Part shown: piece after piece, positions 1 through 64,000 of the stretch
Layout: each line of letters begins with the position of its first letter
Position numbering within the stretch: position 1 is the stretch's first letter
Assembly: GCA_902826155.1 (NCBI GenBank)
Contig: CADEDU010000002.1
Span: 104,666-168,665, forward strand
Direction: 5' to 3'
Origin: an uncultured beta proteobacterium
GTDB lineage: Bacteria > Pseudomonadota > Gammaproteobacteria > Burkholderiales > SG8-39
Length of the DNA: 64,000 nt
Program-made: the position numbers and the translations under genes
The notes under the pieces: generated by a model
Told to the model about the DNA's origin: nothing
The model's database searches: none
What the model saw: the letters and a program-made list of their open reading frames with translations, nothing else

Positions 1-198
1 CAATCCGGCGCAGGCCCTGCTGCCGCGCCCCGTCCGCTCATCGCCACAGCCAAGCAGCTCGAATCGCGCCCCGCCGAAGACTGGATCGCGAGCATCCGCG
101 AACTCAAACGCGTCGGCCGCGCCGCCGAGGCGGACGAGCTGCTAGTCGAGTTCCGCAAGAAATTTCCGGACTTCGCGCTGCCCGACGATCTGCGCTGA
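1..198 (+). CDS. C-terminal end of an unidentified protein (truncated by the window edge)
   Basis: An open frame runs from base 1 to a TGA at 196-198, giving 65 residues. It has an Ala/Pro-rich stretch, then a charged helical tail with the pattern WIASIRELKRVGRAAEADEL and a C-terminus FPDFALPDDLR. Tails of this kind (W-I-x-x-I-R-x-L, then E-A-x-x-L-x-x-F-R-x-x-P-D) occur, as far as I recall, at the end of membrane anti-sigma-like or hypothetical proteins in betaproteobacteria. The N-terminal part that would decide the family is outside the window. The frame is supported by coding-like composition up to the stop, and no gene follows before the sigma factor at 400. Function is not assigned. Confidence 0.6.
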   Translation, partial: QSGAGPAAAPRPLIATAKQLESRPAEDWIASIRELKRVGRAAEADELLVEFRKKFPDFALPDDLR

Positions 199-399
199 TC
201 GCGCGCGGGGCTTGCGCTCTGCCGGTGTGCCCGATTTCACCCGGGCGCCCGCCGCAGTCCGTTGATCTTGCAGAAAAACTGAACCCATCTGCCGGGCCCG
301 ACAACCCATTGCCGCGAAGGTCGTCGAAGCGCCAGGAAGCGCGAGGCGCAGCGGGCTTGCGTTATAGTCCCTTGAACCGCGAAAAAGAAAGCGAAATCA

Positions 400-978
400 A
401 TGGACAACGCGCAGGTCTTCGAGCTGCTCCAGCGCATCGGTCGGCGCGACGAAGCGGCGTTTCGCGAGCTTTACAAGGCGTTCAGTCGCAAGGTGTATGC
501 GTACGCGCTGAACCAGGTGAAAGACCCAGCGAAAGCCGAGGAGATTGTGGCCGACACCCTCTACGACATCTGGAAGGCACCGCTCAACTTCAGGGGCGAG
601 TCGCAGTTCAGTACCTGGGTGATCGGTATCGCACGCAACAAATGCCTGCTCGCCTTTCGCAACCAGAAACCCGATAGCGATCACGACGATATCGACGAAT
701 TGTCCGAAGCGCTGATGTCCGACGACTCGAGCTCGTTCGATCTGCTCGCGGAGAAACAGCGGCGCGAAGGTGTCCAACTGTGCATCGGCAAGCTGCCCGA
801 AGAACAACGTGAATGCATGCACCTGGTGTTCTACGAGGGCTACTCACTGGGCGAGATCGCCGAAGTGCAGGGTTGCCCCGAAGGCACGGTGAAGACGCGG
901 TTGTTTCACGCCCGACAACGATTACGCAATTGCCTGCGTTTGTGGCTCGAACGCGAAGGCGTTCAAGCCAAGGATTAA
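400..978 (+). CDS. ECF-type RNA polymerase sigma factor
   Basis: This 192-residue protein has the two-domain layout of group 4 (ECF) sigma factors. The sigma-2 region covers about residues 10-90 (FRELYKAFSRKVYAYAL, then EEIVADTLYDIWK and FSTWVIGIARNKC). The sigma-4 helix-turn-helix covers about 125-185 (LPEEQRECMHLVFYEGYSLGEIA, then CPEGTVKTRLFHARQRLR). It should direct RNA polymerase to a small regulon when released from its anti-sigma partner. The next gene, 12 bp downstream, has the size and membrane topology of that partner, and a secreted caspase-fold protease follows 25 bp later, so the three are probably one operon. The ATG at 400 is the only start that keeps the full sigma-2 domain. 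The regulon and signal are unknown. Confidence 0.93.
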   Translation: MDNAQVFELLQRIGRRDEAAFRELYKAFSRKVYAYALNQVKDPAKAEEIVADTLYDIWKAPLNFRGESQFSTWVIGIARNKCLLAFRNQKPDSDHDDIDELSEALMSDDSSSFDLLAEKQRREGVQLCIGKLPEEQRECMHLVFYEGYSLGEIAEVQGCPEGTVKTRLFHARQRLRNCLRLWLEREGVQAKD

Positions 979-990
979 CTGGGAGTCATC

Positions 991-1647
991 ATGAGCGAGC
1001 GCTTCACCGAATTGCTGCCGTGGTACGTCAATGGCCGGATCGATGCCTCCGATCGCGCCTGGGTGGAAGAGCACATGCGCACCCATCCGCAGGCGGCCGC
1101 CGAGCTGCGCTGGTACCAGTCGCTGCAGCGGCGCGTCCACGAGAACGCCCCGAACGTGTCCGATGAGATCGGCATGGACCGCGCGCTCGCCAAGATCCAT
1201 CACGACGTGCAAGGCGAGAAGCGAATCGCCGCGGCACGCCGTGCGCAAACGCCCACCACCATGGAGCGCGTGCGCAGCTGGCTCGGCAGCTTCGGTCTGA
1301 CGCCCGCGCTGACCGCGGCGGTCGCGGTGATCGCGCTGCAGGGTGGCCTGATCTTCAAGCTGATGCAGCCCGCCGACGATGAAGTCACGGGCATCCGCGC
1401 CGGTCGCGGCGTGCTGGTCAACGCCCAGCCCCTGCTCAAGGTGAATTTCTCCGCCGACGCCAAGGAAGCCGACATCCGCATGCTGTTGCTGGAAGTGCGC
1501 GGCGATGTGATCCGCGGCCCGAGCCAGTTGGGTGACTACTACGTCAACGTTCCGCAAGGGCAACTGCCCGTGGCCGCCGCGCGCATGAAGGCCGACAAGA
1601 TCGTCGAGGCGGTGAATGAAGTGCCGGGGCTGCCGGCCAAGGAGTAA
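991..1647 (+). CDS. Membrane anti-sigma factor partner
   Basis: This 218-residue protein has a cytoplasmic N-terminal helical region (about 1-100), one transmembrane helix at about 103-122 (TPALTAAVAVIALQGGLIFK) and a C-terminal domain of about 95 residues outside. That layout and its place right after an ECF sigma gene indicate a sigma-sequestering membrane protein. The N-terminus has the hallmark of the family (FTELLPWYVNGRIDASDRAWVEEH..) but no HxxxCxxC zinc motif, so it would be a zinc-free anti-sigma domain. The periplasmic part is not similar to any sensor domain I recognise. The stop lies 25 bp before the ATG of the caspase-fold gene. Confidence 0.8.
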   Translation: MSERFTELLPWYVNGRIDASDRAWVEEHMRTHPQAAAELRWYQSLQRRVHENAPNVSDEIGMDRALAKIHHDVQGEKRIAAARRAQTPTTMERVRSWLGSFGLTPALTAAVAVIALQGGLIFKLMQPADDEVTGIRAGRGVLVNAQPLLKVNFSADAKEADIRMLLLEVRGDVIRGPSQLGDYYVNVPQGQLPVAAARMKADKIVEAVNEVPGLPAKE

Positions 1648-1672
1648 TCGGGAATCAAGCGGAGTTCGAATC

Positions 1673-2512
1673 ATGCGGGCGCTCAACCTCTCTCATCCGA
1701 CTCACGTGCTGCTGATGGCACTGGTGCTCATCAGCGCCATTGCAGCGACGCGTGCGCAGGCACAGGCCGCTCCGGCGAGCGATCGGCGCGTCGCGCTGGT
1801 GATCGGCAACGCCACGTACAAGGTCTCGCCGCTCAAGAATCCGGTCAACGACGCGCAGGCGGTTGCCACCAGCCTGAAAGACCTCGGCTTCGAGGTGACG
1901 CTGCGCGAGAACACGACGTTGCGCGAGCTGATCGAATCGATGCGCCAGTTCGCGGTGCGCGCACAGGACGCGCATGTGCGCCTGCTGTTCTACGCCGGCC
2001 ACAGCCTGCAGGCGAAAGGCCGCAACTACCTGCTGCCGGTCGACACCGAAGTGCAGACCGAAGACGACCTGCCCGCCAAGAGCGGCGACGTCGGTCAGCT
2101 GGTGGAGCGGCTCGGGCAGAACAAGCAAGGCATCAACATCGTCATCCTGGATGCGTGTCGCAACAATCCGTTTTCCGGGGGCACCGTTGCGCTCCCCGAC
2201 GGACGTCGCCTCACCTGGCGTGGCGCAGCGCCTGCCGGGCTGGCGCGGATGGATGCACCGATCGGCACGTTCATCGCCTTCTCGACATCGCCTGGCAACA
2301 TCGCGCTCGACAATCCCAACGGCAAGCACAGCTTCTATACCAAGCATCTGCTCGCCAATCTGCAGGCGCCCGGCATGCCGATCGAGCAGATGTTCAAGGC
2401 CGTGCGCGTGGGCGTCGCGCAGGACACCAGCCGCGCGCAGGTGCCGTGGGAGAGTTCCAGCCTCATCGGCGATTTCTGCTTCAGGCGCGCCGGAGCGAGC
2501 GGCTGCAAGTAG
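1673..2512 (+). CDS. Secreted caspase-fold (peptidase C14) protein, copy 1
   Basis: The 279-residue product begins with a signal peptide (hydrophobic core LLMALVLISAIAAT, AQA-type cleavage near residue 31). The rest is almost entirely a caspase-like p20 domain: RRVALVIGNATYK, then the catalytic His in LLFYAGHS (His110) and the catalytic Cys in VILDACRNNPF (Cys162). Members cleave after basic or acidic residues in proteins; here the target is unknown and the location is likely periplasmic. I use ATG 1673 rather than the longer frame from 1616, because 1673 has GGAG at 1661 and starts the signal peptide. It lies third in an ECF sigma/anti-sigma operon. It closely resembles the caspase-fold protein encoded at 16153, so the two are probably paralogues. 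No C-terminal accessory domain is present. Confidence 0.88.
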   Translation: MRALNLSHPTHVLLMALVLISAIAATRAQAQAAPASDRRVALVIGNATYKVSPLKNPVNDAQAVATSLKDLGFEVTLRENTTLRELIESMRQFAVRAQDAHVRLLFYAGHSLQAKGRNYLLPVDTEVQTEDDLPAKSGDVGQLVERLGQNKQGINIVILDACRNNPFSGGTVALPDGRRLTWRGAAPAGLARMDAPIGTFIAFSTSPGNIALDNPNGKHSFYTKHLLANLQAPGMPIEQMFKAVRVGVAQDTSRAQVPWESSSLIGDFCFRRAGASGCK

Positions 2513-2557
2513 CGATCTACTCGTTTCTACGGGAAAGATTTGAGGCCTGCGCATCGG

Positions 2558-2588
2558 TTGGATAGGCAGCGCGTAGGTCCCCTACAAT
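2558..2588 (+). promoter_or_regulatory. Possible sigma-70 promoter for the hydrolase gene
   Basis: TTGGAT at 2558-2563 and TACAAT at 2583-2588 are separated by 19 bp and lie 34 bp before the ATG at 2623. The spacer is longer than ideal, so this is tentative. Confidence 0.35.
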
Positions 2589-2622
2589 CGGGCTCCTTAC
2601 GACCGCCGCGGGGGCCCGACTC

Positions 2623-3426
2623 ATGTCCGTCATGCATTACGTACGCGCCGGCGCGGGCGCGCCTCCGCTCGCGTTCGTGCACGGCTTCACCTGCGATCAC
2701 ACCGACTGGGAGCCGCAACTCGCCCACTTCTCCCGCCAGCATGAGGTGCTGGCGTGCGATCTGCGCGGACACGGCGCAACACCTGGCACGCCCGCCGACG
2801 TCACGATCGAGAACTTCGGTGCGGACCTGGCGGCACTACTCGGCGAACTGAGCTGGACCAACGCCATCCTGGTCGGACACAGCATGGGCTGCCGTGTAGT
2901 GATGCAGGCCGCGCTCGATGCGCCGGACCGCGTCGGTGCGATCGTTCTGGTCGATGGCAGTGCGCTAGGCAGCGGCGACCCCGACACCGCCGAGCGCGAC
3001 ATGAGCACCAAGCTGCGCGCAATCGGCTTTCCGGCGATGGCATCGGGCATGTTCGGTGAGATGTTCGTGCCCGGCAGCGATCCGCAACGCAAGGCCGCGA
3101 TCCTCGCGCGCGCGAGCAGGTTTCCAGCCGAGATCGGACTGTCGCTGTTCCCGCGCACCGTCGCCTGGGACGCGCGCAATCTCGAGCGCGTGGTGCGAAC
3201 GATCAGGGTGCCGATCCTCGCGCTGCAGAGCACGTCGTTGAACGCCGAGCGCAAGCGCATTCAACTCGACGCCGGTGACTCGACGCCGTATCTCGATACG
3301 TTGCGACGGCTCAATGCCGGTGCGCGTGCGGTGATCGTCCCCGGGGCCGGTCACTTCACCGGCCTCGACGCACCCGAGGCTGTCAATAGCGAGATCAGCG
3401 CGCTGGCAGCGAGTCTTCGCCGGTAG
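2623..3426 (+). CDS. Alpha/beta-fold hydrolase
   Basis: This 267-residue protein has the alpha/beta hydrolase layout. The oxyanion HG motif is in FVHGFTCDHTDW, the DLRGHG strand-turn follows, the nucleophile elbow is GHSMG (Ser at about residue 88), and the catalytic His is in GAGHFTGLDAPE near the C-terminus. A small cap region lies between. There is no signal peptide, so it is cytoplasmic. The sequence fits small-molecule esterases or C-C hydrolases of this superfamily, and the substrate cannot be told. The next gene starts 17 bp downstream, so the two may be co-transcribed. ATG 2632 (MHYVRAG) is an alternative start. Confidence 0.88.
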   Translation: MSVMHYVRAGAGAPPLAFVHGFTCDHTDWEPQLAHFSRQHEVLACDLRGHGATPGTPADVTIENFGADLAALLGELSWTNAILVGHSMGCRVVMQAALDAPDRVGAIVLVDGSALGSGDPDTAERDMSTKLRAIGFPAMASGMFGEMFVPGSDPQRKAAILARASRFPAEIGLSLFPRTVAWDARNLERVVRTIRVPILALQSTSLNAERKRIQLDAGDSTPYLDTLRRLNAGARAVIVPGAGHFTGLDAPEAVNSEISALAASLRR

Positions 3427-3443
3427 GCTTCTCATTCGCACTC

Positions 3444-4058
3444 ATGTACGGCATCGGCGACTACCCCGCGTTCGTGATCGCGGTGATCGTGTTCCTTGCG
3501 ATCCCCGGCGTGGGTAATCTCGCGATCATCACCTCCACCGGGAAGGGCGGCGTGCGCGGCGGATTCGCAGCGACGTTCGGCGTGATCTTCGCCGACCAGA
3601 TCCTCATGTGGCTGGCGGTGGCCGGGGTGGCTGCGCTGCTGCTCGCCTGGCCGGTCGCGTTCGGGGCGATCCAGTGGGTCGGCGCTGCGTATCTGGCGTG
3701 GATCGGCTGGCGCATGATCGTCGCCCGCGAAGGCGATGCGCCGGTGCTCGACATCAAGCCGCGGCACTACTTCAGGCAGGCGATGGTCATCACCCTGCTC
3801 AATCCGAAGGCGATCGTCTTCTACATGGCGTTCTTTCCGCTGTTCGTCGATCCTGATCGCCACCAGGGACTGATCACGTTCGCGGTGATGGCGCTGACGA
3901 TCGCCACGCTCACGTTCCTGTACTGCGCGACGCTGATCACGCTGGTCCGGGTGCTCGCCGAACGTCTGCGCGCAAGCAAGCGCATGGTTCGCGCGCTCAA
4001 TTGCACCGCCGGGGTCATGCTGATCGGATTCGGCATCAAGCTCGCCCTGACGCGGTGA
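3444..4058 (+). CDS. LysE/RhtB-family amino acid exporter
   Basis: This 204-residue integral membrane protein has about six hydrophobic helices in the LysE arrangement: a conserved first helix ending PGVGNLAIITSTGKGGVRGG, a middle pair, and the family signature ITLLNPKAIVFYMAFFPLFV at about 113-132. The family exports amino acids or related metabolites through the inner membrane by proton antiport. The substrate cannot be inferred. It follows the alpha/beta hydrolase closely and ends with RHH-type positive residues on the cytoplasmic side. The PGP motif common in helix 1 of the family is PGV here. Confidence 0.88.
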   Translation: MYGIGDYPAFVIAVIVFLAIPGVGNLAIITSTGKGGVRGGFAATFGVIFADQILMWLAVAGVAALLLAWPVAFGAIQWVGAAYLAWIGWRMIVAREGDAPVLDIKPRHYFRQAMVITLLNPKAIVFYMAFFPLFVDPDRHQGLITFAVMALTIATLTFLYCATLITLVRVLAERLRASKRMVRALNCTAGVMLIGFGIKLALTR

Positions 4059-4167
4059 GATGCCCCTGTACGCCGCCTCGATCACTCCCGCTGCTCAGCG
4101 CAGTTCCACGCCAACGTGACGCCACGGGAATCATGGACACGAACGCTCATTGCGCCTCGAGCCACGA

Positions 4168-5340
4168 ATGAACTTCCCGCGCGATCCGTCTCTGGCCCAG
4201 GTCCTTCGACGTAGTCGCGCGTCTGGTCGTTTCTTACCCGTCCGCTTCGGTCTGCTCGCCGGCGTCGCATCGCTGATGCTCGGCTGCGTGGCCGCCCCCA
4301 AACCGGTCGCGCCCAGCGCACGCATCGATTCGCAGCACGGTCCAATCGAAGTCGTCACGGTCGCGACTGGGCTGGAGTTTCCCTGGAGCCTCGCTTTTCT
4401 GCCCGACGGGCGAATGCTCGTGACCGAACGCCTTGGGCGGCTGCGATTGGTTTCAGCAAGCGGCCAACTGGATCCACGTCCGATAGCGGGAGCGCCGATC
4501 GTCGACTCCGCCGAACATGGCGGCCTACTGGACGTCGCGGTGCATCCGCGGTTCGTGCAGACCAGCTGGATCTATCTCGCGTACGTCGCGGAAGGCTCAG
4601 GTGGGCGAGGCACCGAAGTGCTGCGCGCGCGGCTGGTCGATGGCGCGCTGCAGGACGCACAGGTGATCTTTCGCATGCAGCCGAAGTCGGCGCGTCCGAC
4701 GCACTACGGCGCACGCTTGGCGTTCGGTCGCGATGGATCGCTGTACGTCACGCTGGGTGATCGCAGCGAGTCGGCCCGTGCTCAGCGACCGGATGATCAC
4801 GCCGGCAAGGTAGTTCGCCTGCTCGACGATGGCCGCGCCCCGGGCGACAACCCGTATGCCGCTCAGACGGGAGCAAGCGCGACCGTTTTCACGCTCGGCC
4901 ATCGCAACGTTCAAGGCGCCGCGATTCATCCACTGACCGGGCGGATGTGGATGACCGAGCATGGCGAAGACGCCAACGACCGGTTCGCACCACTCGAACC
5001 CGGAGCCAACTACGGTTGGCCGCAGCCGACCGGGCGCGGCCAGCCATTCGCCGGACCACAGCACACCTGGACGCCGACCATCGCACCGTCGGGGCTCGCT
5101 TTCTACGTGGGCACCGCGTTCCCGCAGTGGCGCGATAGCGCCTTCATCGGTTCGCTCAAGGACCGCATGCTGGTGCGACTGCAACTGGCGGGGGACCGCG
5201 TCGTGGCCGAGGAGCGGCTGCTCAAGGGTGTGCTTGGGCGCGTGCGCGACGTGCGCATCGGACCCGACGGGCTCGTGTATCTGCTGATCGACGATCGCAA
5301 CGGACGTCTGGTCCGTCTCCAGCCTGCGGGGCGTCGCTGA
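4168..5340 (+). CDS. PQQ-dependent sugar dehydrogenase-like (GSDH/YliI) lipoprotein
   Basis: The 390-residue product has a lipoprotein signal with lipobox LMLGC (Cys at residue 40), then a six-bladed beta-propeller of the glucose/sorbosone dehydrogenase family. Landmarks are LEFPWSLAFLPDGRMLVTER, HGGLLDVAVHP, THYGARLAFGRDGSLYVTLGDR, LGHRNVQGAAIHPLTGRMWMTEHG and GANYGWP. Family members oxidise aldose sugars in the periplasm with pyrroloquinoline quinone. The propeller His and Arg residues of the YliI group are visible. I start at ATG 4168; a TTG at 4150 adds six residues and a long n-region. It is probably anchored to the outer membrane. Confidence 0.88.
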   Translation: MNFPRDPSLAQVLRRSRASGRFLPVRFGLLAGVASLMLGCVAAPKPVAPSARIDSQHGPIEVVTVATGLEFPWSLAFLPDGRMLVTERLGRLRLVSASGQLDPRPIAGAPIVDSAEHGGLLDVAVHPRFVQTSWIYLAYVAEGSGGRGTEVLRARLVDGALQDAQVIFRMQPKSARPTHYGARLAFGRDGSLYVTLGDRSESARAQRPDDHAGKVVRLLDDGRAPGDNPYAAQTGASATVFTLGHRNVQGAAIHPLTGRMWMTEHGEDANDRFAPLEPGANYGWPQPTGRGQPFAGPQHTWTPTIAPSGLAFYVGTAFPQWRDSAFIGSLKDRMLVRLQLAGDRVVAEERLLKGVLGRVRDVRIGPDGLVYLLIDDRNGRLVRLQPAGRR

Positions 5341-5594
5341 TCGTCTTGTCAGCCGCAGGTCATTGAGCGCTGCATCACAGCGCTCGGATTCTCCAGTAAT
5401 TTCAGCAGGTTATCGACCCGCATCGGGGGCGATTCCGGCAGTGCTTGATGGCTCCACCTCGGGCTCGCCATCGCTTGATTGCACTGCGTCAACCGATCGT
5501 GAAGCCACCGGATTGAACCGTTTCGCCGCGCGCTGCAACCCATGCATGAATCGATCGCAAGTCGCGATCCCCGCCCCGAACAAGGAGACGTGTC

Positions 5595-5765
5595 ATGGCC
5601 AAAGCGAAGCTGCAGTGGATGGAGACCGAAGAAGCATTCGAGCTGAACGAAGACGTGATCCGCACCGCCTGCCTGGACCGCATGGACGGCGAGTGGCACG
5701 ACGGATCGGTTGATTGGGACTCGCTCGACTCCACTCTGCATCGCTACGAAGGCAGCTGGCACTGA
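5595..5765 (+). CDS. Small Trp-rich acidic protein of unknown function
   Basis: This 56-residue frame has a strong ribosome binding site (AAGGAGA at about 5582-5588), a good ATG, and a perfect intrinsic terminator 117 bp after its stop, so it is probably a real monocistronic gene. The protein has four Trp (8, 34, 41, 55), about 14 acidic residues and a single Cys. It ends DWDSLDSTLHRYEGSWH. There is no signal peptide or membrane segment. I do not recognise the family. The 254 bp before it hold no other gene that I can support. Confidence 0.65.
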   Translation: MAKAKLQWMETEEAFELNEDVIRTACLDRMDGEWHDGSVDWDSLDSTLHRYEGSWH

Positions 5766-5881
5766 ACCACGCACTTGGCTCCGTACCGCCCGACCGCGGC
5801 GCCAAGTGAAACAGACAACACCCCTCCCGCCCGACTCTCCTCTCCTCGCAGATCCCCCTCCTCCGTCTGCGTAGGCTTGCG

Positions 5882-5917
5882 CGCCGCAGCTCCAAGAGCT
5901 GCGGCGTTTTGTTTTTC
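5882..5917 (+). terminator. Intrinsic terminator after the small protein gene
   Basis: A perfect 11-bp stem (5882-5892 with 5896-5906) closes a CAA loop and is followed by TTTTGTTTTT on the plus strand. Confidence 0.9.
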
Positions 5918-5940
5918 TCAGAGCCGTATCACGGCCGGCC

Positions 5941-7122
5941 TCAACGCTGTCGATCCGGATCGTCGCGCGCCTTACCCAACTGCGCGAGTTGCGCCGCATA
6001 CGCATCGAGGAACGCGCGACCGAACAACGCATCGAAGTCGTCCTCGGTCTCGCGGTGAATCTCGTCGTACGACTCGGCGAACATATCCCAGAGCTTGGCC
6101 TTGCGTGCCGCGGGAAGAAGCGCGTCCCAGGTGCTGCGCCGGGTCAAGCGCACCTCGAGCTCCTGCGGATCGAAGCGCTTCATCACGGCGTTCAACGCCG
6201 CACGCATGCCGGCAAGTACCGCGATCTGGTGCGCGCGAAGATCGTCGAACGCGTCGCGGAGCGCCGGCACCGGCGCCATGAATCCCGGCGGTGTCGGCCC
6301 GAGCAGATGCGCGAACGCGACTTCAACGCTCGGCGAGAACTTGAGCGGATTGTTGTCGCGGCTCTGGAGCATCGTGCCGTCAGCGTGCAACTCGCGCTTG
6401 GCGATCGTGCGCGCGGCCAGCAGATCGAGCGTGCCTTGCAGGGCCTCACGAAACAGGCTGCCGACCAGCTCCATGTGCTGCGGCCCCAGATTTGCACCGA
6501 CCTGATCGGTCAGGCCGGCTCCTGACAGGAATGCCGCGATCGCCGGATCGACCGGGCGCGCCGCCCTGCGTTCAGTCCGGCGTTCCGTCGGTGCGGTCGC
6601 GCTACGCCCGCGCATGGCCTGCATGCCGGTCGGGTCGCCCACATCGAACTCGACCGATCGAGCATTCGGATCGGCCGGCAGACCAACCGGCGGCGTGCCG
6701 ATCGGCGAATCGAGAAGGCCGCGGAACGCGTTCTGGCTGGCATGAGCGTGCGGCGCCCCGAACGCGGCAAACGGATCGTCATGGCTGGACCGAGTGGGCT
6801 CCGCGCCGAGCGGATAGGCAACCGCAAGCGTATAGGGCCCGATACGCAACGTGGCACCGTCGGTCAATTCCCGCTCGACACCAACAGGCAACGGCTGACC
6901 AGCGATCTCCGTTGCCGCGCCCCCGCCCAGGTGCGTGATGAAAAAACGTCCGCCTCGGCACAACACCGCGGCCTGGCGCCGCGAGATACGGCGCGAAGGG
7001 TCCTCCAGCACCATCGTGCAGTGGACGCCTCGGCCGATATCTCCACCGCCCTCACCGAAGCGGGCGACGATCGGCACCGTTGGCGTGTGGCCGTCGCGGT
7101 CTCTGACGCTGATCTCGATCAT
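5941..7122 (-). CDS. tagH: Type VI secretion-type FHA-domain protein (TagH/ImpI-like)
   Basis: The 393-residue protein has an N-terminal forkhead-associated domain at about 20-105 (DIGRGVHCTMVLEDPSRRIS then RRQAAVLCRGGRFFITHLGG). This fold binds phosphothreonine peptides. A variable Pro/Arg-rich linker follows, and then the C-terminal domain specific to T6SS FHA proteins at about 195-385 (LGPQHMELVGSLFREALQG, DNNPLKFSPSVEVAFAHLLG, FDPQELEVRLTRR, KLWDMFAESYDEIHRETEDDFDALFGRAF, each within that block). In T6SS this class reads kinase-dependent phosphorylation and triggers assembly. It is transcribed away from the fecR-kinase-tssL-tssM operon, with a shared 295-bp intergenic region. Loss of the tail apparatus would leave it as a reader in a signalling module. 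Confidence 0.9.
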   Translation of the reverse strand: MIEISVRDRDGHTPTVPIVARFGEGGGDIGRGVHCTMVLEDPSRRISRRQAAVLCRGGRFFITHLGGGAATEIAGQPLPVGVERELTDGATLRIGPYTLAVAYPLGAEPTRSSHDDPFAAFGAPHAHASQNAFRGLLDSPIGTPPVGLPADPNARSVEFDVGDPTGMQAMRGRSATAPTERRTERRAARPVDPAIAAFLSGAGLTDQVGANLGPQHMELVGSLFREALQGTLDLLAARTIAKRELHADGTMLQSRDNNPLKFSPSVEVAFAHLLGPTPPGFMAPVPALRDAFDDLRAHQIAVLAGMRAALNAVMKRFDPQELEVRLTRRSTWDALLPAARKAKLWDMFAESYDEIHRETEDDFDALFGRAFLDAYAAQLAQLGKARDDPDRQR

Positions 7123-7291
7123 TGCGAAGGGGACGAGCGCGCTGCGGCCAGCAACTGATCATTGCCGATGCGTTTGCGCCGCCAGTCCCGCTCGCGCTTA
7201 TACCACCGCGTCCGCCCTGCGGCCGGTGGGCGCGACACATTCCTTTAATGCAATCGACATAGTCTGTTTGGTTCGCGAGGCGCCTTGAGCG

Positions 7292-7320
7292 TTGACACTT
7301 CAGGACACGCCTCGGATTAT
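7292..7320 (+). promoter_or_regulatory. Sigma-70 promoter for the fecR-kinase-tssLM-tagF-caspase operon
   Basis: A consensus TTGACA (7292-7297) and GATTAT (7315-7320) are spaced exactly 17 bp. A good ribosome binding site, GAGGAGGA at 7402-7409, precedes the ATG at 7418. The 295-bp divergent region 7123-7417 shows nothing else I can name. Confidence 0.7.
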
Positions 7321-7417
7321 TCGGCATGAACCAAATGGCGAACTTGGGCAACAGACTGACGCCTGATGTCCCGTACCACGGCTTCCGCCACCGAACGCTC
7401 GAGGAGGATCGCGTTTC

Positions 7418-8344
7418 ATGCCCCGCACGGCTGCGCTGCTATTGACGCTCGTTGCGCTCAGCCCGTGGGCCTCGTGCGTTGCGCAGGTCTTTGGCACCGT
7501 GACGATCCTCGAAGGTGAAGCACTCGTGCTGCGCGGGCCCGGGCGCGTGCATGCCACCGAAGGTTTGCGAGTGCAGGCTACCGACATCATCGAGATGGGC
7601 GGCAAAGGATTCGCACAGATCGAGTTCGGCGACAAGTCGCGACTTCTGCTCGGCCCCAATGCGCGCGCACTGTTCAACGCATCAAGCGCGCGGCACAAGC
7701 CCGAGCATTCGCTGTATGCGCTGAGCGGCTGGTTCAAGCTCATCGGCTCCGGTCGCGAGCCGCAAGCAAACGTTCCGGGTCTGGAATTGCGCTCGCCACG
7801 ATTCGACATTCCGCCCGCCGCGGCCGACGTGGTGGTGCGAATCAATGCCGACGAGGTCGACGTGTTTTCCGAGCGTGGTGCGACGCGCCTGATCGAGCGC
7901 AGCGGCCAAGCCGTCAGTCAGCCGATCGATATCAAGGCCGGCCAGCACTACTCGCGCAAAGGCAACGAAAAAGCGACGATCCGCACCGGCCCCCAGCAGA
8001 CGTTCGTCGCGGATCTGCCGCGCGCTTTCCGCGACTCGTTGCCCGCGCGGGCCAGCCTGTTCGCCGGCAAAGAGATCGTGGCCAAATCCGCCCCTGATTT
8101 CGGCTATGGTGACGTGGAACCGTGGCTGAAGGCCGACCCGAATGTTCGTCGACCGCTGGTTGCGCGCTGGCGCCACAAATCGCGCGATCCGGCCTTCCGC
8201 GCAGCACTGATCGCCAACATGGCCGCCCACCTGGAGTGGGATCGCATCCTCTTCCCCGAGAAGTACTTACCTAAACCGCCACCTCCGTCGACACCGGCCG
8301 CAGCGTTCGAGCGACCCGGGCGTGCGCCATCCAATCAATACTGA
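7418..8344 (+). CDS. Secreted FecR-domain protein
   Basis: The 308-residue protein has a signal peptide (hydrophobic core LLLTLVALSPWASC, cleavage near CVAQ). A FecR-type beta-rich domain follows at about 24-190 (GTVTILEGEALVLRGPGRVH, then LQVQATDIIEMGGKGFAQIEFGD-like motifs and LRSPRFDIPPAA). FecR domains sit on the outside of the inner membrane and bind partners or signals. The C-terminal 100 residues are basic and Pro-rich with no recognised fold. No TonB-linked sigma system is present nearby, so the FecR role in iron is not implied. It heads the operon that runs into the sensor, kinase and tssLM genes, so it may supply a periplasmic input. Confidence 0.8.
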   Translation: MPRTAALLLTLVALSPWASCVAQVFGTVTILEGEALVLRGPGRVHATEGLRVQATDIIEMGGKGFAQIEFGDKSRLLLGPNARALFNASSARHKPEHSLYALSGWFKLIGSGREPQANVPGLELRSPRFDIPPAAADVVVRINADEVDVFSERGATRLIERSGQAVSQPIDIKAGQHYSRKGNEKATIRTGPQQTFVADLPRAFRDSLPARASLFAGKEIVAKSAPDFGYGDVEPWLKADPNVRRPLVARWRHKSRDPAFRAALIANMAAHLEWDRILFPEKYLPKPPPPSTPAAAFERPGRAPSNQY

Positions 8345-8362
8345 CCCACCAAAGGACGGCCG

Positions 8363-9235
8363 ATGAAATTGCTGCTCAAGTTCAACCTGGTGTTCCTGCT
8401 GATCTTCATCCTCGGCATGGTCGCGGCAGGACAGGTCTCGTGGCGATTGCTCGAGCGCAACGCTCGCGCGGAGATCGCCGAGAACGCCCGCTTGCTGATG
8501 GACGCGGCCCTGGCCGCGCGCGGCTATACCGCCACGCAGATCCAGCCGCTGCTGGAAACACAGATGAAGTACACCTTCCTGCCGCAGTCGGTACCGTCGT
8601 ACTCGGCGCACGAGGTCTTCAATGATCTGCGCAAGAAACATGGCGAGTACAGCTACAAGGAAGCCACGCTCAATCCGACCAATCCGCGCGACCGCGCAGT
8701 CGAGTGGGAAGCCGACATCGTCGGGCAGTTTCGCAACACCAAGGAGACCGCCGAGATCGTCGGCGAACGCGATACCCCGACCGGCAAATCGTTCTACGTG
8801 GCCCGGCCGATCCGGATCACGAACCCGGCGTGCCTGGTCTGCCACAGCACGGTCGACGCGGCGCCCAAAACGATGGTCGAGCGCTACGGCCCGGCGAACG
8901 GCTTTGGCTGGCAGCTCAACGAAGTGGTTGGCGCGCAGATCATCTCGGTTCCGACCAACGTGCCGCTGTCACGCGCGGCCAGTGCGTTCAACGTGTTCAT
9001 GACTTCGCTTGGCGGCGTGCTGCTGGCGATCGGCGTGATCCTCAATTTCATGCTGTGGTGGATGGTGATCCGCCCGGTCACCCAACTGGCGAAATTCGCC
9101 GACAAGGTGAGCCTGGGCGAACTCGAAACTCCGGAGTTCAGCCGCAAGGCCAAGGACGAAATCGGCGGGCTCGGGCAAGCGATCAACCGCATGCGAACGA
9201 GTCTGGTGCAGGCGATGCGAATGCTGGAGACTTGA
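8363..9235 (+). CDS. Tll0287-like (DUF3365) heme-motif sensor with HAMP domain
   Basis: The 290-residue protein has a first transmembrane helix (about 5-25), a periplasmic Tll0287-like domain with a CxxCH heme-c motif (Cys157, Cys160, His161 in ACLVCHST), a second helix (about 215-238, GGVLLAIGVILNFMLWWMV) and a HAMP linker at about 240-288 that ends the protein. Domains of this type are heme-binding periplasmic sensors. There is no kinase, cyclase or receptor output, so any signal must pass to a separate protein. The Ser/Thr kinase gene follows 112 bp later, and fecR lies 18 bp upstream. Confidence 0.85.
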   Translation: MKLLLKFNLVFLLIFILGMVAAGQVSWRLLERNARAEIAENARLLMDAALAARGYTATQIQPLLETQMKYTFLPQSVPSYSAHEVFNDLRKKHGEYSYKEATLNPTNPRDRAVEWEADIVGQFRNTKETAEIVGERDTPTGKSFYVARPIRITNPACLVCHSTVDAAPKTMVERYGPANGFGWQLNEVVGAQIISVPTNVPLSRAASAFNVFMTSLGGVLLAIGVILNFMLWWMVIRPVTQLAKFADKVSLGELETPEFSRKAKDEIGGLGQAINRMRTSLVQAMRMLET

Positions 9236-9347
9236 TCGGCGCCCGATCCTGACAAACATTCCTTCGAATCGAGGCTGACGCGGAGTCATCTGCGTCGGCC
9301 TCTTGCGCGTACATTCACCCTGCAGCGGCACCCATAGCGAACCGGCA

Positions 9348-10787
9348 ATGAACGTCCCTGAACGCCTCGGCAAGTATCCGATCACCGGCATCCTCGGCCG
9401 GGGCGCCATGGGCGTGGTCTATCGCGGCTTCGATCCGGTGATCAAACGGCAGGTGGCCATCAAGACCATCCGACGCGAGCTGATCGAGGACGACGACAAG
9501 GCACAGATGGTCGCCGCCCGCTTCCGCAAGGAAGCACAGGCAGCCGGCGCGCTCAATCATCCGGGCATCGTGTCGGTGTACGAGTACGGCGAGGACGATC
9601 AGTACGCCTACATCGCGATGGAGTGCGTGGAAGGCAACAGCCTGCGCGAGTACTTCACCCGGCAGACCCCGTTCGAGGAACGCGACGTCGTCTCATTGAT
9701 GTCGCAGTTGCTCGACGCGCTCGAGTTCGCGCACAACCACTCGGTGTGGCATCGCGACGTGAAGCCGGCCAACGTGATCATCATGGGCAACGGCCGGATC
9801 AAGCTCGCTGATTTCGGCATCGCCCGCATCGATACCCTGGATCGCACGCAGACCAGCGTGGTGATGGGTACGCCAGGCTACATCGCGCCGGAGTACTACC
9901 TCGGTCGGGCGATCGATCATCGCGTCGACATCTTCTCGGCCGGCGTGTTGTTCTATCACTTGCTCGCGGGGCAGGCTCCGTTCAAGGGCACCGCCGAAGC
10001 GATCATGCATAGCGTCTGCTACTACGATCCGGAGCCGCCATCGTGCATGTCCACGGCGCGCTGCCATTCGCGTTTCGACGGTGTGGTCGCGCGTGCGTTG
10101 ATGAAGCGAGCCGAAGACCGCTTCCCAAGCGCCGGGGCATTTCGCGCGGCGATCCTCTCGCAATACGATCAGCCGGTAAGTGAGTCGGTCTCGGAGGCGA
10201 CGATCATTGCCGATCGGCCGCGTTCCGGCGCCGTGGCTGCGGAGCCGTCGCAGTTGACCGCACGCAGCCAGCCCAATGCCGCGCCGACCACCGCACCGAG
10301 CGTGGTTTCGACTGCGCCGCCCACGGGCTGGGATGCCGCCGTGCTGGCGCGCATCGAACGCGAACTCACGAAGTACGTCGGGCCGGTCGCGCGCGTGCTC
10401 GTGCGCAGGGCCGCCCGCGATCACGCCACCGTGGTGGCACTGACGACCACGCTGGCCGAATCGCTCGCGAACTCGAAGGATCGCGACGCGTTCCTGACCG
10501 TGGTCAACGGACCCGGAACACCCACCCCGACCCCACGCACTATCGAGCCCTCCGGTACGCGCTCGGGGGGCACGTCCGCGCCCGGCAACAGCCGTGACCC
10601 GATTTCGCAGGACGACCTCGACCGCGCCACGCGCGCCTTGACCAAATCGATGGGGCCGATCGCCAAGGTGCTGGTCAAGCGAACCGCCGCCGAAGGACTG
10701 GGACGACGCGACTTCCTCAACCGCTTGGCCCAGCACGTGCCTTCCGAATCCGATCGGACGCGCTTCCTTCGTGAAGCGGGGCTGTAA
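9348..10787 (+). CDS. Serine/threonine protein kinase (PpkA/PknB-type catalytic domain)
   Basis: The 479-residue protein has a complete Hanks-type kinase domain at about 8-275: glycine loop GRGAMG (17-22), catalytic Lys39 (VAIKTI), HRDVKPANV (135-143), DFGIARI (155-161) and APEYYLG. A linker follows, then two copies of a repeat of about 59 residues at 10329-10506 and 10608-10784 (ELTKYVGPVARVLVRRAA and ALTKSMGPIAKVLVKRTA). There is no transmembrane segment, unlike many PpkA proteins. It lies between the sensor gene and tssL. In T6SS the equivalent kinase phosphorylates a Thr in TssL that the FHA protein then binds. ATG 9348 is chosen because it begins at the kinase fold; the frame opens at 9303. 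Confidence 0.93.
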   Translation: MNVPERLGKYPITGILGRGAMGVVYRGFDPVIKRQVAIKTIRRELIEDDDKAQMVAARFRKEAQAAGALNHPGIVSVYEYGEDDQYAYIAMECVEGNSLREYFTRQTPFEERDVVSLMSQLLDALEFAHNHSVWHRDVKPANVIIMGNGRIKLADFGIARIDTLDRTQTSVVMGTPGYIAPEYYLGRAIDHRVDIFSAGVLFYHLLAGQAPFKGTAEAIMHSVCYYDPEPPSCMSTARCHSRFDGVVARALMKRAEDRFPSAGAFRAAILSQYDQPVSESVSEATIIADRPRSGAVAAEPSQLTARSQPNAAPTTAPSVVSTAPPTGWDAAVLARIERELTKYVGPVARVLVRRAARDHATVVALTTTLAESLANSKDRDAFLTVVNGPGTPTPTPRTIEPSGTRSGGTSAPGNSRDPISQDDLDRATRALTKSMGPIAKVLVKRTAAEGLGRRDFLNRLAQHVPSESDRTRFLREAGL

Positions 10788-10829
10788 CGCCATCTATCGC
10801 AGAGCCATCATCGATCAGGAACCGGGGTA

Positions 10830-12176
10830 ATGACCGACGACGATCGCACCGTCGCGCCGATTCCGGATCCCGACGCCACGATCGTCACTCCGCAAGGCAC
10901 AGGCGGAGCCGACGAGGATGCGACCCTTCCCGCGTTCGCACCGCCGCGCACCGCCACGCCGGCACCGCGGGCCGCGGAACCGACCGAGTTTGCCGAACTC
11001 GGTACAGCCGGCCTCAATCCGCTGGTGGGCGCAGCCAATCCGATTCTCAACGTGGTGCATGCGCTGCGCAGCACACCGGTGCAGACGGCCCCGCCCATGA
11101 TGCAGGCGCATCTGCTCGAGGCGATCGAGGCATTCGAACAACGCGCGCGCGCCAAGGACATTCCGCGACACAAGGTCATCGCCGCGCGTTTCGTACTGTG
11201 CGCGCTGCTGGACGAAATCATTGCCGGCACGCCCTGGGGCAGCCCTCCCGCCTGGAGCGAACCGCGCCTGCTGCAACAGCTCTACGGTGAAGAGCGCGGC
11301 GGCCATCGGGTGTTCGAACTGCTCGCACGCCTGGGTGAAGATCCTCCTGCGAACAGCGATCTGCTCGAGCTGTTCCACGTGTGCCTGGCCCTCGGTCTCG
11401 AGGGCCGCTATCGCGACGTCCCGAACGGACGGCCGCAGCTCGAGGCCGTCACTCAACGCGTATTCGAACTCGTCCGTGCGACCAGGCGCGATGGCGCCAC
11501 GCCATCGGGTGCGCGCGTGCTCGCCGATCATTGGCAAGGCATGAGCGTACCGCCGCAGCGCATTGTGTCCGTCGTGCCGCTATGGGCGGTGCTCGCGCTG
11601 GGCCTGGCGAGCGTGCTGGCGATCTACCTGTTGCTGAACCGGCAACTCGCCGCCACCGCGGCACCGCTGTTCAAGCAAGTCCACGCGATCGCCGCACAGG
11701 TCGCCCCACTGCCCGCCGCGCAATCGCAGCGAGAAGTGTCGAGGCTACGAGCCGCGTTCACCGAAGCTGCGCAGGCCGGCTTGCTCGATCTTCGCGAGGA
11801 CGCACAGCGATCCGTGCTCGCGCTGGCGACCGACGTTCTGTTCGTTCCGGGCACCACGCAATTGCAGCCCGACGTCAAACCGCTGCTGGACAAGATCGCC
11901 GGCGCGCTCGGTCCGCGCTCCGGTCAGATCCTGGTCGTCGGCCATAGCGACAATGCGCCGATCAACACGGTGCGGTTTCCTTCGAACTGGCATCTGTCGC
12001 GCGACCGTGCCGCGGCTGTTGCCAAAGCGCTGGAACAGGCCGGGCTTGCGAGCCAACGCATGCGAGTGGAAGGGCGCGGCGACGTCGAGCCGGTCGCCGC
12101 CAACGACGCACCCGATGGCCGAGCGCGCAATCGGCGGGTGGAAGTTCAACTCGTGCTGCCGCGGCCGGAGCGCTGA
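10830..12176 (+). CDS. tssL: TssL (DotU/IcmH) with C-terminal OmpA domain
   Basis: The 448-residue protein begins with an acidic Thr-rich tail containing three D-x-T-(V/I/L) motifs (Thr7, Thr17, Thr32). The DotU domain follows at about 65-235 (LNPLVGAANPILNVVHAL, LCALLDEIIAGTPWG). One transmembrane helix is at about 245-268 (PLWAVLALGLASVLAIYLLL), and an OmpA-like peptidoglycan-binding domain at about 335-448 (VVGHSDNAPINTVRFPSNW, RVEGRGDVEPV). It is the extended TssL type that anchors the T6SS membrane complex to peptidoglycan. It is 42 bp after the kinase and 6 bp before tssM. The Thr tail is a plausible kinase target. Confidence 0.93.
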   Translation: MTDDDRTVAPIPDPDATIVTPQGTGGADEDATLPAFAPPRTATPAPRAAEPTEFAELGTAGLNPLVGAANPILNVVHALRSTPVQTAPPMMQAHLLEAIEAFEQRARAKDIPRHKVIAARFVLCALLDEIIAGTPWGSPPAWSEPRLLQQLYGEERGGHRVFELLARLGEDPPANSDLLELFHVCLALGLEGRYRDVPNGRPQLEAVTQRVFELVRATRRDGATPSGARVLADHWQGMSVPPQRIVSVVPLWAVLALGLASVLAIYLLLNRQLAATAAPLFKQVHAIAAQVAPLPAAQSQREVSRLRAAFTEAAQAGLLDLREDAQRSVLALATDVLFVPGTTQLQPDVKPLLDKIAGALGPRSGQILVVGHSDNAPINTVRFPSNWHLSRDRAAAVAKALEQAGLASQRMRVEGRGDVEPVAANDAPDGRARNRRVEVQLVLPRPER

Positions 12177-12182
12177 TTCGCG

Positions 12183-15100
12183 ATGAGCACCGTTCGCATG
12201 CACGGTTGGGTACGCATTGCAGCGATCCTGCTCGGGCTGCTGGCGCTGGCGTGGACGATCTGGAGCGCCGGCCCAGGCCTTGCCCTGGGTGATGCGCGCC
12301 CCCTCGAGTCGCCGGCCGGCCGATGGGGTGCGATTGCGGCCGTGGCAGCGATGGTTGCTGCGGCATGGTCGTGGCGATTGCTGCGCGCCCGCCGCCGCGA
12401 CAGTGCGCTCATCGACGGCATCAGCGCCGGCGAGCGTGAAGCGCAGGTGCTGGATGCACGCTTCGCGGAGGCGCTCGGCGCACTGAAGCGGCACGGCCCA
12501 GCGATCGGCAATCGCGGCGGCCAGCGATCGCTCTACGATCTGCCGTGGTACGTGATCATCGGTGCGCCGGGTTCGGGCAAGACCACTGCATTGTTGAACG
12601 CCGGGCTGGAGTTCCCGCTCGCCGGAAAATTCGGGCCGGGCGCCCTGCGCGGCGTGGGAGGAACGCGCAACTGCGACTGGTGGTTCACCAGCGAAGCGGT
12701 GCTGATCGACACGGCCGGTCGCTACACCACGCACGAATCGGATCGCGCCGCCGACAGCACGGCCTGGTCGGCGTTCCTGTCATTGCTCGCCAGACACCGC
12801 CCGCAACGCCCGATCAACGGCCTGCTACTGGCCATCAGCACGACAGATCTCATTCAAGCGAGTACAGCCGAACGCGCGCAGCACGCTGCGCGGCTGCGCG
12901 CACGAATCGCGGAAGTGCACGCGACGCTGCAGACGCGCATCCCGGTCTACGTGCTGATCACGAAAGTCGATCTGCTTGCCGGGTTCATCGAATTCTTCGG
13001 CGATTTCGACAAGGACGAGCGCGCTCAAGTCTGGGGCGTGACCTTTCCCGGAACCGAACAGGCCTCCACGGCGGGGTTGCTGGCGACGCTGCCGACGGAA
13101 TTGTCGCTGCTCGGCGCGCGACTCGATCGGACGCTCCTCGATCGTTTGCACGACGATCGCGATCTCGGCCGGCGCGCCGCGCTGTATCGCTTTCCGCAGC
13201 AATGGCATGGCTTGAAGGAACTGCTCACGCCGTTTCTGCAGCAGGTGTTCGCATCGACCGACCACGCCCACACGCTGTTGCGCGGCGTGTATTTCACCAG
13301 CGGCACGCAGGAAGGCACACCGATCGATCGCGCATTGGGAGGTTTGGCGCGCGCCCTCGGGTTGGCCAGTCGCATCGTGGCGCCAAATCGGTCGAGCGGC
13401 CGCAGCTACTTCCTGACCCAGTTGCTGCGCGGCGTGGTGTTCGCCGAAGCCGAAGTCGCCGGAATCAATCAGCGCTGGCAGCAGCGTCGCGCGCTGCTGC
13501 AATGGAGCGCCGTAGGCGGTACGGTTGCGGCGGCCGCTCTGGCCGTGGTTGCGCTGTGGTGGCAGAGCAGCAAAGCCGAGTCCGCGATGCGCACCTGGGG
13601 GCAGCAACTGGAGCGGATCGACGCCCAAGTGGCAACCGTGCGTTCCGCGAATCCCGGCGACGTCACCGTGCTGCTGCCGCTGCTGCAATCGGTGCACGCG
13701 CTTGCGACCGGCGCACCGTCCGAGTCGTGGACATTCGGCCTGGACCACAGCGCGAGTCTTGCCGCTGCTGCCGATGCGAGCTACTACCAGCTTCTCCGTC
13801 AGGCATTGGTGCCAGGCATCGCCGCCGGACTCGAACAGCGCATGCGAAGCGCACCGCCAGAGCGCGTAGCAATGCTCTATGAAGCATTGAAGGCGTACGT
13901 GATGCTCTTCGCTGGTCGCAACTTCGATCGCGATTCGCTGCGAGGGTATCTGCTTGCCGAATGGGAGAGTTCACCAGCACCTGGTGCCGATGCCAAGGCC
14001 GGTGCCGATGCCGAACGACGCAACGCGTTCGCGCTTCATCTGGAGAAACTGCTCCAGACGGGAGAAGTAGGCGCCCCCAGCGCCGCTGACGCCGACCTCC
14101 TGACCCTGGTGCGACAGCGTGTCGCCGCCACGCCATTGCCCGCGCTGATCTACAACCGACTCGCTCATATCGACTCGCGTCAGGATGTCGCGGCCTTCGA
14201 CCTCGCGCGAGCGGCCGGTCCGCAGGCGACCGGTGTGATCGAAGCAGCTCCCGGCGCGACTGCGCTCGCCGTCGTGCCAGGTGCGTTCACGCTCGCGGGC
14301 TATCAGAAACTCGTTCATGAACGCGCGCCCACGCTCACCAGGCAGTTCGCCGAGGAGCGCGCCTGGGTGATAGGCACGAGCGAGGCTGCCGCGGCACCGG
14401 CTGTCGATTCACTCGCCGAGGCCGTTCAAGCGCTGTATCTGAGCGACCATGCCGCCGCCTGGAGCGCATCGCTCAACGGCGTGCGATTGGTACGAGCAAG
14501 CTCATTGAGCGCCAGTGCGCAACTCGCCGGCGCATTGGCTCGCCCGGACTCGCCACTGGTAGCCCTGCTCACGTCGATCGCCCGCGAGCTCACGTTCGGC
14601 GAACGCGCGCAATCGCGCCTTGGCGCCCCACTTCAGGCGTTGCACAGGTTCGCCTCGCAGCGCCCCGGGCAGCTCGACGAATTGCTCGCCATGCTGGGCA
14701 AGCTCGCACCGCAACTGGCCGCTTTTGAGGACGCGATCAAGCGCAATGTCGGTGGCGTGCCCCCGAGCCTGGGCGAACTCGCGGCCCTGCTCCCGCAACT
14801 GCCCGAGCCGGTGCGAACGTGGATGCAGCAATTGCATGCCGACGCCGCCACGCATCTCGCTGGCCTGCAACGCGAGGCGCTGTCGCAGCACGTCCGTCGC
14901 GAGGTGCTGCCGATCTGTACACAGTCGATCGCCGGCCGCTATCCCCTGGTCCGCGCCAGCCGCGAGGAGGTATCCCGGCAAGATTTCGTGCGCATGTTCG
15001 GCGCCAACGGCGTGCTCGACGCGGCATTCCGCCGGCATCTGGCGAACTGGGTCGACACGCGAACGCAACCCTGGAGCTATCGCGGCAGCGACGACACGCG

Positions 15101-15569
15101 CGGCGAATCCACCGATTCGCTACGCCAGTTCCAGCGTGCCCGCATCGTGCGTGATGCGTATTTCCGCGATGACGGCAAAGTGCTGGGCACTTCGTTGCAA
15201 TGGCGGCTGATCGAACTGGACGCAGGCATCCGCCAGTTCACGGTGGAAATCGACGGCCAGGGGCTCCGATTCGCGCCCGACACGAAAGCGCCGGCGGGAA
15301 TACTGTGGCCAGGCCCAGACGGCGACGCGGGCGTGCGCGTGCAGGTGCAAGGCGCCGCTGGGTCACCATCAACGTTCGCGTTCTCCGGCGCGTGGGGGCT
15401 GCTGCGACTGCTCGATCGTGCACGCGTGGAAGTGGTCGATTCGAACCGGATCATCGCGATGTTCGACGTCGAAGGACGACGCGCCCGGTTCGAGATTGCA
15501 AGCCGCAGCGGTCCGAACCCGCTGCGACTGAGTGCGCTCGAGCAGTTCGAATGCCCTCAGCGCCGATGA
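12183..15569 (+). CDS. tssM: TssM (IcmF) inner-membrane ATPase-like protein
   Basis: The 1128-residue protein has the TssM layout: two N-terminal transmembrane helices (about 11-33 and 47-68), a cytoplasmic nucleotide-binding domain with Walker A GAPGSGKT (127-134) and DTAGRY, a third helix at about 437-460 (LLQWSAVGGTVAAAALAVVA), and a large periplasmic region with the TssM C-terminal beta domain (RIVRDAYFRDDGKVLGTSLQ, VQVQGAAG). It forms the T6SS trans-envelope complex with TssL and TssJ. No tssJ lipoprotein gene is seen here. Its stop overlaps the tagF start (ATGA), so the two are translationally coupled. Confidence 0.94.
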   Translation: MSTVRMHGWVRIAAILLGLLALAWTIWSAGPGLALGDARPLESPAGRWGAIAAVAAMVAAAWSWRLLRARRRDSALIDGISAGEREAQVLDARFAEALGALKRHGPAIGNRGGQRSLYDLPWYVIIGAPGSGKTTALLNAGLEFPLAGKFGPGALRGVGGTRNCDWWFTSEAVLIDTAGRYTTHESDRAADSTAWSAFLSLLARHRPQRPINGLLLAISTTDLIQASTAERAQHAARLRARIAEVHATLQTRIPVYVLITKVDLLAGFIEFFGDFDKDERAQVWGVTFPGTEQASTAGLLATLPTELSLLGARLDRTLLDRLHDDRDLGRRAALYRFPQQWHGLKELLTPFLQQVFASTDHAHTLLRGVYFTSGTQEGTPIDRALGGLARALGLASRIVAPNRSSGRSYFLTQLLRGVVFAEAEVAGINQRWQQRRALLQWSAVGGTVAAAALAVVALWWQSSKAESAMRTWGQQLERIDAQVATVRSANPGDVTVLLPLLQSVHALATGAPSESWTFGLDHSASLAAAADASYYQLLRQALVPGIAAGLEQRMRSAPPERVAMLYEALKAYVMLFAGRNFDRDSLRGYLLAEWESSPAPGADAKAGADAERRNAFALHLEKLLQTGEVGAPSAADADLLTLVRQRVAATPLPALIYNRLAHIDSRQDVAAFDLARAAGPQATGVIEAAPGATALAVVPGAFTLAGYQKLVHERAPTLTRQFAEERAWVIGTSEAAAAPAVDSLAEAVQALYLSDHAAAWSASLNGVRLVRASSLSASAQLAGALARPDSPLVALLTSIARELTFGERAQSRLGAPLQALHRFASQRPGQLDELLAMLGKLAPQLAAFEDAIKRNVGGVPPSLGELAALLPQLPEPVRTWMQQLHADAATHLAGLQREALSQHVRREVLPICTQSIAGRYPLVRASREEVSRQDFVRMFGANGVLDAAFRRHLANWVDTRTQPWSYRGSDDTRGESTDSLRQFQRARIVRDAYFRDDGKVLGTSLQWRLIELDAGIRQFTVEIDGQGLRFAPDTKAPAGILWPGPDGDAGVRVQVQGAAGSPSTFAFSGAWGLLRLLDRARVEVVDSNRIIAMFDVEGRRARFEIASRSGPNPLRLSALEQFECPQRR

Positions 15570-16156
15570 GATCAACCACTCGTGCAGGCACCGCTGCCCC
15601 GGGCTGGTATGGCAAGTTGCCCAGCCTGGGCGATTTCGCGCACCGGCGCCTGAGCGCGCGATTCATCGCTCAGTGGGACGAGTGGCTGCAGACGTGTCTT
15701 GCCGCAACCCTGGCTGAAGCGCAGGATAGCGAGCAAGCGATGCCGATCCAGCCTCTTCGCTTCTGGCTGGCGCCGCAACTGTGCGACGGGCAATCGATGT
15801 GCGGCATCATCGTCGCGAGCCTTGACCGCGTCGGGCGCAGGTTTCCACTCACGATGGCCGCCGCGACCGATTGCACACCACCCGATGACGTCGCCGATCA
15901 CCCCTGGTTCGAGCAGACCGAGTCGACCGTGCTCAATGCCATTGACCTGCGCATGACCGTGGACGAGTTCGAGGCGGCCCTGGCGGGTCTGCCACCATTG
16001 GCTTGGGCGCCGACACAAAGTGCCCGCCGCGGCAGCGTTGGTTCGCTATGGTGGTCAGTGCCCACACACGCAGCCGCGTCTTCGGTTGCGCGCGCATTTC
16101 CAGCCCTTCCGCCGGTCGAGGCAGGCGCGGCGCTGTTTGGAGCCGGGCTTCGATGA
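15566..16156 (+). CDS. tagF: TagF-family T6SS-associated protein
   Basis: The 196-residue product carries the TagF signature near its start (PGWYGKLPSLGDFAHRRL) and continues with FIAQWDEWLQTCL, then LRFWLAPQLCDGQSMCGIIVASLDRVGRRFPL, a diagnostic family block. TagF proteins act on the post-translational (threonine phosphorylation) control of T6SS, usually with the FHA protein. ATG 15566 overlaps the tssM stop as ATGA; ATG 15551 is an in-frame alternative. Its own stop (16154-16156) overlaps the start of the next caspase-fold gene. Confidence 0.9.
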   Translation: MRSTTRAGTAAPGWYGKLPSLGDFAHRRLSARFIAQWDEWLQTCLAATLAEAQDSEQAMPIQPLRFWLAPQLCDGQSMCGIIVASLDRVGRRFPLTMAAATDCTPPDDVADHPWFEQTESTVLNAIDLRMTVDEFEAALAGLPPLAWAPTQSARRGSVGSLWWSVPTHAAASSVARAFPALPPVEAGAALFGAGLR

Positions 16157-17733
16157 GGATGGCGTCACTGCGTGGCGACGGATGGTGCCTGCGCGGCACG
16201 ATCCTCCTTGCGTTCGCGCTCAATTTTGCCGCCGGCATTCAGGGCGCGCAGGCGCAGGGCACGGCGCCAACTGAGCGCCGGGTCGCGCTGGTGGTGGGCA
16301 ACGCCACGTACAAGTCCGATCCGCTGGACAACCCGGTCAACGACGCGCGGCTGGTCGCCAAATCGCTTGGCGCGGCCGGATTTCAAGTGACGCTTCGCGA
16401 GAACCTCGATCGGCGCGGACTGTTCGAAGCGATGCGCGCGTTCGGCAATCAGTTGAACGAAGACACCGTCGCGCTCTTCTACTACGCGGGCCACGGGCTG
16501 CAGTTGCGCGATCGCAACTACCTGGTGCCGATCGATGCCGAGATCCAAACCGAAGACGAGATCCCGGTCTCGGCGCTCGACGTCGGATTCATTCTCGATC
16601 GCATGGCGAGCGCACGTAGCCGGGTCAACATCGTCATTCTGGATGCATGTCGCAACAACCCGTTCGCCGGCCGGCCGAAGAGCGGCACGCAGGGCCTGGC
16701 GCAGATGGACGCACCGGTCGGCACGCTGCTCGCGTTCGCCACAGCGCCCGGCAAGCTCGCCGCCGATGGTCAAGGCAGCAACGGCTGGTATGCAACGCAC
16801 CTTGCCCAGCAGCTGCTGGTGCCCGGCGTGCCGATCGAGATCATGTTCCGTCGTGTGCGCGAAGGCGTCGTGAAAGACAGTCGCGAACAGCAGATTCCCT
16901 GGGAGAGTTCGTCGCTGCGTGGCGACTTCGCTTTCATACCCGGCAACATACCGCTCGCTACGCCACGCGAACCGGTTGATCCCAACGCCGCCGACGTTGC
17001 GTTCTGGGAGAGCATCAAGGGGAGCAACAATCAGGCGGAATATCGTGCGTATCTCGCTCAGTTTCCTCAAGGCAGGTTTGCGGCGCTCGCGCAGGCTCGA
17101 ATCGACGCGCTCGCCGCGGTCTTACCGCGACCCGGCTCGCAATCGCCCTCAGTTGCGCCCTCGGTTGCGCGAGCGGAGCTGCTGCCGCGCACTGGCGATA
17201 CCTGGCGCTACAAGGTGCAGGATCGATTCCGGCTAGGCGACCTGTTCGTTACCGCGAAGGTTGAAGAGATCAGGCCCGAGGGTGTGGCCGAGTCGTGGAC
17301 AGCATCGTCGAACCCCAATGCGCGGGGCACCGGCGTGGTGGCGCTGTCGCCCCGAATGCACGCCATGCCAGGCTGGGATCTCACGCCGCCGGAGTTCGCG
17401 CCGTATCTGCAGGCGCATGAGTCGCTGCGTGCGGGCCAGACGTTGGGGCCGCTTAGCCGGCGAGTGGGCAGTGCCGACATCGCGCTGGTTGCGCGGGTCG
17501 AGGGAGAGGAAGAGGTCATCACCCCGGCCGGCCGCTTCGTCGCGACCAAAGTGGCGGTTCGCAATCGCGAACCGGCCGCCCGCGGCAATCCGCGCGCCCC
17601 GTCGGTCGAATACACGATCTGGTACGCCGCCGCGACCAAGCGACCGGTGAAGGCGATGGTGGTGACCCGCGCCGGCAGCACGGTGCAGGAAGAGACGGTG
17701 CTGGAATTGGTGGAGTTCAGGCTGGGACCATAG
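16153..17733 (+). CDS. Secreted caspase-fold (peptidase C14) protein, copy 2, with C-terminal extension
   Basis: ATG 16153 overlaps the tagF stop (ATGA), so the gene is translationally coupled to the T6SS-like operon. The 526-residue product has a signal peptide (GTILLAFALNFAAGIQGAQA) and a caspase p20 domain at about 40-285 with His114 (FYYAGHG) and Cys166 (ILDACRNNPFAG). A helical linker follows at about 290-330 (VAFWESIKGSNNQAEYRAYL), and a C-terminal domain of about 170 residues beginning TGDTWRYKVQDRF, which looks like a beta-rich DUF3108-like fold but is not assigned. Its similarity to the copy at 1673 is high in the p20 part (NATYK, NPVNDA, VTLREN). A protease so placed may act on envelope proteins or serve as an effector. 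Confidence 0.88.
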   Translation: MRMASLRGDGWCLRGTILLAFALNFAAGIQGAQAQGTAPTERRVALVVGNATYKSDPLDNPVNDARLVAKSLGAAGFQVTLRENLDRRGLFEAMRAFGNQLNEDTVALFYYAGHGLQLRDRNYLVPIDAEIQTEDEIPVSALDVGFILDRMASARSRVNIVILDACRNNPFAGRPKSGTQGLAQMDAPVGTLLAFATAPGKLAADGQGSNGWYATHLAQQLLVPGVPIEIMFRRVREGVVKDSREQQIPWESSSLRGDFAFIPGNIPLATPREPVDPNAADVAFWESIKGSNNQAEYRAYLAQFPQGRFAALAQARIDALAAVLPRPGSQSPSVAPSVARAELLPRTGDTWRYKVQDRFRLGDLFVTAKVEEIRPEGVAESWTASSNPNARGTGVVALSPRMHAMPGWDLTPPEFAPYLQAHESLRAGQTLGPLSRRVGSADIALVARVEGEEEVITPAGRFVATKVAVRNREPAARGNPRAPSVEYTIWYAAATKRPVKAMVVTRAGSTVQEETVLELVEFRLGP

Positions 17734-17759
17734 GCGCTCCCCCGCCCCCCCGGCCCTCG

Positions 17760-17790
17760 CCCCTCTCGCGCCGCTTCGCGACTAGAGGGG
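17760..17790 (+). repeat. Inverted repeat hairpin after the T6SS-like operon
   Basis: CCCCTCT (17760-17766) pairs with AGAGGGG (17784-17790), with an inner CGCG/CGCG stem. The surrounding C- and G-runs resemble the dispersed CCCTCTC...GAGAGGG intergenic repeats common in proteobacteria. It may act as a terminator but has no T-run. Confidence 0.5.
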
Positions 17791-17907
17791 GAGGGAGCCT
17801 GATTTGCCCACCCTTCGCCCTGCTTTGCCCGCCGCATATCGCCCGATTGAACCAATCAGGGCGCAGCGACAACTTACGTTGGAACAAAACCCCTTTAGGA
17901 GACTGCC

Positions 17908-18558
17908 TTGTTCCGCCGAATCGCCCTCAGCGCCCTCACCGCCGCCACTCTGGCCACGTTCGCACACGCCCAGTCCGGTGACGTGCTTCAGTATCGTGAT
18001 TCCGACCGCGTGGATCCGCGCGACGTCGCGCGCATCCTGGGCGCGCCCCAGCAGCCGGAGATGAAGATGCGTTCGATCCGGCTGAAGGAACAACCGGCCC
18101 CGGCGGTTGCCACCGAGGCCCCAGCGCCGGCAGTCGCCGCGCCGGCACCGGTTGCTCCAAGCCGGCCGCATCGTTATGCCGCTCGTGCGACCGAGACGCG
18201 TACCGACGCGGCGATCGGCCAGCCAAGCGCGCTCTCCGTGCCGGTGAAATTCGCGTTCGATTCGGCGACGATCCTGCAGCAGGCGCGCCCGCAACTCGAT
18301 GCGATCGCCGAAGGCATCCGCATGCTGCCCGATGGCCACTCGGTCACGATCGAGGGTCATACCGACGCCGCGGGCCCCGACGCGTACAACCAACACCTGT
18401 CCGAGCGGCGTGCGCAAGCCGTCAAGCAGTACCTGATCTCGGTCCACCAGATCGACGCCGCTCGCCTCAAGACGCGCGGCTATGGCGAAACCCAGCCGCT
18501 GCACGAGGTCGATCCCCACTCGCCCGATAACCGGCGCGTTCAATTCCGCGGCGGGTAA
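17908..18558 (+). CDS. OmpA-family periplasmic protein
   Basis: The 216-residue product starts at TTG 17908, supported by AGGAGA at 17897-17902. It has a signal peptide (MFRRIALSALTAATLATFAHA), a Pro/Ala linker, and a C-terminal OmpA-like peptidoglycan-binding domain at about 100-215 (VKFAFDSATILQQARPQL, TIEGHTDAAGPDAYN, LSERRAQAVKQYLI). The domain binds meso-diaminopimelate in peptidoglycan. It is separated from the caspase gene by a hairpin and by 174 bp, so it may have its own promoter. An excellent terminator follows. Confidence 0.86.
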   Translation: MFRRIALSALTAATLATFAHAQSGDVLQYRDSDRVDPRDVARILGAPQQPEMKMRSIRLKEQPAPAVATEAPAPAVAAPAPVAPSRPHRYAARATETRTDAAIGQPSALSVPVKFAFDSATILQQARPQLDAIAEGIRMLPDGHSVTIEGHTDAAGPDAYNQHLSERRAQAVKQYLISVHQIDAARLKTRGYGETQPLHEVDPHSPDNRRVQFRGG

Positions 18559-18588
18559 CGACTACACCCCTACCCCGCTCGGTAACCG

Positions 18589-18618
18589 ACGGCCCCCACG
18601 AGGGGCCGTTTTCTTTTC
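18589..18618 (+). terminator. Intrinsic terminator after the OmpA-family gene
   Basis: An 8-bp stem ACGGCCCC/GGGGCCGT (18589-18596 with 18602-18609) with loop CACGA is followed by TTTCTTTT. Confidence 0.88.
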
Positions 18619-19083
18619 TCGCCTTCTTTTCCCTGCATCCGATTCGGTGTCGCATCGCTATCCGTGTGCGGTCGATCGTTCACACAGGAAGGGTCGCGAT
18701 CCCATAGTTCGGGACCCCAAGATCGCGTCGCAAAACACGGAAGGCGAAGTCCGGCTCCCGGCTCCCTGATCGGACGTTCGAAAACGGTTACTTGGCGCTG
18801 ACGCGACCGCGCGGAATGCCGCCTGGACTCTGGTGCTCCGCCCCCGCTTTAGCACCTCAAGAAGCGGCCGCGTCAGTTGTTGCAACGATCCTAGCGACTA
18901 CTGGCGTTCGGGAAGGTTGCGCGGGGCCCCACGTGCTGTCCAACTTCGCGCACGCGTCGGCTGCGGAGCGACACCGGGACTTCGATCGTAGCCGGCTCGA
19001 TCCGGCGACCAGGTGGGGAAGCACAAACGAAAAGCGCGATACGCCACCGGCGTACCGCGCTCGCAACTACACGACCAACGCGT
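18619..19083. other. Gene-free stretch between convergent units
   Basis: This 465-bp stretch has only short shadow frames without ribosome binding sites. A modest inverted repeat, CGCGATC/GATCGCG near 18690-18730, is the only structure I see. Confidence 0.55.
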
Positions 19084-20565
19084 TCAGCAATCGCTGACTT
19101 TGAACTCCACCCGACGGTCCAGCGCGTCGCGGCGATCGTCGGTCCCCAGACCGGAGAGGTTCTCGCGCGAGCCCACGCCTGCCGCCCCGAGTTTCTTGCG
19201 CAGAACGACCGAGTCGGTCTCCAATCGCTGCTTCACGTACTGGGCGCGCATCAGCGACAGGCGTTCGTTTAGCGGCTCCGGCCCGGTACGGCTCGTGTGA
19301 CCGACGATATTGATGCACGCGGTTCGCTGAGAGGCGCGGGTGGCAATCTGCTTGAGCCACATGTGGTACGCGCCGCTGATCTGCGGATCGGTAACGAACA
19401 AGGTCGAGCCCGGCCGGAACAAGAACATCACCGAGAGCTGATTGTGGGCCAAGCCGAAATCGACGATCCGTTGAAACGCCTGAGTCGCCTCGTCGATGCG
19501 CTTGAGCTTCCAGGCAGACAGGTACGTGCCGTTGTGCACGCGCAGTTGATCGCCTTCTTTGGTGCGCATCACGCCGCGGTAAAGGTCGAGTGCGTCTTCG
19601 TAACGACCCTCGACGTAGGCGTTCATCGCGTCGTTGATCAATGCCGCGGTGACGATCTTGTCCCAGTACGCCGGGTTGATCGGCTCGCCCGATTTGGTGC
19701 CCTGGCAGGTGCGCACGTAACCTTGCGTGGCCGGATCGGGCGCCCACGCCGGGCTATCCAGGAAGAACGCCGTGGGAGTGTGATCGACCCCCTCCATCGA
19801 TGCCCGCGCGAACCCTTTCGACACGATCTTGCCTGATCGCACATCGAGAAGGGCCAAGCACACGCGATACCAGTCACGCGCACCGGCGTTCTTGCCGTCC
19901 TTGTCCACCGCCGTGAACGTACCGATGAACAGCAGCGGTCCGCGCGCGAGCGAAGCAGTATTGAACGGCAGCAGTTCGTAGCGCGGGAAGTCGGACTTGA
20001 CCATGCTTTCGATGCGCTGACCCATGGCTTCCGTCGCCAGAGTGCGAACGCCCGTATTGCCGTCGATCAACGGGTCGATGGCCAAAGGCAGTCTCGCAGC
20101 ACTCTCACCCGGCGGTAGCTGCGCGTTGTTGAACAGATTCTTTGCCGCGAACTGCAGTGCTTGCTCGAACGGCATGATCGGTGGCAGACCAGCGGCAGGC
20201 TTCGGCGCCGCTGCAACCGCAGGCGGCTTCGATGCCGGCGCAGGCGCCGCTGGAGCCGGCGTCGGCGCGGCCACAACCGCAGGAGCGGAAACCGTCGGCG
20301 CGGGTTGCACGATCACCGGGGAAGGCGCCGGTACGGGCTTGGTCACTACCGGCGTTGGTGCCTCCTTGGGTTCCACGACTCGAGGCGTTTGAGCCGCTGG
20401 TTGCTGCGCGGAAGGCGGTGCGGTGGTGGATTTCTGCGGCGATGGTGCAGATGTGCCGGTGCACCCGATCAACCAGGCGGCCGTGCAAGCACCGACCGCC
20501 AAAGCAGACCAGCGCCAGGACCGGCGCGACGAGGACAAGCGTTCGCGAGTAGGCATCAGCGGCAC
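19084..20565 (-). CDS. OmpA-domain lipoprotein coupled to a caspase-fold gene
   Basis: The 493-residue product has a lipobox (WLIGC, Cys35), then a long Pro/Ala/Val linker (about 38-130) that could span the periplasm. A central domain of about 240 residues follows (FEQALQFAAKNLFNNAQLPP, MVKSDFPRYELLPFNTASL, YEDALDLYRGVMRT), and a C-terminal OmpA-like domain at about 400-493 (NIVGHTSRTGPEPLNERLSL). The central part contains a TPR-like segment and is reminiscent of CsgG-type fold proteins but is not assigned. Its ATG overlaps the end of the upstream caspase-fold gene by 10 bp, so the two are translationally coupled on the minus strand. It is probably outer-membrane anchored and peptidoglycan binding. 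Confidence 0.82.
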   Translation of the reverse strand: MPLMPTRERLSSSRRSWRWSALAVGACTAAWLIGCTGTSAPSPQKSTTAPPSAQQPAAQTPRVVEPKEAPTPVVTKPVPAPSPVIVQPAPTVSAPAVVAAPTPAPAAPAPASKPPAVAAAPKPAAGLPPIMPFEQALQFAAKNLFNNAQLPPGESAARLPLAIDPLIDGNTGVRTLATEAMGQRIESMVKSDFPRYELLPFNTASLARGPLLFIGTFTAVDKDGKNAGARDWYRVCLALLDVRSGKIVSKGFARASMEGVDHTPTAFFLDSPAWAPDPATQGYVRTCQGTKSGEPINPAYWDKIVTAALINDAMNAYVEGRYEDALDLYRGVMRTKEGDQLRVHNGTYLSAWKLKRIDEATQAFQRIVDFGLAHNQLSVMFLFRPGSTLFVTDPQISGAYHMWLKQIATRASQRTACINIVGHTSRTGPEPLNERLSLMRAQYVKQRLETDSVVLRKKLGAAGVGSRENLSGLGTDDRRDALDRRVEFKVSDC

Positions 20566-21869
20566 TCCTCTTTGAGGAACTTCATGTCACTGGGAAGCAT
20601 TGGTTCACCCAGTGACGCTCGAATCAACAATGCATTGCAGCGTTCCGATCGATTGCCCGAGTTACTGGCGACCACGCGTGGCGGCGCTGCAGGTTCCGAT
20701 GTGGCGGGCCGACGCGGCGGCACCGGCAGCGCGATTGGCGGCTCTGGCTTCGCCTGTTCCGGCGGCGGACGAGTCACCACGGGCGGCTCCTTCTGCTGCC
20801 GTTCGGCGGGTCGAGTCGGCGCGGTCGGACTCTGCTCCGAGCGAGGCGGCAAAGCCTCCGGCGGCTTGGCTCCCGTTGTCGCGGATGGCAACACCGGTCG
20901 CTTCTCTTTCTCCAATTGGGCTTCGCGTTCGTCCAGTCGCTTTTCGCGCGCCTGCTGATCGCGCTCGCGCGCCTGTTGCTCGCGTTCTCGCTCGGCAAGC
21001 CGCGCGAGCAATGTTTGTATCTCCTGTTGCTTCGCCTGCTCTTCCACGCTCAGTCCGCGGCGCGGATTGAAGCTGAAGTCGGCCGTCATCGACGAGTTGA
21101 CCCACGGCATCTGCCTGCCCTCGGTTTGACGCAACACGTTGAGGCGAACCTGTTTGAACATCTGCTCGACTTCCAATCCTTCAATCAGCATTTCCTTGAC
21201 GAGATTGCGCGTGTAGACGCTGTTCGAATCCGGAGGACCGTCTTCGGCGGCGGCGCCAGGCGCGGACGAATAGGCGATCAACGCGCCGCGAGCACTGAGT
21301 TCCGCAAGCCCGCCGATCGGTTTGATATTTCTGGTCTTGCCGCGAAACGGATTGTCGCGACAGGCATCCAGGATGATGATCCGCACCTGCGCGCGTGCCC
21401 GCTCGATGCGACTGACGTAGGCCTCGTCGACATCGACCGATTCGTCCTTGATTTCTTCTTCGTCGCGCAGATTGATGTCGACCGGGAGCAGGTAGTTGCG
21501 ACCGTCGATCTGCACACCGTGTCCGGCGTAGTAGAGAACCGCGACACCATCCTCTTCCTGGGTGCGCCGCGCGAACTCGCGCAACACACGACGAAAGTCG
21601 CGCACGCCGAGATTGACGTGTTCGGCCACCTCGAAGCCGAGTTTGCGCAGCGTCGAGGCCACGACGCGAGCATCGTTCTCAGGATTGTTCAGCGGGATGC
21701 TCGCGTAGCGCGCGTTGCCGATCACCATCGCCATTCGCTTCATCGCCCAGGCGTCGGTTACGGGCAGGCCCACCGCGATCAGGACGAGCGCGCACGACCA
21801 CACTCGGACACGACTCTTCGAGCCGTACCAGAGCCATCCCCATTTGCGCAGGAGTCCGATCCCGATCAT
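20556..21869 (-). CDS. Secreted caspase-fold (peptidase C14) protein, copy 3, with coiled-coil and Pro-rich tail
   Basis: The 437-residue product has a signal/anchor segment (VWSCALVLIAVGLPVTDAWA) and a caspase p20 domain at about 44-290 with His117 (VLYYAGHGVQ) and Cys170 (IILDACRDNPFRG). A strongly charged coiled coil follows at about 300-345 (LLARLAEREREQQARERDQQ and on), then a Pro-rich stretch, and a C-terminal motif with Cys residues (RCNALLIRASLGEP, KFLKEECR). Related C-terminal motifs occur in other betaproteobacterial caspase-fold proteins. The start is ATG 21869; the longer frame to 22037 lacks a signal peptide at its start, and neither has a strong Shine-Dalgarno. It overlaps the OmpA lipoprotein gene by 10 bp. 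Confidence 0.87.
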   Translation of the reverse strand: MIGIGLLRKWGWLWYGSKSRVRVWSCALVLIAVGLPVTDAWAMKRMAMVIGNARYASIPLNNPENDARVVASTLRKLGFEVAEHVNLGVRDFRRVLREFARRTQEEDGVAVLYYAGHGVQIDGRNYLLPVDINLRDEEEIKDESVDVDEAYVSRIERARAQVRIIILDACRDNPFRGKTRNIKPIGGLAELSARGALIAYSSAPGAAAEDGPPDSNSVYTRNLVKEMLIEGLEVEQMFKQVRLNVLRQTEGRQMPWVNSSMTADFSFNPRRGLSVEEQAKQQEIQTLLARLAEREREQQARERDQQAREKRLDEREAQLEKEKRPVLPSATTGAKPPEALPPRSEQSPTAPTRPAERQQKEPPVVTRPPPEQAKPEPPIALPVPPRRPATSEPAAPPRVVASNSGNRSERCNALLIRASLGEPMLPSDMKFLKEECR

Positions 21870-22106
21870 GTCCCTCAAGCACGGCTGCGTTCGGGCAGCG
21901 GAGGACGCACTGCAGTGATGTGCAGCAGCCTCGGCCTCGTAAAGAAATGCCTGCATGCCACCGCCCGTCCGCAGGATTCTACCTTCGGCCGGGGCACGAT
22001 TGCATGGATCGGATGGTCTACACTCGCCGGCCGTCATCTCACCGGCGAGTCGAACCGAATTTTACAAGTGCTCGCGCTGCACCAGCGTGCGCCGGCCCCC
22101 CACACC

Positions 22107-23312
22107 ATGCTTCAACCGTTTTCTGCAGCGCGGCGCAGCGCTCCGACGAGGATCGCCGAGCGCATGACGCACATCGACCCGTTCTACGTCATGGAGATTC
22201 AACGCCGCGCGCTCGAACTCGAGGCGCAAGGTCGGCGCATCGTGCACATGGAGATCGGTCAGCCGGATCTAGGCGCGCCCGAGCCCGTGATTGACGCGGT
22301 GAGTGCGGCCCTGCGGCGCGAGGCGCTTGGCTACACCGACGCGCTTGGCACGCAAGCGTTGCGTGATGCGATCGCAGCGTTCTATCAAGACCGCTTCGGC
22401 ATCAACGTGCCGTTGTCGCGCATCATCGTCACCGCCGGCGCGTCCGGGGCGTTTCTCACTTTGAACGGGACGCTTTTCAACCCGGGCGACGAGGTGCTGA
22501 TCCCTGCACCTGGCTATCCATGCAACCGGCATTTCGTGGCTATGTTCGATGCATCACCACGAACTTTGCCTGTTTCAGCGGGAACGCGTTTCCAGCCAAC
22601 CGCCGCGAACGTGGTTGATCATTGGAATTCGAGAACGCGCGGAATCGTGATCGCCACGCCGTCGAACCCGACCGGCACTTCGATCGCACCTGCCGAGCTC
22701 GCGAGAATCGCCGATGTGGTGCGACAACAAAGCGGCGTGTTGATCGTCGATGAGATCTATCAAGGTTTGACCTACGGCGAGTCGCCCACGTCGGCACTGG
22801 CCATCAGCGACGAGTTGTTCGTGGTCAACAGCTTCTCCAAATATTTCTGCATGACGGGATGGCGCATCGGTTGGATGGTGGTTCCCGAGGATGCGGTCCC
22901 CGCGCTCGAACGGTTCGCGCAGAACGCTTTCATCAGCCCCTCGGGGCCGGCGCAATGTGCAGCCCTCGCGGCTCTTCAGCCACGCTGCCTGGAGATTTTC
23001 GAGGAACGCCGCGGGACGTTTGAGCGCCGACGGGACCGGTTGGTGCCGGCTCTGCGAGATTTGGGCTTCAACGTCCCGGTGGTACCCGACGGAGCGTTTT
23101 ATGTGTACGCCGACTGCTCGCGCTTCAGCGACGACAGCTTCGCGTTCGCATTCGAGCTTCTGGAAAACGCAGGCGTCGCGCTCACCCCGGGGCGGGACTT
23201 CGGTGGCGAGGATCAGGAACGCTACGTGCGGTTCGCATACACGCGCGGCATGGACGATCTGGACGAGGCAATAGACCGGCTGGGACGGTACTTGTCCGGT
23301 CGCAACGGCTGA
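22107..23312 (+). CDS. PLP-dependent class I/II aminotransferase
   Basis: This 401-residue protein has the fold-type I aminotransferase landmarks: HMEIGQPDLGAP, YTDALGTQALRDAIAAFY, ATPSNPTGT, VDEIYQGLTYG and the PLP lysine in NSFSKYFCMTGWRIGW. It should transfer amino groups between amino acids and 2-oxo acids in the cytoplasm; the specificity is not fixed by these motifs. ATG 22107 and ATG 22164 are both possible starts. The open frame runs far upstream (from 20916), but that part is antisense to the caspase gene and is not coding. Confidence 0.9.
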   Translation: MLQPFSAARRSAPTRIAERMTHIDPFYVMEIQRRALELEAQGRRIVHMEIGQPDLGAPEPVIDAVSAALRREALGYTDALGTQALRDAIAAFYQDRFGINVPLSRIIVTAGASGAFLTLNGTLFNPGDEVLIPAPGYPCNRHFVAMFDASPRTLPVSAGTRFQPTAANVVDHWNSRTRGIVIATPSNPTGTSIAPAELARIADVVRQQSGVLIVDEIYQGLTYGESPTSALAISDELFVVNSFSKYFCMTGWRIGWMVVPEDAVPALERFAQNAFISPSGPAQCAALAALQPRCLEIFEERRGTFERRRDRLVPALRDLGFNVPVVPDGAFYVYADCSRFSDDSFAFAFELLENAGVALTPGRDFGGEDQERYVRFAYTRGMDDLDEAIDRLGRYLSGRNG

Positions 23313-23332
23313 GCACGGCGACGTACGCGGGT

Positions 23333-24043
23333 CTATATCCTGGTGCCGGCGTTCACCTTGGCTCGCCGATCGCTGAGGACTCGGTCGAGCTGCGCCTTCT
23401 CGCTCAGGATCTTCTCGGCGTACTGCCGAGTCCGATCGTTAGGCGCGCCGTTGTACCACTGCAAGCCACCTTCCAGGCTACCCGCTCGGGCGATGTACTC
23501 ACGGAGAATCTGCGCGCCCACCAGGATGTTGACCCAAGGCACGAGCACGGCCTCCGCCCCGCCATGGCCATTGAGTTTGTCTTCGTGAAACCTGGGAATG
23601 ACCTGCATGAGGCCCTTGGCACCCATGTCGCTTTGGGCAATCGGATTGAAGCGCGACTCGATCGCCATGACTGCGAGCAGTAAGCCCGGATCCAATCCGA
23701 CGATGTTGCCCGCTTCGAACGCGGCAAGCACGTAGTCCTGAGCCACTTCCTCGGCAATGCGGTAATTGCGTGCGAGGAGTCGCGCGGTCGCTTTCTGCGG
23801 TGGGGAGATCTCCTGTTGTTCGACCGTCGGGGTACTCGCGGTGCTCACTTCGGTGGCGACATTGGCCGAATGAGCGTGCTTCTCGTCCGCCGCCGTTCCC
23901 GGGCGCCCCTTCAGGTCGATGGCGTGTAGCGTGAGAAACAGGAGCGAGAACATCCCAACCAGACTGAACGCTCCGCGACCCAGTTCGAACATACGTTCGA
24001 GACGCCGACCGATTCGAATGCTCAACTCCGATCCAATGCGCAT
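23333..24043 (-). CDS. Lytic transglycosylase (SLT domain)
   Basis: The 236-residue protein has an N-terminal hydrophobic segment (about 25-42, AFSLVGMFSLLFLTLHAI) and a SLT-type domain at about 100-215 with the catalytic Glu in VMAIESRFNPIAQSDMGAKG and the motif LMQVIP. Family enzymes cleave the MurNAc-GlcNAc bond of peptidoglycan with anhydro product formation. The membrane segment suggests an envelope-anchored form. It converges with the aminotransferase gene; the two stops are 20 bp apart. Confidence 0.88.
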   Translation of the reverse strand: MRIGSELSIRIGRRLERMFELGRGAFSLVGMFSLLFLTLHAIDLKGRPGTAADEKHAHSANVATEVSTASTPTVEQQEISPPQKATARLLARNYRIAEEVAQDYVLAAFEAGNIVGLDPGLLLAVMAIESRFNPIAQSDMGAKGLMQVIPRFHEDKLNGHGGAEAVLVPWVNILVGAQILREYIARAGSLEGGLQWYNGAPNDRTRQYAEKILSEKAQLDRVLSDRRAKVNAGTRI

Positions 24044-24402
24044 AGCGCGGTCCTCCTTGCAAGATTGCTCAGCAGTGGAGCCTCGGCGGGGAGCGCCGGT
24101 CTGGTTTGACGGTCTGATCCGCGAGTTGCCACGTTACGTACGTCGCGGACCGAACGGCGCGGGCTTGACCCGGATCAGACGCGGGTACAGCCGTTCATCG
24201 AAGTCGGGATTATGACGGGGCGCAATCTCAGCGCTACACCGTTCGGCGGCATCCAGGGACCGCCTGATGCGACGTTACATTGACGGAATAATTCTTTTAG
24301 ATCAGAGAGTTAGTAAAAGCTCGCTGCGCGTGGCGCCTCGTTGGCGCGCTTGACCAGATGGCACGATCCTGCAACGCAAAACTGGGAATTGGTGCAGACA
24401 AG
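24044..24402. other. Gene-free stretch upstream of the lytic transglycosylase
   Basis: No supported gene. GCATC/GATGC near 24250-24270 and GCGCG/CGCGC near 24325-24352 are small inverted repeats. The lytic transglycosylase promoter should lie here on the minus strand, but I cannot place it. Confidence 0.5.
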
Positions 24403-24540
24403 TGCCCCGGCGAGAAGCCTACCCCTTGCTACAATGGGTACGTCTCTTGGTTTCACCGCCGGGGACGAACGCACCAACGCGGAATGTCTGCGGTTCAGCC
24501 TTTGCCTGCACAAAGACTGGCCGCAGACCATTCCACGCCC
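24403..24540. ncRNA. Candidate structured RNA: two back-to-back complex hairpins
   Basis: Hairpin 1: CCCCGGCG (24405-24412) pairs with CGCCGGGG (24457-24464), with inner GAGA/TCTC and TACCC (24420-24424)/GGGTA (24436-24440). Hairpin 2: GGAAT-GTCTGCGG (24481-24493) pairs with CCGCAGAC-C-ATTCC (24521-24534) with one bulge, and inner CTTTG (24500-24504)/CAAAG (24511-24515). I do not find the conserved cores of RNase P RNA, SRP RNA, tmRNA or 6S RNA. On the minus strand hairpin 2 begins just after the histone-like gene's stop, so it may be a 3'-UTR structure. Strand and class are undetermined. Confidence 0.4.
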
Positions 24541-24542
24541 GC

Positions 24543-24914
24543 CTAAGGCCTCGAACCAGTCGGAAACGGCCACGCTGCTGCTGGGCTGAGAGGCATTCTC
24601 ATCCCCGACGACGAGGCGCCTGCCGCAGAAGCGGTGGACCTTGCCGACGATGCAGCCGCGGGCTTCTTCGCGGACTGAGCCTTATTCACGGGTTTCTTAG
24701 CTGCCTTTTTTTTGACGGCTTTCTTCTTAGCCGACTTTTTTTTTGCGGACTTTTTCTTTGCCGCTTTCTTTTTGGCAGCCTTCTTCTTTACAGCCTTCTT
24801 CTTGGCTGTTTTTTTCTTGGCTGCCGACTTCTTCTTAGCAGCCTTCTTCTTGGCCTTTTTCTTGGCCGCTTTTTTTGCTGTCTTTTTCTTCGCTGCTTTC
24901 TTCTTGGTAGCCAT
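24543..24914 (-). CDS. Histone H1-like Lys/Ala-rich DNA-binding protein
   Basis: The 123-residue product starts MATKKKAAKKKTAKKAAKK and is built of AAKKK/SAKKK/AVKKK repeats over about 75 residues, followed by an Ala/Ser/Pro-rich tail. It resembles the bacterial histone H1 homologues of Bordetella and relatives (BpH1 type), which bind DNA non-specifically and affect nucleoid structure. ATG 24914 has AGGAGC just upstream; the longer frame to 24980 is not supported. The repeat-rich gene is likely to vary in length between strains. Confidence 0.88.
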   Translation of the reverse strand: MATKKKAAKKKTAKKAAKKKAKKKAAKKKSAAKKKTAKKKAVKKKAAKKKAAKKKSAKKKSAKKKAVKKKAAKKPVNKAQSAKKPAAASSARSTASAAGASSSGMRMPLSPAAAWPFPTGSRP

Positions 24915-25243
24915 AGCAATAGCTCCTATAGAGTTGAACAAACACACCAACGAAACCCGGCCGGACAAGCCCGGGGGCATTCGGCTACCGGATCACTCCG
25001 ATGCGCCGAATTCGGCTCGGACACTCGCTTGAGCGCAGCGAGTACCCACGATCCATTCAGACAAAAAAAACGGGGCCCACGGTCCCCGTTCCTGCGGCTG
25101 CAAGCAAGCTGACCCCACATCGAGATCTGCAGATCTGATTGCGGGCGAGAATGCCCTGGCACCGCTACGCAGGTGCGGTGCACGGGCCGAGTGTTTGAAC
25201 TTGGGATGGGAGTCACTATTGATAGGCGGGCGGGAGTGGAAAC
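24915..25243. other. Intergenic region between nrdB and the histone-like gene
   Basis: The region contains the nrdB terminator (below) and, on the minus strand next to 24914, the histone-like ribosome binding site. No other gene is supported. Confidence 0.6.
25063..25090 (-). terminator. Intrinsic terminator of nrdB
   Basis: AACGGGG/CCCCGTT (25069-25075 with 25084-25090) forms a 7-bp stem; on the minus strand it is followed by an uninterrupted T-run (plus-strand A-run 25063-25070). It lies about 155 bp after the nrdB stop. Confidence 0.9.
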
Positions 25244-26410
25244 TCAGTCCCAATTCAGCGCACCGCCGGTCTGATACTCGATCACGCGAGTTTCGAAGAA
25301 GTTGCGCTCTTTCTTCAGATCGATCATTTCGCTCATCCAGGGGAAAGGGTTAGTTGCCCCGGCGTACGGCTGATCGATCCCGATCTGCTGACAGCGTCGA
25401 TTAGCGATATAGCGAAGATATTCCTTGAACATCGGCGCGTTGAGGCCCAGCACGCCTCGCGGCATCGTATCTTCTGCATATCGGTATTCGAGTTCCACCG
25501 CTTTCTTGATTAGACCTTGAATTTCCTCACGAAATTTCGGTGTCCACAAGTGCGGATTCTCGAGCTTGATCTGATTGATCAGATCGATACCGAAATTACA
25601 GTGCATCGACTCGTCGCGAAGGATGTATTGATACTGCTCGGCCGAACCGGTCATCTTGTTTTGCCTGCCGAGCGCAAGGATCTGCGTGAACCCGACGTAG
25701 AAGAACAAACCTTCCATGATGCAGGCGAAGACGATGAGGCTTCGCAGCAACTCTCGATCGCTCTCAGGCGTCCCCGTCTTGAATGCCGGGTCCGTCAGCG
25801 TATCGATGAACGGGATGAGGAACTCGTCCTTCTCGCGAATGGCCGCGATCTCGTGATAGGCATTGAACACCTCGCCCTCATCGAGACCCAGACTCTCCAC
25901 AATGTACTGGTAGGCGTGGGTGTGGATCGCCTCCTCGAACGCCTGGCGTAGCAAGTATTGGCGGCATTCTGGCGCCGAGATATGCCGGTACGTACCAAGC
26001 ACGATGTTGTTCGCTGCCAGCGAATCAGCGGTTACGAAGAACCCGAGGTTACGCTTGACGATCCGACGCTCATCCTCGGACAGACCGTTGGGGTCTTTCC
26101 ACAGCGCGATGTCCCGATTCATATTCACTTCCTGGGGCATCCAGTGGTTCGCGCACGCCGCGAGGTACTTCTCCCAAGCCCACTTGTACTTGAACGGAAC
26201 GAGCTGGTTGAGATCGGTATTGCCGTTGATGACCCGCTTGTCCTCCATGCGGATCCGGCGAAACTGGTCGGACTGTGCAATGGATTGCTCGACGAGCCTT
26301 GGTGTCGGGATTGGAGTCGCTTGCGGCACGCCCGGCGCGAACGCCAGGGGCTGCAGCCCGAACCCAGCCATCGCCACCCCTGCATTCATGTCGTCGTCGA
26401 ACTTCAGCAT
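25244..26410 (-). CDS. nrdB: Ribonucleotide reductase class Ia, beta subunit
   Basis: The 388-residue protein holds the diiron/tyrosyl radical site: Asp129 (FFVTADSL), Glu160 and His163 (EEAIHTHAY), Tyr167 in the E-x-x-H-x-x-x-Y position, Glu in [11 protein letters not shown] and EDES-type [10 protein letters not shown]. The radical Tyr is present, so it is not a class Ic (Phe) enzyme. With NrdA it reduces ribonucleotides to deoxyribonucleotides. It begins 31 bp after the nrdA stop, so the two are co-transcribed. A long flexible N-terminal segment of about 45 residues precedes the core. Confidence 0.96.
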
Positions 26411-26441
26411 GCGGCCGGTCTCCGAATTGTTCGTTTTGTTG

Positions 26442-29312
26442 TCATTGACACGCTTCGCATTCAGGATCGTCGATCGGACACATCTTGGCGTCTGACTGCC
26501 CGTCCGCGTTCAACGCAATGCCCCCTTCGGCCGGCACCGCATTGAGTTGCCCAGCCTTCACCGTGGATTTCTCGGCGTGGGTTGCGCCCATGGTCCGCAG
26601 GTAGTAGGTGGTCTTCAATCCACGCAGCCACGCCAGCTTGTAGGTCTCGTCGAGCTTCTTGCCCGACGCGTTGGCGAGATAGAGATTCAGCGACTGTGAC
26701 TGATCGATCCACTTCTGCCGCCGTGCCCCGCACTCGACCAGCCACGAGGGATCGACCTCGAACGCAGTGGCGTAGAGCCTGCGAAGTTCGGGGGGGACGC
26801 GATCGATCCGCGCCAGATTGCCATCGAAGTACTTCAGATCCGCAATCATCACCTCGTCCCAGAGGCCTCGCTCTTTGAGATCCCGGACCAGGTACTCGTT
26901 CACCACGGTGAACTCGCCGGAGAGGTTCGACTTGACGTACAAATTCTGGAACGTGGGTTCGATCGAGGCCGACACGCCGATGATGTTCGCGATGGTCGCG
27001 GTCGGCGCAATCGCCAGGCAGTTGGAGTTGCGCATGCCATGACGCTTGATTCGAGCGCGCAGTGCATCCCAGTCCATTGAAGAACTGCGATCGACCTCGA
27101 CGAAGCCGCCTCGCTCCTGCGTGAGCAGGTCGAGGGAATCCTGCGGAAGCACGCCGCGGTCCCACAGCGACCCGCGGAAGGTTGAATAGGCGCCACGCTC
27201 CTCGGCCAGTTCAGTCGACGCCAAGTACGCGAAGTACGCAGCGGCCTCCATCGAACGGTCCGCAAAATCCACCGCTTCCTTCGAGGCGTAGGGTACGCGC
27301 AGGACGTGCAAGCAGTCCTGGAAACCCATGATCCCCATGCCGACCGGGCGGTGCTTGAGGTTGGAGTTGCGTGCCTTGGCAACCGCGTAGTAGTTGATGT
27401 CGATGACGTTATCGAGCATTCGCATCGCCGTCGACACGGTGCGCTTGAGCTTTTCGTGGTCGAGCTTGCCGTCGCGCAGATGCGCGACCATGTTGACCGA
27501 CCCCAGGTTGCACACTGCGATCTCGCTGTCACTCGTATTGAGCGTGATCTCGGTGCACAGGTTCGAGCTGTGAACGGTACCGACGTGCTGCTGGGGCGAG
27601 CGGATATTGCAGGGATCCTTGAACGTGATCCACGGATGGCCGGTTTCAAACAGCATCGACAACATCTTGCGCCACAACTGAACGGCCGGAATCTTCTTGA
27701 ACAGCTTCAGCTGCCCGCTGGCGGCCTTCTCCTCATAAGCAAGGTAGGCCCGCTCGAACTCCTTGCCCCACTTGTCATGCAGCTCGGTACAGTCCGAAGG
27801 CGAGAACAAGGTCCAGTCCTTGTTCTGTGCCACGCGCTTCATGAACAGATCCGGAATCCAGTTGGCGGTGTTCATGTCGTGGGTGCGCCGCCGGTCGTCG
27901 CCGGTGTTTTTGCGCAGCTCCAGGAATTCCTCGATGTCCAGGTGCCACGTTTCGAGATACGAACACACCGCACCCTTGCGCTTGCCGCCCTGATTGACCG
28001 CCACGGCCGTGTCGTTGACGACCTTGAGGAACGGCACCACCCCCTGCGACTTGCCGTTGGTGCCCTTGATGTGCGAGCCGAGCGCGCGCACCGGCGTCCA
28101 GTCGTTGCCCAACCCTCCGGCAAATTTGGCAAGTAGCGCGTTCTCTTTGATGGCCTCATAGATCCCGTCGAGATCATCGGAGACCGTCGTCAGGTAGCAG
28201 CTCGACAACTGCGAACGCCGCGTGCCCGAATTGAACAGGGTCGGGGTCGAACTCATGAAATCGAAACTCGACAGCACCTGATAGAACTCGATCGCACGCG
28301 CCTCGCGGTCGATTTCGTTGAGCGACAACCCCATGGCCACCCGCATGAAGAAAGCCTGCGGGAGCTCGATCCTGGTCCCGTCGATATGCAGGAAATAGCG
28401 GTCGTAAAGGGTCTGGAGGCCCAGGTAGTCGAACTTCAGATCCCGCGCGGCGTCGAGCGCCTTGCCCAATCGCGCCAGATCGAACTTGGCCAGACGCTCG
28501 TCCAGCAGTTCAGCCTGGATTCCCCGCCGGATGAACTCGGGGAAGTACTCGGCGTACCGGGTCGACATCTGCTCCTGCGCTGCCTCCTCACCGAGGACCT
28601 CGCGCCTGATCGTGTGCAGCAACAACCGGGCCGTGACATGGGAGTACGCAGGATCCTTCTCGATTAACGCCCGCGCAGCCAGAATCATCGACTTGCGCAC
28701 TTCGTCCATGTGCACGCCGTCGTACAGATTCTTGAGCGTTTCGGTCTTGATCTGCGCGGTGCTGACTTCAGCGCCCAGCCCCGTGCACGCGGAGTCCAGC
28801 AGCGCGCTCAGCTTGGCTTCGTCGAGCGGTCGCTTGACCCCGCCTTCGATGACCTGGATGCCAGGCGCCGAATCGGTCGCCCCGCCCTTGCGTTGAGCGG
28901 CTTCCGCGGCGCGGGCCAGCGCGCGCTTTTCGCGGTACAGCACGTACGCGCGGGCAACATCATGCTGCCCGGACCGCATCAGACCCAGCTCGACCTGGTC
29001 CTGGATATCTTCGATGTGGAACGTGCCGCCCGCCGGCTGGCGTCGCACCAGGGCTTTGACGACCCCATCGGTCAAGCCGCCGACCAGCTCACGTATTCTC
29101 GCCGACGCGGCACCCTGACCGCCTTCGACTGCGAGGAAGGCCTTGGTCATCGCCACTGAGATCTTCGAAGGCTCGAACCCGACGACCGCACCATTACGCC
29201 GAATGACCTTGAACTCCACGAACATCGCGGGCGCGGCGCTCGACAGCGCCTCAGGAAGACCGGCGGAAGTGACCGACTGGGAAGGCGTTGTTCCGCCACC
29301 AACTAGCTGCAT
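26442..29312 (-). CDS. nrdA: Ribonucleotide reductase class Ia, alpha subunit with tandem ATP-cone domains
   Basis: The 956-residue product has two ATP-cone domains at its N-terminus ([20 protein letters not shown] and [20 protein letters not shown]), the barrel with [10 protein letters not shown] and [11 protein letters not shown] cysteines, and the C-terminal redox pair in [15 protein letters not shown]-cones sense ATP and dATP to switch overall activity. I start at ATG 29312, which has AGGAG 7 bases upstream, rather than at the longer frame to 29369. It is upstream of nrdB on the minus strand, and a pair of NrdR-like boxes lies about 190 bp before its start. Confidence 0.95.
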
Positions 29313-29502
29313 ATGCTGCTCCTCTACTCGGCCCCGGTGCTTCAGCCGACACCAGCGACCCCTGAACACGTTCTCGGGTCTTGCAGCGAGCCTCCTCTTT
29401 CTTCAACGGAAGGCTCTCGCTACGCACTTGGCGCTCCCTGCGCCGACCTGGCCATCATCACGAACAAGCATGACTGCCAGGCCGCAATTTCTCGATTCGC
29501 AA

Positions 29503-29549
29503 CCACAACCTATAGTGGGTGGCGATCGAACGAGTCCAAATTCTAGTGC
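29503..29549 (-). promoter_or_regulatory. Two NrdR-box-like sites upstream of nrdA
   Basis: Box 1, CCACAACCTATAGTGG (29503-29518), matches the NrdR consensus ACACWATATATWGTGT at 12 of 16 positions, and box 2, GTCCAAATTCTAGTGC (29534-29549), at 9 of 16. The two starts are 31 bp apart, three helical turns, as is usual for NrdR box pairs. NrdR is the ATP-cone repressor of nrd operons. Confidence 0.6.
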
Positions 29550-29630
29550 GCGATTTTCGAAGTTGCAATCGTTAGCGTGGTCGTCCAGCTACCGTCCGAC
29601 GGTCTAATCCACGCGGTGACGTGAAATCTG

Positions 29631-30236
29631 TCACGAATTTGTTGCGCGACGGAGTCGAGGCCAATCGAAAACCGCACCCGGATCGGTCTTTCGACCAGGG
29701 GCGATGTCGCTATGGCCCACGACATCGATGATCGGATAGCGCGCGCGAAGCTGGTCAGTGAGTGCGATGAGTGAGTCGTACTGGGCATCGGCATACGGCA
29801 TCACGTCGGTGCCCTCGAGCTCGATGCCTACCGAGAAATCATTGCAGCGCGCTCGTCCACGCCACTGCGACAGGCCTGCGTGCCAAGCCCGCTCGTTGCA
29901 CGGCACGAACTGATCGACCTCACCCGTCCGGTGGATCAGAAAGTGACTGGATACCCGCAGCCCGATGAGTTGCCCGAAGAACGGGTGTGCCGAACAGTCG
30001 AGCCGACCCAGGAACAGCGAGCCGATCGCATCGCCACCAAATTCACCTGGCGGCAGGCTGATGTTATGGATCACGATCAGCTCGACGGCGCACGCTGCCG
30101 GTCGCTCGTCGCGGTGGGGCGACACCCGCCGGCGAACGCCTCCGGCCCAGCCCAGTTCATCGAGGATGAAGGGCACGCGGTCGCTGGCGTTGCTGCCAGC
30201 GCGCACGCCGTGATCGCGCGGCTCGCTCGAACTCAT
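29631..30236 (-). CDS. ampD: N-acetyl-anhydromuramyl-L-alanine amidase AmpD
   Basis: The 201-residue protein has the amidase_2 fold with zinc ligands in VIHNISLPP (His), AWHAGLSQW (His) and RKTDPGAVFDW (Asp), and the catalytic Glu in VGIELEG. It removes the peptide from anhydro-muropeptides during cytoplasmic recycling of peptidoglycan, and in many bacteria it affects beta-lactamase induction. The long N-terminal segment before IVIHN is typical of AmpD. It is followed by the nrd control region and preceded by pilR. Confidence 0.93.
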   Translation of the reverse strand: MSSSEPRDHGVRAGSNASDRVPFILDELGWAGGVRRRVSPHRDERPAACAVELIVIHNISLPPGEFGGDAIGSLFLGRLDCSAHPFFGQLIGLRVSSHFLIHRTGEVDQFVPCNERAWHAGLSQWRGRARCNDFSVGIELEGTDVMPYADAQYDSLIALTDQLRARYPIIDVVGHSDIAPGRKTDPGAVFDWPRLRRATNS

Positions 30237-30449
30237 TGCGATATTGAACCGCAGACCGGCCGCTTATGAAACCGCAGCAGAACGCCCGGGCGGCCACTCG
30301 AGTCGCGGGACATTGATCCTGCAAACGTCCTCTGGGGGCGGGAACAGGCGTTGCGCGACTCTCCGACTTGAAGCGCGACTTGAAAGCCCGACCTGAATCA
30401 ATCTAGTGGTGGTGCCTGTCCGCCAGCGCAGTTCGACGGAACCACCCCG

Positions 30450-31814
30450 CTACGAGATGTTCAGACGCTCCATCCGGTAGCGCAGCGCGCGGAACGTGAT
30501 CCCGAGCAGCTTGGCGGCAGCCGTGCGATTGAAGCGCGTGCGATCGAGCGCCTCGAGGATGGCATCCTTCTCGATTCGATCCAGATACTCCTGCAGCGGC
30601 CATTTGTCCGCGGGGCCGGCGGCCTCCGAGGGCATGGTGGCCGGGACCGTCAGTTGCAGATCTTCGCGCTGGATCTCGCTCGTGTTCGACAACGCAATGG
30701 CGCGTTCGAGGATGTTCTCCAACTCACGGGTATTGCCCGGAAAGTCGTAGGCCGACAGTGCGTCCAGAGCGGACCCCGACAAGCGCACTTCCCGACCGCC
30801 GCCATCGGCGACCAATCGCTTGAGAATGGCGTCCGCGAGCGTGGCGACGTCTTCGCGGCATTCGCGCAATGCCGGCATGCGCAGCTCGATGACGTTCAGC
30901 CGGTAGTAGAGGTCCTGGCGGAACTTGCCCTGTTCAACCAGCTTGGCCAGGTTCTGATGCGTAGCGCAAATGAAGCGCACGTCGACCGGATCCTCGACGG
31001 TGGCGCCCACCTTGCGAACGCGACGCTCCTGAATCGCACGCAGCAGCTTCACCTGCATGTGAAGCGGAAGATCCGCCACTTCGTCCAGGAACAGCGTGCC
31101 GCCGTTGGCAGCGTGGAAGAACCCTTCGCGCTCCTGCTCGGCGCCCGTGAACGCACCCTTGCGGTAGCCGAAAAACTCACTTTCCATCAAGGTTTCCGGA
31201 ATCGCCCCGCAGTTGACCGGTACGAACGGCTTGTCGCGGCGAGCACCATGGACATGGATCAGGCGGGCCGCCAGCTCCTTGCCACTGCCCGATTCGCCGG
31301 TGATGTAGATGGGCGCCTGACTGCGCGAAAGCTTGGTGATCATCTCGCGCACCACCTGGATCGGCGCGCTTGATCCCAACAATTGAAACTCGGTGTTGTT
31401 GGTGGATTCGGACTTCGACGGAAGCGCCAGGGCCGACTTGACCAGATTGCGCAACTGCTCGAGCGAAAGCGGCTTGCTCAGGTAGTCGAATGCGCCGCCC
31501 TTCAGTGCGGCGACGGCGTTTTCCATACTGCCGTGCGCAGTGATCACCGCCACCGGAAGGTCCGCCCCTTTGGTGGCGATGTGGCGAACGATCTCCAGAC
31601 CGTCGCCGTCGGGCAGGCGCATGTCGGTGAGGCACAGGTCGAAATCCTGCGATTCGAGTCGCGCGCGGGCCTCGGCCACCGACGTCGCGGATTCCACCGC
31701 CAATCCCATGCGGATCAGGCTCAACTCGAGCAACTCGCGGATGTCGGCCTCGTCATCGACGACCAGGACGCTGGTGCGCGATCCACTCCCGCGCCGCTCG
31801 TGCTGCTTCATCAC
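30450..31814 (-). CDS. pilR: Sigma-54-dependent response regulator PilR
   Basis: The 454-residue protein has a receiver domain at about 15-125 (VLVVDDEADIRELLE, phospho-Asp in LCLTDMRLPDG, Lys in YLSKPL), an AAA+ domain with Walker A GESGSGKE and GYRKGAFTGA (sigma-54 contact), Walker B GTLFLDEVADL, and a C-terminal Fis-type helix-turn-helix (NRTAAAKLLGITFRALRYRM). It follows pilS with a 4-bp overlap. In Pseudomonas and other bacteria the pair controls pilA expression; no pilus gene is in this window. Confidence 0.92.
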   Translation of the reverse strand: MMKQHERRGSGSRTSVLVVDDEADIRELLELSLIRMGLAVESATSVAEARARLESQDFDLCLTDMRLPDGDGLEIVRHIATKGADLPVAVITAHGSMENAVAALKGGAFDYLSKPLSLEQLRNLVKSALALPSKSESTNNTEFQLLGSSAPIQVVREMITKLSRSQAPIYITGESGSGKELAARLIHVHGARRDKPFVPVNCGAIPETLMESEFFGYRKGAFTGAEQEREGFFHAANGGTLFLDEVADLPLHMQVKLLRAIQERRVRKVGATVEDPVDVRFICATHQNLAKLVEQGKFRQDLYYRLNVIELRMPALRECREDVATLADAILKRLVADGGGREVRLSGSALDALSAYDFPGNTRELENILERAIALSNTSEIQREDLQLTVPATMPSEAAGPADKWPLQEYLDRIEKDAILEALDRTRFNRTAAAKLLGITFRALRYRMERLNIS

Positions 31815-33442
31815 TTCGCTCCTTGCCAGTACAACCTGAACACCGAACCGACGCCTGCAGGCTGGTAGTCGAGTTGGGCGCCGTTCGCGCTCGCCAACTC
31901 TCGCGAGATGTATAGCCCCAGCCCGGTACCGCGGCTGTCGGTCGTGAAGAAGGGCTCGAACAGTTGCGGGCGGACTTCGGCGGGTATCCCCGGACCGTCG
32001 TCAATCACCTGCAGTTCGACGCGGGAGCCGACGCTCACCCGTCGGATCACAACGCTGCCTGGCTGCTTCGCTCCGTATCGCCAGCCGTTGCGGACGAGAT
32101 TCCACAGGATTTGGTGCAAGTGCACGCGGTCGAACTGCACGGACAACCCGGATTGACCTTGCAGCGCGATCGCATCGGAGGACAGGTTCTCGTTGCGCAC
32201 GAAATCGTCGATGAAGGTCGCCAGGAAACTGTCCAGTGCGATCTCCTCGGACTGCATACGGTCGCGCCGATTGAGCTCGAGCACATCCTTGACCATGCGA
32301 TCGAGCCGCAGCGCGTTGTCGCGGATGATCCGTGCGAGCCGCTCGCGACTCTCCGCGCGCTTCTCCTCCATCATCAAGTCAGCAGCGTGCGTGATCGCCG
32401 ACAGCGGGTTGCGGATCTCATGGGCGATGTTCGCCGTGAGCCTGCCCAGGGCGACGAGCTTGTCGGCCTGCGCCTCGGCCTCCAGCGTCGATAGATCCTC
32501 GAGAAATATCAGCGCCGACGCGCGCCCCGCCCCGCCGATCGTCTGGCAGCGCACACGCACCCGTACGCCGGAGTGCTGCATCTCGAGTCGGATCGGGGCG
32601 ATCCCCGGGGCCCGATGCCACGCATCGAGCATGCTCGCCAGCTCGCTGGAGTATTCCGCGACGGTTCGGCCTTCCTCGAACCGATGGCCGAGCAATTGCT
32701 CGGCTCGCTTGTTGACTTGTCGCACGATGCCATCGTCCGATACGACGACGATCCCGTCGTCAGTGTCCTGCATGACCAGCGCGTTGATTCGCTCCTGGTT
32801 GTGCAACTCGATCGCGTGCAGCCGTGCGTTGTCTTCGTGCTTGAGAACCAGTTGCGCGAGCCAGTTGGTGATGAGCGCGGTCACGAAATAGGCAACGCCC
32901 AGGATCGCGCCCTGGAATAGCGAGGCGTTGTTGTGTCCGACTCCCGCCCGCACGAAACCGAGCGACTGCTCGAGCAACACCGCGATCGTGGCAACCGACG
33001 CGAACAGCAATGTCAGCCGCCGGTCACCGAGCATGGCTGCCACCGCAAGCGAGATGAGCAGCATGATGCCCAGCCCGTTACGCAGATCGCCACTGGCGTA
33101 CATGAGCACGGTGGTTGCAACCACGTCCGTGACCACGTGCAGCGCCAGCTGTATCCGGAACCAGTGCCGCAAGCGCACGACGACGACGTGCAGCAGGGCA
33201 GCAGCTGCAACGTAGGCAAAGCTGCTGGACACGAACAGCTGCGGCGCGGTCTCGCCAAGGCCCAGGGCGGCAGGATTGACCAGCCCAAGCACAGCGAGGA
33301 AGGCCGCGACAATCAGCCGGTAGACGTTGAAGTACCGAAGCGACGTCCACAGACTCGGCGCGACCGGTTGGTCACGGTCGGGCAGGCCGCTAAGAGTCAG
33401 CCCGTCCCTGGTTGGCGTGCTGTTCGCAGCAGTAGTGCTCAT
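31811..33442 (-). CDS. pilS: Sensor histidine kinase PilS
   Basis: The 543-residue protein has about six transmembrane helices in the first 195 residues, a PAS domain (VMQDTDDGIVVVSDDGIV), the H-box in NIAHEIRNPLSAITHAADLM with the phospho-acceptor His, and the N, G1 and G2 boxes (LVRNGWRYG, DDGPGIP, GTGLGLYIS). It overlaps pilR by 4 bp. Its first codons overlap the preceding small gene by 53 bp, so the true start may be further in. Confidence 0.92.
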   Translation of the reverse strand: MSTTAANSTPTRDGLTLSGLPDRDQPVAPSLWTSLRYFNVYRLIVAAFLAVLGLVNPAALGLGETAPQLFVSSSFAYVAAAALLHVVVVRLRHWFRIQLALHVVTDVVATTVLMYASGDLRNGLGIMLLISLAVAAMLGDRRLTLLFASVATIAVLLEQSLGFVRAGVGHNNASLFQGAILGVAYFVTALITNWLAQLVLKHEDNARLHAIELHNQERINALVMQDTDDGIVVVSDDGIVRQVNKRAEQLLGHRFEEGRTVAEYSSELASMLDAWHRAPGIAPIRLEMQHSGVRVRVRCQTIGGAGRASALIFLEDLSTLEAEAQADKLVALGRLTANIAHEIRNPLSAITHAADLMMEEKRAESRERLARIIRDNALRLDRMVKDVLELNRRDRMQSEEIALDSFLATFIDDFVRNENLSSDAIALQGQSGLSVQFDRVHLHQILWNLVRNGWRYGAKQPGSVVIRRVSVGSRVELQVIDDGPGIPAEVRPQLFEPFFTTDSRGTGLGLYISRELASANGAQLDYQPAGVGSVFRLYWQGAK

Positions 33443-33620
33443 CGGCGCGCGCTACTGCCTCGGAGAGCGGGAGAAACACGCCGCAGTGCGCGCAGCGCAC
33501 CATGCGTTCGACGGGGGCAGCACTCTTGGGCTCGGGGGGCTTGGGCCTGGCGATGCGCGTCCCCTTCCAGATGAAGAAGACCGCGGCCAGCACGAGGATC
33601 AGAAGAAGTAGCTTGCTCAT
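33390..33620 (-). CDS. PP0621-family small membrane protein with a zinc-ribbon-like motif
   Basis: The 76-residue protein has one N-terminal transmembrane helix (LLLLILVLAAVFFIWKG) and, after a Pro-rich linker, RMVRCAHCGVFLPLSEAVAR and EHYCCEQH, giving Cys-x2-Cys...Cys-Cys-x2-His, likely a zinc site. Members of the PP0621 family are small and sit before pilS in many betaproteobacteria. Function unknown. It overlaps the pilS start by 53 bp. Confidence 0.8.
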   Translation of the reverse strand: MSKLLLLILVLAAVFFIWKGTRIARPKPPEPKSAAPVERMVRCAHCGVFLPLSEAVARADEHYCCEQHANQGRADS

Positions 33621-33954
33621 CGGGTCAGTGCTGATCCGTGAGGAGCACGCTGGGCGTGCGATTGTAGGAACCCCTGCGCATCACGCCCACCGCTCCACGG
33701 GCAGTTTTGCACGCACCGCGTCCACTGGAAGCGCGATCACACAGGTCAATTGTGACGTAGCACGCACCAGAGGCGGCTTTCTGGCACTGGATCAGTGTCA
33801 ACGGAAAGGCGCCCTGCACGACGCTCGACCTGCTGGCGAGGTCAAATGCGCGCGCCAAAACGAACACGGGGACGGACCGGCCGGCGCGCAATGGATACAC
33901 CAAGGCGCCCACCCGCGGGCGGTACAGCCCACGGTCAATGCCGAATCGAATGAT
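33621..33954. other. Gene-free stretch next to tRNA-Pro
   Basis: Frames here, including one that reads through the tRNA on the minus strand, lack ribosome binding sites and family features. Nothing else is visible. Confidence 0.6.
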
Positions 33955-34031
33955 TGGTCGGGGTGAGAGGATTTGAACCTCCGACACCTGCGTCCCGAAC
34001 GCAGTACTCTACCAGGCTGAGCTACACCCCG
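33955..34031 (-). tRNA. tRNA-Pro (anticodon CGG)
   Basis: The minus strand from 34031 to 33955 folds as a cloverleaf: acceptor stem CGGGGTG/CACCCCG, anticodon arm CTGCG-TTCGGGA-CGCAG with anticodon CGG, T-loop GGTTCAAATCC, discriminator A and an encoded CCA end at 33955-33957. It decodes CCG. Confidence 0.96.
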
Positions 34032-34177
34032 AGGACGCTCGCGAGAAGCGGAGCGACGAGTGCGGACATGAGCAAATTGAAGATCATGCACGCGCTTGCG
34101 GTTGCACCCGATGCCACGGGAGACTGCTCTACGCATCGGAGGATCGAGGCGCTCTGCAAGTCGGACCGACTGACCCG

Positions 34178-35152
34178 CTAGTAGCTTCGCTCGACGGCAA
34201 ACGTCGCCAAGTTTAGCAAAGCTTCCCGGTATTGAGTATCGGCAATCCCTTCGAGCGACTGCCTCGCGATCTCGACCTCGCGGCGCGCCTGTTCCCGGGT
34301 GTATTCGAGGGCGCCACACATTCTCACCGCCTCGAGCACCTGCGCCAGATCTTCGCGCCCACCCTGCTCGATCGCCCGCCGCACTGTGCTAGCCTGCTCG
34401 GACGAACCTTGCTCGAGCACGTAGATCAATGGAAGCGTCGGCTTGCCTTCGCTCAGGTCATCGCCGACGCTTTTTCCCATCTCGCGCTCGTCGCCGGAAT
34501 AGTCGAGCACGTCGTCGATCAACTGGAACGCCGTGCCGACGTGCATGCCGTAGCGGCCGAGGGCCGCCTCGTCGGACGCCGACGCGCGCGCGATGATCGC
34601 GCCGAGTTGCCCGGCGGCTTCGAACAGCTTCGATGTCTTGCGCCGGACGACTTCAAGGTAGGCACTGACCGTGATGTCCGCGTTGTGGACGTTCAACAAC
34701 TGCAGAACCTCGCCCTCGGCGATGACGTTGGTGGCATCGGCCAAAACACCCAGGACGCGCAGATCCTGACTTTGGACCATCATCTGGAACGAGCGCGAGT
34801 AGAGAAAATCCCCGACGAGTACGCTCGCTGGGTTGCCGAACTGGGCGTTCGACGTCTTGCGGCCACGGCGCATCGAGGAGTCATCGACGACGTCGTCGTG
34901 CAGCAAGGTGGCGGTATGAATGAACTCGACGACGGCGGCCAGATTGTGATGCTGGGTGCCCTCGTACCCGAGAGCGCGCGCAGCAAGGATCAGCACCGCC
35001 GGACGCAACCGCTTGCCCCCACCGCCCACGATGTACTCGGCAATCTGCCGGATCAACACGACATCCGACCATAGCCTGGCGCGGATGACAGCGTCGACGG
35101 CCCGCATGTCCGGTTCGAGCAGCGCCCGGACGGGTTCGATTGAAGCGTTCAC
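34178..35152 (-). CDS. ispB: Octaprenyl diphosphate synthase
   Basis: The 324-residue protein is a trans-prenyltransferase. The first Asp-rich motif is LLHDDVVDDSSMRRG and the second FQLIDDVLDYSGDER, both with DDxxD, plus GKRLRPAVL and GGGGKRLRP-type binding. It elongates farnesyl diphosphate to the side chain used for ubiquinone. It faces the rplU-rpmA operon across 323 bp, the usual betaproteobacterial arrangement. Confidence 0.92.
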   Translation of the reverse strand: MNASIEPVRALLEPDMRAVDAVIRARLWSDVVLIRQIAEYIVGGGGKRLRPAVLILAARALGYEGTQHHNLAAVVEFIHTATLLHDDVVDDSSMRRGRKTSNAQFGNPASVLVGDFLYSRSFQMMVQSQDLRVLGVLADATNVIAEGEVLQLLNVHNADITVSAYLEVVRRKTSKLFEAAGQLGAIIARASASDEAALGRYGMHVGTAFQLIDDVLDYSGDEREMGKSVGDDLSEGKPTLPLIYVLEQGSSEQASTVRRAIEQGGREDLAQVLEAVRMCGALEYTREQARREVEIARQSLEGIADTQYREALLNLATFAVERSY

Positions 35153-35276
35153 TGGACGGGATCAGTAGATCGGGGCATCGGCGCGTGCAGGGAAACGGCG
35201 CCGCCGGCCACGGACGGCCCCGACTCGCGGCGCAGCGTCCATGCCAATTCAGGCGTGGGAGGGTAGCACGAAGTCT

Positions 35277-35306
35277 TTGACTCAACAAAGAAAACTGGGA
35301 TAACAT
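35277..35306 (+). promoter_or_regulatory. Sigma-70 promoter of rplU-rpmA
   Basis: TTGACT (35277-35282) and TAACAT (35301-35306) are spaced 18 bp, about 170 bp upstream of rplU in the 323-bp region 35153-35475, which otherwise holds no gene. Confidence 0.55.
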
Positions 35307-35475
35307 CACCGGCTTTCCGTGGCGGCAGCGCCGCTTTGCACCGCGCGCCATCGCGACGCCCCTCGGGGCGCAAGATTCGGGAATTCCGGCGCAGCGATGG
35401 CCGGCCCGCGCGAGCCGCCCTTCCAGTGCTTAGCGCGTTATTTTCGTTTAGCGTGTTTTCTTGGAGTGGCAAAAC

Positions 35476-35787
35476 ATGTACGCCGTGATCAAGGCTGGCG
35501 GCAAACAGTATCGGGTGAGCGCCGGCGAGAAGCTGCGGCTCGAGCGCATCGAGGGCGATGTCGGTAGTGAAGTCCAGTTGAGCGAAGTATTGATGGTTGG
35601 CAGCGGCGAGGCCGTGAAGGTGGGCACACCGCTGGTGTCGGGCGTATCGGTCACCGGCAAGATCCTCAGTCACGGCAAGGGTGACAAGGTCAAGATCTTC
35701 AAGATCCGCAAACGCAAGCACTATCAGAAGCGGCAAGGGCACCGGCAGCCCTACACCGAGGTCCAGATCACCGCGATCAACGGCTGA
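35476..35787 (+). CDS. rplU: 50S ribosomal protein L21
   Basis: The 103-residue protein has the L21 core [15 protein letters not shown] and the RNA-binding [19 protein letters not shown]. It binds 23S rRNA in the large subunit. ATG 35476 is right for the family; the frame opens at 35461. rpmA follows after 35 bp. Confidence 0.98.
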
Positions 35788-35822
35788 GACGTTGATCGTC
35801 AGCAATATCGAGGAGCACGACG

Positions 35823-38360
<2,538 letters not shown>

Positions 38361-38381
38361 GCCCGCGAGGAGTGGACCCGC

Positions 38382-38966
38382 CTAGGCCAGGTCCGCCATC
38401 AGCGCCGCGCGTGATTGCTGCGGCAGTTCGTCGCCTGGGATCAGATACTGCGGATGGTCAACGCCGACGAGCAACCTTCCGCCGGCACGCAACGCGGCGA
38501 TCATCGGTGCATCGAGTTCGAATCGCAGGAAGTGCACCGCAGCAGTCTTCTCGTTGTTTTCGCGCTCCAGATCCTCATCGGCGATCGCAATTACGCGCGC
38601 CATATCGTTGACCTGCATCCACACCCGCGACTCGACCCCCTTCAGCTTCGCCAGCGCACGCTGGCGCTCGGCGACGTCCTCGTACTCGATGAGCATCGTC
38701 GCCTTGAGGTTGGTGCCGTCCGGGATCAGCGGGTTGTACGCATCGAGCTCGCCCTGGATGCCCTCCTCTTCAAAGATTCGCTCGATGCGCAGCATCTCCT
38801 GCACCTGGTAGCGAATCGTCAACTCGTCCTCGAATATCAGCGTGATGTGATTGCCCAGATGAATGGTGCGATTCTTCTTGTGCGCAAGCACCTTTGCGCG
38901 AAAGGCGCTGCGCTGCTTGGCATAGGACTCCAGACTCAACAGACTTTCTCGGGCGATATTGGGCAT
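38382..38966 (-). CDS. DUF3501-family protein
   Basis: The 194-residue protein matches what I know of DUF3501: helical N-terminus KQRSAFRAKVLAHKKNRTIH, then EELTIRYQVQEMLRIERIFE-like blocks and a C-terminal beta segment LRFELDAPMIAALRAGGRLL. Function unknown. Members sit beside a GlpC-like Fe-S protein and rubrerythrin, as here; this protein follows the Fe-S gene after about 50 bp. I use ATG 38966; TTG 38981 is an alternative. It converges with proB, 21 bp apart. Confidence 0.85.
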   Translation of the reverse strand: MPNIARESLLSLESYAKQRSAFRAKVLAHKKNRTIHLGNHITLIFEDELTIRYQVQEMLRIERIFEEEGIQGELDAYNPLIPDGTNLKATMLIEYEDVAERQRALAKLKGVESRVWMQVNDMARVIAIADEDLERENNEKTAAVHFLRFELDAPMIAALRAGGRLLVGVDHPQYLIPGDELPQQSRAALMADLA

Positions 38967-39018
38967 GGCTTGGCGTGTCAATTTGCGATTGACGGGGATT
39001 GATCAGGAGCTCGCGCGA

Positions 39019-40356
39019 TCACAGGCCATACGCGATGCGCAGCAAGGTAATCGGATGGGCAAGTTCGGCCTTGGTTCCGCCTTGCTCGGCGATGCCCTGC
39101 GCAATGTGATGTCCGGCCAGTTGGCAGTCGGATGCGATGTAGCGCGGATCGCCCTCGGCCATCGCCCTGAACACGGGTCGGCCGATCTTCATTGCGGTCT
39201 TGTGGAAGGGCTTCTTCACGCCCCACGTACCGGCGTGTCCCGAGCAGCGCTCGACCGTCTGGACCGTTGTACCGGGAACGAGCCTGAGCATCTCTTCGGT
39301 CTTCCTGCCGATGTTCTGCACCCGACCGTGGCACGGCGTGTGATAGGAAACCAGGCCTAGCGGGTGGTTGAAGTCGGTCTTCAGCAACCCATCTTTGTTG
39401 CGGGCCACGAAGTACTCGAACGGGTCGAACATCGCCCGCTGCACGACCTTGACGTCTTCGTCACCCGGAAACATCAACGGCAGTTCCTGCTTGAACATCA
39501 ATGCGCACGACGGAATCGCGGCAAGAATCGCGTAGCCCTCCCGCGCCAGCTTCGCAAGCGGCGGGACGTTGATCTCCTTCAGCCGCTTGACCGAATCAAG
39601 ATCCCCCAGCTCGAGCTTGGGCATGCCGCAGCAGGCCTCTTTGTTCGCCAACACGTAGGGGATCGCGTTGTGATCGAGCACCTTGACCAGATCGTGGCCG
39701 ATGTTCGGCTCGTTGTAGTTGACGAAACAGGTGGCGAAGATCGCGACCTTGCCGGGCGTGCGCTCACCATCCTTGACCGCACTGAACCGACTGGCTCCGA
39801 CCGCCGAGCGGAACTTGCGTGACGCGTAGCCGGGAATCCACGCGTTGCGGTCGACGTCGAGCGTCTTCTCCATCGCGGCGCGCATCGGCGCAGTGCGGTT
39901 CACCGCATTGACCGTCTGGGTCACGATAGGAATCCCGGCAAACATACCCAGTTTGTCGGTGCTCGCCAGCACCTTGTCGCGCAGGGGAACGAGCCCGGCG
40001 CGAAAGCGCTGTGCCTTGGCGCGCAGCATGAGGTGCGGGAAATCGACGTTCCACGCGTGCGGTGGCACGTACGGACACTTCGTCATGTAGCAAAGGTCGC
40101 ACAGGTAACACTGATCGACGACCTTGGCGTAGTCGTTCTTGTCGACCCCATCGACCTCGCCGGTCTTGCCCTCGTCGACCAGATCGAAGAGCGTGGGGAA
40201 CGCGCCGCAAAGACTCACGCAGCGCCTGCACCCGTGGCAAATATCGAAAACGCGCTCGAGCTCATGGTTGAGCTTGGCCTCGTCCCAATAAGCCTCGGAC
40301 GTCCAGTCGATCGGGTGCCTTGTCGGCGCTTCCAGACTTCCTTCGCGCGTAGTCAT
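39019..40356 (-). CDS. GlpC/HdrD-like Fe-S protein with two 4Fe-4S motifs and CCG domains
   Basis: The 445-residue protein has two 4Fe-4S binding motifs near its N-terminus (CHGCRRCVSLC and CYLCDLCYMTKCP) and two CCG-type cysteine-rich domains (EACCGMPKLE and the later YHTPCHGRVQ/RCSGHAGTWG). This is the architecture of GlpC and heterodisulfide reductase subunits, which pass electrons from or to flavoproteins and quinones. There is no glpA or glpB here. It lies upstream of the DUF3501 gene and downstream of a terminator after rubrerythrin, so it has its own promoter. Confidence 0.87.
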   Translation of the reverse strand: MTTREGSLEAPTRHPIDWTSEAYWDEAKLNHELERVFDICHGCRRCVSLCGAFPTLFDLVDEGKTGEVDGVDKNDYAKVVDQCYLCDLCYMTKCPYVPPHAWNVDFPHLMLRAKAQRFRAGLVPLRDKVLASTDKLGMFAGIPIVTQTVNAVNRTAPMRAAMEKTLDVDRNAWIPGYASRKFRSAVGASRFSAVKDGERTPGKVAIFATCFVNYNEPNIGHDLVKVLDHNAIPYVLANKEACCGMPKLELGDLDSVKRLKEINVPPLAKLAREGYAILAAIPSCALMFKQELPLMFPGDEDVKVVQRAMFDPFEYFVARNKDGLLKTDFNHPLGLVSYHTPCHGRVQNIGRKTEEMLRLVPGTTVQTVERCSGHAGTWGVKKPFHKTAMKIGRPVFRAMAEGDPRYIASDCQLAGHHIAQGIAEQGGTKAELAHPITLLRIAYGL

Positions 40357-40473
40357 AGCAAGCTGTCAGGTTGGTTGGTCTTCGAAAGGACCGGCGCAGT
40401 TCGCTACCGCAGGTCATTCGCGCCGATCATTCGGTTGCACGAAGCGGCGCCTTCGCGCGACGGGCAACCGGAA

Positions 40474-40502
40474 CAAAAAAAGGCAGAGTTGCCTCTGCCT
40501 TT
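40474..40502 (-). terminator. Intrinsic terminator of rubrerythrin
   Basis: AAAGGCAGAG/CTCTGCCTTT (40479-40488 with 40493-40502) with a 4-base loop; on the minus strand the stem is followed by a run of T (plus-strand A-run 40474-40481). Confidence 0.9.
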
Positions 40503-40564
40503 TCGCGCCTCCAAACGACCGGTCGCGCCGGAGAGGAGGCGATCCCCTTGCGCCGATCTCCCTT

Positions 40565-40987
40565 TCAGTCGGCGAGCTGATCCAACGCCTTCTGGAAGCG
40601 GTTGGCGTGCGAGCGCTCGGCCTTCGCCAGCGTCTCGAACCAATCGGCGATCTCTTCGAATCCTTCCTGGCGGGCGGACTTGGCCATACCCGGGTACATG
40701 TCGGTGTACTCGTGCGTCTCGCCGGCGACCGAGGCCTTCAGGTTCGCGCGGGTGGCGCCGATCGGCAGATCGGTGGCGGGATCGCCGACCTGAGCGAGGT
40801 AGTCCAGGTGCCCGTGCGCATGGCCAGTTTCACCTTCAGCCGTCGAGCGGAACAGTGCGGCAACGTCGTTCTGCCCTTCGACGTCCGCCTTGTTTGCGAA
40901 ATAGAGGTAGCGGCGATTTGCCTGCGATTCGCCGGCGAACGCGGCTTTGAGGTTGTCGTGGGTCTTCGATCCCTTGAGTGTCGGCAT
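40565..40987 (-). CDS. Rubrerythrin (diiron domain only)
   Basis: The 140-residue protein is a four-helix ferritin-like diiron protein with E-x2-H patterns in [31 protein letters not shown] and [11 protein letters not shown]. It lacks the C-terminal rubredoxin Cys4 domain of classical rubrerythrin. Such proteins reduce hydrogen peroxide in the cytoplasm. ATG 40987 has AAGGAG just upstream. A perfect 7-1-7 palindrome 145 bp upstream suggests peroxide or iron control. Confidence 0.92.
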
Positions 40988-41131
40988 GGCTTGCTCCTTT
41001 AGCTGCAGCGGTTGCGGGTTGCGGAGATGTGGCACGGCGGATCGTCGGATCTTGGGACGAATGACCAACTTCCGCGGACAGCTGAGCCACGTGAGCGGCT
41101 TCGAGCGACGCGCTGGACCGTCGCTCTTTGC

Positions 41132-41146
41132 TTAGACTTAGTCTAA
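41132..41146 (-). promoter_or_regulatory. PerR/Fur-family-like operator upstream of rubrerythrin
   Basis: TTAGACTTAGTCTAA is a perfect 7-1-7 inverted repeat, the geometry of PerR and Fur-family boxes. A further half-site, AGTCTAA, is at 41157-41163. It lies between the rppH stop and the rubrerythrin start, so rubrerythrin is its likely target. Confidence 0.55.
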
Positions 41147-41214
41147 ATCTTTTCAAAGTCTAACGGCGACGCTTTGGACCGTCAACCGATCCGAGCAAGC
41201 ATCGACTCGACCTT

Positions 41215-41751
41215 CTACTCGCCAGGGGAATTGCCGATGAAATCCGATGTCGAGGCGGGGCCACGCCGTCCATGGATGTCGCGACCCAGGTAACGCTCCA
41301 ATTCACGCAGAGCCTGCTCATACACCGCTCGCTTGAACTCGATGACGGCGTTGAGCGGCGCCCAGTAGTCGTTCCAGCGCCACGCATCGAATTCCGGATG
41401 CGCGCTCGAGCGCAGGCAAACGTCGCAATCGCGCCCGACCAAGCGCAGCAAGAACCAGATCTGCTTCTGCCCGCGATAGGTCTGCCGCCACTCGCGCCGG
41501 ATCAGTTGCTGGGGCACTTCGTAGCGAAGCCACTCGCGCGTGCGCCCAAGCACGCGCACGTGTTCGGGCAACAGACCAGTCTCCTCACGCAGCTCGCGAT
41601 ACATTGCTTCGGCTGGTGATTCGCCGTGCTTGATTCCGCCTTGCGGAAACTGCCAGGAATGCTCCTTGACGCGCTTGCCCCAGAACACCTGATTGCGTCC
41701 ATTGCAGACGACAATTCCGACGTTTGGACGATACCCATCGCGGTCGAGCAT
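41215..41751 (-). CDS. rppH: RNA pyrophosphohydrolase RppH
   Basis: The 178-residue protein has the Nudix box [23 protein letters not shown] and the RppH N-terminus [17 protein letters not shown] with [13 protein letters not shown]. It removes pyrophosphate from 5' triphosphate mRNA to start decay. ATG 41751 is the family start; the frame extends to 41925 without support. It is divergent from proS. Confidence 0.94.
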
Positions 41752-42028
41752 GGTGCACTCTACGGTTCGAATTGCGGCTGTGCCATCCCGGCCGGCATCC
41801 CGGACCAACCCTGAGCCTCCAGTCACAGGGAGTCTGGTCAAGCGCCGATCGCTGGACGCGGCAACCTCAAACCCATTCGCGCCGCCGCCAGCGCACCGAT
41901 CACGATCGATTGTTCCATAGTTCACAGGGGAGCGGAAGGTAACCGCGACGCGCGCGCGGTCAGTGCCGCCATCCGGCTAAGCGGTGCAATCCTGCGAGGT
42001 AGAATCCGCCGCCTTCCGGGAAACGGCC

Positions 42029-43738
42029 ATGCGAACGACGCGATTCTTCATCTCGACCCTCAAAGAAGCCCCAGCAGACGCTGAACTGGTCAGCCATCAG
42101 CTGATGTTGCGTGCGGGCTTGATCCGGCGGCTGGCAGGCGGGATCTACACCTGGATGCCGCTCGGTCTGCGCATCATGCGCAAAGTGGAGCAGATCGTCC
42201 GCGAGGAAATGAATCGCGCCGGCGCGATCGAGACGTTCATGCCGGCAGTACAGCCGGCGGAACTTTGGAAGGAGTCCGGACGCTGGCAGAAATACGGCCC
42301 CGAGTTGCTGCGACTGAAGGATCGTCACGATCGCGAATTCTGCGTCGGGCCGACTCATGAGGAGGTCATCACCGACATCGCGCGCCGTGAGCTACGAAGC
42401 TATCGCCAACTGCCGGTGCATTTCTATCAGCTGCAGACCAAGTTTCGCGACGAGATCCGGCCGCGCTTCGGCGTGATGCGTGCTCGAGAGTTCGTCATGA
42501 AAGACGGCTACTCCTTTCACGCAAGCTATGAGGATCTGCAGCGCGAGTATCAGAACATGTACGACACGTACACGCGCATCTTCACCCGACTCGGGTTGAA
42601 TTTCCGTGCCGTTGCCGCTGACACCGGTTCGATCGGCGGCACCGGATCGCATGAGTTTCACGTGTTGGCTGATTCGGGCGAGGACGCGATCGCGTTCTCG
42701 CAGACCTCGACCTACGCGGCGAACGTCGAACTGGCCGAAGCCTTGGCACCGGCGTCCGCGCGCGGCAGCGCCACGCAGCCGATGCGAAAAGTCGATACGC
42801 CCAAGATGACTCGCTGCGAGGACGTGGCGGCGCATCTCGGCGTGCCGCTTGCCGCGACCGTGAAAGCGATCGCAGTGATGCACGACGAATCGTTCATCCT
42901 GCTGCTGGTCCGGGGGGATCACTCGCTGAACGAGATCAAGGCACAGAAACTTCCCGGCCTCGATCCGTTCCGCTTCGCCACCGACGCAGAGGTGCAAGCC
43001 CATCTGGGGTGTCGGCCCGGGTTCATCGGACCGGTTGGCGCGCAGGCCGTTCGAGTCATCGCCGATCGCGCCGTCGCGACGATGAGTGATTTCGTCTGTG
43101 GAGCCAACGAGCCGGACTTTCACCTGTGCGGCGTGAACTGGGGACGCGATCTGCCCGAGCCGGAACTGGTTGCCGACATCCGCAACGTCGTCGCTGGTGA
43201 TCCGAGTCCTGATGGCCACGGCGCACTGGACATTCGTCGCGGCATCGAGGTGGGACATATCTTCCAGCTGCGCCGCAAGTATTCCGAAGCAATGAGCGCG
43301 ACGTTCCTGGACGTGAGCGGTAAGTCGCAGGCGTTCGAAATGGGCTGCTATGGTATCGGCGTGACCCGCATTGTCGGCGCCGCGATCGAACAGAATCACG
43401 ACGCACGCGGCATCATCTGGCCACATTCGATCGCCCCGTTCACCGTCGCGGTCGTCCCCCTCGGCTATCAGCGCAACGCGAACGTCCGCCAGACCGCGGA
43501 CACGCTTTACTCGGCTTTGCGCGACGCCGGCGTCGACGCGTTGCTCGACGATCGCGACGAGCGTCCCGGCGTGCTGCTCACTGATCTGGAGCTGATCGGC
43601 ATTCCGCATCGACTGGTCGTCGGCGATCGGGGATTGCAGGCAGGGAACGTGGAGTATCAGGGTCGCCGAGATGCGTCGGCTCGGCCGGTGCCTGTGGGCG
43701 AGGCGGTCCAACACGTGCTGCAGCAACTCGGCGCCTAG
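42029..43738 (+). CDS. proS: Prolyl-tRNA synthetase
   Basis: The 569-residue protein has class II motifs (motif 1 [20 protein letters not shown], motif 2 [21 protein letters not shown]), an inserted YbaK-type editing domain at about 240-400 ([19 protein letters not shown]), motif 3 [13 protein letters not shown] and the C-terminal anticodon-binding domain. It charges tRNA-Pro. ATG 42029 is the family start. Confidence 0.97.
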
Positions 43739-43774
43739 CGCCAACCTTGCCGCTGTTCGCCCCTCCTGCCAACG

Positions 43775-44401
43775 ATGCTTAGCGATCGAACCATCGCATC
43801 CCTGCTCTCGGGCCTGGCTTTCGTGGCCGCGGCTATGCTGCTGGGGTGTTCCCAAGCCCACGCTGGGGCGCAGATGTACGAGCCGCTGGCTGCGAGTGTG
43901 CGCGCTTCGATGTCACGTGCAGTCAACGACGGCGCAATTCCGCAACTGCGGTTCTCCGATCCGAAGGATGGCTATCGCTGGCTTGGCGATATGTCGGAGC
44001 GGCTGAAGGGGCGCATTCCGGATCAGCAGTTGCGCGTGGAAATGCTCAAGACGGTGCACTACGAGGCAACACGAGCTGGCTTGGATCCGCAGCTCGTCCT
44101 GAGCATCATGCAAGTCGAAAGCGCATTCCGCCGCTACGCGATCTCGACAGCGGGTGCACGTGGTCTGATGCAGGTCATGCCCTTCTGGGTCGGTCTGATC
44201 GGCGAGAAGGATCACAACCTGTTTCACCTTCGGACGAACCTGCGTTACGGCTGCGTGATCCTGCGCCACTATCTCGACATCGAGAAAGGCGATTTGTTTC
44301 GCGCGCTTGGTCGCTACAACGGCAGCCTCGGCCGTCCCGAGTATCCGAATCTGGTCATGGCCGCATGGCGGCAATGGAACTACGACGGCAAACTGATGTG
44401 A
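43775..44401 (+). CDS. Lytic transglycosylase lipoprotein
   Basis: The 208-residue product has a lipobox (MLLGC, Cys25) and an SLT domain with the catalytic Glu in LSIMQVESAFRRYAISTAGA and RGLMQVMP, ending with RYNGSLGRPEYP. It should cleave peptidoglycan at the outer membrane. It follows proS by 36 bp, the usual betaproteobacterial neighbour. Confidence 0.9.
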   Translation: MLSDRTIASLLSGLAFVAAAMLLGCSQAHAGAQMYEPLAASVRASMSRAVNDGAIPQLRFSDPKDGYRWLGDMSERLKGRIPDQQLRVEMLKTVHYEATRAGLDPQLVLSIMQVESAFRRYAISTAGARGLMQVMPFWVGLIGEKDHNLFHLRTNLRYGCVILRHYLDIEKGDLFRALGRYNGSLGRPEYPNLVMAAWRQWNYDGKLM

Positions 44402-44566
44402 CCGCGCCTCGCACTGCCAAATAGTTCTTGCGCGAGCCCGCGCGCTGACAGCGGTCGAACGAAACTACCGGGCTGTTCCGTGCCCCATGCGCCGCGCGGC
44501 ATGCAACTTGCACGCCCCTGCACGACCGATCGCCTCTGGTCGCATCCAATTCCAATAACACCTTCG

Positions 44567-46108
44567 ATGCCCAGCTTCTTCATTCCGCCGCGGCAGGCTC
44601 AGGCGCGTCAGTCGAACTTCGCCGCGCAGGCGCTGCGCCGCAGGCTGCTCGAGCTGCCCATCTTCGACCTCGAAGAAAGCTCCGCCCAGATCATCGAAGA
44701 GATCCGTGCGTTCAACCGCGCTGATCTGAGCCGCAGCATCAGGCTCGAGGGGCTCGAAGCGATTCGCATGAGCGTCGAACCAGTGCTCAGCAGGATCGAC
44801 GCGCAGCTGGCCAGCGCCGCGTCGCCGCGCTCGGGCGAAGCGCGGCGAATGACCGATCTGATGACCCGATTACTGCGCGAACTCGCCGCCGCGAACTCCA
44901 AGCCGGTGCTTGAGAAACGCAAAGGCCTGTGGGGGCTTGGTGGAAAGGCCGCGTTGCATATCGCGCTCGTGCACGCGATGGATTTCACCGCGCGTCGCAT
45001 CGGATTTGCCTACCGAGTGCGGGCACGTGCCCCACGGGGGGCATGGTCACGACTCCACGAACTTTTCGGCATTGCCGCCAAGTGGCAGTTGGCGAGCAAG
45101 GAGATCAACACGCCGCGTGCAAGCGCCACGTCCATCTATCGACGGGCCCTCTTGGTGGACTTCGCCGATCCGGCCCGGCTGAACGACACCGATCTGCGGC
45201 GGGTTCAGGAGTACGTATCGAAATTCAGCGAGGCCGCGCGCATTCTGCCGGCCGCCGCACCGAAGAAGCGCGATGGCATCTTCGTCATCGACCCGCTTCG
45301 CGACATCGCTGGTTTATCGTTGGCGAAGCATCCCGATGTCGACGGCCAAGGGCCGCGCCTGCTGCTTGCCTGTACCCCGCTCGTAAAGCGGATCACCCGG
45401 TTGTTGGATGCAATCGACCGCGGCGCGAGTCCACTGGAGTTCGGCTTGCCTTCAGATGCCGATACGCCTTCGTACCGAGGACTGCTGCGACAGCTGGTAG
45501 ACAACTGGTCCGGCTCTCGTCGGGTTCGCTCCGCACGCGTCCAATTTCGTCCAAGGATCGAGGTTCACGTCGGACTGGAACGCGTATGGAGGTTTCTCCA
45601 CGGCGATGGAAATCTACTGCGCGGTGGCCTGCGCACGGAGGCTGCAACGCCTGCCGGTGCAGCGGACTGGGTGATCATGAACGAGAGCGCAGGGGGGTAT
45701 GCCTTGCGCCACGCGCGCGGCGCCACCCCATCGATGACAGTCGGCGAGATCGTCGCCCTGCGCCCTACCGGTCGCTCCGAAGTTTCAGTCGCCTTCGTCC
45801 GCAGGATTCAGAGCGAGCATGTCGATCATCTGGAAATCGGGGTGCAATTGCTCTCACCCAAACTCAAGCCGGTGATGATCGCGACGATCGGAGCGCTCGA
45901 CTCGGCCTTTGCGCGAGCATTGCTTGCCCCCCCATCATCGCCATTCAATCGCGTGCCGGTCCTGATTGCGGCTTCGCGCTTTGTGCGCGCCCATCGCAAG
46001 CTGCTCGTCCGCGTGACCGAAGGTGAATTCGAGATCGAGCCACAACGAACGCTCGAATCGACACACGTCGTCGACGTCGTCCAGATTGCGATGACCGGTC
46101 CCGGTTAG
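44567..46108 (+). CDS. Large protein with PilZ-like C-terminal motif, paralogue 1
   Basis: The 513-residue protein has a helical N-terminal part of about 330 residues, then a C-terminal region at about 375-460 with N-E-S-x-G-G (DWVIMNESAGGYAL), VGEIVALR and IGVQLLS. That resembles a PilZ domain second motif (D/N-x-S-x-x-G), so c-di-GMP binding is possible; the RxxxR first motif is not clear. It is paralogous to the protein encoded at 46362 (STIYRRALLVDFADPARL, RVWRFLHGD). No signal peptide. Start is uncertain because no strong ribosome binding site precedes ATG 44567. Confidence 0.7.
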   Translation: MPSFFIPPRQAQARQSNFAAQALRRRLLELPIFDLEESSAQIIEEIRAFNRADLSRSIRLEGLEAIRMSVEPVLSRIDAQLASAASPRSGEARRMTDLMTRLLRELAAANSKPVLEKRKGLWGLGGKAALHIALVHAMDFTARRIGFAYRVRARAPRGAWSRLHELFGIAAKWQLASKEINTPRASATSIYRRALLVDFADPARLNDTDLRRVQEYVSKFSEAARILPAAAPKKRDGIFVIDPLRDIAGLSLAKHPDVDGQGPRLLLACTPLVKRITRLLDAIDRGASPLEFGLPSDADTPSYRGLLRQLVDNWSGSRRVRSARVQFRPRIEVHVGLERVWRFLHGDGNLLRGGLRTEAATPAGAADWVIMNESAGGYALRHARGATPSMTVGEIVALRPTGRSEVSVAFVRRIQSEHVDHLEIGVQLLSPKLKPVMIATIGALDSAFARALLAPPSSPFNRVPVLIAASRFVRAHRKLLVRVTEGEFEIEPQRTLESTHVVDVVQIAMTGPG

Positions 46109-46361
46109 CGTCGCCGAACGATCCGGATCGTTGAGTCCTCCGCAGGCGTTGCGTTACCAAATCGTAGAGCGATCGTCGCAGCGGTGAAACGACTGTGATC
46201 TGCGTCGCCTGCGCAATCCGTCGGCGTGCAACACAAGCATTGGCACTGCAGGATTCTTCACTCGAGGATTGGCTCAATCGATCGCCCGGCATAGGCGTTG
46301 CTCCTTCACCTCCCTGACGCTTGTTGATGAAAACAATAAGACAGTTCGTGGGAGGTATCGG

Positions 46362-47807
46362 ATGTCGTTGCAAGTCGCGCCACGCGGCGCGGGCCGCGGG
46401 GGGAACGGCGGTTTCTCAGTGGAAGCGATGCTCGGCTGGCTGGAGCAATTGCCAGCCGAACCATCGCCCGATGACGTCGAATCGTTGGTCCAGCAGCTCG
46501 AGTCGCTGAACGCGCATCGCCTGCGCGTCGGCGTGCGGCTGGATTTGAGTGAACGCATTCACGCAGTCGCGATGCGCTGCCGCTCGCTCATCGAGTCGAC
46601 ACCGGACGATTCGAACGTCCCATTGACCACGCAAGCCCGAACACACGCGCGACTGCTCGACGCCATGTTCGCCGGCACCGCCGCGAGCTATCGGATTCTG
46701 CTGGCGGAACTGTCACGCCGCCTGTTCGGCCTGGCTTCGAGCGGGCGCGCCCTGCTGCCGGTGTTTCGCACGATGCAACTGTCGCATCAGCGCATGGTGC
46801 TTGCCTACCGGCAATACACCGCGGTCCCGAAAGGGGTGTGGCAGGAAATGCACGAGATGCACCAGTTCGCCCTCCGGCGAGGGCTGGTGAATCGCACGCC
46901 CACGGATCTTCCCGAGACGCCCTCGACGATCTATCGCAAAGCATTGCTGACCGCGTTTGCCGAGCCGCAGCGACTGGTCCGACGCGATCTGGAGCGACTG
47001 CTGGATCTCGTCGAGCAACAAGCGGATCAGACAGCCGTATCCCCGTGGCGCAGCCAAGCGGTCGCGCCTGGAACGGGAACCTTCATCATCAAGCCTCAAC
47101 GTGATGTACCCGGCACATTCGCGGGCGCGCAGCGACAACCGTCTGCACAACAGGGCGACCTGGTGTTCACCTGTGCCGCGGTGATCGATCGGCTGCACCA
47201 TATCGCTCAATCTGCGCCTCAAGACGCGGCCCTGATCGATGCACTGCGCAAGCAGTGGACCTCGAAACCTTCGCGGCGCCTGAATCGACTGCAGACGCAC
47301 GCTCGTGTTGAGATCTTCGTCGGACTGGATCGAATCTGGCACTTCCTTTCGGGAGAGCGAGACGAACGCTCTGCCGGGCACTGGATCGTGACCAACGAAA
47401 GCCGGAACGGCTTCGCTTTGATGCATACCGGGGAATCGGTCGAGCAGCTTGGCGTGGGCGACGTCGTAGGGCTGCATGCAGGTAATGGCCGCGCCTGTCA
47501 TCTGTGCCTGGTGCGATGGGTCGTGTCGGACAGCCCCGAGCAGGTGGAGGTAGGCCTCGAGGAAATCAGCTCGCTGGTGCGGTCCGTCGCACTGGCAAAC
47601 GGTAACGGAGAACCGGTGCGCGCGCTTCTTCTTCAGAACGCGGAATCGGACGCCCGTGCGGCGACAATCGTTTCATCGCCGGTCGCCTTGCACGATCGCT
47701 GGGAACTGACCATTGGCGCGCTCGATTCGCGCCTGATCGTGCGCCCGAGATCGGTCCGCGAGAGCACCAATCTGGTCCAGATCACCGATCTGGAGCCCGA
47801 CTGCTAG
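46362..47807 (+). CDS. Large protein with PilZ-like C-terminal motif, paralogue 2
   Basis: The 481-residue product is a divergent paralogue of the preceding protein: STIYRKALLTAFAEPQRL, FIIKPQRDVPGT, RIWHFLSGE, then HWIVTNESRNGFALMH, LGVGDVVGLH, LCLVRWVVSDSPEQVEVGLEEI. The NxSxxG motif and V-R-W strand match the PilZ pattern more clearly than in paralogue 1. ATG 46362 has GGGAGG 6 bases upstream. The two genes lie head to tail, 253 bp apart. Confidence 0.72.
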   Translation: MSLQVAPRGAGRGGNGGFSVEAMLGWLEQLPAEPSPDDVESLVQQLESLNAHRLRVGVRLDLSERIHAVAMRCRSLIESTPDDSNVPLTTQARTHARLLDAMFAGTAASYRILLAELSRRLFGLASSGRALLPVFRTMQLSHQRMVLAYRQYTAVPKGVWQEMHEMHQFALRRGLVNRTPTDLPETPSTIYRKALLTAFAEPQRLVRRDLERLLDLVEQQADQTAVSPWRSQAVAPGTGTFIIKPQRDVPGTFAGAQRQPSAQQGDLVFTCAAVIDRLHHIAQSAPQDAALIDALRKQWTSKPSRRLNRLQTHARVEIFVGLDRIWHFLSGERDERSAGHWIVTNESRNGFALMHTGESVEQLGVGDVVGLHAGNGRACHLCLVRWVVSDSPEQVEVGLEEISSLVRSVALANGNGEPVRALLLQNAESDARAATIVSSPVALHDRWELTIGALDSRLIVRPRSVRESTNLVQITDLEPDC

Positions 47808-47876
47808 CCGGCGCACGGCGACGCACCCGCGCCACCCGCACTGCTGCCTTGGCGAGCATCACTCGGCCAGCACGCC

Positions 47877-49118
47877 TCACTGGCCCGAACGCCCGCCACG
47901 CGAACCGCTCGCGTCTTCGCCTCCCGTAGCGAGTTGCGGACGAGCGGCGATGGGCGCCAGCACTCCGACCGGCCGGGCGATCACCGCGTGGACCTCGCTC
48001 AGTACGTCCGAGACGCCGCTCACTCCGGCGACCCCACGGTGCGCTGAGAGTGATCGCACGATTTGGGCGATGGTCACGTGATTCGGATCGAACGTGAGCG
48101 CCCAGCGCTCCGCATCACCGCGAACGATCCAGCCCGCATCGGCCAGACGCTCGAGCAGACTCTCCGCCTGATCTGACTCCAGACCCGACTCTCGCGCAAG
48201 CTGTCGCGCCCCCACCGGTTGCCCCTCGCGTTGGCTCGCCAGCAGCGCGCGCAGCATTGGCAGCAGATCGTCGAGCGCGGGCGTGATTGCGCGGCCACCT
48301 TTGCGCAGATGGCCGAAGTCGGGCGCCAGTGCTGCGATCTCCGCACCGACAACTGCAACCACCCAGGACAGATAGATCCACAACAGAAAGATCGGCACCA
48401 CAGCAAACGTCCCATACAGCGTCTGCGAGGCGAACTCGGTGACATAGATTGCGAAGCCGTACTTCGCCAGTTCGAACAAGATGGCCGCCACCGCGCCGCC
48501 GATCACCGCGTGCTTGGGCGAAACGTGGCGGCCAGGTCCAAGGGCATAGAGCAGCGAGAATGCCGCCGCCATGATCAACAGCGGCAATCCGGTGGCCAGC
48601 GCGGTTCCCAGAATCGAAACTCGCGAAACCAGCCCGAGCGAGTGTTGCATGACGTAGGACGACATCCACAGACTCGCTCCGACCAGGATCGGCCCGAGCG
48701 TCATCACGCCCCAGTAGATCAGTACTCGCAGACCCGGCGGGCGCGGATGCCGCACACGCCAGATCCGGTCGAACGCCCGCTCGATGGTTCCGACCAGGAT
48801 CAGCGCGCTCACCACGATACCGATCAGCCCGAGGGTCGTGAGGCCGGCCGCGTTCTGCGTGAACTCGTCAATGTGAGCGAGCACCGAGCGCGTGACGCGT
48901 TCGGGCAGCAGGCTTTCGGTCAGGAAGCGATTGATTGCCGCCGAGAACTCGAGGAAGCCAGGCAGCGCGGAGAAGATCGTGAAGGCGACCGTAATGGCCG
49001 GGACGATCGAAAGAATCGTCGTGAACGCTAAACTGCCGCTCAGCTGGAATCCATCGTCCTCGCGAAATCGATGCACCAGCGCCACGAGAAACCGCCATAG
49101 ATCGCTCAACCATTGCAT
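47877..49118 (-). CDS. YihY/UPF0761-family inner-membrane protein with winged-helix-like tail
   Basis: The 413-residue protein has about six membrane helices of the YihY (old name RNase BN) family: ALAFTTILSIVPAITVAFTI, ILIGTIERAFDRIWRV and LWIYLSWVVAVVGAEIAALAP are typical. A C-terminal cytoplasmic domain follows (about 290-385, ARQLARESGLESDQAESLLE), a helix-turn-helix-like DNA-binding or sensing fold. Function is not known; the RNase BN name was an error for this family. ATG 49118 has AAGGAGG upstream. Confidence 0.85.
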   Translation of the reverse strand: MQWLSDLWRFLVALVHRFREDDGFQLSGSLAFTTILSIVPAITVAFTIFSALPGFLEFSAAINRFLTESLLPERVTRSVLAHIDEFTQNAAGLTTLGLIGIVVSALILVGTIERAFDRIWRVRHPRPPGLRVLIYWGVMTLGPILVGASLWMSSYVMQHSLGLVSRVSILGTALATGLPLLIMAAAFSLLYALGPGRHVSPKHAVIGGAVAAILFELAKYGFAIYVTEFASQTLYGTFAVVPIFLLWIYLSWVVAVVGAEIAALAPDFGHLRKGGRAITPALDDLLPMLRALLASQREGQPVGARQLARESGLESDQAESLLERLADAGWIVRGDAERWALTFDPNHVTIAQIVRSLSAHRGVAGVSGVSDVLSEVHAVIARPVGVLAPIAARPQLATGGEDASGSRGGRSGQ

Positions 49119-49182
49119 TGAGAACCTCCTTGCCACGCACCCAACCGCTCGAGCAACAAGAGCAGAACGGCAATCGACGTCG

Positions 49183-49521
49183 ATGAAACCCGTCCTCTAC
49201 CACGGTGCCTGGATCAGCCTTTGCCTGCTCATCGCACTGACGCTCGCCTGGGAACTGTGGCTTGCACCGGCTAGACCGGGAGGCTCGTGGCTCGTGCTCA
49301 AAGCCCTGCCTTTACTCGCGCCACTGCGCGGCATCCTGCACGGACGCCGCTACAGCTACCAGTGGAGCGCCATGTTGATTCTCGCCTACATGACCGAGGG
49401 CATCGTACGCGGCTGGTCCGATACGGGTACCAGTCAGGTGCTCGCCTGGTTCGAGTGCGCGCTGTCGATCACATTTTTTGCCTGCGCGATCGGTGCAGCG
49501 CGCGCGCCTGAACCGCGCTGA
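49183..49521 (+). CDS. DUF2069 small membrane protein
   Basis: The 112-residue protein has three or four transmembrane helices (ISLCLLIALTLAWELWL, AMLILAYMTEGIVRGW, ALSITFFACAIGAAR) and the DUF2069 core LKALPLLAPLRGILHGRRYSYQWSAM split across them. Function unknown. ATG 49183 is 64 bp from the divergent yihY-type gene. The long upstream frame is antisense to that gene. Confidence 0.85.
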   Translation: MKPVLYHGAWISLCLLIALTLAWELWLAPARPGGSWLVLKALPLLAPLRGILHGRRYSYQWSAMLILAYMTEGIVRGWSDTGTSQVLAWFECALSITFFACAIGAARAPEPR

Positions 49522-49533
49522 GTCCCGCGTAAG

Positions 49534-49555
49534 GCGCGCGGCACACACCGCGCGC
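49534..49555. terminator. Bidirectional GC-rich hairpin between convergent genes
   Basis: GCGCGCGG (49534-49541) pairs with CCGCGCGC (49548-49555) between the DUF2069 and leuA stops. It has no T-run, so factor-independent termination is uncertain. Confidence 0.45.
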
Positions 49556-49566
49556 TCATGCCCCGA

Positions 49567-51120
49567 TCAGGGCGTCTCGACGGACATCTGCGGATTGAGC
49601 CGATCACCCTCGCCGAACAGTTTGTTCAACGCGCCGATGTAGGCCTTGGCCGAAGCCACGATGATGTCGGTGTCGGCACCCACGCCGTTGACGATACGAC
49701 CGCCGCGAGACAGGCGCACCGTCACCTCACCTTGCGATTCGGTTCCCTGCGTCACAGCGTTGACCGAATAGAGCTCGAGTTCCGCTCCGCTCTTGGCGAC
49801 CGACTCGATCGCCTTGAACGTCGCATCGACAGGCCCGCTGCCATGCGCTTCGGCGCGCTCTTCCTTCGAGCCCTGCGTCAGCACGATCTGCGCAAACGGG
49901 CGCTCCCCGGTCTCACTGCGTTGTGCAAGGGACACGAACTTGAATCGATCGTGCCGTTCGGGCGCAACCTCCGCCGAGACCAGCGCGTGGATGTCCTCGT
50001 CGAAGATGTCGGCCTTCTTGTCAGCCAGCTCCTTGAAACGTTGGAATGCGGAATTGACCGCCTCCTCCGATTCGAGTTCGACGCCGAGTTCCTTCAGGCG
50101 CTGCTTGAAGGCGTTGCGGCCGGAGAGCTTGCCCAGCACGATCCGGTTGGTGGTCCAGCCCACATCCTCCGCGCGCATGATCTCGTAGGTCTCGCGCTGC
50201 TTCAGTACGCCATCTTGATGGATGCCCGAGGCGTGCGCGAACGCGTTTGCACCCACCACCGCCTTGTTGGGTTGCACCACGAAGCCGGTGATCTGCGAAA
50301 TCAGGCGCGATGCCGGCACGATCTGGCTGGCGTCGATTCGAGTGTCGAGCTTGAAGAAATCGCGCCGCGTACGGACCGCCATCACGACTTCCTCGAGCGA
50401 AGTGTTGCCTGCGCGCTCGCCCAGGCCGTTGATGGTGCACTCGATCTGGCGCGCGCCACCGATGTAGACACCGGCTAGCGAATTGGCCACCGCCATGCCC
50501 AGGTCGTTGTGGCAGTGCACTGACCACACGGCCCGGTCAGCATTGGGCACGCGCGTACGAAGGGTGCGGACGAACTCGCCGAACTGCTGCGGCACGCCAT
50601 ATCCGACGGTGTCCGCGATATTGATCGTGCGCGCGCCCTCCTTGATGACGGCTTCGAGCACGCGGCACAGAAAATCCACTTCGGAGCGGCTGCCGTCCTC
50701 GGGCGAGAACTCCACGTCATCGCAGTGTTTGCGCGCGTAGCGGACCGCGAGCCTGGCCTGCTCCAGCACTTGCTCCGGGCTCATCCGCAGCTTCTTCTCC
50801 ATGTGGAGCGGGCTGGTCGCGATGAACGTGTGTACCCGCCAGGACTTGGCGCCCTTGAGCGCCTCGATCGCGCGACCGACGTCGCGATCGTTGGCTCGCG
50901 CCAGACCACAAACGGTGGAGTCCTTGACGACTCGCGCAACCGCGCGGACCGCCTCGAAATCACCCGGCGAGGAGGCGGGAAAACCCGCCTCGATCACATC
51001 GACCTTCAGTCGCTCGAGTTGGCGCGCGATCCGCACCTTCTCCTCGCGGGTCATGGATGCGCCGGGGCTCTGCTCACCGTCGCGCATGGTCGTATCGAAA
51101 ATGATGAGACGGTCTTCCAT
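49567..51120 (-). CDS. leuA: 2-isopropylmalate synthase
   Basis: The 517-residue protein has the DRE-TIM signature [16 protein letters not shown], the zinc ligands in [10 protein letters not shown] and [18 protein letters not shown], and a C-terminal regulatory domain (about 385-510) that binds leucine. It makes the first committed step of leucine synthesis. It has its own promoter and leader peptide, and it stands at the end of the ilvB-ilvH-ilvC-psd-pssA cluster on the minus strand. Confidence 0.97.
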
Positions 51121-51236
51121 GGTGATTTCCTCGTTCCTCGGGCAGACAGCAGGCAGAAAGGTTGGGGATGAAACGGCGCACGGCTCCCGTTGCGGGGATC
51201 GCGCAGGTCGACTACTCGAATTGTGGGTCTGGGGTT

Positions 51237-51341
51237 TTAGCGCGCGAGGCGCAGCAGCAGCCCGAGCAGGCTGCGCAGGGCACCCGCTCGCAGTGCGAGC
51301 GATGCCGCTGGAATCAGGGCGTTGGCGTAGGAGGCCGACAT
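51237..51341 (-). CDS. Leucine-rich leader peptide of leuA (leuL-like)
   Basis: A 34-residue frame on the minus strand encodes ten leucines, six of them among the last ten residues ([10 protein letters not shown]). It ends 117 bases before leuA. The start lies about eight bases after a promoter -10 box, with no Shine-Dalgarno. Internal inverted repeats CGCTCGCA/TGCGAGCG and GCGCAGC/GCTGCGC could form alternative folds. This is the expected layout of leucine attenuation. Confidence 0.7.
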
Positions 51342-51348
51342 GCGCCGG

Positions 51349-51377
51349 ACTATAGCGAGTTTCGAATCCGTCGGCAA
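51349..51377 (-). promoter_or_regulatory. Sigma-70 promoter of leuA and its leader
   Basis: On the minus strand TTGCCG (51377-51372) and TATAGT (51354-51349) are spaced exactly 17 bp. The predicted start of transcription is at the leader's ATG or within two bases of it. Confidence 0.68.
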
Positions 51378-51399
51378 CAAGCAGGCTGCTCGTGCGAAT

Positions 51400-52158
51400 C
51401 TAGAACGGCAATCGCGCTCGGCGGAAGTTCCACAGCCAGTACACGTAGCCCGACACCGAGTAAGCCACGAACATGCCGAATAGTACGAGCGGCGGATTGG
51501 CCGAGATCAACAGCATCGAGAGCACCATCAGCAGTGCCGCCCAGAACGGGACGCTGCGCCGAAAGTTGAGATCCTTGAAACTGTAGAACTTGATGTTGGT
51601 GACCATCGTGATGCCCGCGAAAACCGTCAATGCACAGGCGATCGCGCGCAGCACGTCTTCACGGCGAATGCCGAAATCGTCGCTGACCCAGATGAACCCG
51701 ACTACCAGCGCTGCGGCGGCAGGACTCGGCAGCCCCTGGAAGAAGCGCTTATCGACGATATCGATGTTCGTATTGAATCGCGCCAGACGCAGCGCGGCGG
51801 CCGCGCAGTAGGTGAACGCAGCGATCCAGCCGACGCGGCCAAGATCCTTGAGCGCCCATTCGTACATGATCAGCGCCGGCGCCGCGCCGAACGAAACCAT
51901 GTCGGACAGGCTATCGAACTCGGCGCCAAACTCGCTCTGAGTGCGGGTCAGGCGGGCTACCCGGCCGTCGAGGCTATCGAGAACCATGGCCACGAAAATC
52001 GCGATCGCGGCCCGCTCGAATGCTCCGTTCATTGCCTGGACGATGGCGTAAAAACCAGCGAACAGCGAAGCGGTGGTGAACAGATTGGGCAGGAGATAGA
52101 TCCCCTGACGACGAAACCGACCGCGCATGCCCGGTTTCATCGGAACGTGACTCGCCAT
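51400..52158 (-). CDS. pssA: CDP-diacylglycerol--serine O-phosphatidyltransferase
   Basis: The 252-residue protein has the CDP-alcohol phosphotransferase motif DSLDGRVARLTRTQSEFGAE then FDSLSD (DGxxAR(x)8Gx3Dx3D) and about six membrane helices. It makes phosphatidylserine in the inner membrane. psd, which decarboxylates the product, is just upstream on the same strand, 65 bp apart. Confidence 0.93.
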   Translation of the reverse strand: MASHVPMKPGMRGRFRRQGIYLLPNLFTTASLFAGFYAIVQAMNGAFERAAIAIFVAMVLDSLDGRVARLTRTQSEFGAEFDSLSDMVSFGAAPALIMYEWALKDLGRVGWIAAFTYCAAAALRLARFNTNIDIVDKRFFQGLPSPAAAALVVGFIWVSDDFGIRREDVLRAIACALTVFAGITMVTNIKFYSFKDLNFRRSVPFWAALLMVLSMLLISANPPLVLFGMFVAYSVSGYVYWLWNFRRARLPF

Positions 52159-52222
52159 CTGCGTTCGGGCTCCTCGATCGATTTACGCCGGGCCGATTCG
52201 ATGCCAGCGCGGCGACGCTGCT

Positions 52223-52873
52223 CTACGGCAGCTCGGCCAGTAATGTCGATGAAGCATACACTTTCTGACCCAGCTCTACCTTCACACGGGCGGTCACGGG
52301 CAGATACACGTCGACGCGCGATCCGAAGCGGATGAAGCCGAATCGCTCGCCGCGCGTAAGCGTCGCGCCATCCTTCACGTAACACAGGATACGTCGCGCG
52401 ATCAGTCCGGCGATCTGCACGCAGGTCACGTCCTCACCCTGGCGGGTACGCATCCACAGCGCGTTCCGTTCGTTCTCCGCCGAGGCTTTGTCGAGCGCGG
52501 CGTTGAGGAACGAACCGGCGTGATACCACACCTGCCTCACTTCGCCATCGACCGGGCTGCGATTGGAATGGACGTTGAAGACGTTCATGAACACGCTGAC
52601 CTTGAGGCTCGGTCGATTGAGATAAGGATCCTGCGCACTCGTGACCGCCACGATCCGACCGTCGGCGGGCGCGACGACCGAACGCTCGTCGCCCGCCACC
52701 GCGCGCGGCGGATCGCGAAAGAACTGCACCACGAACAGTAGTGCGATCCAGATCGGCAGCGCCCAAACCCAACCGGCCCACCAGTGCACCGCGAGCCCGA
52801 CGACCAGGAGCGCGGCGCAGTACGGCCAGCCCTCTCGCGCCAGGATCGGGTGGGGATACGAAGCTACCGACAT
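52223..52873 (-). CDS. psd: Phosphatidylserine decarboxylase proenzyme (short type)
   Basis: The 216-residue protein is the short archaeal-type/proteobacterial Psd: N-terminal membrane helices (about 15-50), [18 protein letters not shown], and the self-cleavage region [11 protein letters not shown], where the bond before Ser gives the pyruvoyl cofactor. It makes phosphatidylethanolamine. It is 22 bp after ilvC, so it is probably in the ilv operon. Confidence 0.93.
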
Positions 52874-52895
52874 CGTGCGCTACACCCGAGCCGCA

Positions 52896-53912
52896 TCAGT
52901 TCTTCGACTGATCGACCAGGCGATTGCGCCGGATCCACGGCATCATGTCGCGCAGCTTGCCGCCCACGACCTCGATCGAGTGCTCTGCGGTCATGCGTCG
53001 ACGCGACAGCAGCGTCGGCGCACCGGCGCGGTTCTCCAGAATGAAATCGCGGGCGTACTCGCCGGACTGGATCCGGGCTAGCGCATCGCGCATGCGATCC
53101 TTGGTGCCCTCGTCGATGATCTTCGGTCCGGTGGCGTACTCGCCGTATTCGGCGTTGTTCGATATCGAGTAGTTCATCGTGCCGATGCCGCCCTCGTACA
53201 TCAGGTCGACGATCAGTTTCAGCTCGTGCAGGCACTCGAAGTAGGCCATTTCCGGCGCGTAGCCGGCTTCGACCAGCACCTCGTAGCCCTTCTTGACCAA
53301 CTCGACGCAGCCGCCGCACAGGACGGTCTGCTCGCCGAACAGGTCGGTCTCGGTCTCTTCCTTGAAGTTGGTGGCGATCACGCCGGCCTTGCCGCCGCCG
53401 ATCGCGGCCGCGTACGAAAGCGCCATGTCGTGGGCCTTGCCTGACGGATCGTGATGGACCGCGATCAGCATCGGCACGCCGCCGCCGGCGGAGTACGTCG
53501 AGCGAACCGTATGACCCGGGGCCTTGGGCGCGACCATCCACACGTCGAGATCCGCGCGTGGCTGCACCTGCCCGTAGTGGATGTTGAAGCCGTGCGCGAA
53601 GGCGAGCGAGGCGCCTTTCTTGATGTTCGGCTCGACATCGCTCTTGTACACGGCGGCGATGCTTTCGTCGGGCATCAACATCATCACGACGTCGGCGCCT
53701 TTGACCGCATCACCGACCTCGGCGACTTTCAATCCGGCCTTGCGCGCCTTGTCCCACGAGGCGCCGCCCTTGCGCAGCCCAACGGTCACCTTCACGCCCG
53801 ACTCATGCAGATTGAGCGAGTGGGCGTGACCCTGGGAGCCATAACCGACGATGGTGACCTTCTTGCCCTTGATGAGCGACAGATCGGCGTCTTTCTCGTA
53901 ATAGACCTTCAT
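52896..53912 (-). CDS. ilvC: Ketol-acid reductoisomerase
   Basis: The 338-residue class I enzyme has the NADPH-binding [17 protein letters not shown], the catalytic [15 protein letters not shown], and the C-terminal knotted domain with [16 protein letters not shown] and [14 protein letters not shown]. It isomerises and reduces acetolactate in valine and isoleucine synthesis. ilvH ends 115 bp upstream. Confidence 0.97.
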
Positions 53913-54026
53913 GCTTCCCCCTTTGGAGTATGCGGATCGGAAAACGGCTGGTGGGCGACTCGCGCCGGTTGGAATGGCGGCGCGACGCGAAAATGGAGAT
54001 TAGTCGGGCGCGCTCGGATGGATCGA

Positions 54027-54518
54027 TCAGGCCCGCAGCACGCGCACGCCGCGGGCGATCCCCGATGCGCCGGTGCGCACGGTCTCGAGGATGGCGCCGC
54101 GATCGATCGCGTCGAGGAACGCGTCGAGTTTGGTTCCAGTGCCCGTCAGCTCGATGACGAAGGTGGTCTCGGTGACGTCGATGATGCGGCCACGGAAGAT
54201 GTCGGCCATGCGCTTCATTTCGTCCCGATAACCTCCGGTGGCTCGTACCTTGACCAGCATCAGCTCACGCTCGATGTGCTTGTCTTCGGACAGGTCGACC
54301 AGCTTGACCACCTCGATCAGCTTGTTGAGCTGCTTGGTGATCTGCTCGATCACGTCGGACGAGCCGGTGGTGACGACCGTCATGCGCGACAGCGAGGCGT
54401 CTTCGGTCGGCGCCACGGTCAGCGATTCGATGTTGTACGCCCGCGCCGAGAACAGGCCGGCAACGCGCGACAGCGCGCCCGCTTCGTTCTCGAGGAGGAT
54501 GGAGATGATGTGTCTCAT
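54027..54518 (-). CDS. ilvH: Acetolactate synthase small (regulatory) subunit
   Basis: The 163-residue protein has an N-terminal ACT domain (HIISILLENEAGALSRVAGL, FSARAYNIESLTV) that binds valine and a C-terminal domain. It confers feedback inhibition on the large subunit. ilvB stops 172 bp upstream. Confidence 0.95.
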   Translation of the reverse strand: MRHIISILLENEAGALSRVAGLFSARAYNIESLTVAPTEDASLSRMTVVTTGSSDVIEQITKQLNKLIEVVKLVDLSEDKHIERELMLVKVRATGGYRDEMKRMADIFRGRIIDVTETTFVIELTGTGTKLDAFLDAIDRGAILETVRTGASGIARGVRVLRA

Positions 54519-54690
54519 GGAATGTCGTCACGCCGCCGGAACCGGTGCTTGCGTCGCTGCGCCAGCACGCTTCCGTCTGCAGGCCGCCCTTCTCGGCCGA
54601 TGTTGCCCGCCCGCCGCAATCACAACGGCAAGCGATTGAACTCTGCGTTGCTCGAGTGCTTTCGAGACCCGCGGTTGCCGCCCCTGGCCG

Positions 54691-56397
54691 TTACAACTCC
54701 TCGGCAAGGATCATCTCGGTCAAGCCCTTGCCGCCAGCCACCATCGGGTACACGTTCTCGGTCTGATCGGTCACGAAATCCATGAACACCAGATCGTCCT
54801 TGCGCGCGAACGCCTCGCGCAGTGCCGGTTCCACGTCCGCGGGCTTATCGATGCGCATTCCGACATGCCCGAAGCTCTCAGCCAGACGGACGAAGTCGGG
54901 CAGTGCATTCATGTAAGACTCGGCGTAGCGGTTGCCATGGAAGAACTGCTGCCACTGCCGCACCATGCCCATGTACCGATTGTTCAGGCTTATCAGCTTG
55001 ATCGGCAACCGGTACTGCTTGCAAGTCGACAGCTCCTGAATGCACATGATGATCGACGCTTCGCCGGTTACGCAGGCCACGGTCGCCCCCGGATTGGCGA
55101 GTTGCGCGCCCATCGCAGAAGGTAGCCCGAACCCCATGGTTCCCAGACCACCGGAATTGATCCAGCGACGCGGCTTGTCGAACTTGTAGAACTGCGCGGC
55201 GAACATCTGATGCTGGCCCACGTCGGAGGTGATGAAGGCATCCCCGCGCGTGATCTCATAGAGTTTTTCAAGCACGAACTGCGGCTTGATCTGCGCAGAG
55301 GCCCGGTCGTAGCGCAGGCAGTCCTTCGATCTCCACAGCTCGATCTGCGTCCACCAGGCGTCGACGGCCTTGCGATCGATCTCGCCCAAGCGCGACTCCA
55401 ACTGACGCATCAATTCGTCTAGCACTTCGGGCACGTTGCCGACGATCGGCACGTCGACCTTGACGCGCTTGGAGATCGACGAGGGATCGATGTCGATATG
55501 GACGATCTTGCGCTCGACCTGGGCGAAGTGGCGTGGATCCCCGATCACGCGATCGTCGAATCGCGCGCCTACCGCGAGTAGTACGTCGCAGTGCTGCATG
55601 GCCATGTTCGCTTCGTAGGTGCCATGCATGCCGGGCATGCCGACGAACTGCGGGTCGGTACCGGGATATCCGCCCAATCCCATCAGCGTGTTGGTGCACG
55701 GCACACCCAGCGTCTTGACCAGCTTGGTCAGCTTGTCTGCCGCATTGGCGAGAATGACTCCGCCGCCGGTGTAGACCATGGGACGCTTGGCCTCGACCAG
55801 CAATTGCACCGCGCGCTTGATCTGCCCGGCGTGCCCCTTCACGACGGGGTTGTACGATCGAAGCGAGACGGATTCGGGATACACGAACTCGCATTGCGCC
55901 GCGGTCACGTCCTTCGGGATGTCGACCAGCACCGGCCCGGGGCGTCCGGTCTGCGCGATGTGGAACGCGCGCTTCATGGTCTCGGCCAGTTCGCGGACGT
56001 CCTTCACCAGAAAGTTGTGTTTCACGCAGGGGCGAGTGATGCCCACCGCGTCGACTTCCTGGAAGGCGTCCAGACCGATGGCGTGCGTAGGCACCTGACC
56101 GCTGATGATCACCATCGGAATCGAATCCATGTACGCCGTGGCGATACCTGTTACCGCATTGGTGACTCCGGGCCCGGACGTCACTAGGCAGACGCCCACC
56201 TTGTGACTGGCTCGGGAATAGCCGTCGGCAGCATGGGCCGCGCCCTGCTCGTGCCGCACCAGCACGTGCTTGACCTTGTCCTGATTGAACAGCGCGTCGT
56301 AGATGAACAACACTGCCCCGCCTGGATACCCAAAAACGTACTCGACCCCCTCTGCCTCAAGGCATTTGATGACGATCTCGGCGCCACTCAATAGCAT
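54691..56397 (-). CDS. ilvB: Acetolactate synthase large (catalytic) subunit
   Basis: The 568-residue protein is a thiamine-diphosphate enzyme: VFGYPGGAVLFIYDALF, catalytic Glu in RHEQGAAHAADGYSRAS, and the ThDP motif GEASIIMCIQELSTCKQYRLPIKLISLNN (GDGxxxx variant, GEA). It condenses pyruvate to acetolactate. The operon order ilvB-ilvH-ilvC-psd-pssA is standard here. Confidence 0.97.
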   Translation of the reverse strand: MLLSGAEIVIKCLEAEGVEYVFGYPGGAVLFIYDALFNQDKVKHVLVRHEQGAAHAADGYSRASHKVGVCLVTSGPGVTNAVTGIATAYMDSIPMVIISGQVPTHAIGLDAFQEVDAVGITRPCVKHNFLVKDVRELAETMKRAFHIAQTGRPGPVLVDIPKDVTAAQCEFVYPESVSLRSYNPVVKGHAGQIKRAVQLLVEAKRPMVYTGGGVILANAADKLTKLVKTLGVPCTNTLMGLGGYPGTDPQFVGMPGMHGTYEANMAMQHCDVLLAVGARFDDRVIGDPRHFAQVERKIVHIDIDPSSISKRVKVDVPIVGNVPEVLDELMRQLESRLGEIDRKAVDAWWTQIELWRSKDCLRYDRASAQIKPQFVLEKLYEITRGDAFITSDVGQHQMFAAQFYKFDKPRRWINSGGLGTMGFGLPSAMGAQLANPGATVACVTGEASIIMCIQELSTCKQYRLPIKLISLNNRYMGMVRQWQQFFHGNRYAESYMNALPDFVRLAESFGHVGMRIDKPADVEPALREAFARKDDLVFMDFVTDQTENVYPMVAGGKGLTEMILAEEL

Positions 56398-56445
56398 GGA
56401 ATATCCGCGGGTTATTTGCGCACGTCACCGTCGGGCGTCGCCTCG

Positions 56446-56510
56446 CCAAAATGGGGGCTGCCCCGGAGTGCGTTAGGAAAGAGCTTGAATTTTAAAGCGA
56501 AACAGCCCCC
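56446..56510 (-). promoter_or_regulatory. Attenuator-like hairpin before ilvB
   Basis: On the minus strand GGGGGCTG (56510-56503) can pair with CAGCCCCC (56460-56453), followed by ATTTTGG. A competing short stem GGGG-CAG-CCCC lies at 56464-56454. A 31-residue frame (56587-56492, MLGRFRWSSQGL...) ends inside this element, so its translation would cover the 5' arm. It contains only eight Leu/Val/Ile, so a leader role is tentative. Confidence 0.4.
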
Positions 56511-56719
56511 GTCCGAAAGAGGCGGCTGAGCCAAGGAACGGCGCGGATGGCCAGCCCTTGAGAAGACCACCGGAAACGGCCTAACATCGCCGCCCGCGCC
56601 GGCGATGACCAAGACGACCAAGCCCGGCCTGTTGAGTGGGCGCCCAGGGCGCCAAGCTGCCGAGACAAATCCGGGATCTGCGCGACCGCTGTGCACGACC
56701 CGCGCGAAGGGACTACACA

Positions 56720-57292
56720 CTGGCTTCTAAATCCGAGCTCGACGACTTTCTGGCTTCGGTGGAGCGTCGCGCTTACAAGCACGCCCTCTTCGCGGTCCGC
56801 GACGAAGAAACCGCACTCGACCTGGTTCAGGACGCCATGATGCGCCTGTCGGAGAAGTACGGCGGGCGCCCCCCCGAAGAGCTTCCGCTGCTGTTCCAGC
56901 GGATCCTGCAGAACGCCATGCGCGACCACTTTCGCCGCCAGAAAGTGCGGGCCCTGTGGACGACGCCCCTATCGAGCCTGATCGGAAAGTCCGATGATGA
57001 CGACACCGACCCGCTCGACACGTTCGAGGCGAATGTCGAAGGCAACATCTCGGATAACCCTGCCAACCAGTTGGCGCAGGCACAAATCCTCGCGCTGCTT
57101 GAGCACGAGATCCAGAAGTTGCCCACGCGTCAACGCGAGGCCTTCCTTCTTCGTTACTGGGAGGAACTCGACGTAGCCGAGACCGCGGCGGTAATGGGTT
57201 GCTCCGAAGGCAGCGTCAAGACCCATTGCTCGCGGGCAACACACACACTGGCCGTATCGTTACGCGCCAAAGGCATCACCCTGGACTTATGA
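56720..57292 (+). CDS. ECF-type RNA polymerase sigma factor, second copy
   Basis: The 190-residue protein has a sigma-2 region (ELDDFLASVERRAYKHALFA, LVQDAMMRLSEKYG) and a sigma-4 region (LPTRQREAFLLRYWEELDVA, GCSEGSVKTHCSRATH). Related betaproteobacterial proteins start ASKSELDDF, which points to CTG 56720 as the start, with GAAGG about eight bases upstream; a GTG at 56636 is the other choice. The stop overlaps the next gene (ATGA). Its likely partner is the DUF3619 protein. Confidence 0.87.
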   Translation: MASKSELDDFLASVERRAYKHALFAVRDEETALDLVQDAMMRLSEKYGGRPPEELPLLFQRILQNAMRDHFRRQKVRALWTTPLSSLIGKSDDDDTDPLDTFEANVEGNISDNPANQLAQAQILALLEHEIQKLPTRQREAFLLRYWEELDVAETAAVMGCSEGSVKTHCSRATHTLAVSLRAKGITLDL

Positions 57293-57663
57293 ACGAAGAT
57301 CGCACCGGCGCCCGGATTCGAGGCTTGTTGAATCAGGGGCTTAACCAACTCGAGACCGAGAAGCTCCGGCGGCTGCAGATCGCCCGCGAACGGGCCATCG
57401 CACGGCACCGGGTGTCGGGATTCGAACTCGTGCCGGCTTGGGCCGGACGCATGTTTGGACCGCTTGGGCCGCTGGGCCACACTTCAAGGTGGATCGTTCC
57501 GGTCACTTTCGCCGTGCTGGTACTGGTCGGCTTCCACTACTGGCAAAGCTCGCAACCTGACGATCTGTCAGATTTGGATGCGGCGGTGCTCAAAGGCGAC
57601 CTGCCGATCGACGCCTACCTCGACCAAGGATTCCGATCATGGCTACAGCGCTCAAGCGACTGA
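57289..57663 (+). CDS. DUF3619 membrane protein
   Basis: The 124-residue protein has a charged N-terminal helix (about 1-45), one transmembrane helix at about 65-83 (RWIVPVTFAVLVLVGFHYW) and a short C-terminal part with DLDAAVLKGDLPIDAYLDQG. The sigma-gene neighbour and topology suggest an anti-sigma-like role; no such function is established for DUF3619. ATG overlaps the sigma stop; the 3' end overlaps the next gene by 25 bp. Confidence 0.82.
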   Translation: MNEDRTGARIRGLLNQGLNQLETEKLRRLQIARERAIARHRVSGFELVPAWAGRMFGPLGPLGHTSRWIVPVTFAVLVLVGFHYWQSSQPDDLSDLDAAVLKGDLPIDAYLDQGFRSWLQRSSD

Positions 57664-58067
57664 TCATCGCGCTGGGTTTGGCGCTTTGCGTAAGCGCGGC
57701 CACCGCAGCGGATAAGGACAATCCAAAGTGGGCGGAACTGAGCGGTGCACAACAGGCAGCGCTCGCACCCTTGAAGAACGAGTGGAACAACCTCGACCAG
57801 CCCCGGAAACGAAAGTGGTTGGGCGTAGCCGCGCGCTTTGCGCAAATGAGCCCGGAGGAGCAGAAACGGATTCAATTCCGCATGCAGGCTTGGTCGAATC
57901 TTTCGCCACAGGAGCGGCAAGTAGCGCGCGACTCCTACCGGGATCTCTCCAGGTTGCCCGAGGGCCAGCGCCAAGTCGTGCGCCAGAAGTGGGACGAGTA
58001 CCGCACGCTTCCGGAAGACGAGCGCCAACGCTGGTCAACTCCAAATTCGACCCAGCGGCGCAACTGA
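57639..58067 (+). CDS. DUF3106 secreted protein
   Basis: The 142-residue product has a signal peptide (LIIALGLALCVSAATAA) and a helical DUF3106 domain with repeated R-x-x-L-x-P/x-E-R-Q patterns (MSPEEQKRIQFRMQAWSNLS, LPEGQRQVVRQKWDEYRTLP). Such proteins are periplasmic and may sense or scavenge; function unknown. It follows DUF3619 with a 25-bp overlap. Confidence 0.83.
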   Translation: MATALKRLIIALGLALCVSAATAADKDNPKWAELSGAQQAALAPLKNEWNNLDQPRKRKWLGVAARFAQMSPEEQKRIQFRMQAWSNLSPQERQVARDSYRDLSRLPEGQRQVVRQKWDEYRTLPEDERQRWSTPNSTQRRN

Positions 58068-58197
58068 GTCCGACCACTGTAGAAGTACGGAGTAGCTGCG
58101 GACAGCTTCGGCCCTCGCTGCGTCCCGTTCGCGCCGGTCAAGAACCGGACGGTCCAGCGCGGTAGCATCGCGCGGTTCCCCAGTCTTCGCGATCGAC

Positions 58198-58761
58198 GTG
58201 ACGGACCCTGGTCTTGCAAATTCGAGGAAGCCACTACCGGCCTGTGGCCTCAGGCGGCGCTTGGCCGCAAGCCTGTATGAGCTGCTCCCCGTGGCCGCGA
58301 TCGTCATCGTGGTCGGTGGCATTTTTGTCGGGGCCGCCCAACTGTGGGGCCATGCGGGCGAACGCCTTGGCCATACTGCCCGCTCGGCGCTCTTTGTGGC
58401 GTGCTATCTCGCGCTGGCGGTCTACTTCGTGTGGTGTTGGCGCGCCGGGCAGACCCTGCCGATGAAGGCATGGCGGCTTCGGGTCCTGGCCGTGGGCGAT
58501 TCTGCGCCCACTCCCGCGCAACGGCCCTCAGCCCTGCGGCCCTATGTCACCCGTTTCGTCCTTGCCTCGATCGCGTGGGGGCTCGCGAGCGGCGCACTCC
58601 TTTGGTTGCGCGAACACTCGGACTCTGCCGTCGCGTGGGTGACCCTGCTGCCTCTCGTCGCTGCACTGGCCTGGCGCTTCCTGGATTCTGACCGGCAGGC
58701 GCTTTACGACCGACTCGCCGGAACGCGCCTGGTGGTCGAGCCAAGATCGGCGTCAGACTGA
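58198..58761 (+). CDS. RDD-family membrane protein
   Basis: The 187-residue protein has an RDD domain: GLRRRLAASLYELLPVAAIV with the Arg, three to four membrane helices, and LPMKAWRLRVLAVG then DRLAGTRLVVEP. RDD proteins are multi-pass and poorly characterised. GTG 58198 is the start that precedes the domain. It converges with lptG. Confidence 0.86.
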   Translation: MTDPGLANSRKPLPACGLRRRLAASLYELLPVAAIVIVVGGIFVGAAQLWGHAGERLGHTARSALFVACYLALAVYFVWCWRAGQTLPMKAWRLRVLAVGDSAPTPAQRPSALRPYVTRFVLASIAWGLASGALLWLREHSDSAVAWVTLLPLVAALAWRFLDSDRQALYDRLAGTRLVVEPRSASD

Positions 58762-58788
58762 TTCGTTGCGCGCTGCACCGAAACGTCG

Positions 58789-59862
58789 TTAGCGTCGCTC
58801 AACCCACCACATCATCGCCATCGCCATAAAAAAGAACAGCACGCTGGGCAAGGCGGCGCTTGCCATGGGCGGCCACTGCCCGAGAATGCCCAGGTGGGAA
58901 AACAGGCTGTTCAGGCCGTGAAAGACGATTCCGAGCATGATCCCCGAGAACACTTTCACGCCCAATCCGCCCTGGCGCACATGCACGTACGCAAACGGCA
59001 ACGCCAGGGCCATCATCACCAGCGTTGCGAACGGATAGAACACCTTTTTCCAGAGCGCAATCTCGTAGCGTTCCGTGCGCTGCTTGTTCGCGACCAGATG
59101 GCGCACGTACTGGAACAGGTTCCACGCAGGCATTTTCTGCGGATCCACGGTAAGCGCCGCGAGCACTTCCGGCGTCAGCACGGATCGCCATTGCATCGAC
59201 GGCAGTGCCTCGACGACGGTCCCCGATGCCGAGAAGCGGGTCTGCGTGATGTCCGCCAGTTCCCATTGATTCTCTCCAGCGTAACGACCAGTCTTGGCTT
59301 CGCTGATCGACCGCAGCCGCAGATCGTCGTCGAAGTCGTACACCACGACTCCCGAGAGCGACGAATCAGGCGCAACCTGCCGGATGTTCACGAAGCGCGA
59401 ATCCGAGCGCACCCACATGCCCGAGCGGAATTCCTGCGCGATCGCCGAGCCCAGGGCCAGCAATCGAAAACGCTGGGCGGCGCGCTCTGCATACGGCGTA
59501 ACCAGCTCGCCGACGATGATCGTGAGCACCACGAAGACCAGCCCGATTCTGAGCAGACTGAACCCGGCCTGATAGGGCGAGTAGCCCGCCGTACGCATCA
59601 CCGTGTACTCCGAATTGGAGGCGAGGTGCGACAACGCGTAGAGCGTCCCGATCAGCACGGCGATGGGGAACAGCTCGTACGCGTGGCCAGGAATGCTCAG
59701 CAGCACGAAGGCGAACGCATGCGTGAGGCGATAGCCGGCCTTGCCGACGTCACGCAGTTCCGCGATCAGGTCGAAGAACGTGAACAGGCCAAGAAACGCG
59801 AACAGCACGAACGCCGTCGCGACATACACTTCGCGGCCGATGTATCGGCGGATCGTGGTCAT
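58789..59862 (-). CDS. lptG: LPS export ABC transporter permease LptG
   Basis: The 357-residue protein has six membrane helices and the LptF/G fold: MTTIRRYIGREVYVATAFVL, IAVLIGTLYALSHLASNSEY, a periplasmic beta-jellyroll (about 145-260) and LGVKVFSGIMLGIVFHGLNSL. It moves LPS from the inner membrane to the periplasmic bridge with LptB and LptF. ATG 59862 overlaps the lptF stop by 4 bp; the longer frame to 60678 is not coding. Confidence 0.92.
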   Translation of the reverse strand: MTTIRRYIGREVYVATAFVLFAFLGLFTFFDLIAELRDVGKAGYRLTHAFAFVLLSIPGHAYELFPIAVLIGTLYALSHLASNSEYTVMRTAGYSPYQAGFSLLRIGLVFVVLTIIVGELVTPYAERAAQRFRLLALGSAIAQEFRSGMWVRSDSRFVNIRQVAPDSSLSGVVVYDFDDDLRLRSISEAKTGRYAGENQWELADITQTRFSASGTVVEALPSMQWRSVLTPEVLAALTVDPQKMPAWNLFQYVRHLVANKQRTERYEIALWKKVFYPFATLVMMALALPFAYVHVRQGGLGVKVFSGIMLGIVFHGLNSLFSHLGILGQWPPMASAALPSVLFFFMAMAMMWWVERR

Positions 59863-60938
59863 CGACGCCACCTGGGCAAGAACCGGGTGCGCATCCGGCG
59901 CATCAGCATGAGCAGGAACACCACGAGCATCATCACGTGGACCAGCCACCAGCCCACGCCGAAACTGAGCTTGCCCTGCGCCACCTGCGCCTGGGCGACG
60001 GAAAGCAGATTCGTGTAGATCATGTAGATGAAAACCGCGAACAGCAGATTGAGTGACGTGCTGGCGCGCGGATTCACGAACGACAGCGGAATGGCGAGCA
60101 AGGCCAGCACGAGCGCGATAAGTGGCAGGCCCATGCGCCACAACAGCTCCGCGAGATGGTCGCGCGAGGGCGACGCGATCAGTTGGAACGTCGATATCGC
60201 CTTGACCGAAACCTGGTCGACGGGCGACTCCTTCGCTTCGATCCGGATGAGGTATCGCTTGAAGTCCATGACCCGGTACTCGGGTGTGCCCGCATTGCCC
60301 TCGTACCGACGGCCATCTTCCAGAACGGCGAAACGATCGCCGTTGGCGGCCACTTCGACGTAGCCGCGCTTGGCGACCACCACTCCGAGCCGGCCGTGCT
60401 GTCGGAACGAGACGAACACGTTCTCGACGCGCTGCCCCTCCTTTTCCAGCGATTCCACGAAAAACACCCGCTCGCCGCTGGCCGCTTCGAGAAACACGCC
60501 GGGGGCGATCCGCGAAGTCTCCTCTCGGCTGGCCAACTGCTGGCGAAAGCTCTCCAGTTCGCGATTGGCCCACGGCGTCAGGAACAGGCTGAGCGCAGCG
60601 ATGACCATGGCGATCGGCAATGCGAATATGAGCACCGGACGGATCCACGCGTGGAGCGGGCGACCGGCCGCGAACCACACGACCATCTCCGAATCACGGT
60701 AGCTGCGTGACAGCGCCAGCAGCACAGCGACAAATACGGTGAGCGCGAGCAAAACCGGAAGGTAATTGAGCGAAGTGAATCCAACGGTCGCAAGCACTGC
60801 CTCCGTCGGAATGCGCCCGCCAGCCGCACGCCCGATCACCCGTACCAGCGTACTGGTGAGCGAGATCGCGAACAGGGCCAGAAACACCGCCACGGCCAGG
60901 TTGCCGAACTCACGTAGCGTCGCACGATGGAAGATCAC
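59859..60938 (-). CDS. lptF: LPS export ABC transporter permease LptF
   Basis: The 359-residue protein has the same fold: MIFHRATLREFGNLAVAVFL, VLLALSRSYRDSEMVVWFAA, a periplasmic domain and PLIALVLALLAIPLSFVNPRAS. It pairs with LptG in the LptB2FG transporter. It overlaps lptG by 4 bp on the minus strand and is divergent from pepA. Confidence 0.93.
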   Translation of the reverse strand: MIFHRATLREFGNLAVAVFLALFAISLTSTLVRVIGRAAGGRIPTEAVLATVGFTSLNYLPVLLALTVFVAVLLALSRSYRDSEMVVWFAAGRPLHAWIRPVLIFALPIAMVIAALSLFLTPWANRELESFRQQLASREETSRIAPGVFLEAASGERVFFVESLEKEGQRVENVFVSFRQHGRLGVVVAKRGYVEVAANGDRFAVLEDGRRYEGNAGTPEYRVMDFKRYLIRIEAKESPVDQVSVKAISTFQLIASPSRDHLAELLWRMGLPLIALVLALLAIPLSFVNPRASTSLNLLFAVFIYMIYTNLLSVAQAQVAQGKLSFGVGWWLVHVMMLVVFLLMLMRRMRTRFLPRWRR

Positions 60939-61104
60939 GGTCGCGACCCTAGGACTTGTAGGCCATCCGGCGCCTCGCGTTCAAAGGGGGCCACCTGCAA
61001 GGGTTCGCCAAGCTTCGTGGGACGCCATTGAGCCAATTCCGGGGCGGTGTGGGCTGATGCGCACCGGATGGCATCTGGAAGCGTTTGGGGGCTCGGTGCC
61101 TCGA

Positions 61105-61110
61105 TATAAT
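61105..61110 (+). promoter_or_regulatory. Candidate -10 box of pepA
   Basis: A consensus TATAAT lies 108 bp before the pepA ATG in the divergent lptF-pepA region. No good -35 hexamer is at 16-18 bp upstream. Confidence 0.4.
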
Positions 61111-61217
61111 CGGTCGGATTCGATGCCCGTCCATGACGCGGATCGAGCAACGCCGCGCGACGTCAAAAAATATGGTTTGCCCGCTCGCGATCGACCATAA
61201 CAACGACCGGAAAACGA

Positions 61218-62711
61218 ATGCAATTTAGCACGAAAGCTCACGCCCCCGATAAGCTCAAAACGCCGTTGATCGTCGTCGGCGTGTTCCAGTCGCAGCGGCT
61301 CACCTCGGATGCAGAAACGCTCGATCGCGCCAGCAAAGGTGCGCTGCGTGCGGTGCTCAAGCGCGGCGACATGGACGGCAAGCTCGCAAGCACGCGGCTG
61401 CTCTACGACGTGGCCGGAACCGGCGCCGAGCGGGTCATGCTTGTCGGACTGGGGCGAATCGAAGAGTTCGGCATCAAGCAGTTTCGCGAAGCGGTGCGGG
61501 CGGCCGGTGCGTTTGCGCTCGAAACCGGCGCTGACCGGATGAGCCTGTTCTGCCTCGACTGGCCGGTGCCGCTCAAGGATGCGCGCTGGAAGGCGCGCCA
61601 TGCCGCGATTCAGATCACCGACGCCGACTATCGCTTCGACGCGATGAAGTCGAAGAAGTCCGAGCCCCGAACTCTCACTCATACGGAACTGCTGAGCGCA
61701 TCGGCCGACGTGGTCAAGGCCGCCGAGCGCGGCACTGTCGAAGGTGGCGCCATCGGCTCGGGCATGGCGCTGACGCGCGATCTTGGCAACCTGCCCGGCA
61801 ATGTCTGCACGCCGAGCTATCTCGCCGATGAAGCCCGCAAGCTCGCCCGTGCCTGGAAGCTTGAGATCGAGGTCCTCGAGCAGAAAGACATGGAAAAGCT
61901 CGGCATGCATTCGCTGCTGTCGGTGTCGAAAGGCTCGCGCCAGCCGCCGAAATTCATCGTGCTCAAGCATCACGGCGGCCCGAAGAAGGCCAAACCGGTC
62001 TGCCTCGTCGGCAAAGGCATCACTTTCGACACCGGCGGCATCTCGCTCAAGCCGGGCGCCGAAATGGATGAGATGAAATGGGACATGTCTGGCGCGGGCA
62101 GCGTGCTGGGCACGATGCGCTCGGTCGCCGAACTCAAGCTCCCGCTGAACGTGATCGGCGTGATTCCCGCGTGCGAGAACATGCCCGACGGCGCCGCGAC
62201 CAAACCGGGCGACATCGTCACCAGCATGTCGGGCCAGACCATCGAGGTCCTGAACACCGACGCCGAGGGGCGGCTGATCCTTTGCGATGCGCTCACCTAC
62301 GTCGAGCGCTTTCAACCGCAGGCCGTCATCGACATCGCCACGTTGACCGGTGCCTGCGTGATCGCGCTGGGTCATGTCGCGAGCGGCCTGTACAGCAATC
62401 GCGATGCGCTGGCGAACGAGTTGCTCTCGGCCAGCGTCGACGCGTGGGATCGCGCCTGGCACATGCCGCTGTGGGATGACTATCAGGAACAGCTCAAGAG
62501 CAACTTCGCCGACGCCGCGAACATCGGCGGTCGACCCGCCGGCAGCGTGACGGCGGCATGCTTCCTGGCGCGCTTCACCAAGAAGTACGATTGGGCGCAC
62601 CTCGATATCGCCGGCACCGCATGGCGCAGCGGCGCAAGCAAAGGTGCAACCGGTCGCCCGGTTCCGCTGCTCACGACGTTTCTGATGGGTCGAGTCAAGC
62701 GCGGCGCATGA
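61218..62711 (+). CDS. pepA: Leucyl aminopeptidase PepA
   Basis: The 497-residue M17 peptidase has the metal-binding and catalytic motifs LVGKGITFDTGGISLKPG, MKWDMSGAGSVLGTM and NTDAEGRLILCDAL. It removes N-terminal residues and in some bacteria binds DNA. ATG 61218; its stop overlaps the holC start. Confidence 0.95.
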   Translation: MQFSTKAHAPDKLKTPLIVVGVFQSQRLTSDAETLDRASKGALRAVLKRGDMDGKLASTRLLYDVAGTGAERVMLVGLGRIEEFGIKQFREAVRAAGAFALETGADRMSLFCLDWPVPLKDARWKARHAAIQITDADYRFDAMKSKKSEPRTLTHTELLSASADVVKAAERGTVEGGAIGSGMALTRDLGNLPGNVCTPSYLADEARKLARAWKLEIEVLEQKDMEKLGMHSLLSVSKGSRQPPKFIVLKHHGGPKKAKPVCLVGKGITFDTGGISLKPGAEMDEMKWDMSGAGSVLGTMRSVAELKLPLNVIGVIPACENMPDGAATKPGDIVTSMSGQTIEVLNTDAEGRLILCDALTYVERFQPQAVIDIATLTGACVIALGHVASGLYSNRDALANELLSASVDAWDRAWHMPLWDDYQEQLKSNFADAANIGGRPAGSVTAACFLARFTKKYDWAHLDIAGTAWRSGASKGATGRPVPLLTTFLMGRVKRGA

Positions 62712-63151
62712 CACGCATCGATTTCTACACCGAGGCGCAAGACAAGCTGGACCTGGCCTGCAAGCTGGCCGGCAAGGCCGTGCAGGCGAAAACCCGCATG
62801 TTGATTCTCGCCCCCGACGGCGAACTGCGCGCGCGCCTGGACAAGATGCTGTGGATGCACCCGCCGATCGGCTTCATCCCGCATTGTCCGGCCGGCGCGC
62901 CGATCGCGAGCGAAACACCCGTGTTGTTGAGCGGTTCGGCCGATGAGGTGCCGGTCGACGACATCCTGCTCAATCTGGCGGATACTTGGCCGCAGACGTT
63001 CGCGCGGTTTCAGCGCCTGATCGAGATCGTGACGCGCGACGAAGCCGACAAGGCGTTCGCGCGCGAGCGCTATCGCTTCTATCGCGACCGCGGCTACCAG
63101 ATCACGACGCACAATATGGCTGCGCTGGAACGGGCGCGACCGGGCCATTGA
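62708..63151 (+). CDS. holC: DNA polymerase III chi subunit
   Basis: The 147-residue protein has the HolC pattern MTRIDFYTEAQDKLDLACKL, GFIPHCP and VLLS then RYRFYRDRGYQITTHNM. It binds SSB in the clamp loader. ATG 62708 overlaps the pepA stop (ATGA), as in other betaproteobacteria. Confidence 0.93.
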   Translation: MTRIDFYTEAQDKLDLACKLAGKAVQAKTRMLILAPDGELRARLDKMLWMHPPIGFIPHCPAGAPIASETPVLLSGSADEVPVDDILLNLADTWPQTFARFQRLIEIVTRDEADKAFARERYRFYRDRGYQITTHNMAALERARPGH

Positions 63152-63183
63152 TCGGGCCGGCGCCAACCACAGGACAAGTCGCC

Positions 63184-63648
63184 ATGGCTACGTTCGATCG
63201 CGATGTGCAATCGGCCGACGACATCCTCGGCAAGGCCGATGCGTTGCTCGCGCGTCATCGTGGCACGCGCAACGAACGCGCACCTGAACCCACCGGCGAT
63301 TTCCCGATCCTCACCGAAGTGGTCGAGACCACGCCGGTCGAGCCGCTCGAGGTCGGATCGCTCTCCCTCGATGATCTCGAGCGCGAGTTGCGCGTGGAAC
63401 TGCTCGAACAGCTCTCCAGCGAGTTGTCCAAGCACATCGAAGCGCGAGTAACCGAACGGGTAGCCGGACGACTGGCCGAAATCGTCGCCCAGATCCGTAT
63501 CGATCTGGCTGCGGAAGTCACTCGCGCATTGCGGGAAACGATCGCCGAATCGATGAATCAGGCACTCGACCGCATACGCGACGACACCCACGCCTCCGTA
63601 CAAGGGGTACCGACGCAGGTGCCACCGGCACAAGGCAACACGCGCTGA
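63184..63648 (+). CDS. Coiled-coil protein between holC and valS (DUF2486-like)
   Basis: The 154-residue protein has an acidic N-terminal half with [10 protein letters not shown] and a C-terminal coiled coil of about 85 residues ([20 protein letters not shown] and on). There is no signal or membrane segment. Proteins at this site in Burkholderiales are short and hypothetical. Function unknown. ATG 63184 starts 32 bp after holC; the frame from 62986 is not coding. Confidence 0.75.
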
Positions 63649-63719
63649 TTTCAGACGTACCGACTCTTTCGCACCGCAACCTGCCGCCTGCCATCGACTG
63701 GTCGGCAATCAAAGCAAGC

Positions 63720-64000
63720 ATGGAACTCGCAAAAAGCTTCGATCCGCACGCCATCGAGCAACATTGGTATCCGCTCTGGGAATCGCGCGGCTACTTTCGC
63801 GCCACCTACGACGACGCCCGACCGGCGTACTGCATCCAGCTGCCACCGCCGAATGTCACCGGCACGCTGCACATGGGTCACGCGTTCAATCAGACGATCA
63901 TGGACGCGCTTACGCGCTATCACCGCATGCGCGGCTACAACACGCTGTGGCTGCCCGGCACCGATCACGCCGGCATCGCCACGCAGATCGTGGTCGAGCG
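63720..64000 (+). CDS. valS: Valyl-tRNA synthetase (5' part, cut by the window edge)
   Basis: The first 93 residues read [20 protein letters not shown] and include the class I HIGH motif as HMGH in [17 protein letters not shown], then [18 protein letters not shown]. This is the ValS N-terminus. The rest lies beyond 64000. Confidence 0.96.

Follow-up and report, generated by a model that had tools for sequence, protein, structure and literature searches.

The genomic locus described here is, as its gene set, active-site residues, gene coupling, kinship with type VI secretion system (T6SS) proteins and tail independence in relatives make apparent at the sequence level, a conserved, tail-independent complex derived from the T6SS base. 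A membrane base and a switch, lacking the harpoon and located beside caspase genes, suggest a trans-envelope signaling device. To the tail-less trans-envelope complex, in which a T6SS base is combined with a threonine (Thr) phosphorylation switch, taken together with the mechanism proposed below as a whole, we assign a probability of roughly 60%. The more far-reaching proposition, that a T6SS base without its weapon acts as a kinase/FHA-controlled envelope switch, possibly NO-sensing, which activates periplasmic caspase-like proteases and represents a new kind of system, is advanced tentatively, the odds lying slightly against it.

TssM and TssL are usually read as marks of a secretion system. 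The lineage under study keeps both proteins, and 7 of 13 genomes yielded no tail gene; surveys that count TssM as T6SS may therefore be misled. Because evolution has separated base from tail here, the locus also offers a way to study what the T6SS base and the phosphorylation switch do alone. In addition, it connects a caspase of prokaryotes with a defined machine that spans the envelope; most prokaryotic caspases have no known role. A literature search of titles and abstract openings, with partial coverage, returned no description of such a locus.

Organization of the locus

In the window, i.e. the whole 64-kb stretch of DNA that was analyzed, genes were called with a codon-bias picker for high-GC DNA, and the start sites and the gaps at junctions given below follow from its calls. 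All coordinates refer to the forward strand except those of tagH, which is encoded on the reverse strand. The preliminary description had named a TagH, a FecR, a CxxCH sensor, a Ser/Thr kinase, a TssL-OmpA, a TssM, a TagF and a C14 caspase, all of which are present as open frames, with the caspase starting at about 16159 instead of 16003. These members stand, and the extent of the set had been drawn too narrowly, since a sigma70/anti-sigma/caspase group (400-2512) and an OmpA gene (17908-18558) recur as well. Of 399 genomes sampled within a single family, 13 contain the locus; these 13 are referred to as relatives in the following.

The membrane subunits of the T6SS, TssL and TssM, are identified both by profiles and by trees. 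TssL (10830-12176) is the long form, comprising DotU and OmpA domains (PF09850, 7.8e-57; OmpA, 1.1e-18), and passes the T6SS models TIGR03349 and TIGR03350 as well as the type IVB DotU model NF038228 (126.6 bits, cut-off 50). TssM (IcmF; 12183-15569) scores 1005 bits on TIGR03348, matches PF14331, PF06761 and PF06744 and has intact Walker A and Walker B motifs; its score on the IcmF_IVB model, 166.7 bits, is below the cut-off of 1000. The locus TssM form one clade among normal T6SS TssM (SH-aLRT 100; midpoint root), and the locus TssL likewise form one among normal T6SS TssL (SH-aLRT 100).

The tssM gene overlaps by 4 bases with the gene of a TagF N-domain protein (15566-16156; PF09867, 1.5e-33; TIGR03373, over cut-off), which is followed by caspase 2 (16159-17733). 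TssM, TagF and caspase 2 are adjacent in 13/13 relatives. The tagF and caspase 2 genes, separated by 2 bases in the window, overlap in 6 of the 8 junctions measured in relatives, the other two having gaps of 67 (L007) and 23 bases (L149). Downstream, a small, probably exported OmpA-domain protein (17908-18558; PF00691, 3.3e-21) has counterparts near the locus in 9/13 relatives. Upstream lie an ECF-type sigma-70 factor (400-978; Pfam Sigma70_r4_2/r2), an anti-sigma factor with one transmembrane (TM) region and a zf-HC2-like N-terminus (991-1647; E 5e-4, just under the cut-off) and the probably exported C14 caspase 1 (1673-2512). Orthologues of the sigma and the anti-sigma factor occur together near the locus in 9/13 relatives, eight of which also hold caspase 1 there; the other 4/13 showed no sigma70 block, which in G001 is absent within ~7 kb on either side.

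Sensory and phosphorylation modules

A trio of genes for a FecR-like protein, a heme-Cache sensor and a kinase precedes tssL. The FecR-like protein (7418-8344) is probably exported and has a conserved C-terminal region. Pfam matches the window protein to FecR weakly (E 0.13), and the assignment gains support from homologues and fold: 10 of the 13 homologues aligned match PF04773 (best 5e-7), the window protein being one of the three misses, and its predicted model (pLDDT 79) matches FecR/PupR folds (Foldseek PupR, 4e-7). The sensor (8363-9235) consists of a heme-Cache domain (Tll0287/DUF3365; PF11845, 6.7e-42) and a HAMP domain (5e-9), without an output domain. TM regions flank the sensor domain at both ends, and CXXCH motif, TM regions and HAMP are all present; the heme motif is CLVCH in the window and CLxCH in 13/13 aligned sequences covering the site, window included. 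Binding of NO has been described in a preprint for another protein in which a Tll0287 domain is linked to HAMP (PMC12889525).

The Ser/Thr kinase (9348-10787; Pkinase, 1.3e-52) has intact VAIK, HRD and DFG motifs and is predicted to be cytoplasmic, no TM region being found by hydropathy. TagH (5941-7122, reverse strand) combines FHA and T6SS_FHA_C domains (PF00498, 1.4e-8; PF20232, 6e-58; TIGR03354, 244 bits, over cut-off); its phosphothreonine site keeps GR and S, and where FHA domains usually have histidine, the window protein and that of L157 have Q. The parts of T6SS threonine phosphorylation are thus present, namely a kinase with catalytic motifs, an FHA protein with R and S, and TagF; a PP2C (PppA-like) gene was not found among the scanned window genes. 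In Agrobacterium, PpkA phosphorylates TssL at Thr14, Fha binds the Thr14 phosphosite and TssM changes its shape (PMC3953482). The N-terminal tail of the window TssL carries three acidic-Thr sites, which are candidate phosphosites. At least two such sites occur in 11/11 locus TssL vs 4/66 ordinary TssL, a contrast that counts related sequences and leaves out 6 of 72 ordinary TssL in which no tail boundary was found.

Caspase-fold proteins

Both locus caspases (Peptidase_C14, 1.9e-37 for caspase 1, with the motifs YAGHS and DACR, and 4.7e-38 for caspase 2) have the C14 caspase fold with the catalytic pair kept and are predicted proteases; the His-Cys pair is present in every aligned caspase 1 and caspase 2 sequence covering the site. 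Among the best three candidates per genome, full-length caspase 2 was found in 12/13 genomes with the locus and in 0/386 others, the thirteenth copy being cut by a contig end. A profile search of the PDB with caspase 2 matches MALT1, and the predicted model of its C-terminal beta domain matches a YmcC/GfcB-like fold; only the latter structural match was used because the model of the caspase core is of low confidence (mean pLDDT 69). The N-terminus of caspase 2 looks by eye like an export signal, a probable signal peptide. The hydropathy cut-off was passed by window caspase 1 and by caspase 2 of L007, L008 and L155, and failed by window caspase 2.

The caspase-fold proteins could in principle serve as scaffolds or maturation factors, with TssL, TssM and the kinase controlling the state of the envelope or its polysaccharides without proteolysis. 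Such a regulator is in keeping with the YmcC/GfcB-like domain, a fold seen in lipoproteins, with FecR and OmpA and, in some relatives, with DUF4384/PG-binding neighbors; the invariant His-Cys pair argues against it, and we consider it unlikely. To a similar degree we doubt a role in defense or programmed death, in which a peptidoglycan-anchored complex would sense phage or envelope damage and fire the caspases, as in Zorya or in abortive infection based on caspases. In its favor, the locus combines caspases and a kinase with a MotB/ZorB-like OmpA domain, and PADLOC gives a match of TssL to ZorB (8e-20), a caspase match (1e-10) and matches of the kinase to PD-T4-6 models. However, these matches seem to reflect the folds in general, the caspases appear to be exported (by hydropathy and by eye) and most of the remaining window genes covered by profile scans are housekeeping genes.

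Tail genes in the window and in relatives

The preliminary description had stated that the window holds no T6SS tail gene, and two kinds of search agree with it. By tblastn (1e-4) with ten T6SS proteins of Azohydromonas lata, VgrG being outside this set, the 64-kb window yielded no tail or baseplate gene, including TssJ, the sheath proteins TssB/TssC, Hcp and TssK; profile scans of most predicted window genes, several short ORFs excepted (one scan at 1e-20), found none either. The A. lata seeds TssC, TssK, Hcp, TssJ and TssM are matched by profiles, and the names TssB, TssE, TssF, TssG, ClpV, TssA and the TagF of contig C75 rest on gene order and appearance.

The whole-genome test for tail genes was run on relatives of the window organism. 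TssM alone was set aside as a marker of the locus because ordinary TssM score nearly as high; FecR and caspase 2 profiles separate the groups better. First-look candidates were scored down to the best five per genome in one scan and the best three in the scan for full-length caspase 2, so that misses are possible. In 13/13 genomes with the locus, TssM (PF06744) matches exceed those of the sheath protein TssC by exactly one, an excess that none of the 38 other genomes carrying a related FecR shows (difference 0 in 23, -1 in 13 and -2 in 2). Genome-wide profile searches for TssC, TssK, Hcp and TssJ found none of the four in 7 of the 13, the seven genomes being the same for each protein. These seven assemblies consist of several to many contigs, so a tail could have been missed in any single one; they contain 8-14 GTP_EFTU matches vs 11-16 in the six with tails, and G118, with 8, looks incomplete. 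Genomes with the locus do not have TssC more often (6/13) than genomes without it (132/386; Fisher p 0.39).

At the level of single loci, 70 of 80 TssM loci hold a tail gene (A. lata seeds only, 40 bits); of the remaining ten, three are copies of this locus, five come from short contigs and two, L058 and L061, from Rugamonas. Tail genes were found in 0/20 stretches of the locus in relatives (A. lata seeds, 35 bits) and in none of the stretches L221-L227. An order-level search matched 8/399 genomes at 1e-50, with G008 (A. lata) as the sole member of the strong group; G786 (3e-90) and G756 (5e-85) have the trio without the locus in the stretches examined.

These data weigh on a split T6SS, in which the locus would give its membrane complex to a tail cluster elsewhere in the genome. 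Parts of a system can indeed be dispersed: in A. lata, TssK/TssL/TssJ and TssB-to-ClpV share one contig, where a short TssL adjoins the tail genes, and a TssM lies on another. But the seven tail-less relatives, and the one surplus TssM in 6/6 relatives with tails, make a split system very improbable. A tail cluster devoid of its own tssL or tssM was not seen; the tails of A. lata and G001, both genomes read in part, are accompanied by other TssM; in G001, one tail shares its contig with a TssM, and there is also a contig with TssK-TssL-TssM. Between a split system and a repurposed complex, the alternatives posed at the outset, the relatives thus favor the latter through the TssM excess and the tail-less genomes and speak against the former, which partly supports the preliminary description.

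Selection was estimated in orthologous pairs, omitting caspase 1 pairs L008/L148, L008/L150 and L001/L155 (caspase 2 in the comparison). From a separate set of comparisons, the caspase 1 entries for L001, L148, L150, L153, L155 and L157 and the caspase 2 entry for L151 were dropped as paralogues. Least likely of all is a decaying remnant. The position of the locus clade among ordinary T6SS TssM does imply that a tail was either lost or not carried along, but frames are open, active sites are kept, dN/dS is 0.08-0.63 in the pairs measured, the gene set is constant across TssM only 41-48% identical to that of the window, full-length caspase is found only with the locus and the TssL Thr tails are multi-site.

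Proposed mechanism

For the tail-independent trans-envelope complex we propose a base of TssL-OmpA and TssM, and a switch consisting of the kinase, the FHA protein TagH and the antagonist TagF, which together would not need a contractile tail. The periplasmic heme-Cache/HAMP protein, perhaps with FecR, would sense NO, redox or envelope state and activate the cytoplasmic kinase, which would then phosphorylate TssL at the multiple Thr sites of its tail. TagH would bind these phospho-sites, opposed by TagF, and the conformation of TssM would shift with its NTPase, a change that could be relayed to the periplasm. There, the peptidoglycan-anchored complex may activate, position or release the caspase-fold protease of the same operon. 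Expression would be set by the sigma/anti-sigma pair, with the second caspase and OmpA. The signal, the direction of signaling and the caspase as output we infer, and gene content, conserved residues and coupling make a phosphorylation-gated periplasmic caspase the likely output.

Comparison with known systems

With the T6SS membrane complex (TssJLM, with long-form TssL) the locus shares a DotU+OmpA TssL and a T6SS-type TssM, both placed within T6SS trees; it differs in that TssJ, baseplate, sheath, tube and ClpV were not found there. It resembles T6SS threonine phosphorylation by PpkA/Fha/TagF (TssL Thr14 in Agrobacterium, PMC3953482) in its kinase, TagH, TagF and the acidic-Thr sites of the TssL tail, whereas its TssL tail is multi-site, the kinase has a heme-Cache sensor and FecR as neighbors, the window scans yielded no PP2C and there is no Hcp to recruit. 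Type IVB secretion (Dot/Icm) is a precedent for IcmF/DotU outside the T6SS (PMC2660368); the locus TssM, in contrast, fits the T6SS model much better (1005 vs 167 bits), and the window scans named no Dot/Icm genes. Like prokaryotic C14 caspases (paracaspases/orthocaspases), the locus caspases have a C14 domain and the His-Cys pair, with a profile match to MALT1 for caspase 2, yet they differ by a probable export signal and, in caspase 2, by a YmcC/GfcB-like C-terminal domain and a fixed TagF-TssM linkage. Finally, the FecR - heme-Cache - kinase trio also occurs alone or beside ordinary T6SS genes (L215, L218, L219, L051 and L074), whereas in this locus it accompanies a TssL/TssM operon that has caspases but no tail genes.

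Gene content of the locus

The gene block put forward in the preliminary description, comprising TagH, FecR, a CxxCH sensor, a kinase, TssL, TssM, TagF and a caspase, is present by profile scans. These identified TagH (5941-7122, minus strand) and, all on the plus strand, a Tll0287 protein of the heme-Cache type (8363-9235) that carries HAMP and lacks an output domain, a Ser/Thr kinase (9348-10787), a long-form TssL (10830-12176), TssM (12183-15569), TagF (15566-16156) and a C14 caspase, caspase 2 (16159-17733). The FecR-like protein (7418-8344, plus strand) is assigned by profile scan, homologues and a model: the Pfam match of the window protein alone is weak (E 0.13), 10 of 13 aligned homologues match the FecR family, and the model (window protein, pLDDT 79) matches the FecR domain of PupR at 4e-7. 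In the window, the reading frames of the block are open and key residues are intact, including CLxCH in the sensor, VAIK, HRD and DFG in the kinase, the Walker motifs in TssM and the His and Cys of the caspase. The FHA site of TagH retains GR and S, while the usual H is replaced by Q in the window and in one relative's locus (L157). At its C-terminus, the kinase carries two copies, as judged by eye, of a similar stretch without a Pfam match.

Because the gaps TssL/TssM, TssM/TagF and TagF/caspase measure 6, -4 and 2 bases in the window, caspase 2 probably shares a single operon with TssL-TssM-TagF; the tagF and caspase 2 genes overlap in 6 of 8 relatives. By eye, the N-termini of the caspases, the FecR-like protein and the small OmpA-domain protein OmpA1 (17908-18558) bear apparent export signals, which hydropathy supports for the window FecR and caspase 1 (1673-2512), and not for the window caspase 2 or OmpA1.

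In line with the preliminary description, no tail genes were found between positions 1 and 64,000: tblastn with ten Azohydromonas lata T6SS proteins (1e-4) gave zero matches, and profile scans of most of the predicted genes agree. The genes scanned between 23 and 64 kb serve mainly housekeeping functions (ribonucleotide reductase, AmpD, Obg, ProB, LeuA, IlvC/B/H, LptF/G and others). Of the 120 listed relatives of the window's prolyl-tRNA synthetase, all that bear an organism name are labelled Burkholderiales bacterium, so the source is probably an uncultured representative of this order. A third C14 caspase (20556-22037, minus strand) has a 64%-identical relative in Variovorax paradoxus ISL-3 (L032) that adjoins an ordinary T6SS, and relatives (40-42%) of an OmpA-domain protein (19084-20565, minus strand) adjoin T6SS genes in Polaromonas (L013) and in genome G327 (L195). 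G+C falls to 0.56 at 24001-26000, against 0.60-0.67 in the remaining 2-kb blocks.

Recurrence in relatives

A search for TssM relatives recovered the entire gene set at two loci, in Ideonella sp. (L007) and A. lata (L008), and a third locus (L001) with the TssM half. When the FecR profile was run on 399 genomes of the A. lata family, scoring the best five first-look candidates per genome, 51 matched at 1e-10, 13 of them strongly (< 1e-100). In the fetched stretches, all 13 strong genomes carry both TagH-FecR-Tll0287 and TssM-TagF-caspase 2, with both halves sharing a contig in eight and split over two contigs in the remaining five. Sigma70, anti-sigma and OmpA1 genes lie near the locus in nine of them, together with caspase 1 in eight (the G260 stretch stops short of it); the remaining four showed no such block, three of them having short contigs and G001 lacking it within about 7 kb either side.

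With the best three first-look candidates of each genome scored, full-length caspase 2 (> 780 bits) is found in 12 of the 13 locus genomes, against 0 of the 386 others, where the best match reaches 376 bits; in the thirteenth, G118, it is cut by a contig end. It has a paracaspase-like domain, with MALT1 as top profile match, and a C-terminal beta domain, modelled with good confidence, whose fold resembles YmcC-type lipoproteins, GfcB being a related name. Genes for a DUF4384/PG-binding protein and a DUF2807 protein are found near caspase 2 in L008 (15892-19610), L155, L157, L202, L222, L224 and L226.

The weaker 38 genomes have a FecR-like protein, mostly with Tll0287 and the kinase, without locus-type TssL/TssM, and in some this protein adjoins ordinary T6SS genes (L167-L169, L182, L195). 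Other searches found the trio of FecR-like, heme-Cache and kinase genes beside ordinary T6SS genes at L215, L218, L219, L051 and L074. This gene neighborhood suggests that T6SS in Burkholderiales receives an input linked to NO or redox.

Independence from tail genes

The preliminary description had raised the question whether the gene set recurs elsewhere without tail genes: among the 13 of 399 genomes with the locus, seven (G007, G260, G213, G406, G118, G346 and G132) gave no match to TssC, TssK, Hcp or TssJ. By a rough completeness check that counts fragments, these have 14, 13, 12, 12, 8, 13 and 12 GTP_EFTU matches, respectively, and the six with tails 11-16; G118 is probably incomplete. 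Each of the seven has TssC/TssM matches of 0/1, with 2/3 in G001, G067, G182 and G081 and 1/2 in G008 (A. lata) and G211, so that TssM exceeds TssC by exactly one in 13/13. In the other 38 FecR-positive genomes, counting every match above cut-off, weak TssC included, TssM minus TssC is 0 in 23, -1 in 13 and -2 in 2. TssC occurs in 138/399 family genomes, 6/13 with the locus vs 132/386 without (Fisher p 0.39), and the locus is therefore not tied to tails.

In G211 the locus lies on a 6.65-Mb contig. The A. lata tail contig carries a short TssL together with TssJ and TssK, and the second TssM is on a separate contig with TagF- and TssA-looking genes; in G001, one of the tail contigs bears its own TssM, and there is an additional TssK-TssL-TssM-TagF contig. 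Two Rugamonas loci (L058, L061), in which A. lata seeds picked up no tail gene within 23 kb, have TssL-TssM-TagH and may represent a divergent T6SS or another orphan.

Descent of TssM and TssL

In a midpoint-rooted tree of 88 TssM sequences, the locus TssM complete enough to use (n=10) form a single clade (SH-aLRT 100) among ordinary T6SS TssM. The window TssM is the deepest branch inside this clade, which persists after dropping that long branch, and the TssL tree likewise recovers a single locus clade (SH-aLRT 100); both trees were built quickly, have a single measure of support, carry long-branch warnings and include several rows of unusual composition. The dN/dS of the orthologous pairs measured is 0.08-0.63.

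Proposed mechanism

The N-terminal tail of TssL has at least two acidic-Thr sites (Thr preceded within three positions by an acidic residue and followed by V, L, I, M, F or R) in 11/11 loci, up to 9, vs 4/66 ordinary TssL (p = 5e-8, a rough guide, as rows are related by kinship). The kinase of Agrobacterium phosphorylates TssL Thr14, which alters TssM and enables Fha binding (PMC3953482), and NO binding is described in a preprint (PMC12889525) for the Tll0287 protein with HAMP from P. azotoformans. On these grounds we infer a chain in which the sensor would act on the kinase and the kinase on the TssL tail, which would engage TagH, opposed by TagF; TssM would then change, and this change would be relayed to a periplasmic caspase. 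The early links are drawn from homologous components, and the last, from TssM to caspase, from gene coupling, adjacency and co-occurrence. Expression is possibly set by the sigma/anti-sigma pair.

Comparison with known systems

The locus is assembled from known parts, and no description of it turned up among the open-licence papers that the searches listed; there is a fair chance of its function proving to be of a new kind. Judged in relatives, it is without the defining tail features of a T6SS. It is reminiscent of the IcmF/DotU of type IVB systems, but differs from type IVB IcmF in that its TssM is of the T6SS sequence type.
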